Assembly (NCBI GenBank): GCA_017962375.1 | Contig: JAGCVJ010000018.1 | Location: 85,595-149,594, forward strand | Direction of reading: 5' to 3' | Length of the DNA stretch: 64,000 nucleotides | DNA from: Bacteroidales bacterium | GTDB lineage: Bacteria; Bacteroidota; Bacteroidia; Bacteroidales; UBA932 | Shown here: one piece after another, positions 1 to 64,000 of the stretch | How the letters are laid out: each line of letters starts with the position of its first letter | Numbering within the stretch: position 1 is the first letter of the stretch | The notes under the pieces: model-generated | The model's input: only the letters and a program-made list of their open reading frames with translations | What the model was told of the DNA's origin: nothing | The model's database searches: none | Program-made: the position numbers and the translations under genes

Positions 1-341
1 AGGCAAATCTGGGATGGATCACCAAGTTCAACGATGTTAAGGGAGACTTTGTGGACAGAGATTATATGCTCAAGCAGAAGGCTGAGGGCCTGAAGAGAAG
101 GCTCTGCGGCTTTGAGCTGATAGACAGGGGAGTGCCTCGCCACGGCTATGAGATCTGCAACGCTGAGGGCAGGGTGATCGGCCACGTTACCAGTGGCAGC
201 CTCACTCCTTGCTGCGCCCGCCCTATCGGAATGGGCTATGTGGAGGCTCCTCTGTACAAGCTTGACACCGAGATCTATATCAAGGTGCGCGACAGGCTTC
301 TGAAGGCAGTTGTAGTTAGACCTCCGTTCTACAAGGGATAA
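1..341 (+). CDS. gcvT: Aminomethyltransferase GcvT, C-terminal part (5' end outside window)
   Basis: The open frame enters from the left edge (first full codon at position 3) and stops at TAA 339-341, giving 112 residues of the C-terminal region. It reads ANLGWITKF near the window edge, then a barrel-type C-terminal domain with LIDRGVPRHGYEI, VTSGSLTP and IGMGYV, which are hallmarks of the T-protein of the glycine cleavage system. T-protein transfers the aminomethyl group from the lipoylated H-protein to tetrahydrofolate, releasing ammonia, in the cytoplasm. An internal GTG at 51 is not the start because homology continues upstream. The next gene begins 6 nt after the stop. Family assignment is by recognised motifs; the catalytic N-terminal part cannot be examined. 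Confidence 0.85.
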   Translation, partial: ANLGWITKFNDVKGDFVDRDYMLKQKAEGLKRRLCGFELIDRGVPRHGYEICNAEGRVIGHVTSGSLTPCCARPIGMGYVEAPLYKLDTEIYIKVRDRLLKAVVVRPPFYKG

Positions 342-347
342 TTTAAG

Positions 348-1706
348 ATGAGCCGCACGGGAAGAATAATGATCTGCATTGCCTGCATTTTGCTTGTGGG
401 CAGTGCGGGTTTTGTCTCCGCCCAGAATATCGGAGGCAGCCGTCCTTCGTCGCCGAGGAATGTGGAAGATTCGCTGAGAAAGAAGGTGGCCTATCTTGCC
501 TCTGACGCTTTGAAAGGGCGCAAGGCAGGAAGTGAAGGGGAGAAGATGGCCGCCGAGTACATCTACAGCTATTTGCAGGACTTGGGAGCTATTATGCTCA
601 CGCCAAAAGAAGGAGACGACTTCCTTATAGCCAATCTGGGAGGCGAGGATACTCTCTACTCCCGCAACATTGTTGGAATCATCCCCGGCTACGACTCTAA
701 GCTGAAAGGCGAGATGATTCTCATTGGAACACAGATGGATGGCCCGGGATATGAGAGAGTTCGGGTGAACGGGGTTGAGCAGGAGAGGATTTTTCCTGGA
801 GCCTACTCCAATGCCAGCGGTGCTGCGGTTCTGATGCAGGTGGCCAGGCTTGTGGCCGAGAACAAGTTCATGTTCAAAAGGAGCGTGGCTTTCGGTTTCT
901 TCGGAGCCGGAAACTTGTCTCAGGCCGGAAGCTGGTATTTCCTCAACCGGTCTTTCGGGGTTTATGCAGAGGCCATTAAGTTCATGGTGGACATCAACTC
1001 CGTGGGCAGAGACAGCGGCCCGAACAAGTTCCAGGCTTTCATAGGCTTGCCGGACAAGCACATTCTCAAAGACATTTTTACCGTATCCGCCCAGCCGTTT
1101 TCTCTGGGCGTGGAGATTGCCAATACAGAGCCGCTTCCGGCAGACTACAGGAGTTTCCACTCGGCAGACATTCCGTTCACACTGTTCACTACCGGAGACA
1201 ATACAATCAGGGGAACTATCCACGACACTCCGGACCAGCTTGACTATGTGCAGCTTTCTCAGATTGTGGAGTTCGTGTATTCGTACGCCTTGATTCTTGC
1301 CGGCAAAGACAGCTTTGAAAAGCAGGAGGAGGTTGAAGAGGACAATTCGGACCGCATCTACAGCCAGATAGAAGTGGACAAGAGGGCGTCTTTCTTCAAG
1401 GGAGACGAGAGGACCTTCCTCAGAGACTGGGTTTACCATTACGTGAAGTATCCTGACAGTGCAATCGCTTCACACACAGAGGGAACCGAAGTGGCCGAGT
1501 TTGTGGTGGACAAGACAGGAAAGGTCAAAGACATAAAGATTACAACCAGCCTCAGCGATGATATTGACAAGGAGGTTCTGAAGGTGCTCAAGGCATCTCC
1601 GAAATGGACTCCGGCAGAAATCAACGGAAAGAAAGTACCGGTGAAGATCTCCATTGCAATCGAGTTCAAGCTGGCGCAAGGTTCAAAATTCGGAATAAAC
1701 AAATAG
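348..1706 (+). CDS. Secreted M28-like peptidase homolog lacking zinc ligands, with TonB C-terminal-like domain
   Basis: 452 aa with an N-terminal signal peptide (hydrophobic segment about 7-24, ending VSAQ). Residues about 40-315 follow the M28 aminopeptidase fold, but the metal site is degraded. The first His of the usual HxD motif is Q129 (GTQMDG). The Asp of the DNASG motif is missing (AYSNASG at 152-158). The Glu-Glu pair carrying the general base and a ligand is replaced by FGAGN at 185-189. Only the later Asp (VDINSVGR) and His ([10 protein letters not shown]) remain. Residues about 350-440 ([32 protein letters not shown]) match the TonB C-terminal-type domain seen in secreted Bacteroidota proteins. 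It is probably a periplasmic or outer-membrane-associated non-catalytic protein; that role is inference. It sits between gcvT and leuS on the same strand. Confidence 0.75.
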
Positions 1707-1720
1707 ACAGACAGATAGAG

Positions 1721-4516
1721 ATGGATTACAAGTTCAATGAAATTGAAGCCAAGTGGCAGAAGTTCTGGGCGGAGAACAAGACTTTCTCGGCGCCCACGGA
1801 TTCTTCCAAGCCTAAGTATTATGTGCTGGACATGTTCCCTTATCCTTCGGGAGCGGGACTTCACGTAGGTCATCCGCTAGGATACATTGCCAGCGACATT
1901 TATTCCAGGTACAAGAGACTAAGGGGCTTCAACGTGCTGCATCCTATGGGTTATGACGCTTTCGGCCTTCCTGCCGAGCAGTATGCCATCCAGACCGGTC
2001 AGCATCCGAGAATCACCACATTCCAGAACATAGACCGCTACCGCAGCCAGCTTGACAGGATAGGCTTTTCCTTCGACTGGGACCGCGAGGTCAGAACCTG
2101 TGATCCTAAGTATTACAAGTGGACCCAATGGGCGTTCCTGAAGATGTTCGAGAGCTGGTACAACGCCGAGACAGATTCAGCCGAGCCTATCACGGAGCTT
2201 GTGGCCAGGTTTGAAGAAGAGGGAAACAAGAAAGTGAAGGCCGCCTGCGGATCCGTGCCGGAGTTTGACGCAGAGCAGTGGAAGGGCTTTTCCGAGAAAC
2301 AGAAGGCCGATATACTGATGCAGTACAGGATTGCATATCAGGGAGAAACATCGGTGAACTGGTGCCCTGCGCTGGGAACGGTGCTGGCCAACGACGAGGT
2401 GAAGGAAGGTCTTTCGGTTCGCGGAGGCTACCCTGTGGAGCAGAAGAAGATGAAGCAGTGGCAGCTCAGGGTTTCGGCTTATGCCGGAAGGCTTCTGGAC
2501 GATCTGGAGAGCCTTGAGTGGAGCGATGCGCTGAAGGAAATGCAGCGCAACTGGATAGGCCGCTCATACGGAGCTCAGATGGTGTTCAAGGTTGTCAATC
2601 CGGATCCTGCGGACGGCAGCAAGTTCGATCGCGAGTACGATATGGAAATATTCACCACCCGCGCCGACACCGTGTTCGGAGTTACGTTTATGGTGGTGGC
2701 TCCTGAAAGCGACTGGGTTGAACTGCTGACCACTGAAGCCCAGAAAGAGGCCGTGGATGAATATGTAAAGCAGGTAAAGAAAAAGACCGAAAGAGAGAGA
2801 ATCGCCGAGACAAAGACTGTAACAGGAGTTTTCTCAGGATCTTGGGCAATAAATCCATTTACCGGAGAGAAGGTTCCGGTATGGATTGCGGAATACGTTC
2901 TGGCCGGCTATGGTACGGGCGCCATTATGGCTGTTCCGGCTCACGACAGCAGAGACTATGCCTTTGCCAAGAAGTTCGGCCTGAAGATAGTCCCTCTGAT
3001 AGAAGGCTGCGACGTAAGCCAGGAAAGCTTTGACGCCAAGGACGGAATAATGGTAAACAGCGGCTTCCTTACAGGAATGACAGTGAAGGAAGCCATTCCG
3101 GCGGCTATTGAGGAAGTGGAGAAGAGAGGAATAGGCCACAGGATGGTCAATTACCGTCTCCGTGATGCCATCTTCTCCCGCCAGAGATACTGGGGCGAGC
3201 CGTTCCCGATTTACTACAAGGACGGCATAGCCACCCCGGTTCCCGAGAGCGAGCTTCCGCTGGAGCTTCCGGACATTGAGACATTCAAGCCGGCTGACAA
3301 CGGAGAGCCGCCTCTGGCCCGCGCCAAGGACTGGACATACAACGGCTATCCTCTGGAAAAGAGCACTATGCCGGGCTTTGCGGGCAGCAGCGCCTACTAT
3401 CTGAGGTATATGGATCCGCACAACGACAACGCATTGGTAAGCTCTGAGGCCGACAAATACTGGCAGGACGTTGACCTGTACGTTGGCGGAACGGAGCACG
3501 CTACCGGTCACCTGATCTATTCCCGTTTCTGGAACAAGTTCCTCTATGACCTGGGCTATGTTTGCAAGAAAGAGCCGTTCAAGAAACTCGTCAACCAGGG
3601 AATGATCCAGGGCCGAAGCAACTTTGTTTACAGAATCAAGAACACCAACACCTTTGTTTCCTGCGGCCTGAAAGACAAGTACGACACCACTGAAATCCAC
3701 GTGGACGTGAACATTGTCTATAACGACAGGCTGGATATTGAGGCATTCAAGAAATGGAGGCCTGAGTTCGAGACAGCAGAATTCATCCTGGAAGACGGCG
3801 AATATATCTGCGGATGGGCTATCGAGAAGATGTCCAAGTCTATGTTCAACGTGGTGAATCCAGACAGCATCTGCGACAACTACGGGGCAGACACTCTCCG
3901 CCTGTACGAGATGTTCCTCGGTCCTGTGGAAATGTCCAAGCCGTGGGATACCAAGGGAATAGACGGAGTGCACCGCTTCCTCAAGAAATTCTGGAGGCTG
4001 TTCTTCGGCGGCGGGGAAGGCCTCGGCGATTTCTGCCTGTCAGATGACGAGCCTACTCCAGCAGAGCTGAAGGTGCTCCACAAGCTGATTGGCAAAGTTG
4101 AGACAGACATTGAGAGCTTTTCATACAACACCTCCGTTTCCGCGTTTATGGTGGCAACAAACGAGCTGGGCGCCCTCAAGTGCAACAAGCGCAAGATACT
4201 GGTTCCTATGATTGTGCTCCTGAGCCCGTTTGCTCCTCACATCGCTGAGGAACTTTGGCAGATGAGCGGCCATTCTGAGAGCGTTTCATTTGCAGACTTC
4301 CCTATGTATCACGAAGAATACACCAGGGAAGACAGCTTTGACTATCCGGTGTCGTTCAACGGCAAGACCAGGTTCAAGCTCACCCTTCCTAAGTCTATGG
4401 GCAAGCATGAGGTGGAGAAAGCCGTGCTGGCAGCTCCTGAGGCGGCCAAGTACTTGACCGGCCCTGTAAAGAAAGTAATTGTGGTTCCGGGAAGAATAAT
4501 CAACATAGTGCTTTAA
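1721..4516 (+). CDS. leuS: Leucyl-tRNA synthetase
   Basis: 931 aa class I aminoacyl-tRNA synthetase that charges tRNA-Leu in the cytoplasm. The HIGH-type motif is HVGH at residues 48-51 within the [11 protein letters not shown] context, and KMSKS is at 703-707. A CP1 editing domain with [11 protein letters not shown] and an anticodon-binding region near the C-terminus ([12 protein letters not shown]) are present. An insertion just before KMSKS (about residues 630-690) is the kind seen in Bacteroidota LeuRS. The ATG at 1721 is chosen because the protein starts [16 protein letters not shown] as in homologs and lies 14 nt after the previous stop; an upstream in-frame ATG at 1604 would sit inside the preceding gene. 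The next gene starts 1 nt after the stop. Confidence 0.97.
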
Positions 4517-4517
4517 T

Positions 4518-5492
4518 ATGCCTTCGGAAAAGAAGAAGGTTTCCGTCAGGAAGCTGATACTGGACTATATACTTATCACAATAGGAGTACTGTTATACAC
4601 GTTCTCCTGGCAGGCTTTTGTGGTGCCTACAGGCATTTCCGGCGGAGGGCTGGTGGGTCTTTGCACGGTGCTCAACTATGCCACGGGTATTCCTATTCCG
4701 GTATTCTTCGGTACAATCAATGCCGCGCTTCTAGTGATAGGCACCATAGTGCTGGGTAGAGGTTTCGGATTCAAGACCATTTACAGCATCATCCTGTCCA
4801 CCATCTTCTTTGCCATACTTCCGAATATCCAGTGGATTTACGACATCGGCATGAACACCATTCCGGTGGACAGCCCTCAGGCATCGCTGAGATATCTGGT
4901 GAACCCGATAATAGGAGGATTCCTCTGCGCAGCCGGCATAGCCCTGATTTTCAAGCGCAACGGAAGTACCGGAGGAACGGATATACTGGCGCTGATCATA
5001 AACAAGTACAAGGATATTTCTCCGGGAAGGGTTTTCATGTACAGCGATTTCTGCATAGTGGCATCCATCATTCTTCTTCCTGACAAGCATCTGAGCGACG
5101 TGATTTTCGGTTACATCTTCACGATAGCTTTCTCCTATATGGTGGACCTGATTCTTACCGGAAGCACCCAGAGCGTCCAGGTGATAATCTTCTCGCAGAA
5201 ATACCAGGAGGTGGCAGACGAGCTTATGTACGAGCAGAACAGGGGAGTGACTGCCCTGGATTCTGTGGGCTGGTACTCCAAGCAGCAGGGCAAGGTTCTG
5301 ATTGTGGTTTCCAGAAAGCATCAGCTCAAGGAGATTACCCAGGCGGTGAAAGAGGTGGATCCAAAGGCCTTCATCTCGGTTTCCAACGTGTCTGCGGTTT
5401 ACGGCCTGGGCTTTGCCCAGATCAAGGGAAGCCAGAAGAAGAAAAGCCAGGAGAACCGGCTCAAGAGGCTCCTCAAATGGATTGACAGTTAA
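4518..5492 (+). CDS. YitT family membrane protein (DUF161/DUF2179)
   Basis: 324 aa. Five to six hydrophobic segments occupy residues about 13-220 (for example ILDYILITIGVLLYTFSW and VIFGYIFTIAFSYMVDLIL), with the family signature GGSTGGTDI-like sequence NGSTGGTDILALIINKY in the middle. A soluble C-terminal DUF2179-type domain follows (RGVTALDSVGWYS, KVLIVVSRK). The YitT family is of unknown function, possibly transport, in the inner membrane. The gene begins 1 nt after leuS and is followed 6 nt downstream by a paralog, so leuS and the two yitT-like genes probably share a transcript. The family call is solid; the substrate is unknown. Confidence 0.9.
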   Translation: MPSEKKKVSVRKLILDYILITIGVLLYTFSWQAFVVPTGISGGGLVGLCTVLNYATGIPIPVFFGTINAALLVIGTIVLGRGFGFKTIYSIILSTIFFAILPNIQWIYDIGMNTIPVDSPQASLRYLVNPIIGGFLCAAGIALIFKRNGSTGGTDILALIINKYKDISPGRVFMYSDFCIVASIILLPDKHLSDVIFGYIFTIAFSYMVDLILTGSTQSVQVIIFSQKYQEVADELMYEQNRGVTALDSVGWYSKQQGKVLIVVSRKHQLKEITQAVKEVDPKAFISVSNVSAVYGLGFAQIKGSQKKKSQENRLKRLLKWIDS

Positions 5493-5498
5493 ATCATT

Positions 5499-6431
5499 AT
5501 GAATACTAGAAAAATTCTGGGCGGAGTCAAGGCTTATGTAATCATCACCATCGGCCTTCTCTGCTATGTGCTGGGATGGTGCATTTTCCTGATTCCGAAC
5601 AACCTGGTTGGAGGAGGGGTTTCCGGTATCTCTTCCATCATCCTCTACGCTTTCGGAGTGCCGATTTCAATTACCTACTTTTCCATAAACATCATTCTGC
5701 TGCTGATTGCGCTGAAGGTTTTGGGAAAGAGTTTCGGGGTGAAAACGGTTTATGCCATAATCGCCACCACTCTGTTTTTCCAGTTTGTGCCGGAATTTTT
5801 GCCACAGGACTTTATCAACGAAATAGCCATATCCAACGGCAAGCTTATCTCGGCCATCTTCGGCGGCGTGATGAGCGGCGTGGGAATAGGCATCAGCTTC
5901 TCTCAGGGCGGAAGCACTGGCGGAACTGATATCGTGGCTCTTATGGTGGCCAAGTACCATAACATAGCCCCGGGCAGGATGATTCTCTACATGGATCTGG
6001 TGATTATCGCCTGCTCTCTGCTGATTCCTGCCAGGCAGATTACGGATGCGGCCGGCAACATTACTACAGAAACCTGGGGAATGAGGCTGGCAACTGTGCT
6101 CTACGGCTATATGCTCATAGCTTCCTGCTCGCAGATTGTGGACATGATGGTGGCCGGCAGCCGACAGAGCGTTCAGGTTTACATCTTCTCCAGGGAATAT
6201 GAGAAGATAGCGGACAGGATAACTACGGAAATGGGCCGCGGCGTCACCGTGCTTACCGGCGAGGGCTGGTACACCAGAAGCGAGAACAAGATGCTTCTGG
6301 TTCTCATCCACAAGACCGAGGTAGGCAAGATCCACAACCTGATCCGGGAGATAGACAAAGACTCCTTCATTTCCATGGCTCCTGTCACCGGAGTATGGGG
6401 AAGAGGGTTCCAGCAGATATCTGTAAAGTAA
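5499..6431 (+). CDS. YitT family membrane protein, second copy
   Basis: 310 aa paralog of the preceding protein with the same layout: an N-terminal multi-span membrane domain (VIITIGLLCYVLGWCIFLIP, then further segments), the signature SQGGSTGGTDIVALMVAKY, the conserved SRQSVQVYIFS strand that leads into the cytoplasmic DUF2179-type domain, and GRGVTVLTGEGWYTRSENKMLLVLIHK near the end. Adjacent but diverged copies suggest a heteromeric complex or specialised substrates; this is inference. A strong intrinsic terminator lies about 75 bp downstream and ends the leuS-yitT-yitT unit. Confidence 0.9.
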   Translation: MNTRKILGGVKAYVIITIGLLCYVLGWCIFLIPNNLVGGGVSGISSIILYAFGVPISITYFSINIILLLIALKVLGKSFGVKTVYAIIATTLFFQFVPEFLPQDFINEIAISNGKLISAIFGGVMSGVGIGISFSQGGSTGGTDIVALMVAKYHNIAPGRMILYMDLVIIACSLLIPARQITDAAGNITTETWGMRLATVLYGYMLIASCSQIVDMMVAGSRQSVQVYIFSREYEKIADRITTEMGRGVTVLTGEGWYTRSENKMLLVLIHKTEVGKIHNLIREIDKDSFISMAPVTGVWGRGFQQISVK

Positions 6432-6506
6432 TTTTTTTACAATCGTAGAATCGTATATTGATACAATCGTGTAATTAACAAATAATCAACATCTTATTTT
6501 GTTTTT

Positions 6507-6536
6507 AAAGAGCACCTTAGGGGGTGCTCTTTTATT
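6507..6536 (+). terminator. Rho-independent terminator after the yitT pair
   Basis: A perfect 10-bp stem, AAAGAGCACC (6507-6516) with GGTGCTCTTT (6523-6532), loop TTAGGG, followed by a T-rich tract. It separates the leuS-yitT genes from the downstream AraC-like genes. The T tract runs directly into TATTTTTG (6533-6540), a match to the Bacteroidota -7 box, so one transcript may end where the next begins. Confidence 0.85.
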
Positions 6537-6562
6537 TTTGTGTTTTTTCAAAACACAGCATT

Positions 6563-7150
6563 ATGAACATCTTATCAAAAACAAAAACAATGATTGGAAA
6601 AATCTTCACCAACAAGAGAAAAACAGAAGAATTCAAAGGATCAGTTTCACAGGAAAAGGCGGAAATACCAATTGACCCGCTGATGCCCGTGAAGGAATAT
6701 GCCGTCAGCGGCGGAGACACCTCCTTCCTTTACGAAAGCGGCGAAGTGCTGGAGATTGCAAACAGGCTGCTCCTGCACATGGAAAACGCCAAGCCGTATC
6801 TTAATCCCAAGCTCAAGCTCGACGACATGGCGGAAACCCTGAACACCAACCGAAGCTATCTTTCAAGAACGGTTAACGGCTATATGCGACTCAATTTCAG
6901 CCAGCTGTGCAACTATTTCAGGGTGAGGGAGGCTTGTGTGGTTTATCTCCGGAATCCCGGCCTCAGCAAGAAAGAATGGATAAAGCGGTCTGGCTTCAGT
7001 TCGCTGTCCTCCTTTGCCGGAAATTTCAGCAAATATACCGGAATGTCTCCGGCCCGGTGGCAAAAAGACGTGCTGCAGAGAATAAAGAACAAGGAACTCC
7101 TTACTGCAGACGACTATATCAAAAGTTTCAGATGTACTTTATATCGTTGA
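6563..7150 (+). CDS. AraC-family DNA-binding protein (small)
   Basis: 195 aa from ATG 6563. The ATG at 6524 is rejected because it lies inside the terminator hairpin. Residues about 75-170 form an AraC/XylS-type double helix-turn-helix: LDDMAETLNTNRSYLSRTVN is the first helix pair, and KRSGFSSLSSFAGNFSKYTGMSP is the second, ending in the typical YTGMSPARW. There is no recognisable ligand-binding domain; the N-terminal 70 residues are Lys/Glu-rich and likely flexible. It is probably a transcription factor. A TATTTTTG box at 6533-6540 could be its -7 promoter element. A related, shorter gene starts 1 nt after its stop. Confidence 0.8.
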   Translation: MNILSKTKTMIGKIFTNKRKTEEFKGSVSQEKAEIPIDPLMPVKEYAVSGGDTSFLYESGEVLEIANRLLLHMENAKPYLNPKLKLDDMAETLNTNRSYLSRTVNGYMRLNFSQLCNYFRVREACVVYLRNPGLSKKEWIKRSGFSSLSSFAGNFSKYTGMSPARWQKDVLQRIKNKELLTADDYIKSFRCTLYR

Positions 7151-7151
7151 A

Positions 7152-7676
7152 ATGAAAAAGATTATGAAAAAGTTTTTCAGCAAGGCGGCCGCTCTGGCAA
7201 GGCGGATTTGGCCCTCAGGCAAAAAAAGCGGTTCTGATTCGGTTCTGGATGAGGTTCTCCGGTATCCGGAATGCGGTGTTACCGCTCCCAAGAGCAAGAC
7301 TCTGACCGATTTGTTTGACAGGCTGGATAGGTGCATAGAGGGCCAGAAACTGTTTTTGGACCCTTACATCAGCCTTTCGCAGGTAGCCAGGATAGTGGGG
7401 AGCAACCGCACCTATATTTCCAACATTCTTGCGCTCAGGGGAGGGTACAAATACTATATGAACGAATACCGCCTCAAGCACATAGCCTTGAGGCTGGAGA
7501 GAGCCAATATAAAATGCGACGCGCGCGTACTTTCGGAGGAGGAAGACTGCCTTCCTCCTTCGAAGCTCTCTGCAATTGTGCTTACAAGCGGATTTGCCGA
7601 TATGAGAACCTTCCGCCGGGCTTTGGCGTCATCTGGCGGAAAATGGGCCAAAAGGATTAGAGGAAAAATTTATTGA
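7152..7676 (+). CDS. AraC-like DNA-binding protein, diverged second copy
   Basis: 174 aa, starting 1 nt after the previous regulator. It keeps the first helix-turn-helix (LSQVARIVGSNRTYISNILALRGG) and a weaker second one near the C-terminus (VLTSGFADMRTFRRALASSGGKW), where the usual TGxSP consensus is lost. It is very basic at the N-terminus. Tandem placement and shared layout indicate duplication; divergence in the second helix suggests altered DNA contacts or dependence on its neighbour. Its 3' end overlaps the convergent trkA gene by 20 nt. The regulatory target is not evident from the window. Confidence 0.7.
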   Translation: MKKIMKKFFSKAAALARRIWPSGKKSGSDSVLDEVLRYPECGVTAPKSKTLTDLFDRLDRCIEGQKLFLDPYISLSQVARIVGSNRTYISNILALRGGYKYYMNEYRLKHIALRLERANIKCDARVLSEEEDCLPPSKLSAIVLTSGFADMRTFRRALASSGGKWAKRIRGKIY

Positions 7677-9009
7677 CCTTTGTAAGTACCTGAGGGAGGG
7701 CAAATACCACCACTCTGTCGTATGGGTTAATCTGAGTGTTGGCGCTTGCAATAATGCTTTCCTCTCCTCTGATAATGCCTCCGATGATAGCCTCTTTCGG
7801 GAATTTGAGATCTTTGATAGGGGCTTTGGTTATGGCGCTGTCAGGGTTTGCTATGAACTCGAGCACTTCCGCGTCAGAGCCGTTGAGGCATTTGATGGAG
7901 CGCACCTTGTTGCTGAGGGTGAAACGGAATATGCGGCCTGCGGTCACGAGCTTTTTGTTTATGACCGCGTCTATGCCCATATCTTCCGCCAGCTTGATGT
8001 ATTCTATGTTTTCCACCTCGGCGATGACTTTAGGCACTCCCATGTTCTTGACGGCCACGCACGAGAGGATGTTGGTCTCGCTGGATGAGGTTACGGCCAC
8101 GAAAGCGTCGTATCCTCCGGCGTCCTCGTCTACCAGAAGGTCTGTGTTGCGGGCGTCGCCGTTGATTACCACTATGTCCGGAAGAGCCTCTGCCAGATAC
8201 TCGCATCTTTCCTTGCGGGCTTCCACAACCTTGATGTGTTCAACTTTGTCTACCATCTTGCGGCAGAGCATCTCGGCTATCCTGCCTCCGCCCACTATCA
8301 TCAGGTTCTTTACGTCTATCTCGTATTTTCCGGAATGCCCGATAAGCTCTGTGAGGCCTTCTTTCTTGCTTACCATAAACACCAGGTCTCCCTGGATGAA
8401 CTTGGTGTCAGCGTCCGGAATTATGGTCTGGTTTCCCCTGGCCACTGCAACCGGCTTGTATGGTTTCTTTTCAGGATTGCCGCCGCTCAGCAGGTTGAGT
8501 GTCTTCCCGATCAGCGGGGCTCCTTCGTCCAGCCTGAACACGGCCATCTGGAGCTTTCCTCTGGCAAAGTCCATGAATTCGCTGGTTCCGGTTTCCTTGA
8601 GAAGGTCTATGATCTCGTAAGCCGCCATCTTCTCCGGGTAGAACAGCAGGTCTATTCCCAGTTCGGTGAATATGAGCTTGTTGTCATGCTCCATATATTC
8701 ATCATTGTTGATTCTGGCGGTAACCTTCTTGGCTCCCATCTTCTTGGCAAGGCAGGCTGAGATGATGTTGGTGTTCTGTGTCTGGGCCGGGCCTACGGCT
8801 ATGAACAAGTCTGCCTTGGCCACGCCGGCCTGCTTGAGAACCGGTATGGATGTAGGGTCTCCGTGGACTGTTACAACGTCAGCCAGTTCGGCCAGCTTGT
8901 CGAGCTTGTCCTCATCGTTTTCGATAATGGTGATGTCGTTGGCCTCGCGGCTGAGCATCTTTGCCAGATGGCTTCCTACTTCTCCTGCTCCTGCAATTAT
9001 TATTTTCAT
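7657..9009 (-). CDS. trkA: Trk potassium uptake regulatory subunit TrkA
   Basis: 450 aa with the duplicated RCK layout of full-length TrkA. An N-terminal Rossmann NAD-binding motif IIAGAGEVGSHLAKML is followed by an RCK-C domain (about 135-220). A second Rossmann domain from about 228 (LMIVGGGRIAEMLCRKM) is followed by a second RCK-C domain to the end. TrkA is a cytoplasmic nucleotide-binding ring that gates the TrkH potassium channel. No trkH is seen in the window. The gene is convergent with the AraC-like gene (20-nt overlap) and divergent from the PqqD-type cluster. Confidence 0.93.
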   Translation of the reverse strand: MKIIIAGAGEVGSHLAKMLSREANDITIIENDEDKLDKLAELADVVTVHGDPTSIPVLKQAGVAKADLFIAVGPAQTQNTNIISACLAKKMGAKKVTARINNDEYMEHDNKLIFTELGIDLLFYPEKMAAYEIIDLLKETGTSEFMDFARGKLQMAVFRLDEGAPLIGKTLNLLSGGNPEKKPYKPVAVARGNQTIIPDADTKFIQGDLVFMVSKKEGLTELIGHSGKYEIDVKNLMIVGGGRIAEMLCRKMVDKVEHIKVVEARKERCEYLAEALPDIVVINGDARNTDLLVDEDAGGYDAFVAVTSSSETNILSCVAVKNMGVPKVIAEVENIEYIKLAEDMGIDAVINKKLVTAGRIFRFTLSNKVRSIKCLNGSDAEVLEFIANPDSAITKAPIKDLKFPKEAIIGGIIRGEESIIASANTQINPYDRVVVFALPQVLTKVNKFFL

Positions 9010-9101
9010 GGTCTATGGGGTTTCTAAACTGCAAAGATAAAAATAATAGCAGGAATACTTTAACTTTCTTTTTTTGATTAAATTTGAAGATTGATAATGA
9101 T

Positions 9102-9974
9102 ATGGAAAAAAGATATTTCGAAATAGCCGGATATGTGGTTTCTCTTTCTCTGGAAGATTCAGCGCTTTGGGAGAGGCTGGGAAACTATAGCCCTTTTATA
9201 TGTCCAGAGTCTTCAAATGCTGTTTTGGAGGCCAGGCAGGTGGCTTCTGTTGGAGAAACTGAGCCGGAGCCGCTGCTTGTGTCCGCTGACGAGGGCTTCC
9301 CGAGAATTACAATAGGCAAGACTGTTTCGGGAAAATGGTTTTTCACCATGGCTCCGCTACACAACCGTCCTACCAGCTGCCTCTGCACGGCTTCTGAGGA
9401 TTTCTCCAGTGCGGAATTCGAGATTCTGGACAAGAGAAACGCCGTTTTTTCCATAAACAACGTGATGATGCTTCTTTATGCCCTCAGGACATCTTCCCTG
9501 GGCTGTCTGGAAGTTCATGCGTCGGTGATAATGAAAGGCGGAAAGGGAGTGGCTTTTCTGGGCAAGAGCGGCACGGGCAAGAGCACTCACAGCCGCATGT
9601 GGCTGGAGAACATAGAGGGAACGGAGCTTCTCAACGACGACAATCCTGTGGTCAGATGCCACGAAGACGGCCGGATCATTATCTACGGTTCTCCGTGGAG
9701 CGGCAAGACTCCTTGCTACAAGAAACTTTCAGTTCCTCTGGCAGGATTCGTGAGGATAATCCAGGCTCCGTACAACAAGATTCAGAGGCTGAGCGGTTTT
9801 CAGGCTTACGCCTGTCTTTATCCGTCCGTTTCCGCTTACCGTCCTGAACGCAAGGTGGCGGACGGCATTCACGACTCTCTCTCCAGGGTGGCGGCCTCAA
9901 TTCCTTTCTTTAATCTGGAATGCCTTCCTGATGGAGATGCAGCCAGGTTAAGCTTCAAGACAATCTATGGATAA
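9102..9974 (+). CDS. HPr-kinase-like P-loop protein of a PqqD/RiPP-type cluster
   Basis: 290 aa from ATG 9102. A TTG at 9084 is excluded because it overlaps the likely -7 promoter box TAAATTTG (9079-9086). The C-terminal half carries a Walker A motif FLGKSGTGKSTHSRMW, a downstream acidic pair LNDDNPVVR and the SPWSGKTP segment typical of HPrK-like kinases that occur beside PqqD proteins. The N-terminal 130 residues form a separate domain as in those proteins. Relatives in lasso and other RiPP clusters include peptide kinases, while others have no known substrate. It heads a run with an S24/S26 peptidase (8-nt overlap), PqqD and an ABC exporter, arguing for a role in peptide modification or maturation; the substrate is not identifiable. 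Confidence 0.75.
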   Translation: MEKRYFEIAGYVVSLSLEDSALWERLGNYSPFICPESSNAVLEARQVASVGETEPEPLLVSADEGFPRITIGKTVSGKWFFTMAPLHNRPTSCLCTASEDFSSAEFEILDKRNAVFSINNVMMLLYALRTSSLGCLEVHASVIMKGGKGVAFLGKSGTGKSTHSRMWLENIEGTELLNDDNPVVRCHEDGRIIIYGSPWSGKTPCYKKLSVPLAGFVRIIQAPYNKIQRLSGFQAYACLYPSVSAYRPERKVADGIHDSLSRVAASIPFFNLECLPDGDAARLSFKTIYG

Positions 9975-10392
9975 GAAGACAGTACCTAACGATATTCTGA
10001 TACCGCAGATTGGAGAACTGCTCTCCGAGGGGCGGGAAGTGGAGCTCAAGCCAAAGGGCTTCAGCATGCTCCCTTTCATACGCCCCGACAAGGACAGTGT
10101 GGTTCTCAAGAAGAAAGACTCGGTTTCCATAGGCGACATAGTTCTGGCGGACCTGAAAGGAAGATATGTTCTCCATAGGGTGATAAAAGAAGACGGGGAG
10201 AAGCTGACTCTGATGGGAGACGGCAATGTGAGAGGAACGGAAGGCTGCTCCAGAAAAGACGTTCTTGGAACCGTGGTGACAATAATGAAAAACGGAGTCA
10301 AGCCGGTGGTTCCGGGCAAGGGAAAGCTGTGGAAGACGCTGCTCCCTGCCAGAAGATACCTTCTTGCATTTTACAAGAGGGTGATTATGTAG
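9967..10392 (+). CDS. S24/S26-family signal-peptidase-like protein
   Basis: 141 aa. The catalytic Ser motif is KPKGFSMLPFIRP (box B of S26 peptidases), followed by VSIGDIVLADL (box D-like) and RYVLHRVI, where a His replaces the Lys of bacterial signal peptidase I, as in ER/archaeal-type enzymes. There is one weakly hydrophobic stretch near the C-terminus. It may process a leader or precursor peptide. It overlaps the kinase gene by 8 nt and precedes pqqD by 40 nt, in the order often seen in Bacteroidota PqqD-type clusters. Catalytic competence is plausible but untested. Confidence 0.75.
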   Translation: MDKKTVPNDILIPQIGELLSEGREVELKPKGFSMLPFIRPDKDSVVLKKKDSVSIGDIVLADLKGRYVLHRVIKEDGEKLTLMGDGNVRGTEGCSRKDVLGTVVTIMKNGVKPVVPGKGKLWKTLLPARRYLLAFYKRVIM

Positions 10393-10432
10393 TCTTATAG
10401 TAGCTTTATCGCGATAATAATAGTTTACAGAT

Positions 10433-10702
10433 ATGAAAATAAAGAAAGGTTTCGTTCTCAGGCAGCTTCTGGGAGAATATGTGGTAACAGGCGAGGGCCT
10501 GGAAAGGGTGAATTTCAACAAGATAATCTCCCTTAACGCTACTGCCGCCTATCTTTGGGAAGAACTCAAGGACAAGGAGTTTGACTCTCAGGCAATGGCT
10601 GATTTGCTAACCGCCAAATACGAGGTGGATCCTCAGACGGCTCTCTCCGATTCCGAGAAGCTCGCCCAGTCGTGGAAAGAAGCCGGACTGTTAGAAGACT
10701 AG
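10433..10702 (+). CDS. PqqD family protein (RiPP recognition element)
   Basis: 89 aa with the PqqD fold pattern: an N-terminal beta region (GFVLRQLLGEYVV), the conserved FNKIISLNATAAYLWEEL segment, and a C-terminal helical part (LTAKYEVDPQTALSDSEKL). PqqD-like domains bind leader peptides of ribosomally made, post-translationally modified peptides and deliver them to tailoring enzymes. It lies between the S24/S26 peptidase and the ABC exporter, whose start codon is 2 nt beyond its stop. A 12-bp palindrome TTATCGCGATAA (10406-10417) lies in the gap upstream. Confidence 0.85.
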   Translation: MKIKKGFVLRQLLGEYVVTGEGLERVNFNKIISLNATAAYLWEELKDKEFDSQAMADLLTAKYEVDPQTALSDSEKLAQSWKEAGLLED

Positions 10703-10704
10703 CA

Positions 10705-12348
10705 ATGAAGAGCATTTCGTCCTGTCTGGTTTACGCCTGGAGGCTCAGCCGCCCTTGCCGGTGGCGTATTCTGGTCAGTTTCCTAATCGGACTGTTCCAG
10801 ATTGCGGCTTCTTTGTCTTTCGTGTGGGTCAGCAAGGCTCTGGTAGACATAGCAACCAAGGAAAGGAGCGGCTCAATCTGGGTTTTCGCAGGCATTATGG
10901 CCGGCATTCTGGTGCTTCAGATTTCGCTGAGGCTCTTTGCCGCATGGTGGGAGAAGATGACTATGGTAAAGACGCAGAATCTTCTGCGCAAAAACCACTT
11001 CGCCCATATCCTTCACAGCACCTGGAACGGCAAGGAAACCTATCATAGCGCCGACGTTGTTAACCGTCTGGAGGAGGATATCAGGGTTGTCACCGAGCTT
11101 CTCTGCGTAAAGGTTCCTGATGTGGCCGTTACTCTCTGCCAGCTTATCGCGGCATCTGTATATGCTGTGATTCTGGCTCCGGGGCTTGTCTGGATGGTGA
11201 TTGTCTTGATGATTATTGCTCTGGTGGGAAGCCGCATGTTCTTCAAGAAACTCAGAAGCCTTACCAACGACATTCGCCGCAAGGACAGCCAGGCCCAGCA
11301 GGTTTTCCAGGACAATCTGAGGATGAGGTCTCTGGTGCTGATGCTTTTCGGCCCGTCCAAGGTAATAGGGAGGCTTGACGGCATCCAGACAGACATAGAG
11401 AAACTTACCCGCAAGAGGCTTGTCTACAACATCATAGCCAGGGGCTTTATGGCCTTCGGCTTTATGGGCGGCTATGCTGCGGCCTTCTTCTGGGGAGTGT
11501 TCGGAATCAATGCCGGAACGGTTACATACGGCATGATGACGGCCATGCTCCAGCTTGTAAGCCAGGTTCAGCGTCCTATTTCGGAAATCGGCCGTGCCAT
11601 ACCGGCTTTCATACACGCTGTCACTTCTATCGAGCGCCTGTCTGACATTACAGACCTTGAACTTGAGAAGCAGGGCAAGAACATCGTGTTTGACGGGGCT
11701 CCTTCCATCAGCCTGGCCAATGTGGACTTTCATTATCCCGATACCGGCGAGTATGTCCTCAAGGATTTCTCCTGCGAGTTTCCTTCAGGCACCCTGACCG
11801 CTGTAATGGGAGCTACCGGCGCCGGCAAGAGCACTCTTATGAGGATTGTGATGGGGCTTCTTAAGCCTTCTTCCGGCTCGGCGACGCTCTCCGGAACCAT
11901 AGGCGGAAAGGAACGCTCGTCAGACATTTCCGCTGCCACCAGAGAGAACTTCATGTATGTTCCCCAGGGCAACACCCTTCTTTCCGGCACTATCCGAGAA
12001 AACCTGCTTCTGGTTGATTCAGAGGCAGATGAGGACACAATGAAAAAAGCCCTCACCTTGGCGGAGGCGGGCTTTGTCTTTGATCTTCCTGAAGGAATTG
12101 ATACCAAGTGCGGAGAAGACGGAAGCGGTCTTTCCGAAGGCCAGTGCCAGAGGATAGCCATTGCAAGGGCGTTGCTGAAAAAAGGCGGGGTTCTGCTTCT
12201 GGACGAGGCTACTTCCGCTCTCGACAGCCAGACCGAACACCGCCTTCTTGAAAACATCTGCAAGACCTATCGCGGAGAAAAGACCATAATCTTCATTTCC
12301 CACAGAGAGGCCGTAGCAAGCTTTGCCGACAACATCATCAAGTTCTAG
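10705..12348 (+). CDS. ABC exporter, fused permease and ATPase
   Basis: 547 aa half-transporter. An N-terminal six-span membrane domain (about 15-300) is followed by an ATPase domain with Walker A GATGAGKSTLMR, signature GLSEGQCQR (Glu for the second Gly of LSGGQ), Walker B GVLLLDEATSALD and a switch His (FISHRE). No C39 peptidase domain is present at the N-terminus, so leader cleavage would depend on another protease, for which the adjacent S24/S26 protein is the candidate. The ATG at 10705 follows the pqqD stop by 2 nt; an in-frame GTG at 10672 inside pqqD is rejected. It is likely the export component of the PqqD cluster. Confidence 0.88.
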   Translation: MKSISSCLVYAWRLSRPCRWRILVSFLIGLFQIAASLSFVWVSKALVDIATKERSGSIWVFAGIMAGILVLQISLRLFAAWWEKMTMVKTQNLLRKNHFAHILHSTWNGKETYHSADVVNRLEEDIRVVTELLCVKVPDVAVTLCQLIAASVYAVILAPGLVWMVIVLMIIALVGSRMFFKKLRSLTNDIRRKDSQAQQVFQDNLRMRSLVLMLFGPSKVIGRLDGIQTDIEKLTRKRLVYNIIARGFMAFGFMGGYAAAFFWGVFGINAGTVTYGMMTAMLQLVSQVQRPISEIGRAIPAFIHAVTSIERLSDITDLELEKQGKNIVFDGAPSISLANVDFHYPDTGEYVLKDFSCEFPSGTLTAVMGATGAGKSTLMRIVMGLLKPSSGSATLSGTIGGKERSSDISAATRENFMYVPQGNTLLSGTIRENLLLVDSEADEDTMKKALTLAEAGFVFDLPEGIDTKCGEDGSGLSEGQCQRIAIARALLKKGGVLLLDEATSALDSQTEHRLLENICKTYRGEKTIIFISHREAVASFADNIIKF

Positions 12349-12349
12349 G

Positions 12350-13492
12350 ATGAAACGTGTAGTGTTTCATATAGACGTAAACTCAGCTTTCCTGAGCTGG
12401 ACAGCCGTCAAAATTCTCAAGGAGGGCGGGACTCAGGACATTCGAACCATTCCTTCAGTTGTAAGCGGTGACCCGAAAGACCGCCGCAGCGTTATCACCT
12501 CTGTCTCTGTTCCTGCCAAGAAGCTGGGTATCAAAGCCGCTACGCCTGTTTCCATGGCTCTGAGAACTTGTCCTAACCTTGTAATTGTAAGAGGCGATTT
12601 TGACTGGTACCGCCAGTGTTCAAGGGGTTTCATCGAGATATGCAAAAGTTATAGCCCCGTGCTTGAGCAGTTCTCCATAGACGAATGTTTCCTGGATATG
12701 TCTTTCCGCCTTTACGGCAAAGGCCCCAAAGAAGTTGCCGAATCGCTGAAGAAGCAGATTTTCAACACATTGGGTTTTACGGTAAATGTTGGAATAGGAC
12801 CCAACAAGCTTCTTGCCAAGATGGCTTCTGACTTTGAAAAACCCGATAAGGTTCACACTCTCTGGGAAGAGGAAATAGAGGAAAAGATGTGGCCGCTTGG
12901 CGTGAGAGATCTTTTGTGGGTGGGAAGGAAAACGGAAGAAAAACTTCTTTCCTACGGGCTCAGGACAATAGGTCAGCTTGCCACTGCAGACCTTTCCTAT
13001 CTGAAGCGCATAGTAGGGGAAAGAGGAGCGCAGCAACTTCACGACTCTGCCAACGGCATAGACAATTCTCCTGTCGAGACCGAGCATCCCGATGCCAAGA
13101 GCTATAGTGCCGAGCGCACTTTCCCTAAAGATCTTTCGGATCCGAAAGACATAGACCGTGCTCTTTTCAAGGTTGCCTGCATTGTCTGCCATCGCATAAG
13201 AAAAGACATGGTGAAGGCTTCCACAGTATCTATCTTTATAAAGTTCACCGATTTCTCCACTCTTCAGAAACAGTGTTCACTGCCTCAGCCTACAGACATT
13301 ACAGCCTTGATTCTCAATGCGTCAAGAGGTCTTCTGTCTGAAATATGGGATGGAGAGCGCCCTCTAAGGCAGATAGGGCTTGGCCTTACAAAACTCTCCA
13401 GAGATTCTGCAGAGCAGATGTCTTTGTTCGAAGATCCCAAGCTTGACTATTACCGCAAGTGGGATGAAGACTATGACAAAAAACAGTCCTGA
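12350..13492 (+). CDS. dinB: Y-family DNA polymerase IV
   Basis: 380 aa. The catalytic palm motifs are HIDVNSAFLSW at the N-terminus and FSIDECFLDMS; helix-hairpin-helix and little-finger regions follow (GIGPNKLLAKMAS, then SYSAERTF). It performs translesion synthesis opposite damaged bases in the cytoplasm. The ATG at 12350 is 1 nt past the ABC exporter stop and gives the usual N-terminus MKRVVFHID; an in-frame ATG at 12323 lies inside the exporter gene. No SOS box was recognised. Its stop codon is embedded in the downstream terminator hairpin. Confidence 0.93.
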   Translation: MKRVVFHIDVNSAFLSWTAVKILKEGGTQDIRTIPSVVSGDPKDRRSVITSVSVPAKKLGIKAATPVSMALRTCPNLVIVRGDFDWYRQCSRGFIEICKSYSPVLEQFSIDECFLDMSFRLYGKGPKEVAESLKKQIFNTLGFTVNVGIGPNKLLAKMASDFEKPDKVHTLWEEEIEEKMWPLGVRDLLWVGRKTEEKLLSYGLRTIGQLATADLSYLKRIVGERGAQQLHDSANGIDNSPVETEHPDAKSYSAERTFPKDLSDPKDIDRALFKVACIVCHRIRKDMVKASTVSIFIKFTDFSTLQKQCSLPQPTDITALILNASRGLLSEIWDGERPLRQIGLGLTKLSRDSAEQMSLFEDPKLDYYRKWDEDYDKKQS

Positions 13493-13518
13493 TGCAAAAG
13501 CAAAAGGACTGTTTTTTT
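13478..13518 (+). terminator. Terminator after dinB
   Basis: A 13-bp perfect stem formed by 13478-13490 (AAAAAACAGTCCT) and 13505-13517, with a 14-nt loop containing the dinB stop codon region, followed by Ts. The A-run on its left makes it usable in both directions between dinB and the convergent lipoprotein gene ending at 13539. Confidence 0.8.
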
Positions 13519-13538
13519 AAGAGATCTCTAGAAACTGA

Positions 13539-14276
13539 TTATTCAATACTGATAAGTTCCTGGGTGAGGGTAGGATTGCCGTCCTCGCCGTTAAGAACAT
13601 TCTTTACTACGCCAATGCCTTTCTTCATCCACATCTTGCAGGTTCCTGCTTGTTTGATGTTCATTATGAAATTCACTTCAGAACTATAGTCATATTCAAG
13701 AACCCAGCATTTGAATTTTCCTGCCGGAGTTTCTATCTCCTCCTGGCCGGTGAATCTAACATTGTGGAAAGAGCCGGTGGTGCCGAGGGCTTCAATCACA
13801 ATCTGGCTGTCTCCCAGATCTTCACCAATCTTAGGATCTTCAGGAATGACAGGACCGTGCCCCTTGACGCTGAAAGCCGGGCCGTATTGCCCCATCATTG
13901 CCCTGGCGTTTGTGTGGAAGAGTCCGTCTTCTGTCCATACATCGCATCCTACAGGTTGCTGTGCCACTCCTTTGATTGATTCTATTACCACATTGAAGGT
14001 GATGGTGGTCTTGTTGCCCTCGGTATTGCTTCCGATGATATGGTACTTGAAGATGTCATTGGTGGTTCCGCTCTGTTTATAGGTCAGAACTGCGCCGGGA
14101 GTTTCACAGAACCAGGTTCCTTCTTCTTTGGCTGCCTCTTCTGCCTGCTGTTCCTGGGCATCGGCAGCTTCTCCGCTATTGCCTGAGTTGCCTTTGCAAG
14201 ATGCAATCATCATCGCTGAGGCGGCAAACAGCATAACAAGATAAATCTTTTTCATATTGAACAGTTTTTTAAACAT
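13539..14276 (-). CDS. Lipoprotein of unknown function
   Basis: 245 aa from the ATG at 14276, which shares a base with the upstream stop (TAATG), so translation may be coupled; an alternative ATG at 14255 gives MKKIYLVML. The lipobox is MMIASC, followed by GNSGNSGE and an Ala/Glu/Gln-rich linker. The body contains paired cysteines (TWFCETPG, VGCDVW, FKCWVLEY, GTCKMWM). It is not a family I can name with confidence; the C-terminal GIGVVKNVLNGE segment resembles the end of DUF3108-like periplasmic proteins. The N-terminal sequence after the lipobox is shared with the upstream lipoprotein, indicating a related pair. It is probably anchored in the outer or inner membrane facing the periplasm. Confidence 0.8.
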   Translation of the reverse strand: MFKKLFNMKKIYLVMLFAASAMMIASCKGNSGNSGEAADAQEQQAEEAAKEEGTWFCETPGAVLTYKQSGTTNDIFKYHIIGSNTEGNKTTITFNVVIESIKGVAQQPVGCDVWTEDGLFHTNARAMMGQYGPAFSVKGHGPVIPEDPKIGEDLGDSQIVIEALGTTGSFHNVRFTGQEEIETPAGKFKCWVLEYDYSSEVNFIMNIKQAGTCKMWMKKGIGVVKNVLNGEDGNPTLTQELISIE

Positions 14277-15052
14277 TATTTCTTGATTTCCTCAAGTCCG
14301 TCGAGGCTTACTATAAGCCCTTCGTAATCAGGGTTGTCAGAGAACTCCACCACTTCAAATACAGGCCCGTCCTTTATTACCTGGTCTCCGCTCTTCACGT
14401 ATCCGTACTTGTAGTAAGGCATGCCGGTTTCCTTGTCTATCCACATTATGGTCTTGCCGTATGCCTCAGCTGCAATGTTCTTCTCGGTATGTTCCTTGGT
14501 GATAATGTATGCCGGCTTTCCGAAGACAACGGTGTCTTTGACAACGCATTCCGGATCATCCTTCTTGAGCGTTTTCCCGAAGACGGTCTCGCTCATCTGG
14601 CTCTTGAGATACTTGTAAATGGCGTCATCCACGCTGGTGAATCCAGGTTTCTCTTTTATAAAGCCGTATTTGCCTGTAGAGTTGCCTACCATATATTCTG
14701 AACGCGTAGAATCTGTGCACACAAACAGGCTTGTTGTAGGGCTGCCTTCAGATGTTCCAATCACCACATTGCCTTTGCGGGCATAGGTTCTGGTTATGCT
14801 CTGATTGCCCACATACATCTTTTCCTTGAGTACAAAGTCTTTTTCATGCCATTTTTTCGGCTCAACTTTTTCCTCAGCGATTTGCTCAGGCTCAGGTGCA
14901 GCTTCCTCTGCAACAGCCTCTGTTTTCTTTTCAATTTCTTCTGTCTGCCGTCCTTCTGCCTCAGCGCCTTCACCGCTATTGCCTGAGTTACCTCCGCAAG
15001 CAGTAAATGTCACAGCAGCTGCGCACATAAGTGCCAAATAGATTTTTTTCAT
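14276..15052 (-). CDS. Lipoprotein of unknown function, paired with the next
   Basis: 258 aa. Signal peptide MKKIYLALMCAAAVTFTAC with lipobox FTAC, followed by GGNSGNSGEG and a long Glu/Ala-rich linker to about residue 65. The remainder is a soluble domain with VCTDSTRSEYMVG and TIMWIDKETGMPYYKYGYV, which resembles outer-membrane-lipoprotein-carrier-like or DUF4412-like beta proteins, though I cannot assign it. It overlaps the downstream lipoprotein start by one base. The shared GNSGNSGE stretch with its neighbour suggests duplication of the lipoprotein N-terminus. Confidence 0.8.
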   Translation of the reverse strand: MKKIYLALMCAAAVTFTACGGNSGNSGEGAEAEGRQTEEIEKKTEAVAEEAAPEPEQIAEEKVEPKKWHEKDFVLKEKMYVGNQSITRTYARKGNVVIGTSEGSPTTSLFVCTDSTRSEYMVGNSTGKYGFIKEKPGFTSVDDAIYKYLKSQMSETVFGKTLKKDDPECVVKDTVVFGKPAYIITKEHTEKNIAAEAYGKTIMWIDKETGMPYYKYGYVKSGDQVIKDGPVFEVVEFSDNPDYEGLIVSLDGLEEIKK

Positions 15053-15076
15053 AATGGAACTAATCTTTAGGTTAAT

Positions 15077-15117
15077 AAAAAAAGAAACGGCTATAAGGTA
15101 ATGTTTATAGCCGTTCC
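15077..15117 (-). terminator. Terminator downstream of the OmpA/zinc-ribbon gene
   Basis: A 13-bp stem with one G-U position is formed by 15105-15117 and 15084-15096 (AACGGCTATAA core), followed on the minus strand by a run of seven Ts (plus-strand As 15077-15083). It ends the transcript of the gene that stops at 15132 and separates it from the lipoprotein pair. Confidence 0.85.
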
Positions 15118-15131
15118 AATTAAAATCCGAA

Positions 15132-16511
15132 TTACTTCTTTATGAACTCAACTCTGCGGTTCTTAGCCCTTCCGGCTTCGGTTGAGTTGTCTGCTACAGG
15201 CTCGTGGCTTCCCTTGCCAACTGCCCTGAGGTTGAAGCCGTCAACTCCCAGGCTTTCGAGCGCCTTTACAACAGCCTCTGCCCTCTGCTGAGAAAGAGGA
15301 TCGTTCACCTTGTCTGATCCCTGGTTGTCGCAGTGGCCCTGTACCTCGAACCTTACGTTAGGGTTCTTCTTCATGTACTCTGCCACCTTCTTGATTTCCT
15401 CCATGCTCTCAGGCTTCAGATCTGCCTTTCCACTAACGAAGAGAATGTTGTTTGTAACAAATTTACCGCTCTCAGAGATAGCCTTTGATACGGCATCCAT
15501 ATCGGTTACATTCTGATCATAGAGATCCATAGCGCCTTTGGCATAGCGGAAGTTTGTTACATAATTATTGTTGCCGTGGAATCCGCCCCATTCTGCCTGA
15601 TGGATTTTCATGCGCGCTGCAGGTTTGCAGTTAGGGATGTTGATAACACGCTTGTTGTTGACGTAAATCTTTAGAGCGCGTTTATTGAATGACATTGCGA
15701 AGTGACTCCAATCATTCTTCTTCATTTCCCAAGTCTTGCCGCCGCCAGAATCACGCCAGTCATCTGCGGTAGACCTGTAACGGCATGTTACTTCCAGTTT
15801 TCCATAACTCTCGCCGATTCTGATTTCATATACATCATCACCCTGCTCATCCTTGAACTCCAACTCATAGCAGTTGCTAAGTTCTGTCTTAGGGTCGTTC
15901 ATCCAGAAATCGAACTCCAAAGTGAATACATCAGGGATATAACTCTTCTGGTTAGTCATTAGAGGTTCGATTCTTGATCCCGGCTCAAAATGGATGCACT
16001 GGAAGCCTTTCAGATTAGCCACATCTGCTGAGCCATCGATAAGATCCCATTTAGACGGGAACTCGCCCATCTGCTCAGTCTTCAAATCATCTTCAAAGAA
16101 AGCAACAGCTCCAGGCACAAAATCGCTTTGTTCGTATTGTGCTTCGGCAGGAACATTGTCCGGACGTTTGGTTCCGCACTCGTCGCAGAATTTGCCGGTG
16201 TTGCCCTTGTGGCCGCAGTCTGGGTTAGGGCAGGTCCAGGTTGCAGAAGCAGGAGCTTCGGCATCATCTTCATCGTCTTCGTCGCTGTCTTTGGATTTCT
16301 TCTTGTCTTTCTTCTTGTTTTTTCCAGTAAGCACGTCATCAACAGCGTCAAAAGCATTGTCAACGGCATTGTCGACACTCTCCTTTGCCCTGTCGGTAGT
16401 CTTCTCCTTTACGGCTTTTCCGATTTTCTTCAGGAAGCCCTGTGCATCTGCGTTGGTTGGCAATGCTATTGCAAACAGAAGCACAGCAATGATTAAAGCA
16501 AGCCTTTTCAT
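15132..16511 (-). CDS. Secreted zinc-ribbon / LamG-like / OmpA-domain protein
   Basis: 459 aa. A signal peptide (about 1-23, ending ADAQ) is followed by GFLKKIGKAVKEKTTDR, an acidic/Lys-rich linker, and a zinc ribbon CPNPDCGHKGNTGKFCDECG (about 93-112). A LamG/concanavalin-like domain spans about 140-330. The C-terminal OmpA domain has QGHCDNQGS, LSQQRAEAVVKAL and GRAKNRRVEF, retaining the Asp and Arg that bind diaminopimelate. It is predicted to attach to peptidoglycan in the periplasm. A four-cysteine zinc ribbon in an exported protein is unusual. A related, shortened paralog lies just upstream. Confidence 0.85.
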   Translation of the reverse strand: MKRLALIIAVLLFAIALPTNADAQGFLKKIGKAVKEKTTDRAKESVDNAVDNAFDAVDDVLTGKNKKKDKKKSKDSDEDDEDDAEAPASATWTCPNPDCGHKGNTGKFCDECGTKRPDNVPAEAQYEQSDFVPGAVAFFEDDLKTEQMGEFPSKWDLIDGSADVANLKGFQCIHFEPGSRIEPLMTNQKSYIPDVFTLEFDFWMNDPKTELSNCYELEFKDEQGDDVYEIRIGESYGKLEVTCRYRSTADDWRDSGGGKTWEMKKNDWSHFAMSFNKRALKIYVNNKRVINIPNCKPAARMKIHQAEWGGFHGNNNYVTNFRYAKGAMDLYDQNVTDMDAVSKAISESGKFVTNNILFVSGKADLKPESMEEIKKVAEYMKKNPNVRFEVQGHCDNQGSDKVNDPLSQQRAEAVVKALESLGVDGFNLRAVGKGSHEPVADNSTEAGRAKNRRVEFIKK

Positions 16512-16585
16512 TGTAGTATTATTTTAATGTATTGTTAGTTCAAAATCGCGATGAGATTACAGCAAATCCCATTCCACGGCTATTT

Positions 16586-17347
16586 CTATTTCTTGATGAA
16601 GACAGTGTAGAGGCCTTTAAGACCGTTTCTGTCCTTTGCCGGAAGACCAGCGTAATCCTTGTCCACAGCTTTAAGGCTGAACTCGTCGCATCCCATTTCA
16701 ACCAGAGCCTTCACTATATTCTCAGCCCTGTCTTCCGAGAGAGCATCCTCTTTGCTGTCCGGGGTGGTGTTGATATACAGCACCTGAACAATAAGCCTGG
16801 CTTTAGGGTCGCTCTTCATATACTCGGCTATCTTTTGTATTTCGTTGAAACTCTCGAACTTGAGTTCAGCCGAACCAGGCATGAACACTATTTTCTTGGT
16901 GGTGTAGGTGCCATACGTGCTAAGAGATGAAGCCATGCCTACAGGCCTCTTGGAGCCGCATTCAGAGCAGAACTTGCCAGTGTTGCCCTTGTGGAGGCAC
17001 TCAGGGTTGGTGCAGTCCCAAACAGCTGATGCACCACCAGCTGTGCCGGCGAAAGACTTTTTGGCGGCTCCTGGGTTTTCCTCGTCACCGCCTTCTTCCT
17101 CTTCTTCGTCGTATTCTTCGTCTTCTCCCTGGGCTTTCTTGTTCTTCTTGTCCTTGTCCTTCCTCTTGCCGCCAAGCAGACCGTCTATTGCGTTAAAGGC
17201 CCTGTCTACAACATTGTTTACGGTTTTTTCACTTCTGTTTGCGGTTTTGTCCTTGGCTTCCTTGCCAATTTTTTTGAAGAATCCCTGCGCACTCGCTCCC
17301 GAGCAGATGAACAGGATCAAGACCATTATGAGGGCTATTTTTTTCAT
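16586..17347 (-). CDS. Secreted zinc-ribbon / degenerate OmpA-domain protein
   Basis: 253 aa from ATG 17347 (a TTG at 17365 is less likely). It is a paralog of the downstream gene. It has the same signal peptide ending in AQ, then GFFKKIGKEAKDKT, a longer poly-Asp/Glu linker and the zinc ribbon CTNPECLHKGNTGKFCSECG, but no LamG-like domain. The OmpA-like region keeps the fold outline (AELKFESFNEIQKIAEYM, LSEDRAENIVKAL). The peptidoglycan-contacting Asp (GHCDN in the paralog, LYINT here) and the final Arg (NRRVEF in the paralog, LYTVF here) are lost, so it probably does not bind peptidoglycan. Function unknown. Confidence 0.8.
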   Translation of the reverse strand: MKKIALIMVLILFICSGASAQGFFKKIGKEAKDKTANRSEKTVNNVVDRAFNAIDGLLGGKRKDKDKKNKKAQGEDEEYDEEEEEGGDEENPGAAKKSFAGTAGGASAVWDCTNPECLHKGNTGKFCSECGSKRPVGMASSLSTYGTYTTKKIVFMPGSAELKFESFNEIQKIAEYMKSDPKARLIVQVLYINTTPDSKEDALSEDRAENIVKALVEMGCDEFSLKAVDKDYAGLPAKDRNGLKGLYTVFIKK

Positions 17348-17397
17348 TGCAGATACGTTTTCCAAGTTAACGCTTTTGTATTAAGCAGTCCAAATAT

Positions 17398-17438
17398 AAA
17401 AAAAATACCCGAAAGGGCAGTCCTTCCGGGTATTTTTT
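17398..17438 (-). terminator. Strong bidirectional terminator
   Basis: A 17-bp stem with a single mismatch joins 17400-17416 and 17422-17438 (core AAAAAATACCCG), with a 5-nt loop and A/T tracts on both sides. It lies directly after the DUF2795 gene (stop at 17453, minus strand) and upstream of the degenerate OmpA gene. Confidence 0.9.
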
Positions 17439-17452
17439 CTGTTCGGTCAGAT

Positions 17453-17674
17453 TTAGTACTCATCCTCGTTGAAGAAAAAATCTTCTTTGCTAGGATAGTC
17501 CGGCCATAAATCTTCAATGCTGTCGAACACTTCTTCCTCGTCTTCGATGTCGTTGAGGTTTTCAATTACCTCGTCCGGAGCGCCGGAACGAATAGCATAG
17601 TCCAGCAATTCACTTTTGGTAGCTGGCCAAGGTGCATCCTCCAGTTTGGATGCGAGCTCTAATGTCCAATACAT
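17453..17674 (-). CDS. DUF2795 family protein
   Basis: 73 aa, starting MYWTLELASKLEDAPWPATK and ending EDFFFNEDEY, with the nearly invariant ELLDYAIRSGAPDEVIENL core. This small acidic family is highly conserved in Bacteroidota and has no established function. The length is full for the family. It is cytoplasmic by absence of any signal. A strong terminator follows it, so it is likely a single-gene unit. Confidence 0.92.
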   Translation of the reverse strand: MYWTLELASKLEDAPWPATKSELLDYAIRSGAPDEVIENLNDIEDEEEVFDSIEDLWPDYPSKEDFFFNEDEY

Positions 17675-17700
17675 CTTTTGTTCAAATTAGCTAGAGTAAA

Positions 17701-17735
17701 CAGCCCTTTCAGGCTATCTTCTCTGAAATGGGCTG
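17701..17735 (-). terminator. Hairpin between the adenosyltransferase remnant and DUF2795
   Basis: CAGCCCTTTCAG (17701-17712) pairs with CTGAAATGGGCTG (17723-17735), 12 bp with one bulge. On the minus strand it is followed only by GTTTACTC, a weak T tract, so it is either a weak terminator for the upstream genes or a leader structure of the DUF2795 mRNA. Confidence 0.4.
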
Positions 17736-17773
17736 CAAATATAATAACATTTTCTATTCTGCAATCATTTTTT

Positions 17774-18351
17774 TTACGGCAGCCAGAATTCTTCCGGCGT
17801 AGAGGTGATTGCACAGAAAAATCGTGCCAGAGTGAAAAGGTAGTCACTCAGGCGGTTAATGTATGTTTTGCACTTGACCAGATTTTCTTCAAGCTCTTCA
17901 TTTGTGGAGTGAATATTTACGCAGCGCCTCTCCACTCGGCGGCAGACGGTACGGGCAACGTGGCAAAGGGCGGCCTGCCTCGGCCTTCCGGAATGACAAA
18001 GGCTTTCTGAGGGGGCATCTGGCCCGTCATGTCGTCTATGCCCTTTTCCAGGAACTCGGTTTCAGATTCTTCCATTGGCTTGAGAGCCTTGCCGGTACCT
18101 TCTTCAGGCATAGCCAGGAAGGCGGAGATTTTCATAAGAGTCTGCTGGATTCGGAGAATGTCTCTGCGAATCTGTGTTGCCGTTTTTGCGGTATTTGCGG
18201 GATTCTCGCTCTCGGCGATGATAAGGCCCAGATAGGAGATCAGCTCGTCTGCGTCTCCATAAGCCTCAACTCTGGGGTCATTCTTGAAAACTCTTTTTCC
18301 TCCTACAAGGGATGTTGTGCCTTTGTCGCCGGTCTTGGTGTAAATTTTCAT
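17774..18351 (-). pseudogene. PduO-type cob(I)alamin adenosyltransferase, frameshifted
   Basis: The first reading frame starts at ATG 18351 with [18 protein letters not shown], the canonical ATP-binding N-terminus of PduO-type adenosyltransferases, and runs to FVIPEGRG. It then goes out of frame and stops at 17917 (144 codons). Shifting frame at about 17975 restores the family C-terminus: AALCHVARTVCRRVERR, then YINRLSDYLFTLARF, ending at TAA 17774-17776. The whole span fits one 192-residue protein if a single base is missing, probably in the GG at 17974-17975. The enzyme makes adenosylcobalamin, the cofactor of the MutA/MutB pair encoded at 43.9-48.0 kb. A real mutation, a sequencing error or recoding cannot be told apart here. 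The start overlaps the upstream ATPase stop (ATGA). Confidence 0.85.
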
Positions 18352-19061
18352 AATGATAGGGTAGGGTTTGGGTTCATTGTGTCACTCTCGATTTTTCCGT
18401 CGCGGAGCCTTACAATTCTCCTGGCGAACTTGGAAATGTCTTCTTCGTGAGTGACGATGATAATGGTGTTGCCCTGGCGGTAGATTTTCTCGAAGATGTT
18501 CATAATCTCCACAGAGGTCTTGGTGTCGAGGTTGCCGGTAGGCTCGTCGGCCAGGATGATGGTGGGGTTGTTGATTATGGCCCTGGCTATGGCCACTCTC
18601 TGCCTCTTTCCGCCGGAAAGCTCGCTCGGCTTGTGGTCCATCCTGTCTGAAAGGCCTACGGTGTCCAGGGCTTTGGAAGCCAGGTCTGTCCTTTCCTTGA
18701 GAGGGGTGCCGCAGTAAATCAGCGGCAGGGCCACGTTCTCCAGGGCGCTGTAGCGGGGAAGCAGGTTGAAAGACTGGAACACGAAACCTATTTGGCGGTT
18801 GCGGACCTCGGCAAGCTCGCTGTCTTCCATCTGGCTCACGTCTGTTCCGCCAAGAATATAGCGGCCGCTTGTGGGCGTGTCAAGGCAGCCCAGAATGTTC
18901 ATCATGGTGGACTTTCCGCTTCCGGAAGGCCCCATAATGGCTATGTAGTCGTTCTTGTTGATGGACAGCGAAACTCCGTCCAGCGCATGTACTTTCTGGG
19001 ATCCCAGCACGTATGTCTTGTGCAGGTCCTCAATTCTGATAACTTCTGTCTTTTCTTCCAT
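18348..19061 (-). CDS. ABC transporter ATPase, LolD/MacB type
   Basis: 237 aa soluble ATPase with Walker [15 protein letters not shown]-loop [18 protein letters not shown], signature [16 protein letters not shown], Walker [12 protein letters not shown] and the switch His in IIVTHEEDI. The [11 protein letters not shown] segment is typical of the MacB/LolD/FtsE-like group, which pairs with FtsX-fold permeases to drive periplasmic efflux or lipoprotein release. No such permease gene is adjacent, so the partner must be elsewhere. It overlaps the adenosyltransferase start by 4 nt, implying co-transcription. Confidence 0.9.
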
Positions 19062-19108
19062 ATCTCCTTCTCAATTCTTGTTCCTGGACAGGCTTTTTAG
19101 CATTTGCG

Positions 19109-19816
19109 TCAGATGCCTTTGTGCTGGTTCTCCACAAACTGGCGGAAGAACTCCTTCATGGCTTCCTTTAGGGCCTCCAGCGCCTTAGGGGTTTCCCACT
19201 TGGCCGGGTCTTCTTCTCCCACCCTGTTGGAAACGGTCCTGATCTGGATGAACTTCACGTATTCGTTTAGGCATACATAGAAGAAGCCGGCTCCTTCCAT
19301 AGTCTCTATCTGCGGAGAGTATTTGGCTATTATCTGCGAGCAGACTTTCTCGTCTCCCGAAATGGTCTGGACGGTAACTCCTACAGCTTTTTTGTAGGTG
19401 TTGGCTATATCGTTGAAATAAGAAGGGAGAGAAAGCATGTCCAGGGCCCCGTCTTTAAACGGGAACAGGTTGGCGTCCAGTGTCTTGGAGTCAAAGAGCG
19501 TCTGAAATCCGGAGGCGGTCATGAACCCCAGGTCTCCAAAATGCTCCTTTTCCACCAGGGCGGTGCTGCCTACAGGAAACTTCTCAAGGTCGTAGCTTCC
19601 GGCGATGCCTATATTAACAGCAAGGGCATAGCCGTTTCCCTCGGCTTCAGCCTCCACGAGCTTCTTGGTAAGGCGGTAGCAGGTCGAGGTGGTTCCTATT
19701 CCGGTAAGCATGAAATCCACCTGGGCTTTTCCCACAATCTTGCTTTCATAAAGCCTGAGCGCCTGGATTGCACAATCCAGTTCTTCCTGTTCAGCGGCGC
19801 AAATCAAAATTCTCAT
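19109..19816 (-). CDS. mqnB: Futalosine hydrolase-like nucleosidase
   Basis: 235 aa of the MTA/SAH-nucleosidase superfamily: N-terminal MRILICAAEQEELDCAI, a central IGIAGSY, EHFGDLGF, and the catalytic-region signature IETMEGAGFFYVC. The sequence resembles futalosine hydrolase (MqnB) of Bacteroidota, which removes hypoxanthine from futalosine in the alternative menaquinone pathway. Methylthioadenosine or SAH nucleosidase activity is the alternative reading. It is cytoplasmic, and lies on the same strand as folE upstream and the ATPase downstream with short gaps, so the three may share a transcript. Confidence 0.65.
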   Translation of the reverse strand: MRILICAAEQEELDCAIQALRLYESKIVGKAQVDFMLTGIGTTSTCYRLTKKLVEAEAEGNGYALAVNIGIAGSYDLEKFPVGSTALVEKEHFGDLGFMTASGFQTLFDSKTLDANLFPFKDGALDMLSLPSYFNDIANTYKKAVGVTVQTISGDEKVCSQIIAKYSPQIETMEGAGFFYVCLNEYVKFIQIRTVSNRVGEEDPAKWETPKALEALKEAMKEFFRQFVENQHKGI

Positions 19817-19843
19817 ATTCTCTGGTTTTCAACGATGTTTTTC

Positions 19844-20443
19844 TTAGTGAAGCGGAGATCCTATCAGGCGAAGGAACTCCTCCCTGGTCTTGCGGTTGTT
19901 AAGGAATGCTCCCGTGAAGGCGGATGTGGTGGTAACCGAGTTCTGCTTCTGCACGCCCCTTATCTGCATGCACATGTGGGCGGCCTCTATTACAACTGCA
20001 ACTCCCAGCGGCTTGAGAGTCTTCTGGATGCAGTCTCTGATCTGAACCGTAAGCCTTTCCTGAACCTGTAGACGGCGGGCGTACGCGTCCACAACTCTCG
20101 GAATCTTGCTCAGGCCCGTGATGTACCCGTTTGGAATGTAAGCCACGTGAGCCTTGCCGTAGAACGGGAGCATGTGATGCTCGCACATGGAGTACAGTTC
20201 AATGTCCTTTACAAGCACCATCTGCTGGTATTCCTCCTTGAACATTGCAGACTTGAGTATGGCCACAGGATCAATCTGATAGCCCTGAGTCAGAAACTGC
20301 ATGCTCTTGGCCACTCTTTCAGGAGTTTTCAGAAGCCCTTCTCTGGACGGGTCCTCAGAAATCAGTTTAAGTATTTCCTTGTAGTGTTCAGCCAGTTTCT
20401 GGGTTGTTTCCGGAGTGAATATTTCTTTTTTCTTGTATGTCAT
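19844..20443 (-). CDS. folE: GTP cyclohydrolase I
   Basis: 199 aa from ATG 20443; a GTG at 20452 would add three residues. Zinc and active-site motifs are visible: [44 protein letters not shown] and the C-terminal [23 protein letters not shown]-like region. It converts GTP to dihydroneopterin triphosphate, the first step of tetrahydrofolate synthesis, as a cytoplasmic homodecamer. Length is normal for the family. It is divergent from the response regulator gene across a 70-bp gap. Confidence 0.96.
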
Positions 20444-20499
20444 AATGTTCACCGAACGTTTAAAACAGGGGACTAAGATAATAAAAATAATAAAAGTAT

Positions 20500-20507
20500 T
20501 ACCTTTG
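20500..20507 (+). promoter_or_regulatory. -7 box for the two-component operon
   Basis: TACCTTTG is an exact TAnnTTTG match ending 7 nt before the ATG at 20515. No TTTG is seen at -33. The predicted transcription start would be at or within a few bases of the ATG, giving a leaderless or near-leaderless mRNA. Confidence 0.55.
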
Positions 20508-20514
20508 TGAAGTT

Positions 20515-21306
20515 ATGGAAGAATCTAAATACAAAGCAAAGATTTTAGTGGTTGACGATGAAGAGGATATCTGTGAAATCCTCCAGTACAATCTTGAAAG
20601 GGCCGGCTACCAGGTCAAATGCGCATCCGATGCCGAAAAGGCGCTATCGCTGTTCTCTTCAGAGAAATTTGACTTGCTGCTTCTGGACATTATGATGGGC
20701 GGAATCAATGGCCTTGAGCTGGCAAAACTGCTTAGGGAAGATTTCAGGAGCACTGTTCCGATTATTTTTGTGACAGCACTCGGCGAAGAAAAAGATATTC
20801 TGAAAGGATTCTCTGCAGGCGGAGACGACTACATCTCAAAACCTTTCTCTGTAAATCAGCTGGTGGCCAGAGTTGGCGCCGTTCTGTCCCGCTCGGGTAA
20901 GAGGGTTATTCCTGATGGGGGATCAGGCGCGTCTTCCTGGAAGAGTTCTTCCTTTGCGTCAGACAAGAACGGGGATGCCTCGCCGCAGGCTCCATCTGCC
21001 GAGCAGACCGTATTCGATTTCGGGATACTCACTGTAGATTCTGCTGAAAACCGCGTTAAGGTTGAAGGCAAAGACGTTATGCTTACCAGAAAGGAGATGG
21101 AGATACTGCTTCTTCTTTCCCGCTCTGCCGGAAAGCTGTTCTCCAGAGAAGACATTCTCAAGAAGGTCTGGAAAAACGACGGTTTCGTGCTTGAGAGAAC
21201 CGTAGATGTCCATATCGCCCGTCTGCGCAAGAAACTTGGCGTGGCCGGAGAGCTTATCCAGAACCGCTCAGGCTTCGGCTACTGCATCCACAGCCAGGAC
21301 AAATGA
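20515..21306 (+). CDS. OmpR-family response regulator (RprY-like)
   Basis: 263 aa. The receiver domain (about 8-125) has the acidic pair VVDDEED, phosphoacceptor D58 in LLLLDIMMGG and Lys in YISKPFS. A Ser/Gly-rich linker of about 40 residues follows, longer than usual, then a winged-helix DNA-binding domain (about 168-260; MLTRKEMEILLLLSRSAG, ERTVDVHIARLRKKLG, RSGFGYCI). Phosphorylated by the kinase encoded next, it would act as a transcription factor. The ATGA overlap with the kinase start indicates translational coupling. The layout matches RprY/RprX-type pairs of Bacteroides; the target genes are unknown. Confidence 0.93.
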   Translation: MEESKYKAKILVVDDEEDICEILQYNLERAGYQVKCASDAEKALSLFSSEKFDLLLLDIMMGGINGLELAKLLREDFRSTVPIIFVTALGEEKDILKGFSAGGDDYISKPFSVNQLVARVGAVLSRSGKRVIPDGGSGASSWKSSSFASDKNGDASPQAPSAEQTVFDFGILTVDSAENRVKVEGKDVMLTRKEMEILLLLSRSAGKLFSREDILKKVWKNDGFVLERTVDVHIARLRKKLGVAGELIQNRSGFGYCIHSQDK

Positions 21307-22721
21307 AAAAACTCAAGCTGAAATACCGCTACAGGCTTGTCATCTATCTTTTGATGCTACTTGCTCTGCTTGCCCTGTTTTTCGTTCTTTACGTTTCCAG
21401 GCAGAGCCGCGGCTACAGTATTTCAGCTCTTCAGGGAGAATTGAAAAGCACCATAGCCGATGTGCTTGACAGTCTTGCCGAGGGCAAGGATCCGCAGACG
21501 ATTGTGCTACAGCCGGGCTTCGGCTTCACTTTGGCAGATACTCTGGGCAACGTTATTTACGATTCCCGCCAGAGGGACATTTCCATACCGGACAACATAT
21601 CGTCTCTTTCAGAGATAGTTACAGCGTCTGCAGGCTCAGACGGAAGCGCGCTCAGGAGCGCTATCGGCGAGCCGGATGTGGAATACCTCTATTACGCGAG
21701 AAAGTCGGGAGACCTTTATGTGCGCTCCTATTCCAAGTTCAAGATGAGCCGCCCGTCCCAGATAGAAAAGGACAACACTTATTTTGTGCTTATCGCGATA
21801 CTGCTGGGAGCCCTGATAATATCCTTTATTTACATTTTGAGAAGGCTCTACAAGCCGCTCAAGACTTACAGCCAGCTTGTGGGGGCAATCAAGGAAGACA
21901 CGGCTCAGCTCTCCGGCATAGATTTCGGGCACGACGAGCTGGGAGAAGTGGGAAAGGAAATCGCCGACACGTTCAACCAGCTGGAGGAGGCCAAAAAATA
22001 CAAGCAGCAGATGAGCCACAACATAGCCCACGAGCTGAAGACTCCTATTACCGGAGTGAGGGCTTATCTGGAGACTATAATGAGTTCCGAAGACATGTCT
22101 GCCGAACAGATGCGAAAGTTCGTCTCCAAGGCCTATTCGCAGACTCTTAGGCTGTCGGATCTGGTGAATGAAGTCTCCACCCTCAACAAGCTCGACGAGG
22201 CGGCCGAAAAACTGTCTTCAGAGAAGATTTACAAGATAGAGCAGGTGAATCTTCGCGAATGCATTGACGCCATACTGGACGAGATAGGCTACAAGCTGGA
22301 GTCACACGGCGACATCTTCAACTGCAGAATAAGCAGCAGCCTGAAGCTCAACGGCTGCTACAACCTAATTTATTCTTTGTTCAAGAACTTGATAGACAAC
22401 TCAATAGAACACGGCGGAGACGGAATCCAGATGGGTCTGGTGGCAGGAATAGAACAAGTTTCCGGGGAGGGCAGATACAAGATAAACTTCACCTATACCG
22501 ATACCGGAAAGGGGGTTCCCGCTGAGGCCATAGACAGAATCTTCGAGAGGTTCTTCAGGGTGGAGGAAGGCCGCACTCGCAAGACCGGAGGTTCGGGGCT
22601 GGGGCTTGCCATCGTGAAGAACGCCGTGGCATTCCACAAGGGTACAATAAACGCCTCCCCGAGAGAAGGAGGCGGTATTGTGTTCAAATTCAGTCTTTAT
22701 TCTCTGGACGAGACGTCTTAG
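21303..22721 (+). CDS. Sensor histidine kinase (RprX-like)
   Basis: 472 aa inner-membrane kinase. Two transmembrane segments (about 10-30 and 160-182) flank a periplasmic sensor of about 130 residues. The H-box is MSHNIAHELKTPITG with the phosphorylated His at residue 243. The ATPase domain has N-box LIDNSIEHGG, G1 DTGKGVPAEAIDRIFERFFR and G2 GGSGLGLAIVK. It starts inside the stop of the response regulator gene and overlaps the convergent 5'-nucleotidase gene by 4 nt. It belongs to the HPK1/EnvZ-like class; the stimulus cannot be read from the sequence. Confidence 0.93.
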   Translation: MKKLKLKYRYRLVIYLLMLLALLALFFVLYVSRQSRGYSISALQGELKSTIADVLDSLAEGKDPQTIVLQPGFGFTLADTLGNVIYDSRQRDISIPDNISSLSEIVTASAGSDGSALRSAIGEPDVEYLYYARKSGDLYVRSYSKFKMSRPSQIEKDNTYFVLIAILLGALIISFIYILRRLYKPLKTYSQLVGAIKEDTAQLSGIDFGHDELGEVGKEIADTFNQLEEAKKYKQQMSHNIAHELKTPITGVRAYLETIMSSEDMSAEQMRKFVSKAYSQTLRLSDLVNEVSTLNKLDEAAEKLSSEKIYKIEQVNLRECIDAILDEIGYKLESHGDIFNCRISSSLKLNGCYNLIYSLFKNLIDNSIEHGGDGIQMGLVAGIEQVSGEGRYKINFTYTDTGKGVPAEAIDRIFERFFRVEEGRTRKTGGSGLGLAIVKNAVAFHKGTINASPREGGGIVFKFSLYSLDETS

Positions 22722-23542
22722 AACCAGATGTCGATTCTCCCGACTTCTTCTCCCTTGGCTCCGGCCTGGACAATCATCACTTTCTTTCCCGTCTTGCTTT
22801 CCACAAGCATAGGTTTCTTTATGAAAGTGTGTGAGTGACCGCCTATTATTATGTCAACTCCCTCGGTGTTTTTCGCAATCATCTCGTCGGTAGGGTTCTG
22901 CTCCGTTCCTCCATTGTATCCGCAGTGAGAAAGCAGTATCACCAGATCGCACTTCTCCCTGTTGCGGAGCTTTCTGGCCAGACGGTTGACTATCTTGTAA
23001 GGATGCTGGTATTTCATCTTGCCCAGCCTTGAAGGGCTTACTAGGCTCGCGAGCCTTACGCTCAGTCCGATTACACCAATTCTCTTTCCGCCCCTTTCCA
23101 CAATTGCGTACGGCTGTATAACTCCGTTCAAAGGAGAGCCGTTAAGATCGTAATTGGCGTTTACTACAGGGAAATTAGCCATCTTGATTCTTCTGGCAAG
23201 CTCTTCCTGACCGTTGTCAAACTCGTGGTTTCCGAAAGTAGCCACGTCCACTTTCAGGGCGTTCATCAGTTCGATTTCCACATCTCCCCTGAAAAGAGTG
23301 AAATAAGGAGTTCCCTGAGAGAAATCTCCTGCATCCAGCAGAATAACATTCTTGTTTTCTGCCCTTACCTGATTAATGTATTTTTCTCTGCGAACCACTC
23401 CGCCCAGGTCTTTGTATTTTCCGGAAGCCAGAGGCTCAATCTGGCTGTGGGTGTCGTTGGTGTGAAGTATCACAAGATCCTGCCCCATCGCTGATGAGAA
23501 AGCAAGGAGCAGAGCTGCAAAAAGTGTCAAAGTCTTTTTCAT
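22718..23542 (-). CDS. 5'-nucleotidase / UshA-type metallophosphatase domain protein
   Basis: 274 aa with a signal peptide (MKKTLTLFAALLLAFSSAMGQ). The calcineurin-like metallophosphoesterase motifs are complete: ILHTNDTHSQ, LLDAGDFSQGTP, TFGNHEFDNG, ILLSHCGYNGG and IIGGHSHTF, supplying the dimetal ligands. It corresponds to the N-terminal half of UshA; the C-terminal substrate-specificity half is encoded separately just upstream. It probably dephosphorylates nucleotides in the periplasm. The gene pair is in the order C-domain then phosphatase, with a 2-nt gap. Confidence 0.9.
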   Translation of the reverse strand: MKKTLTLFAALLLAFSSAMGQDLVILHTNDTHSQIEPLASGKYKDLGGVVRREKYINQVRAENKNVILLDAGDFSQGTPYFTLFRGDVEIELMNALKVDVATFGNHEFDNGQEELARRIKMANFPVVNANYDLNGSPLNGVIQPYAIVERGGKRIGVIGLSVRLASLVSPSRLGKMKYQHPYKIVNRLARKLRNREKCDLVILLSHCGYNGGTEQNPTDEMIAKNTEGVDIIIGGHSHTFIKKPMLVESKTGKKVMIVQAGAKGEEVGRIDIWF

Positions 23543-23544
23543 GG

Positions 23545-24393
23545 CTATTTCTCCTTGTTTTCAACGATCAGCCTGTCGTCCTTTGCTTTTTCTATTTTCT
23601 TGCCCTTGGCTGTAAGGTCAATGATATACTCGATGAATATGTCCATCAGCTTCTTGTGGGTTTCAATCAGATAGTTGCTTCTTTTCAGCGGGTAGAGATT
23701 GTCTCCGCCGTTGTAGAGGAAGTCTATGGTGGCTATCACGTACTTGCGGTTCTCGTCCAGCGGCTTTCCGCCAATCAGGCATTCCTTTACAGTGTTGCCG
23801 TCTATATGCAGCTTGATGTTGCTCATCGCCTGGCCTCTGGTCTTTGCGAAAAACTCCATCAGCTCTTTCACGTCCTTTCCGTCCATCTCCTCAATTACCA
23901 GGAAGTTGTCAAAAGGGAATATGGAGAGGATGTCGTAGCGGGAGACATTTCCCTTAGGCATTTCGGTGCGCATTCCGCCGAAGTTCATCAGGGCGAAGTC
24001 TACCTTGATGTTCTTGTCTATGTCCGTTCTGGATGTGGTGTCTATGAACTTCTGCGCATATTCCAGATAAACGTCTGTAGCCCAGTTAGACATGGGAGCA
24101 ACAGGATAGCCTCTTTCCAGGCCGGCAGGGCAGAAGCCTATAGGGTCTGAATACTTGTCCACTTCCGGCTTGTACTTGTCAACGATTTTCTGAGTCTGCA
24201 GAACCTCTCCCTTCTGGGGCTCGAAGCGGGAATTGATAGTTGTGGTTGTCCAGGTGATTTTGCTCACCGACGGGTTGTTGAGCTGGGCCGAGGTGAATTC
24301 GGACTTTTTCACCCTCTGCCCCGATGCCGTTGCCGTAGCTAGTAGAAAGGCCGCGGCAACTAGTGAAAGAAATATTATGAACGGGCTTTTCAT
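23545..24393 (-). CDS. 5'-nucleotidase C-terminal domain protein
   Basis: 282 aa with a signal peptide (about 1-25). It matches the 5_nucleotid_C domain: PMSNWATDVYLEYAQ, VDFALMNFGGMRTEMPKG, the substrate-binding FPFDNFLVIEEMDGKDVKEL and YVIATIDFLYNGGDN. In UshA this domain stacks the nucleoside base. Here it is a stand-alone exported protein encoded immediately upstream of the metallophosphatase, so the two probably assemble as a split enzyme, a common arrangement in Bacteroidales. The C-terminus is Lys/Glu-rich. Confidence 0.88.
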   Translation of the reverse strand: MKSPFIIFLSLVAAAFLLATATASGQRVKKSEFTSAQLNNPSVSKITWTTTTINSRFEPQKGEVLQTQKIVDKYKPEVDKYSDPIGFCPAGLERGYPVAPMSNWATDVYLEYAQKFIDTTSRTDIDKNIKVDFALMNFGGMRTEMPKGNVSRYDILSIFPFDNFLVIEEMDGKDVKELMEFFAKTRGQAMSNIKLHIDGNTVKECLIGGKPLDENRKYVIATIDFLYNGGDNLYPLKRSNYLIETHKKLMDIFIEYIIDLTAKGKKIEKAKDDRLIVENKEK

Positions 24394-24399
24394 ATCAAT

Positions 24400-25803
24400 T
24401 TAGTCTCTGAACTTGAGCCATTTGAAGATTTCCTTCCAGCCGGCTTTCTTGCCGTAGGAAAGAATTCCAATTCGGTAGATCTTGGCGCTCAGCCATCCCA
24501 TGAACAGGAATGTTCCAATCAGCAGCGCCACTGAAAGAATGTACTGCCATGCCGGAACTCCGTAGGCGAATCTGGCCACCATCACCATCGGCGAGGTGAA
24601 AGGAATGATGGAGCCCCATACCGCAACAGTGGAGTTCGGGTTCTGGAAGGCGCTCATCATTATGAAAAGGCCTATGATCAGCGGAATGGTTATCGGCCAC
24701 ATCAGCTGCTGAGTGTCCGCCTGATTGTCAACGCAGGCGCCCACGGCCGCAAACATGCTGGCATACAGCAGATATCCGAGTATGAAGTAGAGCAGGAACG
24801 TGCCAATGATTCCCAGAATGTTCATCTGCTTGAGCGTGTTGAAAATAGGGGCAATGGCACTCAGGCCTTCATTCACGGCTGAGGAATCGGCCGGATTTTC
24901 CCCTGCGTTCAGGGAAGCGATGTCTATTCCTGCCACATCCGCTCCCTGGATGTTGACACCGGCGGTCTGGGCTTGGACGCTCTGCTTGACCATAGACGAG
25001 CTGGAGGCTCCAGTAACCACGCTCACTCCGGTGACAATCAGGAAGGTGAGCACGATCCACGCCATGAACTGGGTGAGGGCCACCAGGGCAACGCCAACTA
25101 TCTTGCCAATCATCAGCTGCATAGGCTTTACCGATGACACAATAACTTCTATAATCCTGTTGTTCTTTTCTTCGATGACTCCCTGCATCACCATTCCGCC
25201 GAACATGAAGATGAACATGTAGATGATGAAGCTGGAGATATAGCCGATAGCCATATAGGCTCCAACGGAAGTCTCCTTGCCTTCCTGGTCGTTCTCTCCC
25301 ACCTTGAGAGTCTTCACTCTGGATGTGTTGCGAATGTTGGAGAGCACGTTTTCCAGGTCAGGAATGTCGTATGAAGCCAGCTTGTTGGCAGAAAGAATCT
25401 CGTTTACCTGGCTCTGTATCTGGTCTTTGAGCGATATGCTAACCTGCTCCGGGCAGAAGATGGAAACGTCTGCGTTATTCAGAGAGTCCATCTTGGATAT
25501 CTGAAGCAGCGCATAGTAAGTGCCAGACTTTGCAAGGTCTTTCTTTACCTGCTCGGCCACAGCGCCGTCTATGATGCTGTATTTTATGTTCTCCTTGTCT
25601 TCCAGCTTCTGAGCCACCACCCCGCTCTGGTCGTCCACGGCTATGGTGCGCACCTTGTTGTCAGAAGAGTACGTTGCTATCAGCATCGGGATGACAAACA
25701 TAAGCGCAAACAGCACAGGAACCAGAAAAGTTCCTATGATGAAGCTCTTTTTCCTTACCCTTGTAGAGTATTCTCTGGCTATAATAATTCCAATCTTGCT
25801 CAT
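24400..25803 (-). CDS. ABC transporter permease, NatB-like
   Basis: 467 aa ABC-2-type permease. One transmembrane segment near the N-terminus (IIGTFLVPVLFALMFVIP) is followed by a large extracytoplasmic region (about 50-190) and five or six further segments to the C-terminus (for example SFIIYMFIFMFGGMVMQGVIEEKNNR). The VIEEKNNRIIEVIVSSVKP motif is characteristic of NatB-type sodium/drug exporters. It is coupled to the ATPase gene 3 nt upstream. Substrate sodium or a toxic compound; not determinable here. Confidence 0.85.
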   Translation of the reverse strand: MSKIGIIIAREYSTRVRKKSFIIGTFLVPVLFALMFVIPMLIATYSSDNKVRTIAVDDQSGVVAQKLEDKENIKYSIIDGAVAEQVKKDLAKSGTYYALLQISKMDSLNNADVSIFCPEQVSISLKDQIQSQVNEILSANKLASYDIPDLENVLSNIRNTSRVKTLKVGENDQEGKETSVGAYMAIGYISSFIIYMFIFMFGGMVMQGVIEEKNNRIIEVIVSSVKPMQLMIGKIVGVALVALTQFMAWIVLTFLIVTGVSVVTGASSSSMVKQSVQAQTAGVNIQGADVAGIDIASLNAGENPADSSAVNEGLSAIAPIFNTLKQMNILGIIGTFLLYFILGYLLYASMFAAVGACVDNQADTQQLMWPITIPLIIGLFIMMSAFQNPNSTVAVWGSIIPFTSPMVMVARFAYGVPAWQYILSVALLIGTFLFMGWLSAKIYRIGILSYGKKAGWKEIFKWLKFRD

Positions 25804-25806
25804 AGT

Positions 25807-26781
25807 CTATAAGGTTTTAGGGTTTGACTTCTGGTAATCATCTATGCTCTGCGATGTAGCTCCGCCGCTTTCTCCCACCAGCTTTATGAATATCTCGTTC
25901 ATCTTAGGCATAAGCGGCTGGAAAGAGATGACGTCTGTCTTGTCGGCCACGATTCTCAGCAGATCTCTTCTGCTTACGTCCGGGGCCACTTCCAGTATGC
26001 TCTTCAGGTGGTCTTTCACGTTTTCCGTGGAAACTACGGAGAACAATCCCTCCACGCTTTCCAGAGAAGGCTCGTCCTGAGAAGGGCTGTAGCAGACTTC
26101 CACCCTGTTGTGTCCGTGCTCCTTGCGGATCTGGTCCACATTGCCGGTAATTACCAGCCTGGCTTTGTTTATCAGGGCGATGTCATCGCAGAGCTCCTCC
26201 ACAGACTCCATGTTGTGGGTGGAGAGGATAATGGTGCAGCCCTCGTTCTTGAGCCTTATGATTTCATCTCTGATCAAGCTCACGTTGATAGGGTCGAAGC
26301 CGGAGAACGGCTCGTCCAGAATCAGCAGCTGAGGCTTGTGCAGAACAGTGGTTATGAACTGGATCTTCTGGGCCATTCCCTTGCTGAGCTCTTCCACTTT
26401 CTTGTTCCACCACGGCTGGATGCCGAACTTCTGGAACCATTTCATAAGCTCTCTTGTGGCGTCGCTCTTTGACAGGCCTTTCAGCCTTGCCAGATACACG
26501 GCCTGCTCTCCCACCTTCATCTTCTTGTAGAGGCCACGCTCTTCAGGCAGATAGCCTATGCGTTCTATATCGCTGAGCCTTAACTCCTTGCCATTGAACA
26601 TAACTCTGCCTTCAGTTGGCAGCGTAATACGGTTGATTATTCTGATCAGAGTGGTCTTGCCCGCTCCGTTCGGACCCAGGAAACCGAAAATCTTGCCCTG
26701 GGGAATCTCCAGATTAATGTGGTCCAGGGCAACAAAATTGCCGAACTTCTTGACCACATTCTCACAACTGATAAAACCCAT
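25807..26781 (-). CDS. ABC transporter ATPase, NatA-like
   Basis: 324 aa. Walker A FLGPNGAGKTTLIR, signature ELSKGMAQKIQFI, Walker B LLILDEPFSGFDP and the switch His in ILSTHNMES. A C-terminal extension of about 90 residues (VRDRLLRIVADK-type DUF4162 region) is typical of NatA-group ATPases. It forms an exporter with the NatB-like permease that follows. A -7 box TAAATTTG is present on the minus strand at 26817-26810, placing transcription start about 20 nt before the ATG. Confidence 0.9.
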   Translation of the reverse strand: MGFISCENVVKKFGNFVALDHINLEIPQGKIFGFLGPNGAGKTTLIRIINRITLPTEGRVMFNGKELRLSDIERIGYLPEERGLYKKMKVGEQAVYLARLKGLSKSDATRELMKWFQKFGIQPWWNKKVEELSKGMAQKIQFITTVLHKPQLLILDEPFSGFDPINVSLIRDEIIRLKNEGCTIILSTHNMESVEELCDDIALINKARLVITGNVDQIRKEHGHNRVEVCYSPSQDEPSLESVEGLFSVVSTENVKDHLKSILEVAPDVSRRDLLRIVADKTDVISFQPLMPKMNEIFIKLVGESGGATSQSIDDYQKSNPKTL

Positions 26782-26828
26782 CTTATTTGTGTATGTAAAT
26801 TAAACCGGGCAAATTTACACAAAAACAT

Positions 26829-27818
26829 CTATTTAATATATGGATGCAGCCTCAGGGTGTCCTCCGGGGAGAGAATGTTGTTTTGGCAGAGATTCTTGAG
26901 GGTGCACTGCTCCTTCCCCTGAGACTGGATGAAAAGCTCTATGCCACGGGCGTTGTACGCTCCTATGTAAGGATGCCTGGAGAGGAATGTCTTGTCTGAA
27001 TCGGCGATGGAGAACTTCCTTATTCCTGCCGGATGAACGAACACCTGGTCTTTGATCCGGTCGAACTTCTCCTGGTCCATTCCCTTGATTTCCAGCAGCT
27101 GGTCTATGCTGGCAAAACTCCCCAGGGCTTTCCTGTAGGAGAGTATGGCCTTGCAGAAATACGGGCCTATGCCCCTTACGGAAATCAGCGCCGCGCTGTC
27201 TGCCTCGTTGAGGTCTATGTACACTTTGCTTTTGCTTTCATAGGAACTTCCGTAGACTCTCTCTTCTTGTTTGGGCGATGGAGTGTCCGGAATCTTGCTT
27301 TCAGCTTTTGTTTCCGCATTCGGCGCCTGGGCTTGGGGAATTGTGATGTACGGGGCCAGCTCCTTGTATTTCTGAGGGCTCACGGTGTACATCTTTGAGA
27401 AGTCTTCCTTCTTTTTGAACCTCCCTCCTTTATCGCGATAATGAATAATGGCAAGTGCCTGCTTGTAAGACAATCCTAGCAGCTGAAGGCTGTCTATTGA
27501 GATGGTGTTCGGGTTGAAACAGAACAGGCTGTACTTTCTTTTTCCGGATTTCTTGGCCTTGGGTTCTGCACAGAAGCCAGAGCCGCCGGAGTCTGCCTTT
27601 TCAGAATAAACTTCTTCATGCGGGGCCTGCGCAGAATAGGTCTGCACAGGGTTGTTTCCCGTGTCCTTGTCATCTGAACATTTGTGGATTGTGAACGTGA
27701 CGGCCTGGAAAATGAATATCAGGGCCATCATCCCGATTACGCCTCTGGCGGTGGTGTCGCTGACTTTACCTCTTTCCTTTTTGTCTGAGTTTTCCGTCCC
27801 TCTTCTCCAGAATCTCAT
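26829..27818 (-). CDS. Helix-hairpin-helix (ComEA-like) membrane protein
   Basis: 329 aa from ATG 27818 (MRFWRRGTENSDKK); upstream ATGs to 27851 are possible, all inside the rsmI 3' end. One transmembrane segment (about 26-46) is followed by a linker and three helix-hairpin-helix units: FNPNTISIDSLQLLGLS, IDLNEADSAALISVRGIG with YRKALGSFASIDQLLEIKGM, and a weaker C-terminal one (LSRHPYIGAYNARGIELF). The HhH units probably bind DNA non-specifically; ComEA homologs take part in DNA uptake, but Bacteroidota members of this type are not characterised to my knowledge. The overlap with rsmI is 53 nt. Confidence 0.8.
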   Translation of the reverse strand: MRFWRRGTENSDKKERGKVSDTTARGVIGMMALIFIFQAVTFTIHKCSDDKDTGNNPVQTYSAQAPHEEVYSEKADSGGSGFCAEPKAKKSGKRKYSLFCFNPNTISIDSLQLLGLSYKQALAIIHYRDKGGRFKKKEDFSKMYTVSPQKYKELAPYITIPQAQAPNAETKAESKIPDTPSPKQEERVYGSSYESKSKVYIDLNEADSAALISVRGIGPYFCKAILSYRKALGSFASIDQLLEIKGMDQEKFDRIKDQVFVHPAGIRKFSIADSDKTFLSRHPYIGAYNARGIELFIQSQGKEQCTLKNLCQNNILSPEDTLRLHPYIK

Positions 27819-28527
27819 CCCTTCCAAGATCTTCATCCTCATCTTTCCCATTTTCTTTCCCTTCTACTATAACAACTATTTCTCCCTTAGGTTCGTTTTC
27901 GGTGAACCATAAAACCAGTTCGTCCAGAGTGCCTCTTCTGCACTCGTTGTGGACTTTGCTTATCTCGCGGCATACGGCTGCCTTTCTCTGGCCTCCGGCA
28001 AATTCCTTCAGGCTTTCCAGAAGCTTGAGCAACCTGTATGGCGATTCGTAAATGATTGATGTTACCGGGCTTTCCGCAATCATCCTGACTCGTGTCTGGC
28101 GGCCTTTTTTCTGAGGAAGAAAGCCTTCGAACAAGAAGCGGTCAGACGGAAGTCCGCTTACGGTAAGTGCTGGAACAAAGGCGGTGGCGCCTGGCAGTGC
28201 CTCCACCTCAATGCCGTTTTCTATGCAGGCTCTGGTTACAAGAAAACCGGGGTCTGAGATTCCCGGCGAGCCGGCATCGGTTATCAGAGCTGCGTTCTGC
28301 CCTTCCAGAATCTTTTTGCAGATGCTGTCGGTCCTTTTGTGCTCGTTGAACTTGTGGTAGCTTTCCATGTGGGTGGAAATCCCGTATTTTTTCAGCAGAA
28401 CGCTTGATGTGCGGGTGTCTTCGGCGTAGATGACGTCCACGTCTTTGAGAACCTGCAAAGCCCTGAGAGTGATGTCCTCAAGATTGCCCACAGGAGTAGG
28501 CACCAGATATAGTTTTCCGCTGTCCAT
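27766..28527 (-). CDS. rsmI: 16S rRNA (cytidine-1402-2'-O)-methyltransferase
   Basis: 253 aa. The SAM-binding tetrapyrrole-methylase fold motifs are LYLVPTPVGNLEDITLRAL, VDVIYAEDTRTS, ALITDAGSPGISDPG, VEALPGATAFVPAL and FLFEGFLPQKKGRQ, all typical of RsmI (YraL). It 2'-O-methylates C1402 of 16S rRNA in the ribosomal P site. The ATG at 28527 lies just after the stop of the upstream coiled-coil gene; the longer upstream reading frame overlaps that gene and has no homology. The C-terminus (ENGKDEDEDLGRDE onward) is a low-complexity tail overlapping the next gene. Confidence 0.95.
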   Translation of the reverse strand: MDSGKLYLVPTPVGNLEDITLRALQVLKDVDVIYAEDTRTSSVLLKKYGISTHMESYHKFNEHKRTDSICKKILEGQNAALITDAGSPGISDPGFLVTRACIENGIEVEALPGATAFVPALTVSGLPSDRFLFEGFLPQKKGRQTRVRMIAESPVTSIIYESPYRLLKLLESLKEFAGGQRKAAVCREISKVHNECRRGTLDELVLWFTENEPKGEIVVIVEGKENGKDEDEDLGRDEILEKRDGKLRQKGKR

Positions 28528-28528
28528 T

Positions 28529-29386
28529 CTAGTTCCTGAACTTGCGGCGGATATGCATGTAGAACCTGTAAACGGTGTCGCTTCCCTGGTCCCATTCCGG
28601 ATGGGCCTGGCGGAAGAACTGCACGATTGCCTTGAAGTTAGGCATAGTCTCAACTTCCCTCATCTGGCTGTCGAACTTTGCCGGATCGGAGTTGAACAGC
28701 TCTCTTACGAACTCAAGCTTGTCGTTGATGCCCATGCTGTCCAAAAGGCTGTCTACATATTCTGCAGGATAGTCATATTCCCAGTCATACCAGTCTCTGC
28801 TGGTCTTGGTGCTGACGCCTTCAGGCTCTTCAACCGGCTCCTCTTCTGCCTTTTCTTCCTCAACAGCCTCTTCCTCAGCCACCGGATTGTCTTCAGTTTC
28901 AACCTCTTGCTCGGTTACCTCTTCTTCTGGCTCCGGCTCGCTCTCAGCCTCCGGAGCATTTTCAACGGCATCTGCATTCTCCTCAACTGGCTCTTGGGCT
29001 TCTTCAGCCTCTATCTGCTCGTCTATGTCCTCTTCTTCAACTGCCGGCTCTTCAAAAACATCCTCGTCCATGGTGAGGTGGAAACTGTCGTCCACATCTG
29101 CGGCGTCAAATACAGGCTCGGCTGTAACTGCCTCAAAGTCATCTTCCTCAACCTGTGGTTCCACGGCTGCAAGGCTATCCACTTTGTCGCCAATGGAGGT
29201 AAGGCGGCTGCTCAGGCTGTCCACCCTGTCGCTCAGGGAAGAGATCATCTTTGCAATTTCATCCAGTTTCTCTTCCAGCGCTATCACCTGACTTTCCTTG
29301 TCGTCAGACTGGTTAAGCTCGTACTGCTTCAGAGCTTCCGCCAGGGCGGAAAGCAGTCCTTTTTTCTCTTCCATATTTCTGTCCAT
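28529..29386 (-). CDS. Acidic coiled-coil protein with conserved-looking C-terminal module
   Basis: 285 aa from ATG 29386 (alternative 29374). Residues about 5-75 predict a coiled coil with heptad spacing (ALEEKLDEIAKMISSL and SDRVDSLSSRLTSIGDKVDS). A very acidic low-complexity stretch of Glu/Pro/Ala/Val runs from about 85 to 205. A compact C-terminal module of about 75 residues rich in aromatics follows (DWYDWEYDYPAEYVDSLL, FVRELFNSDPAKF, AIVQFFRQAHPEWD, FYMHIRRKFRN). I do not recognise the family. It has no signal peptide and is probably a cytoplasmic scaffold. Its promoter lies in the 69-bp tandem repeats upstream, and it is probably co-transcribed with rsmI. Confidence 0.8.
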   Translation of the reverse strand: MDRNMEEKKGLLSALAEALKQYELNQSDDKESQVIALEEKLDEIAKMISSLSDRVDSLSSRLTSIGDKVDSLAAVEPQVEEDDFEAVTAEPVFDAADVDDSFHLTMDEDVFEEPAVEEEDIDEQIEAEEAQEPVEENADAVENAPEAESEPEPEEEVTEQEVETEDNPVAEEEAVEEEKAEEEPVEEPEGVSTKTSRDWYDWEYDYPAEYVDSLLDSMGINDKLEFVRELFNSDPAKFDSQMREVETMPNFKAIVQFFRQAHPEWDQGSDTVYRFYMHIRRKFRN

Positions 29387-29396
29387 ACTATATCTT

Positions 29397-29565
29397 TTAT
29401 TTTCGCTCGATTTGCTTATATTTATATTCTCAAATATATGCTGCATCTCGGAAAATTAAGCAAGCTTATTTTCGCTCGATTTGCTTATATTTATATTCTC
29501 AAATATATGCTGCATCTCGGAAAATTAAGCAAGCTTATTTTCGCTCGATTTGCTTATATTTGTAT
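29397..29565. repeat. Tandem 69-bp direct repeats (two full, one partial) forming a divergent promoter region
   Basis: Copies start at 29397, 29466 and 29535, exactly 69 bp apart. The first two are identical by eye over their full length; the third matches for about 31 bp with one change (ATTTATATT to ATTTGTATT) and then becomes the tdk leader. Each full copy carries a minus-strand TATATTTG box (plus-strand CAAATATA at 29431-29438 and 29500-29507) suited to the coiled-coil gene. The plus-strand TATATTTG for tdk exists only in the third copy, the others reading TATATTTA. The region thus duplicates one promoter but not the other. Confidence 0.9.
29555..29562 (+). promoter_or_regulatory. -7 box of tdk
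   Basis: TATATTTG matches TAnnTTTG and ends 23 nt before the tdk ATG. No clear TTTG is found at the expected -33 distance. It is created by a single base difference from the upstream repeat copies. Confidence 0.55.
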
Positions 29566-29585
29566 TTAGTACAAAAATAGAAAAA

Positions 29586-30179
29586 ATGTTTCTTGAAAGT
29601 GCAAAACAGAGCGGCTGGCTTGAAGTTATCTGCGGAAGCATGTTCTCGGGCAAGACAGAAGAGCTTATCCGCAGGCTCAAGAGGGCGAATTTCGCCAAGC
29701 AGAGGGTGCAGATTTTCAAGCCGTCCATAGACAACCGCTATTCAGATACTGACGTGGTCTCTCACGAGGGCCATTCCATACAGTCTATCAGCGTGGATTC
29801 ATCCCAGAACATCCTGCTGTATGCCACCGATGTGGATGTTGTGGGAATAGACGAGGTCCAGTTCTTTGATGAAGGCATTGTAGATGTCTGCAATATTCTC
29901 GCCGACAAGGGCATAAGGGTTATCGTGGCCGGGCTGGACATGGACTATCTGGCCAAGCCTTTTGGTCCTATGCCTGCACTTTTGGCCAGAGCTGAGCACA
30001 TTACCAAGGTTCACGCCATCTGCGTCAGATGCGGCCAGCCTGCCCAGCACTCTCACCGCCTGCCAAGCGTCAAGGGAGCCGGGGCAGACGAGCAGGTTCT
30101 CATCGGCGAAACAGACAAGTACGAGCCACTCTGCCGCCACTGCTTCAACGCCGCCCTCAAAGAGGAAGGCAAACTTTGA
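29586..30179 (+). CDS. tdk: Thymidine kinase
   Basis: 197 aa type II thymidine kinase. P-loop [16 protein letters not shown], the Asp-Glu catalytic motif [11 protein letters not shown], a zinc-binding set ([13 protein letters not shown] and CRHC) and the lasso loop region are all present. It phosphorylates thymidine to dTMP with ATP for salvage in the cytoplasm. ATG 29586 is preferred over an upstream in-frame codon at 29550 that falls before the promoter box. A bidirectional terminator follows. Confidence 0.96.
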
Positions 30180-30203
30180 TAAACTCAAAAAAAGGATAAA
30201 ATG

Positions 30204-30244
30204 ATCCCGGTGTTCCAATATGTGGGACACCGGGATTCTTTTAG
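30204..30244. terminator. Bidirectional terminator between tdk and aspA
   Basis: A 13-bp stem with one G-U pair joins 30205-30217 (ATCCCGGTGTTCC) and 30225-30237, with a 7-nt loop. T-rich sequence follows on the plus strand and an A-run (about 30188-30194) precedes it, serving the minus strand. It lies between two convergent genes. Confidence 0.85.
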
Positions 30245-30266
30245 TTTAAAACGGTAAACGTTGTGT

Positions 30267-31679
30267 TTATTTCTTGTAGTCGCGGGCAGCGAGCATGTTC
30301 TTAGGGTTGAGGGCTTCGTCGAGCTTTGCCTTGGTCATGACCTTCTGCTCAAGAACAATGTCGTAAACGCTGCGGCCGGTCTGCTGAGCCTCCTTGGCTA
30401 TCTTGGTGCTGGCCTTGTAGCCGATGTAAGGGTTGAGGGCGGTAACGATTCCGATGGAGTTCTTGACCAGATCAAGGCAATGGTCCTTGTTGGCGGTGAT
30501 GCCGTCTACGCACTCAACTCTGAGAGTGTTCATCACGTTGCTCATCCAGGTAATGCTCTCAGTAATGCACTGGATGATAACAGGCTCCATAACGTTGAGC
30601 TGGAGCTGGCCAGCCTCGGCTGCAAATGCAACGGCGGTGTCGTTTCCGATAACCTTGAAGCAAACCTGGTTGGTAACTTCAGGGATGACAGGATTAACCT
30701 TGCCAGGCATGATGGAAGATCCAGGAGCCTTTGGAGGAAGGTTGATCTCTCCCAGACCGCATCTTGGGCCGGAAGCCAGCAGACGGAGGTCGTTGGCAAC
30801 CTTTGACAGTTTTACAGCAAGCCTCTTTACTGCTCCATGATATGCAACGTAAGGAGCTGTGTCAGGAGTAGCGGCTACAAGGTTCTTTGCAGCATAGAAA
30901 GGTTCTCCGGTAAGTTCAGCAAGCTTCTTGCAGCAGAGCTTGGTGAAGCCAGGAGTGGCGTTGATGCCGGTTCCGATAGCGGTACCGCCCATGTTGATTG
31001 CATAGAGCTTCTTCTTGTTGTACTCGAGGTTCTCGATTTCTTCTTCCAGAGAATCGGCGAATGCCTTGAATTCCTGGCCCAAAGTCATAGGGACAGCGTC
31101 CTGGAGCTGGGTTCTTCCCATCTTGATGATCTTGTCGAATTCCTTGGCCTTTGCCTTGAAGGAAGCAACGAGGGCTTTCAGGCTGTCGATGAGCATCTTG
31201 TTCATCCTCACGATGGTAAGGTGGAGAGCTGTAGGATAGGCGTCGTTGGTGCTCTGTGCGCAGTTGATGTGGTCGTTAGGGGAAACAGTCTTGTAGTCTC
31301 CTCTCTGCTTGCCCATAATCTCGAGGGCGCGGTTTGCGATAACCTCGTTTGCGTTCATGTTGACTGAAGTGCCTGCACCGCCCTGGAGCATGTCGATAGG
31401 GAAGTCCTGGTGCATCTTGCCGGCGATAATTTCCTTGCAAGCCTTTACAACAGCCTTGGTAATGGTGTTGTCAACAACGCCGAGCTCGTTGTTTGCCTGG
31501 ATAGCAGCCAGCTTAACGTAAGCGATAGCCACAACGAAATCAGGATAGTCGCACATCCTGATGCCGGAAATCTTGTAGTTGTTCAGCGCTCTCTGAGTCT
31601 GAACACCGTAATATGCCTCTGCAGGAACTTTGAGCTCGCCCAGAAGGTCTGATTCAACTCTATATTTCGTAGTTGCCAT
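30267..31679 (-). CDS. aspA: Aspartate ammonia-lyase
   Basis: 470 aa of the fumarase/aspartase superfamily. The SS-loop signature GSSIMPGKVNPVIPEVTNQVCF, the substrate segment GGAGTSVNMNANEV, TVSPNDHINCAQSTND and MGRTQLQDAVPMTLGQE are all seen; the PEVTNQV sequence and length favour aspartase over fumarase C. It interconverts L-aspartate and fumarate plus ammonia in the cytoplasm, feeding fumarate respiration or the succinate/propionate route with MutAB. A minus-strand TATATTTG box at 31741-31734 gives a leader of about 50 nt. Confidence 0.92.
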   Translation of the reverse strand: MATTKYRVESDLLGELKVPAEAYYGVQTQRALNNYKISGIRMCDYPDFVVAIAYVKLAAIQANNELGVVDNTITKAVVKACKEIIAGKMHQDFPIDMLQGGAGTSVNMNANEVIANRALEIMGKQRGDYKTVSPNDHINCAQSTNDAYPTALHLTIVRMNKMLIDSLKALVASFKAKAKEFDKIIKMGRTQLQDAVPMTLGQEFKAFADSLEEEIENLEYNKKKLYAINMGGTAIGTGINATPGFTKLCCKKLAELTGEPFYAAKNLVAATPDTAPYVAYHGAVKRLAVKLSKVANDLRLLASGPRCGLGEINLPPKAPGSSIMPGKVNPVIPEVTNQVCFKVIGNDTAVAFAAEAGQLQLNVMEPVIIQCITESITWMSNVMNTLRVECVDGITANKDHCLDLVKNSIGIVTALNPYIGYKASTKIAKEAQQTGRSVYDIVLEQKVMTKAKLDEALNPKNMLAARDYKK

Positions 31680-31733
31680 GTTTTTAAAAATTAAATATGA
31701 TTAAATTCTACTTATAATCTTTTTTGAAGAGAA

Positions 31734-31741
31734 CAAATATA
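31734..31741 (-). promoter_or_regulatory. -7 box of aspA
   Basis: Minus-strand TATATTTG (plus-strand CAAATATA) lies about 55 nt upstream of the aspA ATG. No convincing -33 TTTG was found. The remaining intergenic sequence to 31803 is AT-rich and holds no other recognised feature. Confidence 0.5.
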
Positions 31742-31803
31742 ATTAAAATTTGATACGAATGCCACACGTCCTGGGATTATTTTTCTTTTCCGCTTCAAAA
31801 AGG

Positions 31804-32988
31804 TTATGCCTTATTGATGTAGCGGTAGGAGAAGCAGGCCGTGATGAAATAGATGATGGCCTGTGCCCAGAGGGCGAAGAATTCCGGCATGATTACGGAG
31901 AAGTCCGATGCCATGCAGTTGATCTTGATGTAGCCCTGAACTCCGAAGGTTCCCGGGAAGATGTAGGAAAACCACTTCCAGAAGGCCGGGAAGCTGGAAA
32001 CTGGCCAGGTAAGGCCGCTCAGGAAAAGAAGTATCACGCTGAAAAACAGGAACATCACCATGCCAGTCTCGCGGTTGCGGATAAATACGGTGCAGGTCTG
32101 GGAGAAGAATATAGTGGCCAGCAGGAACGGAACCAGAAGCCTGTAGATGTCCCAGGCGGATGCATAGTGCGGAAGTCCGAATAGCCTAGGCACGAGGATC
32201 AGGATGTATGAGCCGATGATCAGATAGATCAGGAAGTAGGCGAAGCCCTGCCCCCAGATGTACCTCTGGACTTTTTTGTGCGGACCTTCCTGGATGACCT
32301 TGTGGATGGCATTTTCTTCTCTTCTTGTTCCCGATACCATGCCAATTCCCAGGAAGAGCAGCTGGTGGATGATAAGAACCAGCACTCCCGGAACGAAGAA
32401 GCTGGCAAAGCCGTTGCCTTCGTTGAACAGAATGGTCATCTTGTTTCTCAAAGGCTCGGCGGCTTGCAGGGCCTCCTGCTCTGTCAGGCCGTCTGCGCTG
32501 AGTCTTCTGAGAGAGATGTTTTTGTTCTCGGCCAGCATCACATAGTTGCAGGCCAGGGCTATGTTCTTGTAAATGAAGAAAGTGGCCATGTTCACATAGA
32601 GAGAGACGGTGGTCTGCTTCCCGGTCTGGATGTCTTTGCTGAAATCTTTCGGGATAACAACAATGCCGTGAATCTCCCTCTTTTTCATCTTCCCGATGGC
32701 TTCTTCCATATTTATGCAGCTTGTCAGGCTGACTTCTCTGGTGGCGTCTATCTTGGAAGCGAAGCCGCGGCTGTAGGAGGTGCCGCACTCGTCTATGATT
32801 CCAACAGGAATCTCGTCCACGCTCTCGTTCAGGTAAACGGTGCTGTAAAGCAGAGGGTAGCCCACTCCGGCAATGATCAGTATCAGCAGCACGCCGCTGT
32901 CGGTGAAGATGGTCTTTATCTCCCTCCAGGTGATGCCGATCAGCTCACTCAGGTAATCCTTCAAATATGCAAATCTCAACTTTTTCAT
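31804..32988 (-). CDS. ABC-2 type permease, efflux operon (second)
   Basis: 394 aa. An N-terminal transmembrane anchor (about 28-48, GVLLILIIAGVGYPLLY) precedes a periplasmic domain of about 150 residues (IPVGIIDECGTSYSRGFASKI), then five C-terminal transmembrane segments (FASFFVPGVLVLIIHQLLFLG and so on), the ABC2_membrane_3/YhiI-YbhR arrangement. With the paralogous permease upstream, a HlyD adaptor and TolC it would form a tripartite exporter across both membranes. No ATPase gene is in the operon. The substrate is unknown. Confidence 0.85.
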   Translation of the reverse strand: MKKLRFAYLKDYLSELIGITWREIKTIFTDSGVLLILIIAGVGYPLLYSTVYLNESVDEIPVGIIDECGTSYSRGFASKIDATREVSLTSCINMEEAIGKMKKREIHGIVVIPKDFSKDIQTGKQTTVSLYVNMATFFIYKNIALACNYVMLAENKNISLRRLSADGLTEQEALQAAEPLRNKMTILFNEGNGFASFFVPGVLVLIIHQLLFLGIGMVSGTRREENAIHKVIQEGPHKKVQRYIWGQGFAYFLIYLIIGSYILILVPRLFGLPHYASAWDIYRLLVPFLLATIFFSQTCTVFIRNRETGMVMFLFFSVILLFLSGLTWPVSSFPAFWKWFSYIFPGTFGVQGYIKINCMASDFSVIMPEFFALWAQAIIYFITACFSYRYINKA

Positions 32989-32997
32989 TTTCGGCGA

Positions 32998-34182
32998 TTA
33001 TTTGGTTGGATAGTTGAGATTGACCATAGCGTCTTTCAGCCTTCTCAGAATCAGGAAAGGCAGGAAGAGGAACACGCACATTCCCAGCATATTGACCCAG
33101 CAGTCCCGGATGCCGGAATTCAGCATGGCCCACTTGACGTAGATAAGATAGTACTGCCTGAGCGGGAATATCTGGGCAAAGCCCTGCATCGGGCCGATCA
33201 TCATCTCCACAGGGTATGTCATTCCGCACATGGAAAGAGCGAGAATCGAGTAGAGTGAAGCGGCGCTCAGAGCGTCTCTGAGGACAGGGAAAAGCCCTAT
33301 GAGGAACAGCCCCACGGCGTGGGATGCCAGTATGAGCAGCGTTATGTTTATAGCCATGACCCAGGCCGGTCCCAGAAGCGGGAAACCGAAGACCTTGTAG
33401 GCGAACGCCACAAACGACAGGCCCAACAGCATATAAATCAGAAAATACGGCAGCAGCTTGCCCACAAGGGCGTTGACGATGCTGCCCCCGGCTTTCTCCA
33501 GCAGGTCGGGAGTGGTCTTGTTCTTCAGCTCAAAGCCAATCGTGAAAACGGTCATCACAATAATGCAAAGAGAAAGAATGCCCGGCCAGATGATTGAAAT
33601 CAGGTAGATGGCATAGCTGGTCCACGGATTGCAGATGCTGTGCGTGTCTATTGTAATGGGCTGAAGCTGAGGCATAATGTCGGCCTCGGGAACTCCCTTG
33701 GCCCGCATAGTTGTTCTTCTTACACCTGCGTTCAGGACATTGGCCAGCTGGTAGAAGCACTTGTAGGCCAGAGTGCCCGGAATCATATATGCCTCCGTGT
33801 AATAGACCGGCACTGTAGGCCTCAGGCCGTTGACCGTATTTTTGTAAAGGTCTTCCGGAAATTCTATGAAGCCGTAGATTTCTCCTCTCTGCATAGCCAG
33901 GCGGGCATCGTGATGGCTGCCGTAGCGGTGAGAAATCTCAATTCCCTGCAAGGCCTCCATCTGCTTTATGGCGGTTCTGGAAAGATAGGAATTGTCCTGG
34001 TCAACCACTCCTACGGGAACTCTCTGCGGAAGCCCCTGATACATCAGAGAAACGAAGAAAATGGCGCAAAAGGCCAAAACCAATATGGTGCCGTACAGAT
34101 AAATAGGACGGCTGGACATTATATCCTTCTCCCTGAGCAGGACGTTCAGGATACAACGTAGCATATTGGAACTTTTCCTCAT
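32998..34182 (-). CDS. ABC-2 type permease, efflux operon (first)
   Basis: 394 aa, same length and topology as its downstream neighbour: an N-terminal membrane anchor (YLYGTILVLAFCAIFFVSLMY), a periplasmic domain starting RVPVGVVDQDNSYLSRT, and a C-terminal five-span domain (YLISIIWPGILSLCIIVM, MSMCGMTYPVEMMIGPMQG-like end). The paired permeases probably form a heterodimer. The next gene follows after 9 nt. As above, no cognate ATPase is visible nearby. Confidence 0.85.
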   Translation of the reverse strand: MRKSSNMLRCILNVLLREKDIMSSRPIYLYGTILVLAFCAIFFVSLMYQGLPQRVPVGVVDQDNSYLSRTAIKQMEALQGIEISHRYGSHHDARLAMQRGEIYGFIEFPEDLYKNTVNGLRPTVPVYYTEAYMIPGTLAYKCFYQLANVLNAGVRRTTMRAKGVPEADIMPQLQPITIDTHSICNPWTSYAIYLISIIWPGILSLCIIVMTVFTIGFELKNKTTPDLLEKAGGSIVNALVGKLLPYFLIYMLLGLSFVAFAYKVFGFPLLGPAWVMAINITLLILASHAVGLFLIGLFPVLRDALSAASLYSILALSMCGMTYPVEMMIGPMQGFAQIFPLRQYYLIYVKWAMLNSGIRDCWVNMLGMCVFLFLPFLILRRLKDAMVNLNYPTK

Positions 34183-34188
34183 CAGAGA

Positions 34189-35178
34189 TTATTTTACGAT
34201 GGCGCTCATTCCGGCTCTCAGGTTCGGGATCTTGGAGGTTGGCCTGGCCCTGACTTCAAAGGTCTTGGCGTCGAACTCGCCGGAGGCTTTTGTTGGCTTC
34301 CAAGTTGCGAATGAAGCCATTACGTTGATGAAGTAAACCTCAGCCTCGTATGTCTTGTCGCCCAGGGCCGGTATCTTCACGTTGATCTTGCTTCCCATGG
34401 TGATGCCCTTGAGCATATCTTCTCTGACGTTGAAGGAGAACCACACGTCTTCTATATCGGTGACGGTCATGATAGGGGAGCCTTGGCCAACGAGTTCGCC
34501 CACCTTAGGGAAAACTTCGGTTATAACTCCGGTGATAGGGGAAACCAGATTGATTTCGTCTATGTAGGAGTTAACCTGTGTTACGCTGGCATTGGCGGCG
34601 TCCACGGCTGCCTGGGCTGCCATGCGGTCTTCGCTCTGGGCTCCGTTGCGGGCCAGATTGTACTGGCTGTAAGCTGCTTTCTCAGTGGCCACTGCGGCGT
34701 CGTACTGGGCTTTGGCCTCGTCTCTCTTCTGGGCGGAAACCACTTCCTGGCGGAAGAGGTTTTCCACTCTCTCGTAAGACTTGCGGGCAATGTCTACGCC
34801 CACCTTGGCTTTCTGCCACTGCTCGAACGCTCCTTCCACCAGCTCTGAGCGGGCGCTTCCTGAAGCTTTTGCTCTCTGGGCCATAGCGGCTCTGCTCTGG
34901 GCGTTGGCCTGGATTATCTTGGCCTGCAGTTCAGGGCTGTCGAGCTTGACTACAACTTGTCCTTTGCTTACAGTGTCGCCTTCTCTGTACAGAAGCTGCT
35001 CCACTCTTCCGGCCACTTTTCCGGAAACCCTGTACTCCTGTGCTTCAACAGTTCCCTGTATGGTCAGTTTCTGGGTTGACGAGGTGAGCCAGCCGATTAC
35101 AACCAAGGTTATGACAACAAGAAGCAATGCTGCCAAACCTATCAGCAGACTGATTGTACTTTGCTCTAACTTCTTCAT
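34189..35178 (-). CDS. HlyD-family periplasmic adaptor
   Basis: 329 aa. One N-terminal transmembrane segment (LIGLAALLLVVITLVVIGWL), a split biotinyl-lipoyl domain (TIQGTVEAQEYRVSGKVAGRVEQLLYREGDTV at about 40-70 and the matching half NLVSPITGVITEVFPKVGELV), an alpha-hairpin rich in Ala/Lys/Glu between them (about 85-190), and a C-terminal beta-barrel (VWFSFNVREDM). It bridges the inner-membrane permeases and TolC. The gene lies 26 nt downstream of the TolC-like gene. Confidence 0.92.
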   Translation of the reverse strand: MKKLEQSTISLLIGLAALLLVVITLVVIGWLTSSTQKLTIQGTVEAQEYRVSGKVAGRVEQLLYREGDTVSKGQVVVKLDSPELQAKIIQANAQSRAAMAQRAKASGSARSELVEGAFEQWQKAKVGVDIARKSYERVENLFRQEVVSAQKRDEAKAQYDAAVATEKAAYSQYNLARNGAQSEDRMAAQAAVDAANASVTQVNSYIDEINLVSPITGVITEVFPKVGELVGQGSPIMTVTDIEDVWFSFNVREDMLKGITMGSKINVKIPALGDKTYEAEVYFINVMASFATWKPTKASGEFDAKTFEVRARPTSKIPNLRAGMSAIVK

Positions 35179-35204
35179 ATATAAACTTTTTTAAATTTCT
35201 ATTT

Positions 35205-36695
35205 TTACTCTTCCCGCTTGAGATTGCTAATTCCAACCGCCTTTCTCAGGTAAAGCTCGCACATTCTGGCATCTATTCCGGCGTCAATCTTGTCAGAGTT
35301 GGCGCTTATCCAGGCGGTCTGGGCGGCCAGAAGATCGGTAACGCTTATAAGGCCCTCCTTGTAGGAAAGCTCGGCGAGCCTGAGGTTCTCTTCAGCGGCG
35401 CTTATGTTGCTCTGGGCGGTTTCCAGTTTCTTGTTGGCTTCCCTGACTTTGAAGTTGGCCTGGGTTACCTGCAGGTTAATGAGCTCCTTGGCCTCGTCTA
35501 TGCGGTGGCGGATGATTCTTTCTTCGCTTTGGGCGGCTTTCAGGGTGTGGATTCTATCGCCGAAATGGAAAATAGGGATGGTGATGGCCACTCCTGCAGA
35601 GAACATGCCCTTGAACTTGTTCTCGAAGCCGTTGAAAGTGTTAGGATTGGTGGTCAGGTAGTTGGCCGATGCCAGGATGTTTGGCATAAAGCGGCTTTTG
35701 GCTATGTTTGTCTGGCTGTGGCTAATCTTGCTCAGGTTCTCCAGTTCCCTGATTTCAAATCTGCTGTCTATTGCCTGAGCCCTGTTGTATGCAGGGTCCA
35801 GCTCCTGTGCTTGGCCCTGGGTTATGTCTTCGTCCGCAAGACCGAAGTCGCCGTCCAGGTCAAGTCCGCAAACCCTGAACAGAGCCATTTTGGAAAGAGT
35901 CACTCCGTTTGTTGCCCTGGTCAGCGCCAGGTTGGCCTCGTTGAGTTTCACCTTCACGTTCAGAAGGTCTCCCTTTGTGGCCACTCCCTCGTTTATGGAG
36001 GCCTGGATGTTTTTCTCCAGCTTGGTCAGAAGCTCAACGTATTTCTCGGCAAGCTTCTTCTTGTTAATCAGCGATACGGTTGTCCAGTATGCCTGGTCAA
36101 CAGATATTATCAGCTCTTCCTGCCGGTTGTCTGTCTGGAGCCTGGCCATTTCTTCGCTGACCTTGGCTATGTTGTACAGTTCCCTGACCTTTCCTCCGAG
36201 GAATATCGGCTGGGTGAAGCCTATGCCGGCTGCAAATACATTGTGAACGTCGTAAGTGAGCTCACTCTTAGGCAGATAGGCGTATTGTTTCCACTGGATT
36301 TTCTCCGGATTGGTTTTGGGGTTGAACGGCACTCCGTCCGCATCCAGAGGAACCGGCTGGCCGTCTATTACGGTCCAGCTGTTGGAAATCTGGTCTGCCG
36401 TGAATCCGAAGCTGCCGTCTGCCATTTTGGTTCCTACCGGAAGCAGGGCGTCCTCGGAGAGCAGCGAAATGTTTTTCTGGTTCCAGGTATATGTGCCCAC
36501 GGCCTGGAAACTCGGGAGAAACTGGGTGAAATCCGCTTTCTTGAGCTGCTCGGCGGCATTGACTCTCTCCTGGGCTACCTTCAGGCTTTTTGAGTTCTGG
36601 AGCGCGAAGTCTTCATATTCGGCCAGCGTGTATGTCTGCGAAAAGGATGCTGACGCTACCAGCAGACACAAGGCCAATGATATGTATCTCTTCAT
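35205..36695 (-). CDS. TolC-family outer-membrane efflux protein
   Basis: 496 aa with a signal peptide (MKRYISLALCLLVASASFSQ). Two repeated OEP domains of long helices and short barrel strands are visible: YTLAEYEDFALQNSKSLKVAQERVNAAEQL near the N-terminus and LINLQVTQANFKVREANKKLETAQSNISAAEENL towards the C-terminus, with the terminal ISVTDLLAAQTAW motif. It forms the outer-membrane channel for the HlyD/ABC-2 genes downstream. Confidence 0.92.
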   Translation of the reverse strand: MKRYISLALCLLVASASFSQTYTLAEYEDFALQNSKSLKVAQERVNAAEQLKKADFTQFLPSFQAVGTYTWNQKNISLLSEDALLPVGTKMADGSFGFTADQISNSWTVIDGQPVPLDADGVPFNPKTNPEKIQWKQYAYLPKSELTYDVHNVFAAGIGFTQPIFLGGKVRELYNIAKVSEEMARLQTDNRQEELIISVDQAYWTTVSLINKKKLAEKYVELLTKLEKNIQASINEGVATKGDLLNVKVKLNEANLALTRATNGVTLSKMALFRVCGLDLDGDFGLADEDITQGQAQELDPAYNRAQAIDSRFEIRELENLSKISHSQTNIAKSRFMPNILASANYLTTNPNTFNGFENKFKGMFSAGVAITIPIFHFGDRIHTLKAAQSEERIIRHRIDEAKELINLQVTQANFKVREANKKLETAQSNISAAEENLRLAELSYKEGLISVTDLLAAQTAWISANSDKIDAGIDARMCELYLRKAVGISNLKREE

Positions 36696-36697
36696 AA

Positions 36698-37279
36698 CTA
36701 GTCTATAAGTTTTGGCTCCACGTTTCCGCAGCTGAAGCAGTCTTTATGCCTGCCTCCCAGGTTCATAGCCGCGTAGTGGGCCTGGATTCTTTTCATGTCT
36801 TCTTTCGGATTGTCTGAGACAGCAAATCTCGGACCATGTCCAACTTTTTTGGTCTTGTAATTGAAGTATCCCAGATAAACAGGAACATCGCACGCTCTGG
36901 CTATAGTCAGAAATCCCATCTTCCACCTGTCTGTCTTCTTGCGGGTTCCTTCAGGAGCAATTGCCAGGCACATTTTATCTGCCTCTTTCATTGCCTGAAT
37001 GCTGTACAGGGCCACGTTGCTGCCCTTGCTCCTGTCTACGGGAATGGCTCCCATTTTCCTCAGCAGCCAGCCCAGCGGCCAGAAGAAAAACTCCTTCTTG
37101 ATCATTATGTTAGGGGTTATCCCGATGGAAACGCAGTAAGACCAGGCAACAATGAAATCCACTACTGAAGTGTGCGGAACGCCCAGGAAAATGCACTTGG
37201 AATCTTCTACCATGCTTTCATCCGCCTTCCAGCCCATCAGCTTGAGGAGCCTTCTGCCGAACCGTTGCCTGAAACTCAT
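36698..37279 (-). CDS. PlsC-like 1-acylglycerol-phosphate acyltransferase family protein
   Basis: 193 aa. The acyltransferase motif I is VPHTSVVDF (the HX4D catalytic His and Asp), motif II-like GAIPVDRSKG and motif III APEGTRKKTDRW. No strong N-terminal transmembrane helix is seen, so it is probably a peripheral membrane enzyme. It is related to lysophospholipid acyltransferases; whether it acts on phosphatidate precursors or another lipid is unclear. It lies 2 nt downstream of parE and 2 nt upstream of the TolC gene in a closely packed minus-strand run. Confidence 0.85.
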   Translation of the reverse strand: MSFRQRFGRRLLKLMGWKADESMVEDSKCIFLGVPHTSVVDFIVAWSYCVSIGITPNIMIKKEFFFWPLGWLLRKMGAIPVDRSKGSNVALYSIQAMKEADKMCLAIAPEGTRKKTDRWKMGFLTIARACDVPVYLGYFNYKTKKVGHGPRFAVSDNPKEDMKRIQAHYAAMNLGGRHKDCFSCGNVEPKLID

Positions 37280-37281
37280 AT

Positions 37282-39201
37282 CTATGCTGACAAATCGTCT
37301 GTTGTTCTTTCTTCCAGAACTACATCTTCCCTAAGATTCTCCATTATGAAATTCTGCCTGTCAGGAGTATTGTTTCCCATATAGAATTCCAGAATCTCTC
37401 GGGTAGGGTCGTCGTTTTCGAGACGGATGGTGTCCAGGCGCATTTCCTTGCCTATGAAATGCTCGAACTCCGTGTCGGAAATTTCGCCGAGGCCTTTGAA
37501 TCGGGTGACTTCCGCGCCGTTTCCCATCTCCTCGATGCTTTTGAGCTTCTCGGCCTCGCTGTAGCAGTAGTGGACATCAAAAGAGTTGTCTCTCTTTTTC
37601 TTCCTGACTCTGAACAGAGGAGTCTGGAGTATGTACAGGTGCCCTCTGCTTATAAGCTCAGGGAAGAACTGGAGGAAGAAGGTCAGAAGCAGCATCCTGA
37701 TGTGCATTCCGTCCACATCGGCATCGGTGGCGATCACCACCTTGTTGTAGCGGAGGTTGTCAATGTCTTCCTCTATGTCCAGCGCTGCCTGAAGCAGGTT
37801 CAGTTCCTTGTTGTTATTGTCGTAGATAACTTTCTTGGAATTGCCGTAGGTGTTTTTCGGTTTTCCTCTCAGCGAGAATACTGCCTGGGTGTCTGAATTC
37901 CTGGCTTTTGTCACGGTTCCGCTTGCGGAATTACCCTCGGTGATGAATATTGTTGTCTCTTCCGCCAGAGGGTTGCCGGTGTCGGTATAGTGGATCTTGC
38001 AGTCGCGGAGTTTCTCGTTGTTGATCATTCCCTTCTTGCTTCGCTTGCTCTTGAGAATAGACTGGATTTCTTTTCTCTCCTTCTCGCTGGCGTTGATTTT
38101 CTTCTGCATGGAGTCTGCAGTGATAGGGTTCTTGTGCAGATAGTTGTCCAGCTCTGCCGCAAGGAAGTTGCCGATGAAGGTCCTGATAGGAATTCCTCCG
38201 TTTTCTTCCGTGTCTGTGAGTTTGGAGTTGAGGAAGGTCTTGGTCTGGTTTGCAAAGCCAGGCTCTCCAACTCTGATGGCTATGGCAGCCACTATGCCTT
38301 CCCTGACGTCTTTAGGGTCGTAGTCTTTCTTGAAGAAGTCTTTTACGGTCTTGCTGACGGCCTCTCTGAAGGCGGTCAGGTGAGTTCCTCCGTGATAGGT
38401 GTTCTGCCCGTTCACGAAAGAGTAGATGTTCTCTCCTTCTCCGCAGTGGGTTATCACCACTTCTATATCGTGGCCTTTCAGGTGGATAGGCGGATAGAGG
38501 GGAGTTTCCCTCATATTATCGTTGATGAGGTCCAGAAGACCGTTCTTGGAGTGGTAGGTGTTGTTGTTGAAATGGATGGTAAGGCCAGTGTTCAAGTACG
38601 CGTAGTTCTTGAGCATGCTGTCTATGTACTCCATCTTGTAGGAATAGTTCTCGTAGAGAGTAGGGTCTGCGGTGTAGCGGATGAGCGTTCCGTCTTTCTC
38701 GCCGGTGTTGTCTAGCTCTCCCTGTTTCTTGAGCGCTCCTTCTTCAAAATATGCCCACACGCTCTTTCCGTCTCTCCAGCTCTGGGCGTAGAACTTGGTG
38801 GAGGTGGCGTTCACGGCCTTGGCTCCAACGCCGTTCAGTCCGACGGACTTTCCGTAGGCCTCGGAGCCGTACTTGGCGCTGGTGTTCATCTGCCCCACAG
38901 CCGCAACCAGTTTTTCCAGAGGAATGCCTCTGCCATAGTCTCTGACGGAGACTTCATTGGTCTGCTCGTCCAGCGTTATATCAACAACCTTTCCGTGGCC
39001 CATGTTGAACTCATCCACGGCATTGTCCACTATCTCCTTGAACAGCACATAGATGCCGTCGTCTTTCTCGCTTCCGTCACCCAGCTTGCCCAGGTACATT
39101 CCCGGCCTTTTTCTCAGGTGCACGTTCCAGTCCCAGTGCTGGATGTCTTCACTTCCGTATTCGGGGGTTCCTTTCTTGATATCTTTCTCTTCTTTGCTCA
39201 T
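37282..39201 (-). CDS. parE: DNA topoisomerase IV subunit B
   Basis: 639 aa type IIA topoisomerase ATPase subunit. The GHKL ATP-binding motifs are EIVDNAVDEFNMG, DYGRGIPLE and GLNGVGAKAVNA. The TOPRIM domain has FITEGNSASG and ATDADVDGMHIRMLLL, and the C-terminus has RFKGLGEISDTEFEHFI. The YGSEDIQHWDWNVHLRKRPGMYLG N-terminus is typical of the ParE-like protein of Bacteroidota, distinct from GyrB. It decatenates chromosomes with ParC, whose gene is not adjacent here. Confidence 0.92.
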   Translation of the reverse strand: MSKEEKDIKKGTPEYGSEDIQHWDWNVHLRKRPGMYLGKLGDGSEKDDGIYVLFKEIVDNAVDEFNMGHGKVVDITLDEQTNEVSVRDYGRGIPLEKLVAAVGQMNTSAKYGSEAYGKSVGLNGVGAKAVNATSTKFYAQSWRDGKSVWAYFEEGALKKQGELDNTGEKDGTLIRYTADPTLYENYSYKMEYIDSMLKNYAYLNTGLTIHFNNNTYHSKNGLLDLINDNMRETPLYPPIHLKGHDIEVVITHCGEGENIYSFVNGQNTYHGGTHLTAFREAVSKTVKDFFKKDYDPKDVREGIVAAIAIRVGEPGFANQTKTFLNSKLTDTEENGGIPIRTFIGNFLAAELDNYLHKNPITADSMQKKINASEKERKEIQSILKSKRSKKGMINNEKLRDCKIHYTDTGNPLAEETTIFITEGNSASGTVTKARNSDTQAVFSLRGKPKNTYGNSKKVIYDNNNKELNLLQAALDIEEDIDNLRYNKVVIATDADVDGMHIRMLLLTFFLQFFPELISRGHLYILQTPLFRVRKKKRDNSFDVHYCYSEAEKLKSIEEMGNGAEVTRFKGLGEISDTEFEHFIGKEMRLDTIRLENDDPTREILEFYMGNNTPDRQNFIMENLREDVVLEERTTDDLSA

Positions 39202-39204
39202 CTT

Positions 39205-40653
39205 CTATTTCATCTTGTTCAGTGCTGCGTTCAGGTTTCTGAGCGCCGTTGCAGGGTCGTTGTAAATCAGAGGACCGCTTGCGCATCCGCTTTCGCACGC
39301 CATTACTTCCAGGAACGGCGACGGGGCCTTGAGTGTCTTGGCTATTCCTCGGAGCAGGGCTATGTTCTTCTTGTCCAGATTGGCAATTGGAGTAGCCTGG
39401 AGCTGCTCGTCGCGGAGTATGTACTTGACTGCTCCAATCACTCCTCCGCTCTGCGCAAATCCGTGAGCTGCCTTGTAGCTCTGAACCTCCGGAGTGAACG
39501 GCTCTATGGTTGCAAAGTCTATGTGAAGGCCTGCAAACACGCTGCCTATTTCCTCAAAGGTGATAGCCATGTCGGTATCCGGATTGTCCCTGACTTCTTT
39601 CTTCTTGGCAAGGCAAGGGCCTATGAACACAATCTTGGCGTCCGGATGCTTTTTCTTCGCGATTTTTGCCGTGTAATACATCGGCGAACCGGTAGAAGAA
39701 ACGTATGGCGCCATTTCAGGCACATGCTTTCTTACAAGCTCTATCCAGGAAGGGCAGCAGCTGGTTGTCATGAAAGGCTGGCCCTCGGCAATTTTCTCCT
39801 TCAGTTCGGCGGCTTCAGTGGAAGTGGTTTCCATAGCGCCCTGGGCAACTTCTATCACATCTTTGAAGCCCAGAGACTTGATAGCGCCGTAAACTCTTTC
39901 CATAGGCACGTCCTTGAACTGGGAGAGTATGGCCGGTGCCACGATTGCCACCATCTCCTGTCCGTCTTTCATTCCCTGGAGAACGTCAAAGATCTGGCTG
40001 ACCTCGAATATGGCTCCGAACGGGCAGGCGTTGATGCATTTTCCGCAGTAGATGCACTTGCTCTCGTCCACGTGCTCTATGTTGTTCTCGTCTTTGGAAA
40101 TGGCTTTCAGAGGGCAGGCTTCCTCGCAAGGCACAGGAATGTACACGATTGCGTGATAAGGGCAGCTCTGCTGGCATTTTCCGCAGCTGATGCAAAGGTC
40201 ATGGTCTATTTCCGCATGGCCTTTCTTGTTGAAGAATATGGCATTTTTCGGGCAGTTCATGTAGCAGGTTCTGGCAACGCAGCCGCGGCAGAGGTTAGAA
40301 ACCTCGTAGCTGGTCTTCACGCAGGAAGAGCAGGCCTCGTCTATTACGCACATCAGGTTCTTCTTGCGGTGAGGGTCCTTACGCTTGAGGGCCTGATCTG
40401 CATACCAGGACAGAGGAGTGAGCTCGTCTTCCTCGTCATACATGTCGAATCCCATCAGAGGGAAACTCTTGTATTTCCAGACGGCTCTTTCCTTGTGGAT
40501 GCAGCATCGGCCGAGCACTTTCTGCCCTTTCTTTGGGCTGAGTTCCAGCGGGAGGCGGTCTATATGTTCAACCAGCCTTCCTTCGCTCCACAATTCAACC
40601 AGTTTTGCCAGGAGAGCCTGGCGCACTATCATAACATTGTTAGCAAATGCCAT
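39205..40653 (-). CDS. Monomeric [FeFe] hydrogenase, group-B-like
   Basis: 482 aa. The N-terminal part contains several cysteine clusters (CVIDEACSSCVKTS, CRGCVARTCYMNCP), then two 4Fe-4S ferredoxin motifs (CISCGKCQQSCPYHAI and CIYCGKCINACPFGAI). The H-cluster domain has L1 TTSCCPSW, L2 FIGPCLAKKKEV and L3 EVMACESGCASGP. These match monomeric group B [FeFe] hydrogenases, which interconvert protons and H2, probably using ferredoxin; the L2 and L3 variants differ from the classical group A forms. No signal peptide, so cytoplasmic. No HydE, HydF or HydG maturase is encoded in the window. Confidence 0.85.
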   Translation of the reverse strand: MAFANNVMIVRQALLAKLVELWSEGRLVEHIDRLPLELSPKKGQKVLGRCCIHKERAVWKYKSFPLMGFDMYDEEDELTPLSWYADQALKRKDPHRKKNLMCVIDEACSSCVKTSYEVSNLCRGCVARTCYMNCPKNAIFFNKKGHAEIDHDLCISCGKCQQSCPYHAIVYIPVPCEEACPLKAISKDENNIEHVDESKCIYCGKCINACPFGAIFEVSQIFDVLQGMKDGQEMVAIVAPAILSQFKDVPMERVYGAIKSLGFKDVIEVAQGAMETTSTEAAELKEKIAEGQPFMTTSCCPSWIELVRKHVPEMAPYVSSTGSPMYYTAKIAKKKHPDAKIVFIGPCLAKKKEVRDNPDTDMAITFEEIGSVFAGLHIDFATIEPFTPEVQSYKAAHGFAQSGGVIGAVKYILRDEQLQATPIANLDKKNIALLRGIAKTLKAPSPFLEVMACESGCASGPLIYNDPATALRNLNAALNKMK

Positions 40654-40665
40654 ATATTAAAGTCT

Positions 40666-41844
40666 TTACGGTGTCATTACTGCATTCCATACAGCGGTGC
40701 GGAGCGTGCCTTTGGCGTCGTCTCCGTCATAGTCCCAGTACATGAGGCCGAGGAGGCCTTTCTTCCTGGCCCATTCTCCCTTGATTCCTATGCTCTTAGG
40801 GTTGTCGTAGCCCATATAGAACACTCCCTGCATAGTCTCTACGTAAGGGCAGTTTGCGGTAGCGTCCCACTTGTTCCTCCTGTATTTCTTAGGGTCCAGA
40901 TTGAGGATGCTCTTGTAGTTGACTGCGGTAGGGGACGTGCTGAAGGAATGTCTGCCGTAGAACGGAATGCCAAGCACAAGCTTGTTAGGAGCAATTCCTG
41001 CATTTAGATACACGTTTACAGCGCGGTTGCAGTCTCTGTAGGCTCTGGTGTCGGAGAGGGCTGAATGGTGGTGCGGAGCCTCGTCAAAGTCGTAGCACAT
41101 GATGTTGACATAGTCCACGTACTTGTCCATTTCCTTTACGTCTATGAATTTGTAGCCACCTGTAACAGCCTGCTTGTCAAAACAGTATCCGGCGTATGAA
41201 ATGGTGTATTTGTCTCCAAGGGTTTCTCTGAGCTGCTTTACAAGCTTAACGTAATTTTCCGTATCACATGAGACATCGCAGGCAGCGCCGCTCCAGGAAA
41301 GACCAGGGAACTCCCAGTCCAGGTCAACTCCGTCCAGATTGTTGTCCTGTAGGAACTTGAGCACGTCTTCAGCAAATCTCCTCATATTGTCCTCGCTCTT
41401 GCAAAGGCCTGAGAAGCTTCCGCCCTGCTTGTTGTCGGAATTGGCCACTCCGTGGGTGAAGCTGATGCAGATTTTCAGGTCTGGATAAGTTTTCTTCAGA
41501 TTCACGATGTTCTGGAATCTTGCCTTGGTGCCCTGAACGTCGAATTTCTTGTACACTCCGTCAACCATATAAAGCTCAGCGAACGCGTAGTTGATATGGG
41601 TAATCACTTTTCCGTCCGGAATTAGGCTTCCGTAATATGTCACGTATGCCGTTGCGTGCCTTCCGTCATCTATGCGAGGATTGACGGCTGCAATAGGCTC
41701 ATAGATAGGAGGGTCTATCTCTTCAGCCACAGGCGTTACCGGTTCTGGATCCAGAGGTTTCTCTTTTTCTCCTCCGCCTCCGCCGCAGGAAGACGCTAAA
41801 AATGCAATAGCCGCAATGGCTGGCCAAATACTGAACTTTTTCAT
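40666..41844 (-). CDS. GH18 glycoside hydrolase lipoprotein
   Basis: 392 aa. A lipoprotein signal with lipobox FLASSC is followed by a Gly run and a Pro/Glu linker, indicating surface or periplasmic anchoring. The catalytic GH18 motif DGVDLDWEF (DxxDxDxE, Glu as acid) and the flanking SFTHGVAN and YVDYVNIMCYDFD strands are intact, and the C-terminal MYWDYDGDDAKGTL completes the barrel. It likely cleaves beta-1,4-GlcNAc-containing glycans such as chitin, N-glycan cores (endo-beta-GlcNAcase) or peptidoglycan-derived sugars; the specificity is not resolved. Confidence 0.9.
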   Translation of the reverse strand: MKKFSIWPAIAAIAFLASSCGGGGGEKEKPLDPEPVTPVAEEIDPPIYEPIAAVNPRIDDGRHATAYVTYYGSLIPDGKVITHINYAFAELYMVDGVYKKFDVQGTKARFQNIVNLKKTYPDLKICISFTHGVANSDNKQGGSFSGLCKSEDNMRRFAEDVLKFLQDNNLDGVDLDWEFPGLSWSGAACDVSCDTENYVKLVKQLRETLGDKYTISYAGYCFDKQAVTGGYKFIDVKEMDKYVDYVNIMCYDFDEAPHHHSALSDTRAYRDCNRAVNVYLNAGIAPNKLVLGIPFYGRHSFSTSPTAVNYKSILNLDPKKYRRNKWDATANCPYVETMQGVFYMGYDNPKSIGIKGEWARKKGLLGLMYWDYDGDDAKGTLRTAVWNAVMTP

Positions 41845-41910
41845 ATCTGAACTGTTTTACTAATTATCAAAAATCCTTTACGAATCTGCCAAAAGTAGCA
41901 ATTATTCCGG

Positions 41911-41933
41911 AAAAAATAAAATCAGAGATTTTA
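41911..41933 (-). terminator. Terminator overlapping the DUF486 gene stop
   Basis: The 7-bp stem TAAAATC (41917-41923) and GATTTTA (41927-41933) with a 3-nt loop contains the DUF486 stop codon; the minus strand continues into TTTTTT. It ends the DUF486 transcript before the GH18-hydrogenase-parE run. Confidence 0.65.
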
Positions 41934-42299
41934 TCTGAACACAAAATACACCGCTCCGATCAGCAGGCAGAAGGCTATCAGATGATTGTAGTTGAAGCTT
42001 TGCGTCTTGAAGAAAATAAGGGCAAACACCACAAAAACCAGAATGGAAATCACCTCCTGGATCACTTTCAGCTGCACCAGAGTGAAAGGCCCACCCAGAT
42101 TCTTGAAGCCGATTCTGTTTGCCGGAATCATGAAACAGTATTCGATGAATGCTATTCCCCAGCTGATAACTATAATGCCGAAAAGCCCCCACTTAGGCAG
42201 AAGGGTGTTTGTCTTGAATTTAAGCTGGCCGTACCAGGCCAGAGCCATGAAGCTGTTGGAAATTACCAGCAGCAATATTGTAAGCATTGCCTTGCCCAT
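41931..42299 (-). CDS. DMT-like membrane protein, DUF486 family
   Basis: 122 aa with four predicted transmembrane segments (MLTILLLVISNSFMALAWY, WGLFGIIVISWGIAFIEYC, VIQEVISILVFVVFALIFF, LIAFCLLIGAVYFVF). The length and the PANRIGFKNLGGPFTLVQLKVIQE centre match the DUF486/DMT family of small inner-membrane proteins, function unknown. A minus-strand TATATTTG box (42332-42325) lies about 25 nt upstream of the ATG. Confidence 0.85.
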   Translation of the reverse strand: MGKAMLTILLLVISNSFMALAWYGQLKFKTNTLLPKWGLFGIIVISWGIAFIEYCFMIPANRIGFKNLGGPFTLVQLKVIQEVISILVFVVFALIFFKTQSFNYNHLIAFCLLIGAVYFVFR

Positions 42300-42349
42300 G
42301 TTTTCCTGTTTTAAAAACCGGGCGCAAATATAGCGAATGTTTGCTTTGA

Positions 42350-43864
42350 TTAACCTTGTCCCTGGCTTTTCGGCTTCTGGCCCCAGACTGCAGGGGAAAT
42401 GTTCAAGGCCCGGCTGTAGGTGAATGTTTTGCGGTCTGTCACAATAATCTTTCCCTCAGCGATATACATTGTAATCAGCTGGCGCTCGTATTCTTTTGTG
42501 CCGCCATCAGGCAAAAGTGTTGGAAGGTGCGGTCCGTTGTCTTCCTCAAGAGCGTCTCTGACTTCATCCGGAATCTCCAGGATGAATCTCACTCTTCCGT
42601 TCTGGTCGCAGACCTGGATGCCGATATCGGTGAGAACAAACAAATTGCCCTTTGAGTCAAAAGCCATAGGCCCTTTTGAAACGAGAGCATTGCCGTAAGA
42701 ATGGAGCCAATAAAACCTCTGGTCGTAGATGTGAGGACTCTTGTCTCCGTTGATTGCCTGCCATAGGCAATTGCTCTCGCTCTCATTATAGAAGAAGCTC
42801 TTTTCCAGGGCTGTGAAACTGTCGTCAGGATAAACGGCGCTGTAGTATGTGCGGCTGTTGCTGCGTCTGGAACGGCTTCCTTGGGCTATTTCTTCAATAG
42901 TGAACGCATCTGGCATTCTCTTGTCAATTTCCTCTTCCCTTACCCACTGGTCTTTGCCGCAGGCTGAAATGCTGCCGTAAGGAGTCTTTTCTCCATCGCG
43001 ATAAAGATACTTGTTCAGGAAATCGTTCTGGGTGATTCCGGCCTCGATAGGTTTAGGGTAATCTCTCCAGAGCCAGACCATTACGTCTTCAAAGATTTCG
43101 GCCGAACGCTTTACGGAATGATAGCCGTCACTCCAGTCGTACTTGGCGTCATAGCCCGCAAAATCCAGCGCGGTGGAGAGCATCTGGTTGGCCTCATACC
43201 AGTGGCCGAATGTGGCGTTCCAGACATCATTGCTGCCGTCCTGCAGGAATATTCTCAGAGGCTTCGGCTCGCACTTTCTGACAAACATCTGAAGGTCGTT
43301 TCCGCCTCTCATAGAGACGAAAGTGCCCACTCCGGAGAACACTCTGCGGAAAAGGTCCGGCCTCATCCACGCGGCATTGAAAGCCGCGATTCCTCCGCTG
43401 GAAAGGCCGAAGATGGAGCGGTCATTCGGATCCTTTGATATGCTCACGCCGGTTTCTTTTTCAACGAATGGAATTATCTCCGTGTCAAGGAACTCTGCAA
43501 ATCTGCCGTCTGTGAAGTCAAACTCGTTGGAGCGGTTGTAGCGTATTACCTGCCCGTCTTTTCCCTTTATGACTCCTGGCTGAATGAAGATGCCAATCGT
43601 AACCGGCATCTTGCTCTCTTTGATCAGCTTGTCAAAAACCTTGGGGGCGTTGCAGAGAATGCCGTCCAGCCCTATGTAAAGGCAGGCCGGTTTCTTGCCG
43701 TCATATTGGCTGGGGATATAAACCTGAAGGTTTCTTTCTGTTCCGGGATATAGACCGTAACCTGCATTGTAGTCCAGGGATACGATTTTTCCCTGTCCAA
43801 AGGCAAGAGTTGGAACCAGAACAATCGCTGAGGCGAAAGCAAAAAATGATCTGAATAATTTCAT
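42350..43864 (-). CDS. Secreted esterase-like protein with C-terminal propeller-like region
   Basis: 504 aa from ATG 43864 (MKLFRSFFAFA, signal peptide ending FGQ). Residues about 25-285 form an alpha/beta-hydrolase esterase of the enterochelin/feruloyl-esterase type with nucleophile motif GLSSGGIAAF, a candidate Asp in LQDGSNDVW and the catalytic-type His in SDGYHSVKRSAE. The C-terminal 200 residues include KGPMAFDSKGNLFVLTDIGIQVCDQNGRVRF, a strand pattern like SMP-30/NHL propellers but apparently too short for a full propeller. It probably acts on acylated polysaccharides in the periplasm or outside. A minus-strand TATATTTG at 43892-43885 lies within the T tail of the mut terminator. Confidence 0.75.
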   Translation of the reverse strand: MKLFRSFFAFASAIVLVPTLAFGQGKIVSLDYNAGYGLYPGTERNLQVYIPSQYDGKKPACLYIGLDGILCNAPKVFDKLIKESKMPVTIGIFIQPGVIKGKDGQVIRYNRSNEFDFTDGRFAEFLDTEIIPFVEKETGVSISKDPNDRSIFGLSSGGIAAFNAAWMRPDLFRRVFSGVGTFVSMRGGNDLQMFVRKCEPKPLRIFLQDGSNDVWNATFGHWYEANQMLSTALDFAGYDAKYDWSDGYHSVKRSAEIFEDVMVWLWRDYPKPIEAGITQNDFLNKYLYRDGEKTPYGSISACGKDQWVREEEIDKRMPDAFTIEEIAQGSRSRRSNSRTYYSAVYPDDSFTALEKSFFYNESESNCLWQAINGDKSPHIYDQRFYWLHSYGNALVSKGPMAFDSKGNLFVLTDIGIQVCDQNGRVRFILEIPDEVRDALEEDNGPHLPTLLPDGGTKEYERQLITMYIAEGKIIVTDRKTFTYSRALNISPAVWGQKPKSQGQG

Positions 43865-43891
43865 GACTGCAGATGTTTGTTCTACAAATAT

Positions 43892-43926
43892 AAAAAAAGG
43901 ATGCCGCATTTGCTACGGCATCCTTC
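43892..43926 (-). terminator. Terminator of the mutAB operon
   Basis: A 10-bp perfect stem joins 43897-43906 (AAGGATGCCG) and 43916-43925, loop of 9 nt, followed on the minus strand by seven Ts. The last of these form part of a TATATTTG box for the downstream esterase gene. Confidence 0.85.
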
Positions 43927-43948
43927 ATTTAAAGACGTCAGGCTGAGA

Positions 43949-46108
43949 TTATTTCTCGAACCTCTGGTTCAGAAGCTCCATCATCTTGATTACAGAGTAG
44001 GAGATTCTGGTGCCAGGGCCGAAGATGGCGGCTGCGCCTGCCTTGTAGAGAGCGTCGTAGTCCTGGGCAGGGATAACTCCGCCGGCTACTACGATAATAT
44101 CCTCTCTTCCAAGCTTCTTCAGCTCGGCAATAATCTGAGGAACCAGAGTCTTGTGGCCTGCTGCCAGAGAGGAAACGCCTACGATGTGGACGTCGTTCTC
44201 AACGGCCTGCTTTGCAGCCTCGGCTGGAGTCTGGAACAGAGGTCCAACATCCACGTCGAATCCGCAGTCGGCATAGCCGGTGGCAACAACCTTTGCGCCT
44301 CTGTCGTGACCGTCCTGCCCGAGCTTGGCAACCATGATACGAGGCTGTCTTCCTTCTTTCTTGGCGAAGGCTGCAACCATCTTCTTGGCTGTCTCGAACT
44401 CGTGGTCTTTCTTGACTTCAGATGAGTAAACACCTACATTCATACGGATCTTTGCTGTGTATCTTCCTACTACCTCTTCGCAAGCGTCGGAAATCTCTCC
44501 CAGAGATGCCCTTGCCTTTGCGGCCTCCACTGCCAAAGCCAGAAGGTTGCCCTTCTTGGTCTTCACGCACTCGGTGATAGCGGCCAGACACTGTTTAACC
44601 TTTTCGTTGTCTCTGTTCTTTCTGAGCTGCTCCAGACGTGCAACCTGCTGCTGGCGAACCTTGGTGTTATCGATGTCAAGGATCTTGATAGGATCCTCGT
44701 GCTCAAGACGATAACGGTTCAGGCCGATGATGCTCTCCTCGCCGGAGTCGATTCTGGCCTGCTTTCTTGCAGCGGCTTCCTCGATTCTCAGCTTAGGAAT
44801 GCCGGACTCGATAGCCTTTGCCATACCGCCCAGCTTCTCCACTTCCTGGATGTGTCCCCAAGCCTTGTGAGCCAGCTCGTTGGTCAGGCTCTCGATGTAG
44901 TATGATCCTGCCCAAGGGTCGATTGAACGGCAAACCTGAGTCTCCTGCTGGATGTAGATCTGGGTGTTTCTGGCGATACGTGCAGAGAAGTCCGTCGGCA
45001 GAGCGATAGCCTCGTCGAGTGCGTTGGTGTGCAAGCTCTGGGTGTGGCCCAGCGCTGCTCCCATAGCCTCGATACAGGTTCTTGCAACATTGTTGAAAGG
45101 ATCCTGCTCGGTAAGGCTCCATCCTGAAGTCTGGCAGTGAGTTCTAAGGCTCAAGCTCTTAGGATTCTCAGGATTGAACTGCTTCACGATCTTTGCCCAG
45201 AGCATTCTGGCGGCCCTCATCTTTGCAATCTCCATGAAGTGGTTGGTTCCAATTGCCCAGAAGAAGGAAAGTCTTGGAGCGAACTTGTCTACAGGAATGC
45301 CTGCCTTGATACCGGTACGGAGATACTCCAGACCGTCTGCAAGGGTGTAGGCCATCTCGATGTCGTTTGTTGCGCCAGCCTCCTGCATGTGGTAGCCGGA
45401 GATAGAGATGGAGTTGAACTTAGGCATGAACTGAGAAGTGTAGGCGAAGATGTCGCCGATGATTCTCATGCTGAACTCAGGAGGGTAGATGTAGGTGTTA
45501 CGTACCATGAACTCCTTGAGAATGTCGTTCTGGATGGTACCGGCCATCTCCTCGAGCTTCACTCCCTGCTCCAGACCTGCCACAATGTAGAAGGCCATGA
45601 TAGGGAGAACGGCTCCGTTCATAGTCATGGAAACTGACATCTTTCCGAGAGGTATCTGGTCGAAAAGGATCTTCATGTCCTCAACAGAGCAGATGCTAAC
45701 TCCGGCCTTTCCCACATCGCCTACAACTCTTGGATTGTCTGCGTTGTATCCTCTATGGGTAGGAAGGTCGAACGCTACGGAAAGACCCTTCTGGCCGGCG
45801 GCCAGGTTCCTTCTGTAGAACGCGTTGGACTCTTCTGCTGTGGAGAAGCCCGCGTACTGGCGCACGGTCCAAGGCTTCTGAACATACATCGTGCTGTAAG
45901 GGCCTCTGAGGAAAGGCGCAACACCTGCGGCATAATGCAGATGCTCCATTCCCTCCAGATCCTTGGCGGTGTAGTTGGTCTTTACGGCTATCTTTTCAGG
46001 GGTATTCCAAAGATCTTCTTTCTTTGCTGCACCCTTCTTTGCTGCAGGCTTCTTGGCAGTAGGCTTTGCAGCTGACTTATATACTAAATCGTTGAATTTT
46101 GGACGCAT
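43949..46108 (-). CDS. mutB: Methylmalonyl-CoA mutase, large subunit
   Basis: 719 aa. The catalytic TIM barrel carries [38 protein letters not shown] and the [17 protein letters not shown] region; the C-terminal cobalamin domain has the DxHxxG motif in [15 protein letters not shown]. It converts succinyl-CoA and (R)-methylmalonyl-CoA using adenosylcobalamin, the step leading to propionate in gut Bacteroidales. The N-terminus has an unusual Lys/Ala/Pro-rich extension (about residues 11-30, [16 protein letters not shown]). It forms a heterodimer with MutA, encoded 15 nt upstream. Confidence 0.96.
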
Positions 46109-46123
46109 AACTTTTTCCTCCCC

Positions 46124-47977
46124 TTATTTGATAAGTTTTTCCTGATAACCCTTCAGAGTCTCGAGCACGTTGCTGCGGACGCTGATGAAGTTCTCGATTC
46201 CCTTGGCGATGAGATCGTTCTTGCACTCAGGATCACCTGCTACAACCACGATACCCTTCTTGCCTACAATCTTTGCAATTGCAGGAACCTCAGCGGCATA
46301 CTCGTCATCAGATGAGCAGGCCACGATAATGTCTGCCTTTGCCTTGAGGGCGGCCTTTGCGCCTTCCTCAGGAGAGTTGAAGCGGTTGTTGTCAACCACC
46401 TGGAATCCGGCTACCGCAAAGAAGTTGCAGGCGAACTGAGCTCTTGCGCGGCACATTGCCAGGTTTCCGTAAGTAACCATAAATGCCATAGGGCGTTTAG
46501 CAGCCTTGTCTGTCTTGAACCTGAGTTCCTCAAAGGCCATTGCGCCTCTGTAAACCTCCAGAGGACGGCCAACCATTCCAGCCTTCTTCTTAGGAGCGGC
46601 CTTGCGGGTTACGGTCTTCTTGGTAACTTCCTTCTCCACAACTTCGGTGAAGTTAGGGAACTGGTTGGTTCCAAGGAGAGTGTCTCGTCTTGTTGCAATG
46701 TTTGAATCTCTCTTGAGCGATGTTTCCTTGATGCTGTCCTGGATCTTCTCGGCCTTGAACGCCTCAACATATCCGCCGGCCTTCTCGATTGAGTTGAACA
46801 GATCCCAGGAAGTCTTTGCAACTGCATCGGTGAGCTCCTCTACATAGTAAGATCCTGCTGCAGGGTCAACTACCTTGTTGAAGTGGCTCTCGTCCAGAAG
46901 CAGGCTCTGAACGTTTCTGGCAATTCTGTTGGAGAACTCGCCCGGCTTCTTGTAAGCGTGGTCGAACGGAAGAACTTCCATTGAGTCCACTCCTCCGATA
47001 GCGCCGCTCATAGCCTCGGTAGTATCGCGGAGCATATTTACGTAAGGGTCGTAAACTGTCTGGTTCCAAGCGCTTGTAACTGCGTGAACCTTGATCTTGC
47101 AGCTGTCTTCCTTCTTTGCTCCGTAAGCCTTCACGATGTTTGCCCAAAGCAGTCTGGCTGCCCTGAACTTGGCAATTTCCATAAAGTAGTTGCCGCTGAT
47201 GGATACGGTGAACTTGATTCTCTTTGCAGCCTCGTCAACACTCACGCCTGCATCTTGCAGAAGGTTCAGGTACTCGCTGCCCATGTTCATTCCGTATGCC
47301 AGTTCCTGGGTAATGGTGCTTCCGGCATCGTTGAATGCGTAAGAGTAAACTCCCACAACCGTGATGTGAGGGAAGTCTTTCACCAGCTCGATGGCCTTTA
47401 CCAGAAGTTTTGCAGCATCTGCCTTGCTCCATACTCCGGTGGCGTTCATCTGTTTCAGAGGGTCATAGTCGAATGAAGCCCTTACTGCGGAAGCCTTTAC
47501 GCCTTTTTCTTGAGCTATCGCGATGAAATTCTTGAGGATTGAGAGGTCTTTGCAGCCTTTGAAATTGACTTCAACTGCCTTGAGCTCGATGTCATTCAGA
47601 AGGGCTCTCATGTCTGCCTTGAGCACCTTCTCTGTCTGGCTGAGGTCGAATCCCGGAGCGGTTACGCCCTTCATCATTCCGTCCAGAGCCAGGGCATTGG
47701 CGGCCTTGAAATCCTTGCCGACAAGGTAATCTTGCCTGATAAGCCAGTTGTTGTCGTCTTTGGTGCCTCTAACGAAAGGGAACTTGCCAGCCTGTCCTCC
47801 CACTTCCTTCAGGCCCTTGAGGTCTTCGGCGCGGTAGTAAGGCTGCACGGAGAAGCCTTCCATGGTTCTCCACACAAGTTTCTTCTGATAGTCGGCACCT
47901 TTCAAATCCTTGACTATAGCATCCTCCCACACCTGTTTGGGAACGGGAGGAAACTCAGTAAATAATTTCTCTGCCAT
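46124..47977 (-). CDS. mutA: Methylmalonyl-CoA mutase, small subunit
   Basis: 617 aa, homologous to MutB along its length (WRTMEGFSVQPYYRAEDLKG, RIARNVQSLLLDESHFNKVVDPAAGSYYVEEL) but without the DxHxxG cobalamin-binding motif in the C-terminal flavodoxin-like domain, as is known for the non-catalytic subunit. A Lys/Ala/Pro-rich linker (KKTVTRKAAPKKKAG, about 440-455) separates the barrel and C-terminal domain, echoing the basic extension of MutB. A minus-strand TATATTTG box at 48055-48048 gives a leader of about 65 nt. Confidence 0.95.
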   Translation of the reverse strand: MAEKLFTEFPPVPKQVWEDAIVKDLKGADYQKKLVWRTMEGFSVQPYYRAEDLKGLKEVGGQAGKFPFVRGTKDDNNWLIRQDYLVGKDFKAANALALDGMMKGVTAPGFDLSQTEKVLKADMRALLNDIELKAVEVNFKGCKDLSILKNFIAIAQEKGVKASAVRASFDYDPLKQMNATGVWSKADAAKLLVKAIELVKDFPHITVVGVYSYAFNDAGSTITQELAYGMNMGSEYLNLLQDAGVSVDEAAKRIKFTVSISGNYFMEIAKFRAARLLWANIVKAYGAKKEDSCKIKVHAVTSAWNQTVYDPYVNMLRDTTEAMSGAIGGVDSMEVLPFDHAYKKPGEFSNRIARNVQSLLLDESHFNKVVDPAAGSYYVEELTDAVAKTSWDLFNSIEKAGGYVEAFKAEKIQDSIKETSLKRDSNIATRRDTLLGTNQFPNFTEVVEKEVTKKTVTRKAAPKKKAGMVGRPLEVYRGAMAFEELRFKTDKAAKRPMAFMVTYGNLAMCRARAQFACNFFAVAGFQVVDNNRFNSPEEGAKAALKAKADIIVACSSDDEYAAEVPAIAKIVGKKGIVVVAGDPECKNDLIAKGIENFISVRSNVLETLKGYQEKLIK

Positions 47978-48047
47978 ATTATTACTGTTGTTTGATAGGT
48001 GTATTAATATTAGTTTCCAATAAAAATTGCACGTTTACAATATTCAG

Positions 48048-48055
48048 CAAATATA
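48048..48055 (-). promoter_or_regulatory. -7 box of mutAB
   Basis: Minus-strand TATATTTG (plus-strand CAAATATA). No TTTG at the -33 distance was found, so this is a partial promoter match. The 70-bp leader shows no recognised cobalamin riboswitch core. Confidence 0.5.
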
Positions 48056-48131
48056 ACATTTTTTCTTTGACTTTTTAAGAGCTTATCTCACTTAATTGAA
48101 AATATCCTAAACACTCATTTTTTTCGCTGAA

Positions 48132-48190
48132 TTTGCTTGGAAGCAAGAAATTTTTATATCTTTGCACCCCGCAAAAGAAAAAGGAGGTGG
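48132..48190 (+). promoter_or_regulatory. rpsU promoter and strong Shine-Dalgarno
   Basis: TTTG (48132-48135), 21 nt, TATCTTTG (48157-48164) is a full Bacteroidota-type promoter. AGGAGGTGG (48182-48190) lies 8 nt before the ATG at 48199 and is the only strong, correctly spaced Shine-Dalgarno I noticed before a gene in the window. In Bacteroidota the anti-SD is masked by bS21 and neighbours, so an SD on the bS21 gene itself fits autoregulation. Confidence 0.85.
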
Positions 48191-48198
48191 TATAAAGC

Positions 48199-48390
48199 AT
48201 GATTATCGTTCCAATCAAGGACGGCGAGAACATAGAGAGAGCACTGAAGAAGTTTAAGAGAAAGTTTGAGAAGACAGGCATCATCCGCGAGCTCAGAGAT
48301 CGCAAGACCTTTGAGAAGCCTTCTGTAAAGAAGCGTGCGCAGCTGATGAAGGCTATCTATGTAAAGCACCTTCAGATAAGCGAGGAGTAA
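48199..48390 (+). CDS. rpsU: 30S ribosomal protein bS21
   Basis: 63 aa, MIIVPIKDGENIERALKKFKR at the start, FEKTGIIRELRDRKTFEKPS in the centre and basic helices typical of bS21; length is normal. It sits on the 30S platform near the 16S rRNA 3' end. In Flavobacterium, bS21 with bS6 and bS18 is known to sequester the anti-Shine-Dalgarno sequence. The strong SD upstream would make synthesis respond to ribosomes lacking bS21; that loop is inference here from established work on the phylum. A terminator follows 35 nt downstream. Confidence 0.97.
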   Translation: MIIVPIKDGENIERALKKFKRKFEKTGIIRELRDRKTFEKPSVKKRAQLMKAIYVKHLQISEE

Positions 48391-48424
48391 TTGTCAGTCT
48401 CAGCGGACAAGACTCCGGAAAGTT

Positions 48425-48457
48425 AAAGAGGAATGGGTTACCCGTTCCTCTTTTTTA
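48425..48457 (+). terminator. Terminator of rpsU
   Basis: A 13-bp stem with one wobble joins 48425-48437 (AAAGAGGAATGGG) and 48441-48453, loop TTA, followed by Ts. The promoter box for the recombinase gene begins four bases later. Confidence 0.88.
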
Positions 48458-48460
48458 TTC

Positions 48461-48468
48461 TATATTTG
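48461..48468 (+). promoter_or_regulatory. -7 box of the Xer recombinase gene
   Basis: TATATTTG ends 6 nt before the chosen ATG at 48475, predicting a leaderless or nearly leaderless mRNA. No -33 TTTG is visible because the preceding bases are the rpsU terminator. Confidence 0.5.
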
Positions 48469-48474
48469 CAATGT

Positions 48475-49401
48475 ATGGGATGCTTCACCGGTTTTCTGGA
48501 TTACCTGACGGTCAAAAGACGCTATTCTTCTAGGACGGCAAAGATCTATGCCGATGCCGTAGAGGACTTTCTTCGCTACGCCCTGCCGGAAAGCAAGGAA
48601 GGCTCCGCATCCGCTATTTCTGACAAAGAGATTCTGGATACCCTCAAGTTTCAGGTTATCCGCGGCTATGTGTCTTCTATGATGGACCGCAGCCTGGATC
48701 CTCGCACGGTAAACCTGCATCTTAGCGCCCTTAGCACTTTCTGCGGCTATCTGGTCAAGCAGGGCAAGCTCCCCTCCAATCCTGTAAAGGAGATCACCCG
48801 CCCGAAAGAAAAGAAGCGTCTTCCTTCATTCTTCACTCCCGAGGCCCTGAAAGATTACTTCGACAGCCCTGTTTCAGACGACTACCCTTCCGTAAGGAAC
48901 CGGCTTATAGTCACTCTGCTTTTCAGCACCGGGCTCAGGCGGGCCGAGGCGGCATCGCTCAGGACAGGCGACATAGACCTTTCCCGCCGCACTATAAGCG
49001 TAATAGGAAAAGGCAACAAGCAGAGATATATCCCCATAGTGGATTCTCTGGCAGAGAAAATCGGCGACTATCTGGCTCTGCGAAAAACTTTTTCTGAAAA
49101 CTTGCCTCTCACCGATTCTTTCTTTCTGACAGACAAGGGGAAGGCTGCGTATGTTGAGTTCATCAACAGAATTGTCAAGAGCGAGCTGTCCTCAATCAAA
49201 GGCATATCGGGGAAGAAGACTCCTCACACCCTGCGTCACAGCTTTGCCACTGCGCTGCTGAACAACGGCGCGGATCTTAACAGCATAAAGGAAGTGCTCG
49301 GCCACTCAAGCCTGGCCGCAACGGAAGTTTATACCCACAACTCATTTGAGAAACTCAAGGAAATCTACAAGACCGCTCATCCGCGCGCCAAAAAGAAATA
49401 A
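48475..49401 (+). CDS. Tyrosine recombinase, XerC/XerD type
   Basis: 308 aa from ATG 48475; an in-frame ATG at 48433 lies inside the rpsU terminator and is rejected. The SAM-like N-terminal domain (FLDYLTVKRRYSSRTAKIY) is followed by the catalytic domain with Arg in FSTGLRRAEAASL, Lys in GKGNKQRYIP, the HTLRHSFATALLNNG box and the nucleophile Tyr in SLAATEVYTHNS. Size and motifs match chromosomal Xer recombinases that resolve dimers at dif, more than phage integrases. It is monocistronic between rpsU and the convergent BtuG-like gene. Confidence 0.88.
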   Translation: MGCFTGFLDYLTVKRRYSSRTAKIYADAVEDFLRYALPESKEGSASAISDKEILDTLKFQVIRGYVSSMMDRSLDPRTVNLHLSALSTFCGYLVKQGKLPSNPVKEITRPKEKKRLPSFFTPEALKDYFDSPVSDDYPSVRNRLIVTLLFSTGLRRAEAASLRTGDIDLSRRTISVIGKGNKQRYIPIVDSLAEKIGDYLALRKTFSENLPLTDSFFLTDKGKAAYVEFINRIVKSELSSIKGISGKKTPHTLRHSFATALLNNGADLNSIKEVLGHSSLAATEVYTHNSFEKLKEIYKTAHPRAKKK

Positions 49402-49407
49402 TGGCAT

Positions 49408-50580
49408 TTACGGCAGCTGGACATGTTGTGTGGTAAAGGCGACATGAGCCGGAATGTCCCCCGTTGTGACCTTCCATTTCAACTGTCCATCTTTTGAGAA
49501 GCAGAATAACGTTCCAGGGGTTACATAATCTTTTGCATCAGCGATGAAGAAATCTCTTGTGCCTGGATTTACGGCTATTCCGTAAGGAGTGCTGATTGTC
49601 TGGCCGGTTCCGTCGGTTATTATGTTTCTGGAATCAATGTTTCTGGTCTTTGTGTTGTAGATGGCATAGGATACTATGTTCTTGCTCAGGGCGTTGCTCC
49701 ACTCGGCGCTGTAGACGTAGAGAGAATCTCCGCATACAGCCATTCCGGAATTAGGAAGCAGCTCCAGAGTTTCAACAACTTCATCCGTAACGGTGCTGAT
49801 TACAAAGGTCTTGGAAGGGATGCTAGAGTAGTCTCCCCTGGACGACACGTAAATGTTGCCGAAGCGGTCTTTTGCCATACGGTGGAGGTTGATGCCTGCG
49901 TCTATGGTCTTTATGACCTGGAATGTGGAGAGGTCTATCACGGAAACAGTCCTGTCGTAGTTAGGGGCCATGTATCCGCCGGAGTTTGCCACATACAGCT
50001 TGTTTCCCGCCACGGCCATCTCTTCCGGCTGGTAGCCTACGATGCATTCAGCCACAACTTCAAGTGTGGTAGTGTCTATCTTAGCCACATAGCCTTTTCT
50101 GGCATTAGGGTCAATCTCCACCGGCCCGGCGTAAGAGCTTACGTACGCATACTTGCCGCTGAAGGTTATGTAGCGGCAGTTAGGGATGGATATCTGGGTG
50201 ATATGCTTTGCGTTTCTCACGTCCATCACCTCAACGAAATGAGAGCAGTTGATTACGGCGTAGAGCTTTCCTCCGTAGATTTTCAGGTCGTTTCCCACAT
50301 CGCCGAGTTCCCTGGCCAGGCCCGGATTGGCCTTAGGGAAGATGTTCTTGGAATAGATGCCGGTTTTGTAGTCGTAATAGTCCAGCGTGGCCTTGTTGCT
50401 GCCCATATTGCCCTCGCACAGCAAGTAGAACCCTGTGTAGTCTCCGGATTCGGATATCGGGGTAGGGGTCACCGTAGGCTCTATTGTGCTGTACTCTTTC
50501 CTGCAGGATACAAGAGAGGTTATTGCCATCATCGCGATGACAATATTCATAATAGTTCCGTGTCTGGTGTTCTTTCTCAT
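49408..50580 (-). CDS. btuG: BtuG-like surface lipoprotein (YncE/DUF5074-type beta-propeller)
   Basis: 390 aa from ATG 50580. Signal with lipobox SLVSC, then a Thr/Pro linker. The rest is a seven-bladed-propeller-type repeat: GGKLYAVINCSHFVEVMDV, GKYAYVSSYAG, GNKLYVANSGGYMAPNYDRTVSVIDL, FGNIYVSSRGD, YGIAVNPGTRDFFIADA. Such DUF5074/YncE lipoproteins next to a BtuB-like receptor match BtuG of Bacteroides, a cell-surface cobalamin-binding protein that hands the vitamin to BtuB. Its start lies 4 nt after the receptor gene stop. The ligand assignment rests on family and neighbour, not on binding residues. Confidence 0.7.
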   Translation of the reverse strand: MRKNTRHGTIMNIVIAMMAITSLVSCRKEYSTIEPTVTPTPISESGDYTGFYLLCEGNMGSNKATLDYYDYKTGIYSKNIFPKANPGLARELGDVGNDLKIYGGKLYAVINCSHFVEVMDVRNAKHITQISIPNCRYITFSGKYAYVSSYAGPVEIDPNARKGYVAKIDTTTLEVVAECIVGYQPEEMAVAGNKLYVANSGGYMAPNYDRTVSVIDLSTFQVIKTIDAGINLHRMAKDRFGNIYVSSRGDYSSIPSKTFVISTVTDEVVETLELLPNSGMAVCGDSLYVYSAEWSNALSKNIVSYAIYNTKTRNIDSRNIITDGTGQTISTPYGIAVNPGTRDFFIADAKDYVTPGTLFCFSKDGQLKWKVTTGDIPAHVAFTTQHVQLP

Positions 50581-50584
50581 CTTG

Positions 50585-52609
50585 CTACAAGTCAAGCCTC
50601 AGGCGGATTTTGAAGTTGGTGCCAGGCATAGGGTAGCACTGCACCACCTCGTACTGCTGGTTGAAAATGTTGTTCAGCTCCAGGGCCACTTTCAGCCTTT
50701 TCGGCGAAGATTTTCCGCCGAGGATGAAGTCTCTGGAAACGGCCATGTCGTGAGTGTACCAGGCCGGAGCGTAGTTCTCCACTATGTTCGCCACGGATTC
50801 GTATCTTTCTCCGGTGTAGATGAAGCTGTAGGTTAAAGACCATTTCCTGTAGTCTGCCCCCACTATGACGCTTCCGCTGTGCCACGGAATGTAAGGAATC
50901 TGTCCCTTGTACCACTGGCTGGTTTTGTCGGTGACATCCATAGCCTTCTGGTAAGTGTAAGTCAGGCGTGTGGTAAAGTCTATGCCGCAGGTCTTGAACG
51001 CTCCCTGCAGGGCGGCGTCAAATCCCATAATCTCTACCTTGCCGAAGTTGAGCATCGTCCAGCGGAACTGGTTGGAAGCCGGTAGTGCCACTATCTTGTC
51101 TTTCACCTGATTATAGTACACGTCCGCCTGGGCTTCCACGCCTTTGAAGAACCTGTCCTTGAAATCTTTGCGGTAGACAAATCCCAGGTCGTACTGGGTG
51201 GTGAACTCCGGCTTGAGGTATTTGTTGCCCACAAAGGTGTAATAAAGATCGTTGAATGTAGGCAGGCGGAAAATTTTCTTGTAAAAAGCCCTGAAGGTTA
51301 GGTCTGTTTCTTTGAACGGCTTGTACGATGCCACAACTGAAGGAGTGAAGCGGTTGCGGCTGGAGGCCTGGGCCGATTCAACCTTGGTCTTGTCCTTTAC
51401 GTATGTGTGAAGCAGGCTTGCCTGAAGCTTTACCTTTTCAAAAGACAGTGAAGTGGCAACGGCGTTCAGGAAACTGTAGCGGGTAGGGTAGACGAAGTCC
51501 GCCAGGTCCGCGTTCAGCTTGTTGACTGAGAAGTCGTCCGACAGGGAAACGCTCCACCACGGAGTTATTGCAAAAAGGTGAGCTGCTGAAAAATAGCCTT
51601 CGTTCTGGCGGAAGTGGCTGTTGACATACATAGTGGTAACGTCCTCCCTCGGATCAGACAGGTAGTGAAGGTAGTCGTATGCGTATTTTCCGTTCAGCAG
51701 CAGACTGTATCTCTTGGAAAAAGTGTTCTTCAGCGATGCCTGCAGAAAGAAGCTGTCGTCCCACTGGCGGTCCTGGTGGCGGAACCTGCCCGGCTCTTCC
51801 CTGACGGAGGCTCCGGGATATCCTCTTTCCGAATCGTAGAAATAAGCCTTCACCTTCCAGTGCCCATTGTCTGTTATCCCGAACAGGCCCACTTCCACTC
51901 TTTCCATCCTCACATCTCCGTTATGGCGGGTTGCCGTTGTGTCATATCCGCCCTTGGTGGAGTAGGTGAACCTGTACCTTCCGGTGGTGTACATATATTC
52001 TGTTGAAGCGCTGAGAGTCAGCTTGTCCGAGAGCTTTCTCTCCCACAAAAATGACGGGTTGGCAAGGCCGAATGAACCTGTCTTCATTCCTATTGAAATG
52101 TTGTCTTTCTTGCCCGGGGCGAATACTGGATACTTGGGCTGGAGATAGACCGCGCTTGCGCTTGAAAAGTCTTTGGCCGGCTGGAATATGGAGCTTTTCT
52201 GCCCGTTGTAGACCGACACCGCCTCCATGTTGTCAAGAGAAAATCTTCCCAGGTCCACTATGCCGTTCTGGGCGTTGCCTATCTCTATGCCATCGTAGAA
52301 CACTCCCACGTGCTGGCTTCCCAGGCTTCTGATGTTCACGCTCTTGAGCCCGCCCACTCCGCCGTAGTCCTTTATCTGCGCTCCTGAAAAATACCTGATG
52401 GCATCTGCCACGGAAAATGAAGACAGCCTCTGCAGCTGCTCTCCCGTAAGCACTTGCGCTGGGGAAACCTCCTTCACGATTCTCTGGGCCGCCACCGTAA
52501 CAGCCTTGAGAGTATCTTCAACAGCAGCGATTTGGCCAAAAGACTCCGTCTGCAAGAAAAGCATTCCCTGCAGAACAAAAACCAATATGCCCCAGCTTCT
52601 GAACTTCAT
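50585..52609 (-). CDS. btuB: TonB-dependent receptor, BtuB-like
   Basis: 674 aa from ATG 52609, signal peptide ending SFGQ. A TonB-box-like stretch near DTLKAVTVAAQRI is followed by the plug domain (AQVLTGEQLQRLSSFSVADAIRYFSG, VNIRSLGSQHVGVFYDGIEIGN) and a 22-strand barrel ending NFKIRLRLDL. No N-terminal carboxypeptidase-like domain, unlike SusC. Together with the BtuG-like lipoprotein this is probably an outer-membrane cobalamin importer, which fits the cobalamin-dependent MutAB. A siderophore receptor is the alternative. A minus-strand TACATTTG box (52632-52625) ends about 15 nt before the ATG. Confidence 0.8.
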   Translation of the reverse strand: MKFRSWGILVFVLQGMLFLQTESFGQIAAVEDTLKAVTVAAQRIVKEVSPAQVLTGEQLQRLSSFSVADAIRYFSGAQIKDYGGVGGLKSVNIRSLGSQHVGVFYDGIEIGNAQNGIVDLGRFSLDNMEAVSVYNGQKSSIFQPAKDFSSASAVYLQPKYPVFAPGKKDNISIGMKTGSFGLANPSFLWERKLSDKLTLSASTEYMYTTGRYRFTYSTKGGYDTTATRHNGDVRMERVEVGLFGITDNGHWKVKAYFYDSERGYPGASVREEPGRFRHQDRQWDDSFFLQASLKNTFSKRYSLLLNGKYAYDYLHYLSDPREDVTTMYVNSHFRQNEGYFSAAHLFAITPWWSVSLSDDFSVNKLNADLADFVYPTRYSFLNAVATSLSFEKVKLQASLLHTYVKDKTKVESAQASSRNRFTPSVVASYKPFKETDLTFRAFYKKIFRLPTFNDLYYTFVGNKYLKPEFTTQYDLGFVYRKDFKDRFFKGVEAQADVYYNQVKDKIVALPASNQFRWTMLNFGKVEIMGFDAALQGAFKTCGIDFTTRLTYTYQKAMDVTDKTSQWYKGQIPYIPWHSGSVIVGADYRKWSLTYSFIYTGERYESVANIVENYAPAWYTHDMAVSRDFILGGKSSPKRLKVALELNNIFNQQYEVVQCYPMPGTNFKIRLRLDL

Positions 52610-52624
52610 TGTTTCTCCAGAATG

Positions 52625-52661
52625 CAAATGTAGCAATTACAACAGCATTTTATTATTTTTG
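52625..52661. promoter_or_regulatory. Divergent promoter region of btuB and the thioredoxin-like gene
   Basis: Minus-strand TACATTTG (52632-52625) faces btuB; plus-strand TATTTTTG (52654-52661) faces the thioredoxin-like gene. The 90-bp gap is too short for, and shows no core of, a cobalamin riboswitch. Confidence 0.5.
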
Positions 52662-52700
52662 CTAATGCAAGAAACTGTCGAGACAAAAAACATCAGAAAT

Positions 52701-53225
52701 ATGAAAAGAATAATTCTCATCGCGATTGCATCATTGCTGGTTTCCGCTTCTGTTAATGCCCAGACTCCTCAGAAGCAGCAGGGCCTGAAAAAGGTTTACA
52801 ATGAAGACATCAACCAGCTTGAGCAGATAGACAAAGCCGTTTCTCAGGCCAAGAAGGAAGGCAAGTATGTGATTTGCCAGCTGGGCGGCAACTGGTGCCC
52901 GTGGTGCCTGAAATTTGCTGACTTCATCACCAAAGACGCTGAAATCAGCAATTTCATCAGCGACAACTTCGTTTATATCCACGTGAACTACAACCCAAGA
53001 ATGGCCAAGAGCAAGGACGAGTCTGTAGTCAAAAGATCAGCTGAGCTGATGAAACGCCTTGACAATGCAGGCCGTTTCGGCTATCCTGTGTTCATTGTCC
53101 TTGACAAAGGCGGCAAAGTCCTTCACATCCAGGACTCCAGCTTCCTTGAAGAGGGCGAAGGCTACAACAAGGACAAAGTGATCCGTTTCTTCAAGAACTG
53201 GACTCCCAAAGCCGTGGGCAAATAA
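52701..53225 (+). CDS. Thioredoxin-like secreted protein (CPWC)
   Basis: 174 aa from ATG 52701, chosen because it gives a clean signal peptide (MKRIILIAIASLLVSASVNAQ); an in-frame ATG at 52665 lies just after the promoter box. The active site is GGNWCPWCLKFADF, a Cys-Pro-Trp-Cys redox motif, followed by a thioredoxin fold with the cis-Pro in RFGYPVFIVLDKGG. It probably acts in the periplasm on disulfides. Its stop codon shares a base with the next start (TAATG), linking it to the J-domain gene although base composition changes sharply there. Confidence 0.88.
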   Translation: MKRIILIAIASLLVSASVNAQTPQKQQGLKKVYNEDINQLEQIDKAVSQAKKEGKYVICQLGGNWCPWCLKFADFITKDAEISNFISDNFVYIHVNYNPRMAKSKDESVVKRSAELMKRLDNAGRFGYPVFIVLDKGGKVLHIQDSSFLEEGEGYNKDKVIRFFKNWTPKAVGK

Positions 53226-54061
53226 TGAAAGAACGTCATATTGTTTTATATTCTGGATCAGAAGAACTTCTGAAAGAGTTAGAAACCCTCAAACGCAAAT
53301 CTTCCGAACTCTTTCTTCAGTTGGAATATATGGAGCATCAAGAAGCTCCTAGGCTTTCTTATATATATCAATATGAAACGAGGATAGGCACGTTGGAGTT
53401 TGAATTGCTTCTTGCAGAAGTCAATATATCTCTTCTAAATCTTGCAATATCTCTCCGTCAGATAGCTATAAACCTAGGTAAAACAGCTGATGACAAAGAG
53501 ATTAATAAACAAGTAGAAGCAGAAAAGGAAAAATTCAAGGCTAAAATTGAGGATAAAGAATCAGAAATCAAATCAGCTAAGGAATCTGCCAAATCTTCTG
53601 TTTTAAATCCTGATGAGAGCCAGGAACTCAGAAAACTTTATCGCAAGATTGCAAAAGCGTTGCATCCCGATATGAATCCTAAAGTGTCTCAAAAGGGGAA
53701 ACGATTATTCATTAAGGCAACAGAAGCTTATCATAAAGGTGATTTAAACATACTTAGGCAAATAGTTCTTTCTCTTAAAAATAATGAAATAATTGATGGT
53801 GGTTCAGGCGATTGTTCTGAGATTTCAGAAGCCGAAATTATTGCACAGATTGAAAAGATTAAAAAGACTATCAAGGATTTTGAAACAAGGATAGCTTATC
53901 TAAATACCCAGTTCCCTTTTATTTATCGAGAAAAACTTAAAGATGAACACTGGATTAATCAACGGCGATCGGAGCTTGAAGAAAAAATTGCCAAGGCAAA
54001 CAAGAAGATCGAAGAACTCAATAATTATTTAAAGATATTGGAATCATGGACAAAGGAATAA
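53225..54061 (+). CDS. J-domain protein with coiled coils
   Basis: 278 aa. Residues about 130-180 are a DnaJ-type J domain with HPD at 147-149 (LYRKIAKALHPDMNP, then FIKATEAYHKGD), which would stimulate an Hsp70 ATPase. It is flanked by predicted coiled coils: about 90-125 (KQVEAEKEKFKAKIEDKES) and 205-275 (RRSELEEKIAKANKKIEEL). The J domain is internal rather than N-terminal and there is no zinc-finger or client-binding domain of DnaJ. The sequence is AT-rich compared with the core genes, suggesting later acquisition. It overlaps the HIRAN gene by 16 nt. Function unknown. Confidence 0.8.
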   Translation: MKERHIVLYSGSEELLKELETLKRKSSELFLQLEYMEHQEAPRLSYIYQYETRIGTLEFELLLAEVNISLLNLAISLRQIAINLGKTADDKEINKQVEAEKEKFKAKIEDKESEIKSAKESAKSSVLNPDESQELRKLYRKIAKALHPDMNPKVSQKGKRLFIKATEAYHKGDLNILRQIVLSLKNNEIIDGGSGDCSEISEAEIIAQIEKIKKTIKDFETRIAYLNTQFPFIYREKLKDEHWINQRRSELEEKIAKANKKIEELNNYLKILESWTKE

Positions 54062-54441
54062 TCCCGCTAACTCCGGAATTGATGGCTCTTATTAGTGGCA
54101 AAGATATCTCCGAAGTGCTTCCTTTCAAAAGGGAAATATTCATTCTTAATGATTTTGTGGCGGGGACTTCATTCTCTGAGAGGATAGGTGAAGTGTTGGA
54201 TGAATTGAAACCAGGGATTATGATGACCCTTCGCCGTCATCCTGAGAATGAAATAGATAATAATGCTATAGGTATTTATTATAAGGATATTCAAATAGGG
54301 TGGGTGCATAGGCGGTATAATACAGTGATAGCACGTCTTATGGATTCAGGCAAGATGTTTACTTGCAAGATTGTTGAAAAAGATACTTCTAATCCAGAGT
54401 GGCCTCGAATAGATGTTAATATTTACATGTTAGACATATAA
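54046..54441 (+). CDS. Stand-alone HIRAN domain protein
   Basis: 131 aa. The N-terminal 30 residues are followed by a HIRAN domain: FILNDFVAGTSFSERIGEVLDEL, then MMTLRRHPENEIDNNAIGIYY, IQIGWVHRRYNTVIARLMDSG. HIRAN domains bind DNA 3' ends or damaged/stalled DNA and are usually fused to helicases; isolated bacterial versions are poorly characterised. The gene is AT-rich, is translationally overlapped with the J-domain gene and is followed 13 nt later by an ADP-ribosylglycohydrolase gene. Confidence 0.8.
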   Translation: MDKGIIPLTPELMALISGKDISEVLPFKREIFILNDFVAGTSFSERIGEVLDELKPGIMMTLRRHPENEIDNNAIGIYYKDIQIGWVHRRYNTVIARLMDSGKMFTCKIVEKDTSNPEWPRIDVNIYMLDI

Positions 54442-54454
54442 GCATAGTTATATA

Positions 54455-55654
54455 ATGAAAAATAGCAGGCCAACAGACAAGGATAAAGACCGTGCGCTGG
54501 GCTGTATGGTTGGCGGGGCCGTGGGAGACGCCCTGGGCTATGCCATTGAGTTTGACAGCTGGCAGGACGTTGAGCGCAAGTTCGGTCCTCGTGGAATTAC
54601 CCGTTATCAACTTGACAGATGGGGTGTTGCCCGTATCTCAGATGACACCCAGATGTCTCTTTTCACTGCTATCGGCATTCTTCTGGGAATGACCAGAGGC
54701 TATATGAGAGGCATTATGGCCCGTATAGATACCTATTGCCACTGGACATATCTGGACTGGCTCCACACGCAGCAGTGGACTGCCAGAAAAGAAGACGAGA
54801 GAGTTGATTCCTGGCTGATGGATATTCCCCAGCTCTACTCAAGCCGGGCTCCCGGCCACACCTGTCTTACCGCCCTGATGGCTTTGGAGAAGGACCAGAC
54901 TCCGGTCAACGACAGCTGCGGCTGCGGCGGAGTAATGCGCACAGCGCCGCTTGCCATTCTTGATTTCCTCCACAGCTATGCTTCCGGAGATATACTTTTT
55001 TGCGATATGTGTGCCGCTGAGGCAGCCAGGCTGACTCACAAGCACCCGCTTGGCTTCATTCCTTCCGCTCTTCTAAATCATATTCTGATGATGATTCTGG
55101 GTGGAGATGCAGATGGTGAAGACACCCAAGCCCGCCTCGCCTCTTTGATTCAAAAGTCCGCGGAAGATATTGGTTCAATACAGTCTGCTCCAGACGATAA
55201 CAAGGCCTACAAAGAACTCTGGCCTAATCATATAGCAACCCAGCAGGACATAATCAAGAAGGCCATAGACCTTGCCGGAGGAGACACTCTGGACCACACA
55301 GCCATTGAGTCCATCGGCGGCGGCTGGACCGGCCACGAGGCTCTTGCCATTGCGGTCTATAGTGCAGTAAAGCACTGCAATTCTTTTGAAGACGCAATCA
55401 TAAGCAGCGTAAACCACTCCGGCGACAGCGACTCCACCGGTGCCGTCTGTGGCAACATCATTGGCTGTCTTCTTGGCCGCAGTGCAATTCCGGCCCACTT
55501 TACCCAGAACCTGGAACTCCTGGACATCATAGAAGAAATTGCCACAGACCTTTACACAGGCTGCATCATCAGCGATCACGATCCTGTAGAGACTCCAGAA
55601 AAGCAACGCTGGGAGCAGAAATACTGCCACCACCGCTACCCTCATACTCGCTGA
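54455..55654 (+). CDS. ADP-ribosylglycohydrolase family protein
   Basis: 399 aa of the DraG/ARH family. Mg-binding motifs are visible: GAVGDALGYAIEF, the RISDDTQMSLFTA loop at about 60-72, and near the C-terminus NHSGDSDSTGAVCGNIIG, whose acidic residues hold the two metal ions. It would remove ADP-ribose from modified proteins or nucleic acid. Base composition is closer to the core genome than that of the two genes before it. It is the last gene of the apparent thioredoxin/J-domain/HIRAN/ADP-ribosylglycohydrolase run; a weak hairpin follows. Confidence 0.9.
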   Translation: MKNSRPTDKDKDRALGCMVGGAVGDALGYAIEFDSWQDVERKFGPRGITRYQLDRWGVARISDDTQMSLFTAIGILLGMTRGYMRGIMARIDTYCHWTYLDWLHTQQWTARKEDERVDSWLMDIPQLYSSRAPGHTCLTALMALEKDQTPVNDSCGCGGVMRTAPLAILDFLHSYASGDILFCDMCAAEAARLTHKHPLGFIPSALLNHILMMILGGDADGEDTQARLASLIQKSAEDIGSIQSAPDDNKAYKELWPNHIATQQDIIKKAIDLAGGDTLDHTAIESIGGGWTGHEALAIAVYSAVKHCNSFEDAIISSVNHSGDSDSTGAVCGNIIGCLLGRSAIPAHFTQNLELLDIIEEIATDLYTGCIISDHDPVETPEKQRWEQKYCHHRYPHTR

Positions 55655-55670
55655 ACTTCATTTGTTAATT

Positions 55671-55686
55671 CAGGCTAATGAGCCTG
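55671..55686 (+). terminator. Possible weak terminator after the ADP-ribosylglycohydrolase gene
   Basis: CAGGCT-AATG-AGCCTG forms a 6-bp perfect stem, followed by TAAATACTTTTCATTT, only a loose T tract. The rest of the gap to 55842 holds the inverted-repeat promoter described next and otherwise nothing recognised. Confidence 0.4.
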
Positions 55687-55699
55687 TAAATACTTTTCA

Positions 55700-55735
55700 T
55701 TTGACAAAACTTGTCAAAGCGGCCTTTTATTTTTG
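55700..55735 (+). promoter_or_regulatory. Inverted-repeat operator plus -7 box upstream of the PD-(D/E)XK-like gene
   Basis: TTTGACA (55700-55706), 5 nt, TGTCAAA (55712-55718), 9 nt, TATTTTTG (55728-55735). The same layout with the same spacings recurs at 57904-57939 before cas9. The inverted repeat is centred near -33 relative to the predicted start, so a bound protein would cover the -33 region. Confidence 0.65.
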
Positions 55736-55841
55736 CCGTTGAAAATTTAGAAAAAGTCAAGAAAAATCTAGGATAATTCAGTTTTATTATTGAACCTTTG
55801 TGGTGCAATTCAAAGTAAACATTAACCAATAAATTACGCGT

Positions 55842-56861
55842 ATGAACATTATTGAAATCGTTGAAAAGACATTTGGCGAGTATTGCGGAGAGTTTTCCAA
55901 AATACTTGGAGAAGACACTGAAAATGGTGGTTTTGGTTTTAAGCCGTGGCTTCAGGCCTGGAATGACAAAAAAAGGCGGAGCATACACGAATCCAATCAG
56001 GTATATAAATTCATGGAAGCATATAAAGAAACGGCCCCAAATCCTTCCAAAGTGCTTACTTGGATGGAACTTCCGGTTATTATTGGTAGAGTACAACCTC
56101 GCACTCATCATATTGACGGTTTTATCGTAGATAACGAACGGAAAATTCTTTTCTTTCTTGAAGCCAAGCGTTTGTCAAGGAAGAGCAACTATGAGAGTTT
56201 GGATTGTGATGTTGAGCTTCTATATGACTTTAGACGCTATGAGTATTCAAATTTGATAAGCAAAAGTTGCGATAGTTATAAAGGGTTGAACCTGCTTGAA
56301 TATGATGCCTTTGCAATTTGTCTTGTTGACATATGGAAAGACAAAAGTTCGTGGACAAAAGAAAAGGTTGAAAAGTGGGGTGCTTATGATGATTTTTCAA
56401 GTAACCCTGGATATACGTTGAAAAATGGATTGAAGGAAGTTTATCCTGGCTACTTCCATGGTTATTATCTTATGCCATTTTTTAACAGCAAAAAATATTT
56501 TCACGATATATCAGGACGAAAGCCCCGTAAAAGGATAGACGAAACACTGTTGATTTATGATGATGAGTTTGCTTTTGAGGTGTGTTTGGCTGATACTTAC
56601 TATTGCGGGTCCGATCCTGACGATGAAGAATCTCTAATAGTAGATAATATTGAAAAAAGAGATTATGACATTTGCGAAGATTATAAAAATGCACAGGACT
56701 ACAAGAAGGCTGTCAAGAATTATATGATGGTTCAGTTGGGAGTTTCTGAAGAAGTTGCAGAGAATAAAATCAGGAGGAACGATGCTACTCTTGATGACTG
56801 CTGGAAAGACAAACTATCAGTTCCCGCTGCAGCTACAGGGCTGTTGCACAATTTCTTGTAA
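55842..56861 (+). CDS. Unrecognised protein with PD-(D/E)XK-like signature
   Basis: 339 aa, cytoplasmic by lack of signal. I do not recognise the family. The segment HHIDGFIVDNERKILFFLEA then KRLSR has Asp92 and Asp97, a hydrophobic strand, then E107-A-K109, the spacing of the PD-(D/E)XK nuclease core seen in restriction enzymes and other defence nucleases. A later acidic region (YYCGSDPDDEESL) and several Tyr-rich stretches follow. The gene is AT-rich and monocistronic, with its own operator-like promoter shared in layout with cas9. It could be a restriction-like nuclease, an anti-phage effector or an unrelated protein with a chance motif; the nuclease reading is inference. Confidence 0.6.
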   Translation: MNIIEIVEKTFGEYCGEFSKILGEDTENGGFGFKPWLQAWNDKKRRSIHESNQVYKFMEAYKETAPNPSKVLTWMELPVIIGRVQPRTHHIDGFIVDNERKILFFLEAKRLSRKSNYESLDCDVELLYDFRRYEYSNLISKSCDSYKGLNLLEYDAFAICLVDIWKDKSSWTKEKVEKWGAYDDFSSNPGYTLKNGLKEVYPGYFHGYYLMPFFNSKKYFHDISGRKPRKRIDETLLIYDDEFAFEVCLADTYYCGSDPDDEESLIVDNIEKRDYDICEDYKNAQDYKKAVKNYMMVQLGVSEEVAENKIRRNDATLDDCWKDKLSVPAAATGLLHNFL

Positions 56862-56928
56862 TAAAAGAGCACCACCTTGCTACCCCTTTACCCATCTCCC
56901 CATCTGTTTTCCAATGCATTCAGTATTT

Positions 56929-57318
56929 TCAAAATAAACAGACCCAACCAAACTTCCTGGAAAGATCCTTTATGAGATTTCTGTCTTGGACCGGAAGGTG
57001 GATTGTTGCTGTAAGTTGTTTTGTCTGCCTCTTGAGGATATTAGCAGAATCAATGTTGTACTGAGTTTGCAAATTCATCCATAAATCCGCTGGAATGTCA
57101 AGAGCTTTTTCAAGTTTGACAGCCATATTCAGAGATATTGAGCGCTTGCCGTTTATTGTCTGACTTAGGATAGATGTTTTAATGCCAGTAATATCGGCAA
57201 GCTGTTTCTGTGTCATTTTTCTTTCCGCCAACTCGTCTTTTATCAATTCTCCAGGGTGTGTTGCAATAAAAGGAGTCGTGCTCTCATCAATAATGTTATT
57301 TGGTGTTATTCTATTCAT
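56929..57318 (-). CDS. higA: HigA-like antitoxin (XRE family)
   Basis: 129 aa. A HigA-type N-terminus (ATHPGELIKDELAERKMTQKQLADITGI, STLS-type recognition helix KTSILSQTINGKRSISLNMAVKLEKALD) forms an XRE helix-turn-helix, followed by the LDIPADLWMNLQTQYN segment that is diagnostic of HigA antitoxins. It would neutralise the HigB-like toxin encoded immediately upstream (8-nt overlap) and repress the shared promoter. The C-terminal 40 residues are not conserved in the motif and may contact the toxin. Confidence 0.88.
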   Translation of the reverse strand: MNRITPNNIIDESTTPFIATHPGELIKDELAERKMTQKQLADITGIKTSILSQTINGKRSISLNMAVKLEKALDIPADLWMNLQTQYNIDSANILKRQTKQLTATIHLPVQDRNLIKDLSRKFGWVCLF

Positions 57319-57628
57319 AATGCTTTGATATTTCTTTAATTAAAATGATGTTGATGATCCCGGCTTCTCCAGCTCTGCTTTTTAATAGCAATCGGTATTG
57401 ATCATTTATCCATACGGTTTCTATGTTACTCAAATTCCCCTTCTTTTTCTCATAGTGCAGACTCTTGATTCTAAACAAGGATTCAATTCTTGTTGCTAAT
57501 TTCAGATAGTTCACAACTTTTACGTAGCGAGTTATGATATCTTTCGGCAATTTGTTATAAGTTTTGTCTTGAGTAGTTCCGTTGCTGTATAACTCCCACA
57601 GGCTTTCACTTTCAAATTCTATTGTCAT
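57311..57628 (-). CDS. higB: HigB-like RelE-superfamily toxin
   Basis: 105 aa, basic, with the RelE/HigB outline: an N-terminal MTIEFESESLWELYSNG, helices around LPKDIITRYVKVVNYLKLATRIESLF, a core strand set SLHYEKKKGNLSNIETVWINDQYRLLLKSR, and a short C-terminus. HigB toxins cleave mRNA on translating ribosomes. The toxin-first gene order is characteristic of higBA. A perfect TTTG-N19-TATATTTG promoter and an inverted repeat lie just upstream. Confidence 0.82.
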   Translation of the reverse strand: MTIEFESESLWELYSNGTTQDKTYNKLPKDIITRYVKVVNYLKLATRIESLFRIKSLHYEKKKGNLSNIETVWINDQYRLLLKSRAGEAGIINIILIKEISKHYE

Positions 57629-57638
57629 TTTATTTCTG

Positions 57639-57680
57639 CAAATATAATATTTGTTAATTAATTATCAAAAATGATAACTA
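57639..57680 (-). promoter_or_regulatory. higBA promoter and operator
   Basis: On the minus strand TTTG (57669-57666), 19 nt, TATATTTG (57646-57639) is a full promoter. TTATCA-AAAA-TGATAA (57662-57677) is a palindrome covering the -33 element, extendable to about 9 bp per arm with one mismatch (57659-57680 region). A HigA dimer is the obvious candidate to bind it. Confidence 0.75.
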
Positions 57681-57903
57681 TTTTTGAGTCTATGGCATTT
57701 ATATCGAGACAAACTTATATCCATTCCTTTTTTCAATCCAAATCTTATCCGGATATAATCGATTATAATCGTTTGATGATTTATAAAACGGATTAGAGGT
57801 CTGAACTATAGTAAGTTAAAATTACTATTTCTATTCAGTTCGTTCTTGAAAAGGAGGCTATCGTTTCTTTTACTAATTGAATTCAGGGGTAATTATGTTA
57901 TTC
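57681..57903. other. Intergenic region with stacked palindromes
   Basis: No gene recognised. It contains TATCCGGATA (57746-57755), overlapping TATAATCGATTATA (57754-57767, perfect 14-bp palindrome) and ATAGTAA-N7-TTACTAT (57808-57828). These may be protein-binding sites between higBA and the CRISPR locus or merely AT-rich coincidence. An AAGGAGG at about 57851 has no start codon at suitable distance. Confidence 0.4.
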
Positions 57904-57939
57904 TTTGACAGAAATTGTCAAAAGGCTCCAATATCTTTG
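57904..57939 (+). promoter_or_regulatory. Inverted-repeat operator plus -7 box, probable cas9 promoter
   Basis: TTTGACA (57904-57910), 5 nt, TGTCAAA (57916-57922), 9 nt, TATCTTTG (57932-57939). It has the same geometry as at 55700-55735. It is the only TAnnTTTG box on the plus strand that I find between here and cas9. A transcript starting near 57946 would cross the tracrRNA gene in antisense and reach cas9 after about 160 nt. Confidence 0.65.
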
Positions 57940-57956
57940 CGCGCGAAGGTCCTTGC

Positions 57957-58037
57957 CAATAAAAACTCCCACCGAAGCGGGAGTTTAGGTAAAAACCTTC
58001 GGCATATAGCCTTATTGTGATAAGATGTAGAATCTTA
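57957..58037 (-). ncRNA. tracrRNA of the type II-C system
   Basis: Transcribed on the minus strand. The anti-repeat is 58034-58014: GATTCTACATC, TTAT, CACAAT pairs with the first 21 nt of the CRISPR repeat as 11 bp, a 4x4 internal loop and 6 bp. Downstream come a small GGC-TATAT-GCC hairpin (nexus-like), an AGGT-TTTT-ACCT hairpin and a terminator hairpin of 10 bp closed by a C(UUCG)G tetraloop, ending in Ts (about 57965-57957). The predicted length is about 80 nt, and the start coincides with the anti-repeat. Ends are predicted from sequence only. Confidence 0.88.
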
Positions 58038-58042
58038 TAACA

Positions 58043-58073
58043 CAAAGGTAGCAAACTTTGTTGATAAAGCAAA
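58043..58073 (-). promoter_or_regulatory. tracrRNA promoter
   Basis: On the minus strand TTTG (58073-58070), 19 nt, TACCTTTG (58050-58043) is an exact Bacteroidota-type promoter, placing transcription start about 6 nt before the anti-repeat. Confidence 0.8.
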
Positions 58074-58108
58074 TTAATGTTAATTTTATAGACAAATATT
58101 TATTGATT

Positions 58109-61100
58109 ATGTCTAGAATACTTGGCCTTGATTTAGGAACCAACAGTATAGGTTGGGCTATTGTTGATACACAACAGGATGGATCCTACAAACTATATGA
58201 CAAAGGTGTATCTATCTTCCAGGAGGGAGTTAAAATTGAGAAAGGAAATGAATCTTCAAAAGCAGCAGAACGTACTGGATACAGGTCTGCCAGAAGAAGA
58301 ATATTTCGTAGAAGATTAAGAAAAATTGAGACGTTGAAGGTGTTGGTAGATTTAGGTTGGTGTCCTTATTTATCTGCAGAACAGTTGTCAGACTGGCGTT
58401 ATCGTAACATTTATCCAAAGATTGACGAGTTTATGCTTTGGCAGCGTACGAACGATAATGAGCAAAAAAATCCATATTATTATCGTCATCTTGCGTTAAC
58501 CCAAAAGCTTGATTTGTCCAAAAAAGAGGATAAATACATCTTAGGCCGTGTTATGTATCATCTTTCTCAGCGAAGGGGCTTCCTTAGCAATAGAAAAGAG
58601 AATACAAAAGAATCTAATGGCAAGGTTAAAGATGACATATCCGCTTTGAATAAAGCTCTTGAAGAAAGTGGCTGCAAGTATATCGGTGAGTATTTCTATA
58701 CTATCTACGGAAAAGAAAGGATTCGTGCTCACTATACTTCTAGACAACACTACAAAGATGAATTTGATGCCATTTGCAAAATTCAAGGAATTTCTGACTC
58801 AATCAAGAAACAACTCGAAAGGGCAATCTTCTTCCAAAGACCTCTGAAATCGCAGAAGGGCTCTGTCGGCCATTGCAAGTTTGAGACTAAGAAAACCAGA
58901 TGTCCTGTTTCTCATCCTCGATTTGAGGAATTTCGTATGTGGTCTTTCATCAATAACATCAAGGTTAAGACTCCATACGATGAAGATATGCGTCCGTTGA
59001 ATGCTGAGGAAATAATTAAAATTCTTCCTCTCTTCTTCCGTAAAAGCAAGAAGCAGTTCCAGTTTGAAGATATAGCCAAAGCCTTGTCTGCGAGAGGGCA
59101 GTATGCTTTTTACAAAGATCAAGATGAAAAGCCGTATCGTTTTAACTACAAGATGTTTACATCTGTATCAGGTTGTCCTGTCATTGCCGGTCTTAAAGAA
59201 ATCTTTGGAGACAACTGGGAAGAGGGTATCACTTCCAAGTATTTAGACACGAAAGGCAAGACTAAAGAGCAGATTGTAAATGATATCTGGCATGCTATGT
59301 TTTTCTTCAGCGATGATGAAAGACTTAGAGCCTGGGCTAAGGAAAAACTGCAGTTATCTGAAGAGGATGCCCTGAAATTCAGCAAGATCCCTGTCGGCAA
59401 TGATTATACCTCTCTCAGCTTAAATGCAATCAACAAGATACTTGCTTTCTTGCGTAGGGGATTCAAATATTCTCACGCAGTCTTTTTGGCCAATATCTCG
59501 AGCATTGTTCCTAAAGAAATTATTTCCAACCCCGAAAATCGTAAAATCATAGAACGAGAGATAGGTGTTATCGTTGATAATCCTTCGCCTACAAAAGAAA
59601 CAACAGAGCAGAGGATCAAAGAATTCCTGATGGACAACTTTGATCTGGGCGCTGCTCATTATGAGAGGCTCTATCATCCTTCTATGATTGATGTTTATGC
59701 TAAATCTAACACAGGTTTCCTAGGCTCTCCGAGAACGAACTCTTTCAAGAATCCTATGGCTATGAGGGCTCTGTTTAGATTAAGGGCTCTTGTGAACGAT
59801 TTGATAAAGAATGGCGAGATAGACAAAGACACTAAAATCCACATTGAATACAGCCGCTCTCTTAATGATGCCAACAGGCGCAAAGCTCTTGAAAGATATC
59901 AGCGAGATAGGGAGAAGAAGAACAACGAGTTCAGAGAAGAGATTATTAAACATTTCCGTGAACATGGCATTGATGCGCAACCGACACAGACGGATATTGA
60001 AAAGTATCGTTTATGGGAAGAGCAAGGGCATATATGTCTTTACACAGGAGAGAGAATAGCTCTTTCTCAGTTCCTTGGCTCTAATCCGCAATACGACATT
60101 GAGCATACTATTCCAAGAAGCTTGGGAGGAGAAGACGCTTTGGAAAACAAAACTCTTTGTAACAACAAGTTTAACAGAGATGTAAAGAAAAACAAGATTC
60201 CTTCTCAATTGTCAAATCATCAGGAAATTCTTATCCGGCTTGAACCAGTAAAAGAAAGGATTGAGGAGCTTAGGAAACAGATAGAAAAACTGAAGGGTGG
60301 CAGTGCTGCAACCAAAGAGGTGCGAGACGCTATTATTCAAAAGCGCAGGCTTCTGGAATATGAAAGGAATTATCTTTCTGACAAGTACGGCAAATTCCTG
60401 ATGAAGGAGGTTCCTTCCGACTATAGAAAGAATCAGGATGTTGACAACAGCATTATATCTAAGTATGCACGTCCTTATTTGAAGACCATCTTTACTCACA
60501 TATACACAGTCAAGGGTTTGACCACATCACAATTCCGCAAGATGTGGGGCCTCCAGGAGGACGAAAAGAAAGACCGTAGCACTTTCCTCAATCATACGGT
60601 AGATGCAATCGTAATAGCTTGCATCGGTCCTAAGGAATACTCCGAGATGGCTCACTATTACAAAGCCGACGAAGAGTTCAGATGGTTCGGAAAGAATCGT
60701 CCTACTATGCCTAAACCATGGACCACCTTTACTGAAGATGTTCAAAATATAAACAGGGAGGTTCTTGTATCTCATTATACACCTGATAATATCAAGAAGC
60801 GTACTTATAAATTGTTGAGAAAGCGCGGCGAAATACAGAAAGGTCCGGACGGTAAGCCATTGATGACAAAGGGTGATACTGCCCGTGGCGCTCTTCATCT
60901 TGAGACCTTCTACGGAGCTATACAGAGAGGTGATGAAATCAAATATGTTGTACGAAAGCCTCTTTCATCTATGGAGAAAACCGATGTTTCAAAGATTGTT
61001 GATGATGTTGTCCGCCAAAAAGTTGAGCAGGCGATAGAGGAGAAAGGCTTCAAAGACGCAATGGCTGGCCCTGTCTGGATGAATGAGGAAAAGGGAGTTC

Positions 61101-61708
61101 AAATCAAAAAGGTTAGAATCTTTACTCCTTCGGTTACTAATCCAATTCATCTTAAAGATCTGAGAGACAAGTCACGGTTTGACTACAAGCAGCATTTGAA
61201 TGTTGCCAATGACAGAAACTATTGTATGGGTATCTATGAGGGAACTGATTCAAAAGGCAAGACAAAACGATCTTTTAAACTGGTGAATAATCTTAACGCT
61301 GTCGGTGCTGTCAATGAAGGTGTTTCTTTCAATATGATTCCGAATGAAGACAGCAATGGATACCGTCTTAAACATATTCTAAAGATTGGAACAATGGTTC
61401 TTCTCTATGAAAACACCCCAGATGAAATCTATGAAGCAAACCAGGAGGAATTGACCAGAAGACTTTATAAGGTGGTGGGTTTATCAACCTTGATTATTCA
61501 GAAAAAGTATGAATATGGAAGTGTCACTTTACGTTACAACCAAGAAGCTAGACCTTTAGCAGAGGTTAAACCTAAGAATGGTGTTTTCGTACAAGGTGAA
61601 GGGCTTCGTCCTGCAATAAGTATTCTTCACTCTCAAATGAATGCTCTTGTAGAAGGCTTTGACTTTACTCTTTCTCCTTCAGGAAAGATACATTTCATAA
61701 GGCGATGA
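58109..61708 (+). CDS. cas9: Cas9 endonuclease, type II-C
   Basis: 1199 aa from ATG 58109 (MSRILGLDLGTNSIGWAI); an upstream in-frame TTG at 58058 is unlikely. RuvC-I Asp8 lies in LGLDLGTNSIGW; an Arg-rich bridge helix follows (TGYRSARRRIFRRRLRKIE). RuvC-II Glu580 lies in IHIEYSRSL, the HNH motif YDIEHTIPRSLGG has His666 with NKTLCNNKFNRD downstream, and RuvC-III has His829 and Asp832 in NHTVDAIVIA. All catalytic residues are intact. With crRNA and tracrRNA it cleaves matching DNA. No csn2 or cas4 is present, which with cas1-cas2 defines subtype II-C. The gene is AT-rich relative to the core. The PAM is not deducible here. Confidence 0.97.
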   Translation: MSRILGLDLGTNSIGWAIVDTQQDGSYKLYDKGVSIFQEGVKIEKGNESSKAAERTGYRSARRRIFRRRLRKIETLKVLVDLGWCPYLSAEQLSDWRYRNIYPKIDEFMLWQRTNDNEQKNPYYYRHLALTQKLDLSKKEDKYILGRVMYHLSQRRGFLSNRKENTKESNGKVKDDISALNKALEESGCKYIGEYFYTIYGKERIRAHYTSRQHYKDEFDAICKIQGISDSIKKQLERAIFFQRPLKSQKGSVGHCKFETKKTRCPVSHPRFEEFRMWSFINNIKVKTPYDEDMRPLNAEEIIKILPLFFRKSKKQFQFEDIAKALSARGQYAFYKDQDEKPYRFNYKMFTSVSGCPVIAGLKEIFGDNWEEGITSKYLDTKGKTKEQIVNDIWHAMFFFSDDERLRAWAKEKLQLSEEDALKFSKIPVGNDYTSLSLNAINKILAFLRRGFKYSHAVFLANISSIVPKEIISNPENRKIIEREIGVIVDNPSPTKETTEQRIKEFLMDNFDLGAAHYERLYHPSMIDVYAKSNTGFLGSPRTNSFKNPMAMRALFRLRALVNDLIKNGEIDKDTKIHIEYSRSLNDANRRKALERYQRDREKKNNEFREEIIKHFREHGIDAQPTQTDIEKYRLWEEQGHICLYTGERIALSQFLGSNPQYDIEHTIPRSLGGEDALENKTLCNNKFNRDVKKNKIPSQLSNHQEILIRLEPVKERIEELRKQIEKLKGGSAATKEVRDAIIQKRRLLEYERNYLSDKYGKFLMKEVPSDYRKNQDVDNSIISKYARPYLKTIFTHIYTVKGLTTSQFRKMWGLQEDEKKDRSTFLNHTVDAIVIACIGPKEYSEMAHYYKADEEFRWFGKNRPTMPKPWTTFTEDVQNINREVLVSHYTPDNIKKRTYKLLRKRGEIQKGPDGKPLMTKGDTARGALHLETFYGAIQRGDEIKYVVRKPLSSMEKTDVSKIVDDVVRQKVEQAIEEKGFKDAMAGPVWMNEEKGVQIKKVRIFTPSVTNPIHLKDLRDKSRFDYKQHLNVANDRNYCMGIYEGTDSKGKTKRSFKLVNNLNAVGAVNEGVSFNMIPNEDSNGYRLKHILKIGTMVLLYENTPDEIYEANQEELTRRLYKVVGLSTLIIQKKYEYGSVTLRYNQEARPLAEVKPKNGVFVQGEGLRPAISILHSQMNALVEGFDFTLSPSGKIHFIRR

Positions 61709-61712
61709 TAAT

Positions 61713-62597
61713 ATGCTAAAGAAAGCCATTTATTTCGCGAATCCGGCAAAACTATCACTGAAAAACGGTCAACTGAATGTTGAATATAAAGATGATTCAA
61801 AACCGAACCGTTCTGTTCCAATTGAAGATTTGGGCTATGTGATTGTTGTCAACAACCAGATATCTCTCAGTATTCCACTGATGAATGCATTGGTTGACAA
61901 TAATACTTCGTTAATTATTTGTGGCAGTAACCAGATGCCTCATTGTATGCTTCAACCACTTGAAGCCAATACTGTTCAGGCAGAAATTTATCGTGCACAG
62001 ATAGAGGCAAGTCTCCCTCTTAAGAAAAACTTATGGAAGCAAGTTGTGGAAGCCAAGATAAAGAACCAATCAAGCCTTCTTAGAAAGCTTGGAAAAGACG
62101 GAGACTTACTGGTTCCTTATTATAGAAATGTCAAAAGTGGAGATTCAGACAATAAAGAAGGTGCAGCTGCTCGGATTTACTGGAAACAATTGTTCGGAGA
62201 GGATTTCATCCGAAATAGAGAGGGTGGAGATCCTAATGCTATCTTGAATTACGGGTATGCAATCTTACGTGCGGCTGTGGCTAGAGCTTTGATGGGTTCA
62301 GGGCTCTCTCCTGCTTTTGGGATATTTCATAGAAACAGATACAATGCTTTTCCTTTGGCAGATGACATAATGGAGCCTTACCGTCCTTTTGTTGACGATT
62401 GTGTATACAAAATCATAACATCCGGAGAATGTGAGTTGAATACAAAAGTCAAGAGCGAGTTGGTAAAAGTTCTATTTTGCGATACATCTTTCCCTAAAAT
62501 GAAGCGCCCTTTGGATGTGGCATTGTCTATGACTACAGCCTCTCTTGCCAAGTGTTTTTCGGGAGAAGTAAAGTCTATAGTATATCCATCAATATGA
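61713..62597 (+). CDS. cas1: Cas1 integrase
   Basis: 294 aa. Conserved metal-binding residues are visible: Glu in NKEGAAARIYW, His in GIFHRNRYNAF and the acidic residues in PLADDIMEPYRPFVDD. Cas1 with Cas2 inserts new spacers at the leader end of the array. It starts 4 nt after cas9 and overlaps cas2 by 4 nt (ATGA), so cas9-cas1-cas2 are one operon. Confidence 0.96.
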   Translation: MLKKAIYFANPAKLSLKNGQLNVEYKDDSKPNRSVPIEDLGYVIVVNNQISLSIPLMNALVDNNTSLIICGSNQMPHCMLQPLEANTVQAEIYRAQIEASLPLKKNLWKQVVEAKIKNQSSLLRKLGKDGDLLVPYYRNVKSGDSDNKEGAAARIYWKQLFGEDFIRNREGGDPNAILNYGYAILRAAVARALMGSGLSPAFGIFHRNRYNAFPLADDIMEPYRPFVDDCVYKIITSGECELNTKVKSELVKVLFCDTSFPKMKRPLDVALSMTTASLAKCFSGEVKSIVYPSI

Positions 62598-62932
62598 GCG
62601 AAATACGCTTGAACGAATATAGGATTATGTGGTTGTTTGTTTTCTTTGATTTACCGACAAACACGAAAACCGAACGCCGTAATGCAGCCAAGTTCCGCAC
62701 ATTGCTTATGCGTGACGGCTTTTCAATGATGCAGTTTTCTGTATATGTCCGCAATTGCGCTTCTCATGAAAGCCTACAGGTTCATACAAAAAGAGTAAAG
62801 GGTATTCTTCCGCCAAGTGGAAACATAAGTCTTTTAAGCGTTACGGACAAACAATATGGAGATATGCAAAACTACTGGGGTAAAATTGAGGGTTTAAAGA
62901 ACGCTGAATCCCAGCAATTGGAGTTATTTTGA
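62594..62932 (+). CDS. cas2: Cas2
   Basis: 112 aa from ATG 62594, overlapping the cas1 stop. The ferredoxin-like core has the Asp in WLFVFFDLPTNTKTERR, the FRTLLMRDGFSMMQFSVYVRNC strand-helix-strand, and LLSVTDKQYGDM. Cas2 dimer bridges two Cas1 dimers in the spacer integration complex. An in-frame ATG at 62552 lies inside cas1 and is rejected. Confidence 0.95.
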   Translation: MSEIRLNEYRIMWLFVFFDLPTNTKTERRNAAKFRTLLMRDGFSMMQFSVYVRNCASHESLQVHTKRVKGILPPSGNISLLSVTDKQYGDMQNYWGKIEGLKNAESQQLELF

Positions 62933-63047
62933 CTATATTTGAATGATGATTCTAGCATTAAACTTCACTTCGTAGGCCTTGAAAGGTTATTTTAGCTTCA
63001 GGAATTCACGTCTAAACATCAGAATTCCAGCAAAAAAACCAACCTAC
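62933..63047 (+). promoter_or_regulatory. CRISPR leader
   Basis: 115 bp between cas2 and the first repeat. TATATTTG (62934-62941) is a -7 match pointing into the array. GGAATTC and GAATTCC form a 7-bp inverted repeat with a 14-nt loop about 20 bp before the first repeat. Leader status is inferred from its position next to cas2 and from repeat orientation matching the tracrRNA. Confidence 0.6.
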
Positions 63048-63873
63048 GTTGTGGTTTGATGTAGAATCAAGATAGATTACAACATTCCTGCCTGTTTAAT
63101 TGCTGCCACCTTAGTTGTGGTTTGATGTAGAATCAAGATAGATTACAACTGCACATGATGATGCCATAGTCATTTACACGTTGTGGTTTGATGTAGAATC
63201 AAGATAGATTACAACGCAGCCATAGATTTCAGGTTCTCCAAGACCGTTGTGGTTTGATGTAGAATCAAGATAGATTACAACTACAAAGGAGGTTTATCTA
63301 CTCCCGTGGTAGTTGTGGTTTGATGTAGAATCAAGATAGATTACAACTTTTTACGAATCCTTATAGTAAGAGTCTTAGTTGTGGTTTGATGTAGAATCAA
63401 GATAGATTACAACCCAGGGGCTGAAGGAAAGACACCAGATTTAGTTGTGGTTTGATGTAGAATCAAGATAGATTACAACGGAGTTCGGAGATAGGCAGAA
63501 GATGCGTATGTTGTGGTTTGATGTAGAATCAAGATAGATTACAACGTAGTCACACATGATATTAAACGCATGGGGTTGTGGTTTGATGTAGAATCAAGAT
63601 AGATTACAACCAATCATAACCACGAACCTTTCTTTGGAGGGTTGTGGTTTGATGTAGAATCAAGATAGATTACAACCAAAAGGGTAATCCTGTTTTGAAC
63701 GTCATAGTTGTGGTTTGATGTAGAATCAAGATAGATTACAACGACAGGCCAGCGAGACAATGTTTTGACAAGTTGTGGTTTGATGTAGAATCAAGATAGA
63801 TTACAACGTTCGCATAAATATTGAAGGTTAAAAGTAAGTTGTGGTTTGATGTAGAATCAAGATAGATTACAAC
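63048..63873 (+). CRISPR. CRISPR array, 13 repeats and 12 spacers
   Basis: The 36-bp repeat begins GTTGTGGTTTGATGTAGAAT and ends GATAGATTACAAC; all 13 copies appear identical. Repeats start at 63048, 63114, 63180, 63246, 63312, 63378, 63444, 63510, 63575, 63641, 63707, 63772 and 63838. Spacers are 30 nt except two of 29 nt (63546-63574 and 63743-63771). The repeat ends GTTGT/ACAAC are inverted. The first 21 nt pair with the tracrRNA anti-repeat, so the crRNA is read from the plus strand. The last repeat is not degenerate and non-repeat sequence follows it. Confidence 0.99.
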
Positions 63874-63894
63874 TACATAATAAACTTTGGTGAT

Positions 63895-64000
63895 ATGACA
63901 AACATTGAAATTGCAAAACAGGTACTTGGTGAAGATTGCGAGGAGTATTGCACCCTCGTGGAGGAGCCGCCTTACAAGGGTTACGATGTTGTAGCTTGTA
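63895..64000 (+). CDS. Possible gene after the array (3' end outside window)
   Basis: ATG at 63895 opens a frame of 35 codons to the window edge without a stop (MTNIEIAKQVLGEDCEEY, later EEPPYKGYDVV). It begins 21 nt after the last repeat. No homology is recognised and there is no SD. The codon pattern looks protein-like, but the fragment is too short to be sure. Confidence 0.45.
   Translation, partial: MTNIEIAKQVLGEDCEEYCTLVEEPPYKGYDVVAC

Follow-up and report, generated by a model that had tools for sequence, protein, structure and literature searches.

A fixed palindromic promoter shared by cas9 and DNA-repair genes in Bacteroidales, and a candidate WYL-domain activator

The window analysed here, a 64,000-nucleotide stretch of a Bacteroidales genome (contig JAGCVJ010000018.1, positions 85,595 to 149,594), carries a CRISPR locus whose cas9 gene is preceded by the same palindrome as a gene for a PD-(D/E)XK nuclease-like protein. 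This raises the question of which switch the two genes share and what it responds to. The initial annotation proposed that one regulator controls both loci, perhaps as part of a defence regulon. The features concerned are collected in Table 1.

Table 1. Features of the two palindrome-bearing promoters and of the CRISPR locus (window coordinates)
Feature	Position	Strand	Remarks
Palindrome TTTGACA-N5-TGTCAAA (equivalent to TTTGAC-N7-GTCAAA), upstream of the PD-(D/E)XK-like gene	55700..55718	+	one of four exact palindromes in the genome
-7 box TATTTTTG	55728..55735	+	exactly 9 bp 3' of the palindrome on the PD-(D/E)XK side
PD-(D/E)XK nuclease-like gene	55842..56861	+	339 aa; regulon member
Palindrome TTTGACA-N5-TGTCAAA, upstream of cas9	57904..57922	+	
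-7 box TATCTTTG of the cas9 operon	57932..57939	+	
Predicted tracrRNA	57958..58042 (ends approximate)	-	anti-repeat, then hairpin and T run as terminator; from the fold of 57955-58049
tracrRNA promoter, ordinary Bacteroidetes type TTTG-N19-TACCTTTG	58043..58073	-	without palindrome
cas9	58109..61708	+	TIGR01865, E 3.7e-135; start codon taken from the sequence
cas1	61713..62597	+	4 bp 3' of cas9
cas2	62552..62932	+	true start possibly further in
CRISPR array	63048..63873	+	13 repeats of 36 bp

Both copies of the motif, palindrome and -7 box together, are exact: positions 55700-55735 read TTTGACAAAACTTGTCAAAGCGGCCTTTTATTTTTG and positions 57904-57939 read TTTGACAGAAATTGTCAAAAGGCTCCAATATCTTTG. 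With up to three mismatches allowed, the full pattern is found twice in the window, compared to a mean of 0.01 in dinucleotide shuffles, and none of 100 shuffles reached two. The surroundings of the two sites differ, with identities of 21/60 in the 60 bp upstream, 12/60 in the 60 bp downstream and 2/9 in the stretch between palindrome and -7 box, in agreement with the earlier view that this is not a recent duplication. The palindrome had been described as centred near -33. Measured from the TA of the -7 box, its centre is 19 bp upstream, which places it near -30; the Bacteroidetes -33 position falls inside the palindrome. No TTTG is present at -33; there is no TTG at spacings of 16-18, and spacings of 19-23 are ruled out by the letters of the palindrome itself. 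Between 57600 and 58115 the forward strand contains TAnnTTTG only at 57679 and in the cas9 -7 box.

The statement that the motif occurs nowhere else is true of the window but not of the genome, which has two further exact sites as well as weaker ones. All four exact palindromes are followed by TAnnTTTG at exactly 9 bp (reversed control, 0), and the genes behind them are recA, a gene for a 24-codon peptide, the PD-(D/E)XK-like gene and cas9-cas1-cas2. Weaker sites are found upstream of umuDC, of a gene for an AddB-like nuclease and of one for a DnaQ-like exonuclease. When 39 genomes of the genus were scanned with 31 spacings allowed, 53 of the 57 matches had one and the same spacing, and the reversed control again gave 0. 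The shared promoter and its fixed geometry support the proposal of a single regulator for both loci. Because the spacing is so strictly fixed, the arrangement suits an activator that replaces the -33 contact.

A recA match was obtained in 38 genus genomes, and the recA promoters examined in 37 of them divide into 16 that have the site at the same place and 21 that lack it. Eight of these 16 sites score 18/18 and the remainder 13-17/18. The 16 genomes, called clade A here, have RecA sequences 93-100% identical to that of the window genome, compared to 84-91% in the genus genomes without the recA site. The umuD site scores 18/18 in nine of ten parsed clade A loci and in none of 11 parsed loci outside the clade; the cas9 site scores 18/18 in all six parsed clade A genes. 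With recA and umuD under the common motif, the regulon is of the SOS type in its content. When five other cas9 leaders, including two from Paludibacteraceae that had themselves been retrieved by the pattern, are compared with that of the window, 15-19 of the 19 palindrome positions match, but only 15-19 of 60 positions upstream. A one-mismatch match in G034 (L036), which is counted in the 20/37, looks like chance.

The interpretation given in the initial annotation is supported in part: its defence regulon is better described as a putative DNA-damage regulon with CRISPR in it. It might be argued that the palindrome serves a regulator with no connection to damage, such as one of metabolism or one that senses phage, and that recA and umuDC are incidental members. 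At several loci the first gene under the motif is cas9, a Cas3-like gene, HsdM or an unknown gene, and two genomes (G021 and G024) carry cas9 sites without recA sites. Nevertheless, recA, umuDC and the AddB-like and DnaQ-like genes, gathered in one small genome, amount to the core of a damage response; sites upstream of recA and umuD are found repeatedly within clade A, and in records titled Alistipes and Rikenellaceae the motif precedes recA-like genes. A regulator unrelated to damage is considered very improbable.

The same regulon could also belong to a LexA-like (S24) repressor of the non-canonical Bacteroidetes type, inactivated by RecA filaments, in which case the palindrome would be its operator. 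The non-canonical LexA described in PMC8565304 is an S24 repressor from the same phylum, has an SOS regulon with recA and umuDC, and uses sites in which N5 likewise separates short palindromic arms that vary by group; other divergent palindromes are reported there for its paralogues. Open S24 frames of 208-250 aa, long enough to accommodate an HTH as well, are present in six of the 39 genus genomes, four of which have the motif (G032, G020, G026 and G018), the others being G002 and G011. However, the known sites, CTAA-N5-TTAG and GGA-N5-TCC, do not match the TTGACA-N5-TGTCAA found here, both groups of regulators are reported to be absent from Bacteroidales (PMC8565304), and the strictly fixed spacing is better explained by an activator. 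The window genome (87% complete) has as its S24 proteins UmuD and one of 141 aa that is signal-peptidase-like and shows no HTH, and S24 frames of 208-250 aa are lacking in motif genomes such as G000, G003, G010 and G027, which are incomplete (G003 is 96% complete). A search for an S24/LexA-type regulator shared consistently by the motif genomes found none. The S24 match at 9967-10392 of the window was rejected as a regulator, since it reads as signal-peptidase-like, shows no HTH and adjoins a PqqD-like and an ABC gene. A LexA-like repressor is judged improbable. The text of PMC8565304 mentions neither CRISPR nor cas9.

The best candidate for the regulator is WYL1, a predicted wHTH-WYL-WCX protein. 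Its gene is on contig C10 of the window genome (G000), and homologues are present in Paludibacteraceae and Cryptobacteroides. It is linked to the motif by position: among the 114 listed loci that were fetched by the DNA pattern alone, 23 contain a WYL1 homologue. In 11 pattern loci the site begins between -3 and +14 nt from the WYL1 stop codon; in others it lies 60 bp (two loci), 272 bp and 421 bp upstream of the start, or is divergent at 77 bp. The HTH_11 profile scores above its cut-off, and the WYL (21.7 of 21.8 bits) and WCX (19.4 of 23.9 bits) profiles score below theirs. The predicted model has helices at 79-136 between the wHTH and the WYL domain, with a pLDDT of about 36-63 over most of this segment; model, profiles and Foldseek together give the order wHTH - three-helix bundle - WYL - WCX. 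Single sequences of WYL1 and of its neighbour WYL2 had no match among PDB sequences. The WYL1 profile matched PafBC best (2.2e-6), and the top Foldseek match was DriD (8tp8_D, E 1.2e-12), at a sequence identity of only about 15%. Judged by sequence and predicted model, WYL1 is similar to DriD and PafBC, both activators of responses to DNA damage.

Another activator might nevertheless run the regulon, be it WYL2, a PafBC-like WYL1-WYL2 heterodimer or an unrelated protein, with WYL1 linked to the motif only as a target. In 18 of the 20 genus loci that were fetched, the WYL1 and WYL2 genes lie near each other, and WYL proteins are numerous, with at least one in each of the 39 genus genomes. PafBC of mycobacteria is a heterodimer that acts by sigma adaptation with a -26 motif (PMC11804915), and the N5 centre of the palindrome is asymmetric, its middle base being A in 87% of 122 sites chosen by the pattern TTTGAC-N7-GTCAAA. 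On the other hand, WYL2 is found in none of the 114 listed loci in which WYL1 recurs, and the palindromic arms are those expected for a homodimer. This possibility is regarded as unlikely.

With a probability of roughly two in three, the two window sites are activator-dependent promoters of an SOS-type regulon, on which a WYL1 homodimer works like DriD. WYL1 would detect single-stranded DNA through its WYL domain. The homodimer would then bind TTTGAC-N7-GTCAAA across the -33 region and, always from this position, bring RNA polymerase to promoters whose -7 box is good but which lack a -33 box. DNA damage, or the single-stranded DNA that signals it, would in this way switch on recA, umuDC, the AddB-like nuclease, the exonuclease, short peptides, the PD-(D/E)XK gene and cas9-cas1-cas2, and the levels of Cas9 and Cas1-Cas2 should rise.

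DriD of Caulobacter crescentus is a homodimeric WYL activator of an SOS-independent DNA-damage response, which binds asymmetrically to the consensus ATACGAC(X)7GTCGTAT at a fixed distance from the -10 box, overlapping a poor -35 box (PMC12340889); it is said to regulate recA as well (PMC11804915). The likeness extends to the GAC and GTC half-sites with 7 bp between them (the sites here were selected by that pattern), to the fixed distance over a poor upstream box (here a single spacing with -33 inside the palindrome) to the domain order, known for WYL1 from the predicted model, and to the presence of DNA-damage genes and a division-inhibitor gene in the regulon. We infer that WYL1 binds a DriD-like GAC-N7-GTC site and activates from it. 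The outer bases differ, however (TTTGAC..GTCAAA as opposed to ATACGAC..GTCGTAT), the promoters here have the Bacteroidetes -7 box TAnnTTTG, and the regulon includes umuDC and cas9-cas1-cas2. Furthermore, Caulobacter has a canonical SOS system alongside DriD, whereas none was found here. PafBC is likewise an ssDNA-triggered WYL activator and substitutes for the -35 contact, but it differs in its heterodimeric state and -26 motif, and the word 'palindrome' is absent from the text of PMC11804915. Other WYL regulators, BrxR, CapW and Sll7009, are linked to phage defence, and Sll7009 represses a CRISPR I-D locus (PMC9122601). Unlike BrxR and Sll7009, which that paper describes as repressors of a defence locus, one chromosomal regulator would here activate repair and CRISPR genes together.

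In the window, cas1 is presumably on the same transcript as cas9. Type II-C loci consist of cas9-cas1-cas2, an array and a tracrRNA encoded ahead of cas9 on the other strand, and the window locus shares this arrangement, without csn2 or cas4. Neither the stretch from cas9 to the array nor the upstream sequence as far as position 48000 showed further cas genes; the window ends 127 bp past the array. The predicted tracrRNA is supported by its pairing with the repeat, since the duplex of 57965-58050 has an energy of -28.2 kcal/mol, compared to a mean of -14.7 and a lowest value of -22.8 for 200 shuffled repeats; nothing in 55600-58200, the tracrRNA included, matched Rfam. What sets this locus apart from type II-C is that cas9 has no visible ordinary promoter but a damage-type one. 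The tracrRNA is antisense to the cas9 leader, and the transcript from the damage-type promoter would be antisense to the tracrRNA.

The product of the other window gene carries the D...ExK motif (D92/E107/K109) on an alpha-beta-beta-beta-alpha-beta core, which is weak evidence for the PD-(D/E)XK assignment. The protein has no match in Pfam, NCBIfam or PADLOC. A PDB sequence search returned viral surface proteins at E 0.095 or worse, and these weak chance matches were disregarded.

These comparisons suggest that in a group of uncultured gut bacteria cas9 and classic DNA-repair genes are under the same switch, that CRISPR defence is raised on DNA damage, and that the switch protein is of a different kind from the usual one. 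Spacer acquisition feeds on break ends, and the placing of recA, an AddB-like nuclease and cas1-cas2-cas9 under one promoter type suggests that DNA breaks and CRISPR are directly linked. Bacteroidales are a dominant order of the gut from which the Bacteroidetes LexA proteins are reported to be absent, and for the control of their damage response there is now a motif, a list of targets and WYL1 as candidate regulator. If the candidate is correct, the DriD/PafBC class of ssDNA-sensing activators reaches into a further phylum, where its regulon is larger and SOS-like. There is perhaps an even chance that in some Bacteroidales such an activator has replaced LexA as the SOS master, that the inclusion of Cas9 and Cas1-Cas2 makes CRISPR immunity damage-induced, and that Cas3-like and Cas6 loci belonging to other types of CRISPR came under this promoter independently.

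In its exact form the motif is not order-wide: in a sample of 393 genomes of the order the exact pattern was found in the window genome only, and in a family sample of 99 genomes it was found in six, this one included. A contig scan returned at least 114 stretches, in records titled Cryptobacteroides, Alistipes, Tidjanibacter, Rikenellaceae and Paludibacteraceae. Four stretches from viral contigs, three of them in one common context with a different-looking centre, were taken as chance. Single odd titles (Fibrobacter, Eubacteriaceae and Parabacteroides) among the 80 listed may be chance as well. In the window genome, one more site (C10:49873) has three mismatches and is off the fixed spacing; it was retained only as a possible autoregulatory site.

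The initial annotation had placed an inverted repeat with a promoter box at two sites in the window, before a PD-(D/E)XK-like gene and before cas9, and both copies are exact at their coordinates. The whole pattern (palindrome TTTGACA-N5-TGTCAAA, 9 bp, -7 box TAnnTTTG), with up to 3 mismatches allowed, occurs twice in the window compared to 0.01 expected. The two sites share their arms, spacer length and -7 box and differ in their flanks, so that the suggested conserved architecture, rather than a duplication, is borne out. When the palindrome was searched in the window's genome (2.17 Mb, 87% complete) without requiring the -7 box, four copies were found. All four have TAnnTTTG exactly 9 bp further on, and the reversed control gave none. 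Four further places match with up to 3 mismatches. A common site before recA and umuDC is a hallmark of the SOS response. The finding holds and points to an SOS-type regulon with cas9 among its members; that this is a DNA-damage regulon is very likely.

Sites and neighboring features. C numbers are contigs of the window's genome; L numbers are fetched loci.
Feature	Position	Strand	Gene downstream or remark
Exact site	window, 55700-55735		PD-(D/E)XK-like gene
Exact site	window, 57904-57939		cas9
Exact site	C11:55578		recA
Exact site	C4:54745		short-peptide gene
Weaker site, 1 mismatch	C8		umuDC (UmuD NF007621, E 3.4e-48)
Weaker site, 2 mismatches	C1		1024-aa AddB-like nuclease
Weaker site, 3 mismatches	C17		DnaQ-like exonuclease; symmetric variant ATTGCCA..TGGCAAA
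Weaker site, poor	C10		upstream of nitroreductase-WYL operon
Predicted tracrRNA	window, about 57958-58042	-	own ordinary promoter
tracrRNA promoter	window, 58073-58043		
cas9 leader	window, 57941-58111		
24-aa peptide	C4:54745 (L001 1501), L039, L041, L050, L057, L061		directly under promoter
~35-aa peptide	L012, L023, L031, L034, L053, L055, L056, L062, L066		
DnaJ-like (weakly), HIRAN and ADP-ribosylglycohydrolase genes	window, 53225-55654		in series, before first site
PD-(D/E)XK-like gene	window, 55842-56861		
HigA-like antitoxin and HigB-like toxin genes	window, 56929-57628	-	between the two sites
ORF right after CRISPR array	window, 63890-64000		
Cluster with a kinase-like protein	window, 9084-12348		

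Of 37 genus genomes, 20, the window's own among them, carry the pattern with up to 1 mismatch, and none of 24 genomes of other families does; the reversed control gave no match in all 61. The occurrence in one of the 20 genomes, G034, looks like chance. The distance from the core palindrome TTGACA-N5-TGTCAA to TAnnTTTG was then left free from 0 to 30 in 39 genus genomes, resulting in 57 matches in 19 genomes, 53 of them at 10 bp. Two of the four exceptions are opposite-strand reads of palindromes already counted, one has 11 bp, and one, before a WYL operon, has 6 bp.

A recA match was obtained in 38 genus genomes, and the promoter was compared in 37 of these. The site is in the same position in 16 of the 37, here called clade A, and scores 18/18 in eight, 15 in five, and 17, 16 and 13 in one each. 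The remaining 21 promoters have best scores of 10-13/18, at other positions. RecA identity to the window genome's protein is 93-100% in clade A compared to 84-91% in the others. The umuD site (26 loci, 21 parsed) scores 18/18 at nine of ten clade-A loci (10/18 in G031) and at none of the 11 others. In three genomes outside clade A, G021 (L346), G024 (L343) and G005 (L026), cas9 or a Cas3-like gene is preceded by the site itself or by a variant resembling TTTGTCA, and recA and umuD are not. The promoter may have been brought in by the CRISPR loci, or the core motif of these genomes may be different.

It is practically certain that the sites form one promoter class. In 122 non-redundant sites, chosen by the pattern itself, the sequence 6-12 bp upstream is A/T-rich, A occupies the center in 87%, and a pyrimidine (C or T) stands before the second arm in 96%; the site thus has a direction. 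The Bacteroidetes promoter consensus is TTTG-N19-TAnnTTTG, and the tracrRNA promoter fits it. At the sites, the -33 position falls inside the palindrome and there is no TTTG there. The fixed spacing and the missing -33 box favor an activator over a plain repressor: such selection would be expected of a protein that touches the polymerase from one place, and a plain repressor would have no need of it.

The candidate regulator, WYL1, is a wHTH-WYL-WCX protein. A scan of 84,980 species genomes (genome_contigs collection) by the pattern alone gave at least 114 stretches; among the 114 listed, 23 encode a WYL1 homolog and none encodes WYL2, a second WYL protein whose gene is near that of WYL1 in 18 of the 20 genus loci fetched. 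The site lies at the stop codon of the WYL1 gene in 11 loci, 121-128 bp past it in two and further off in five; elsewhere it precedes the start by 60 bp (two loci), 272 bp or 421 bp, or is divergent at 77 bp. In nine clade-A genomes (L157-L160, L162-L164, L167, L168) palindromes with up to 2 mismatches precede a nitroreductase-WYL1 operon; none does so in G018, G029, G036 and G033. Their distance to the -7 box is 16 or 6 bp, not 10, about half a helical turn off the activating position, and they could therefore serve in autorepression.

The WYL1 profile matches PafBC (2.2e-6) and PafC (1.8e-5) among PDB sequences. The top structural match of its AlphaFold model (pLDDT 76, pTM 0.51; weak in 61-120) is DriD (8tp8_D, E 1.2e-12), and VIA-align places DriD, PafBC and BrxR in a tie. 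DriD was chosen as the model mainly because of its site. According to PMC12340889, DriD binds ATACGAC(X)7GTCGTAT asymmetrically, at a single distance from -10 and over a poor -35, once ssDNA is on its WYL domain. TTTGAC-N7-GTCAAA has the same geometry, an agreement noticed only after the motif had been fixed. WYL1 is the likely regulator of these promoters and would activate them in the manner of DriD.

Cas9 (PF13395) is present in 15 of 39 genus genomes. Leaders were taken from 15 loci, 13 of the genus and two of Paludibacteraceae found by the pattern, and 13 were parsed. All six clade-A genes have the site at 18/18, but four of these leaders are near-identical and hence not independent. Of the five genes outside clade A, three lack the site and the other two score 17/18 and 15/18. 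Compared with the window's leader, those of G020, G003, G021 and both Paludibacteraceae are identical at 15-19 of 19 palindrome positions, but at only 15-19 of 60 positions upstream of it and 9-14 of 40 downstream of it. On the + strand of 57600-58115, TAnnTTTG occurs only at 57679 and at 57932, the palindrome promoter's box, and no ordinary promoter (TTTG-N17-23-TAnnTTTG) was found. Because cas1 starts 4 bp past cas9 and the cas2 frame overlaps cas1, the gene arrangement suggests that the adaptation genes are probably driven by the palindrome promoter too. The predicted tracrRNA pairs with the repeat at -28.2 kcal/mol; 200 shuffled versions of the repeat averaged -14.7, and none went below -22.8. 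It is on the opposite strand, so the cas9 leader would be antisense to it, over its whole length. Induction of cas9 could interfere with the tracrRNA, or vice versa.

Other first genes downstream encode Cas3-like HD/DEAD proteins (two sites), Cas6, an SbcD-like phosphoesterase, HsdM, a Bro-N (DinD-like) protein, HIRAN proteins, a weakly CoiA-like protein and an SLFN-g3 helicase; recA-like first genes, judged by eye, occur in records titled Alistipes and Rikenellaceae. Many first genes match no known family, and 23 of 148 distinct sites have no ORF of at least 60 aa in reach. Judged by codon differences, two predicted peptide genes are conserved as proteins. The hydrophobic 24-aa peptide MKRTxRMILAFxGIGLIDYIENYR is under strong purifying selection, with 106 synonymous and 9 non-synonymous single-base codon differences among pairs of six sequences; our guess is a damage-induced membrane or division-control peptide. 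The ~35-aa peptide MNxYNxLFxSEIxAFIEETI.. (522 synonymous, 158 non-synonymous; 12 sequences) is the sole gene under the promoter or the first gene of umuDC.

PMC8565304 describes two LexA motifs in Bacteroidetes, reports these regulators as absent from Bacteroidales, and does not mention CRISPR or cas9. Among the papers listed for DriD, for the SOS response of Bacteroidales and for CRISPR controlled by SOS or WYL regulators, none describes such a system in its title or the start of its abstract; the search left most subscription papers and bioRxiv outside its scope and is thus no proof of novelty.

No site was found in the window before the weakly DnaJ-like, HIRAN and ADP-ribosylglycohydrolase genes. 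In other lineages HIRAN genes are directly under the motif, as is, in L200, a gene resembling the weakly DnaJ-like one. The PD-(D/E)XK-like protein resembles proteins of G032 and G010 (L363, L364) in its last 70 residues and differs in the N-terminal part, which looks like an exchange of cassettes downstream of the damage-type promoter. By eye, the ORF right after the CRISPR array resembles the inner part of the alternative G032/G010 protein, and tail homologs are found in short frames at two places on C13. The cluster with the kinase-like protein also encodes S24 signal-peptidase-like and PqqD-like proteins and an ABC transporter, all four named by eye, and is perhaps a peptide-maturation locus.
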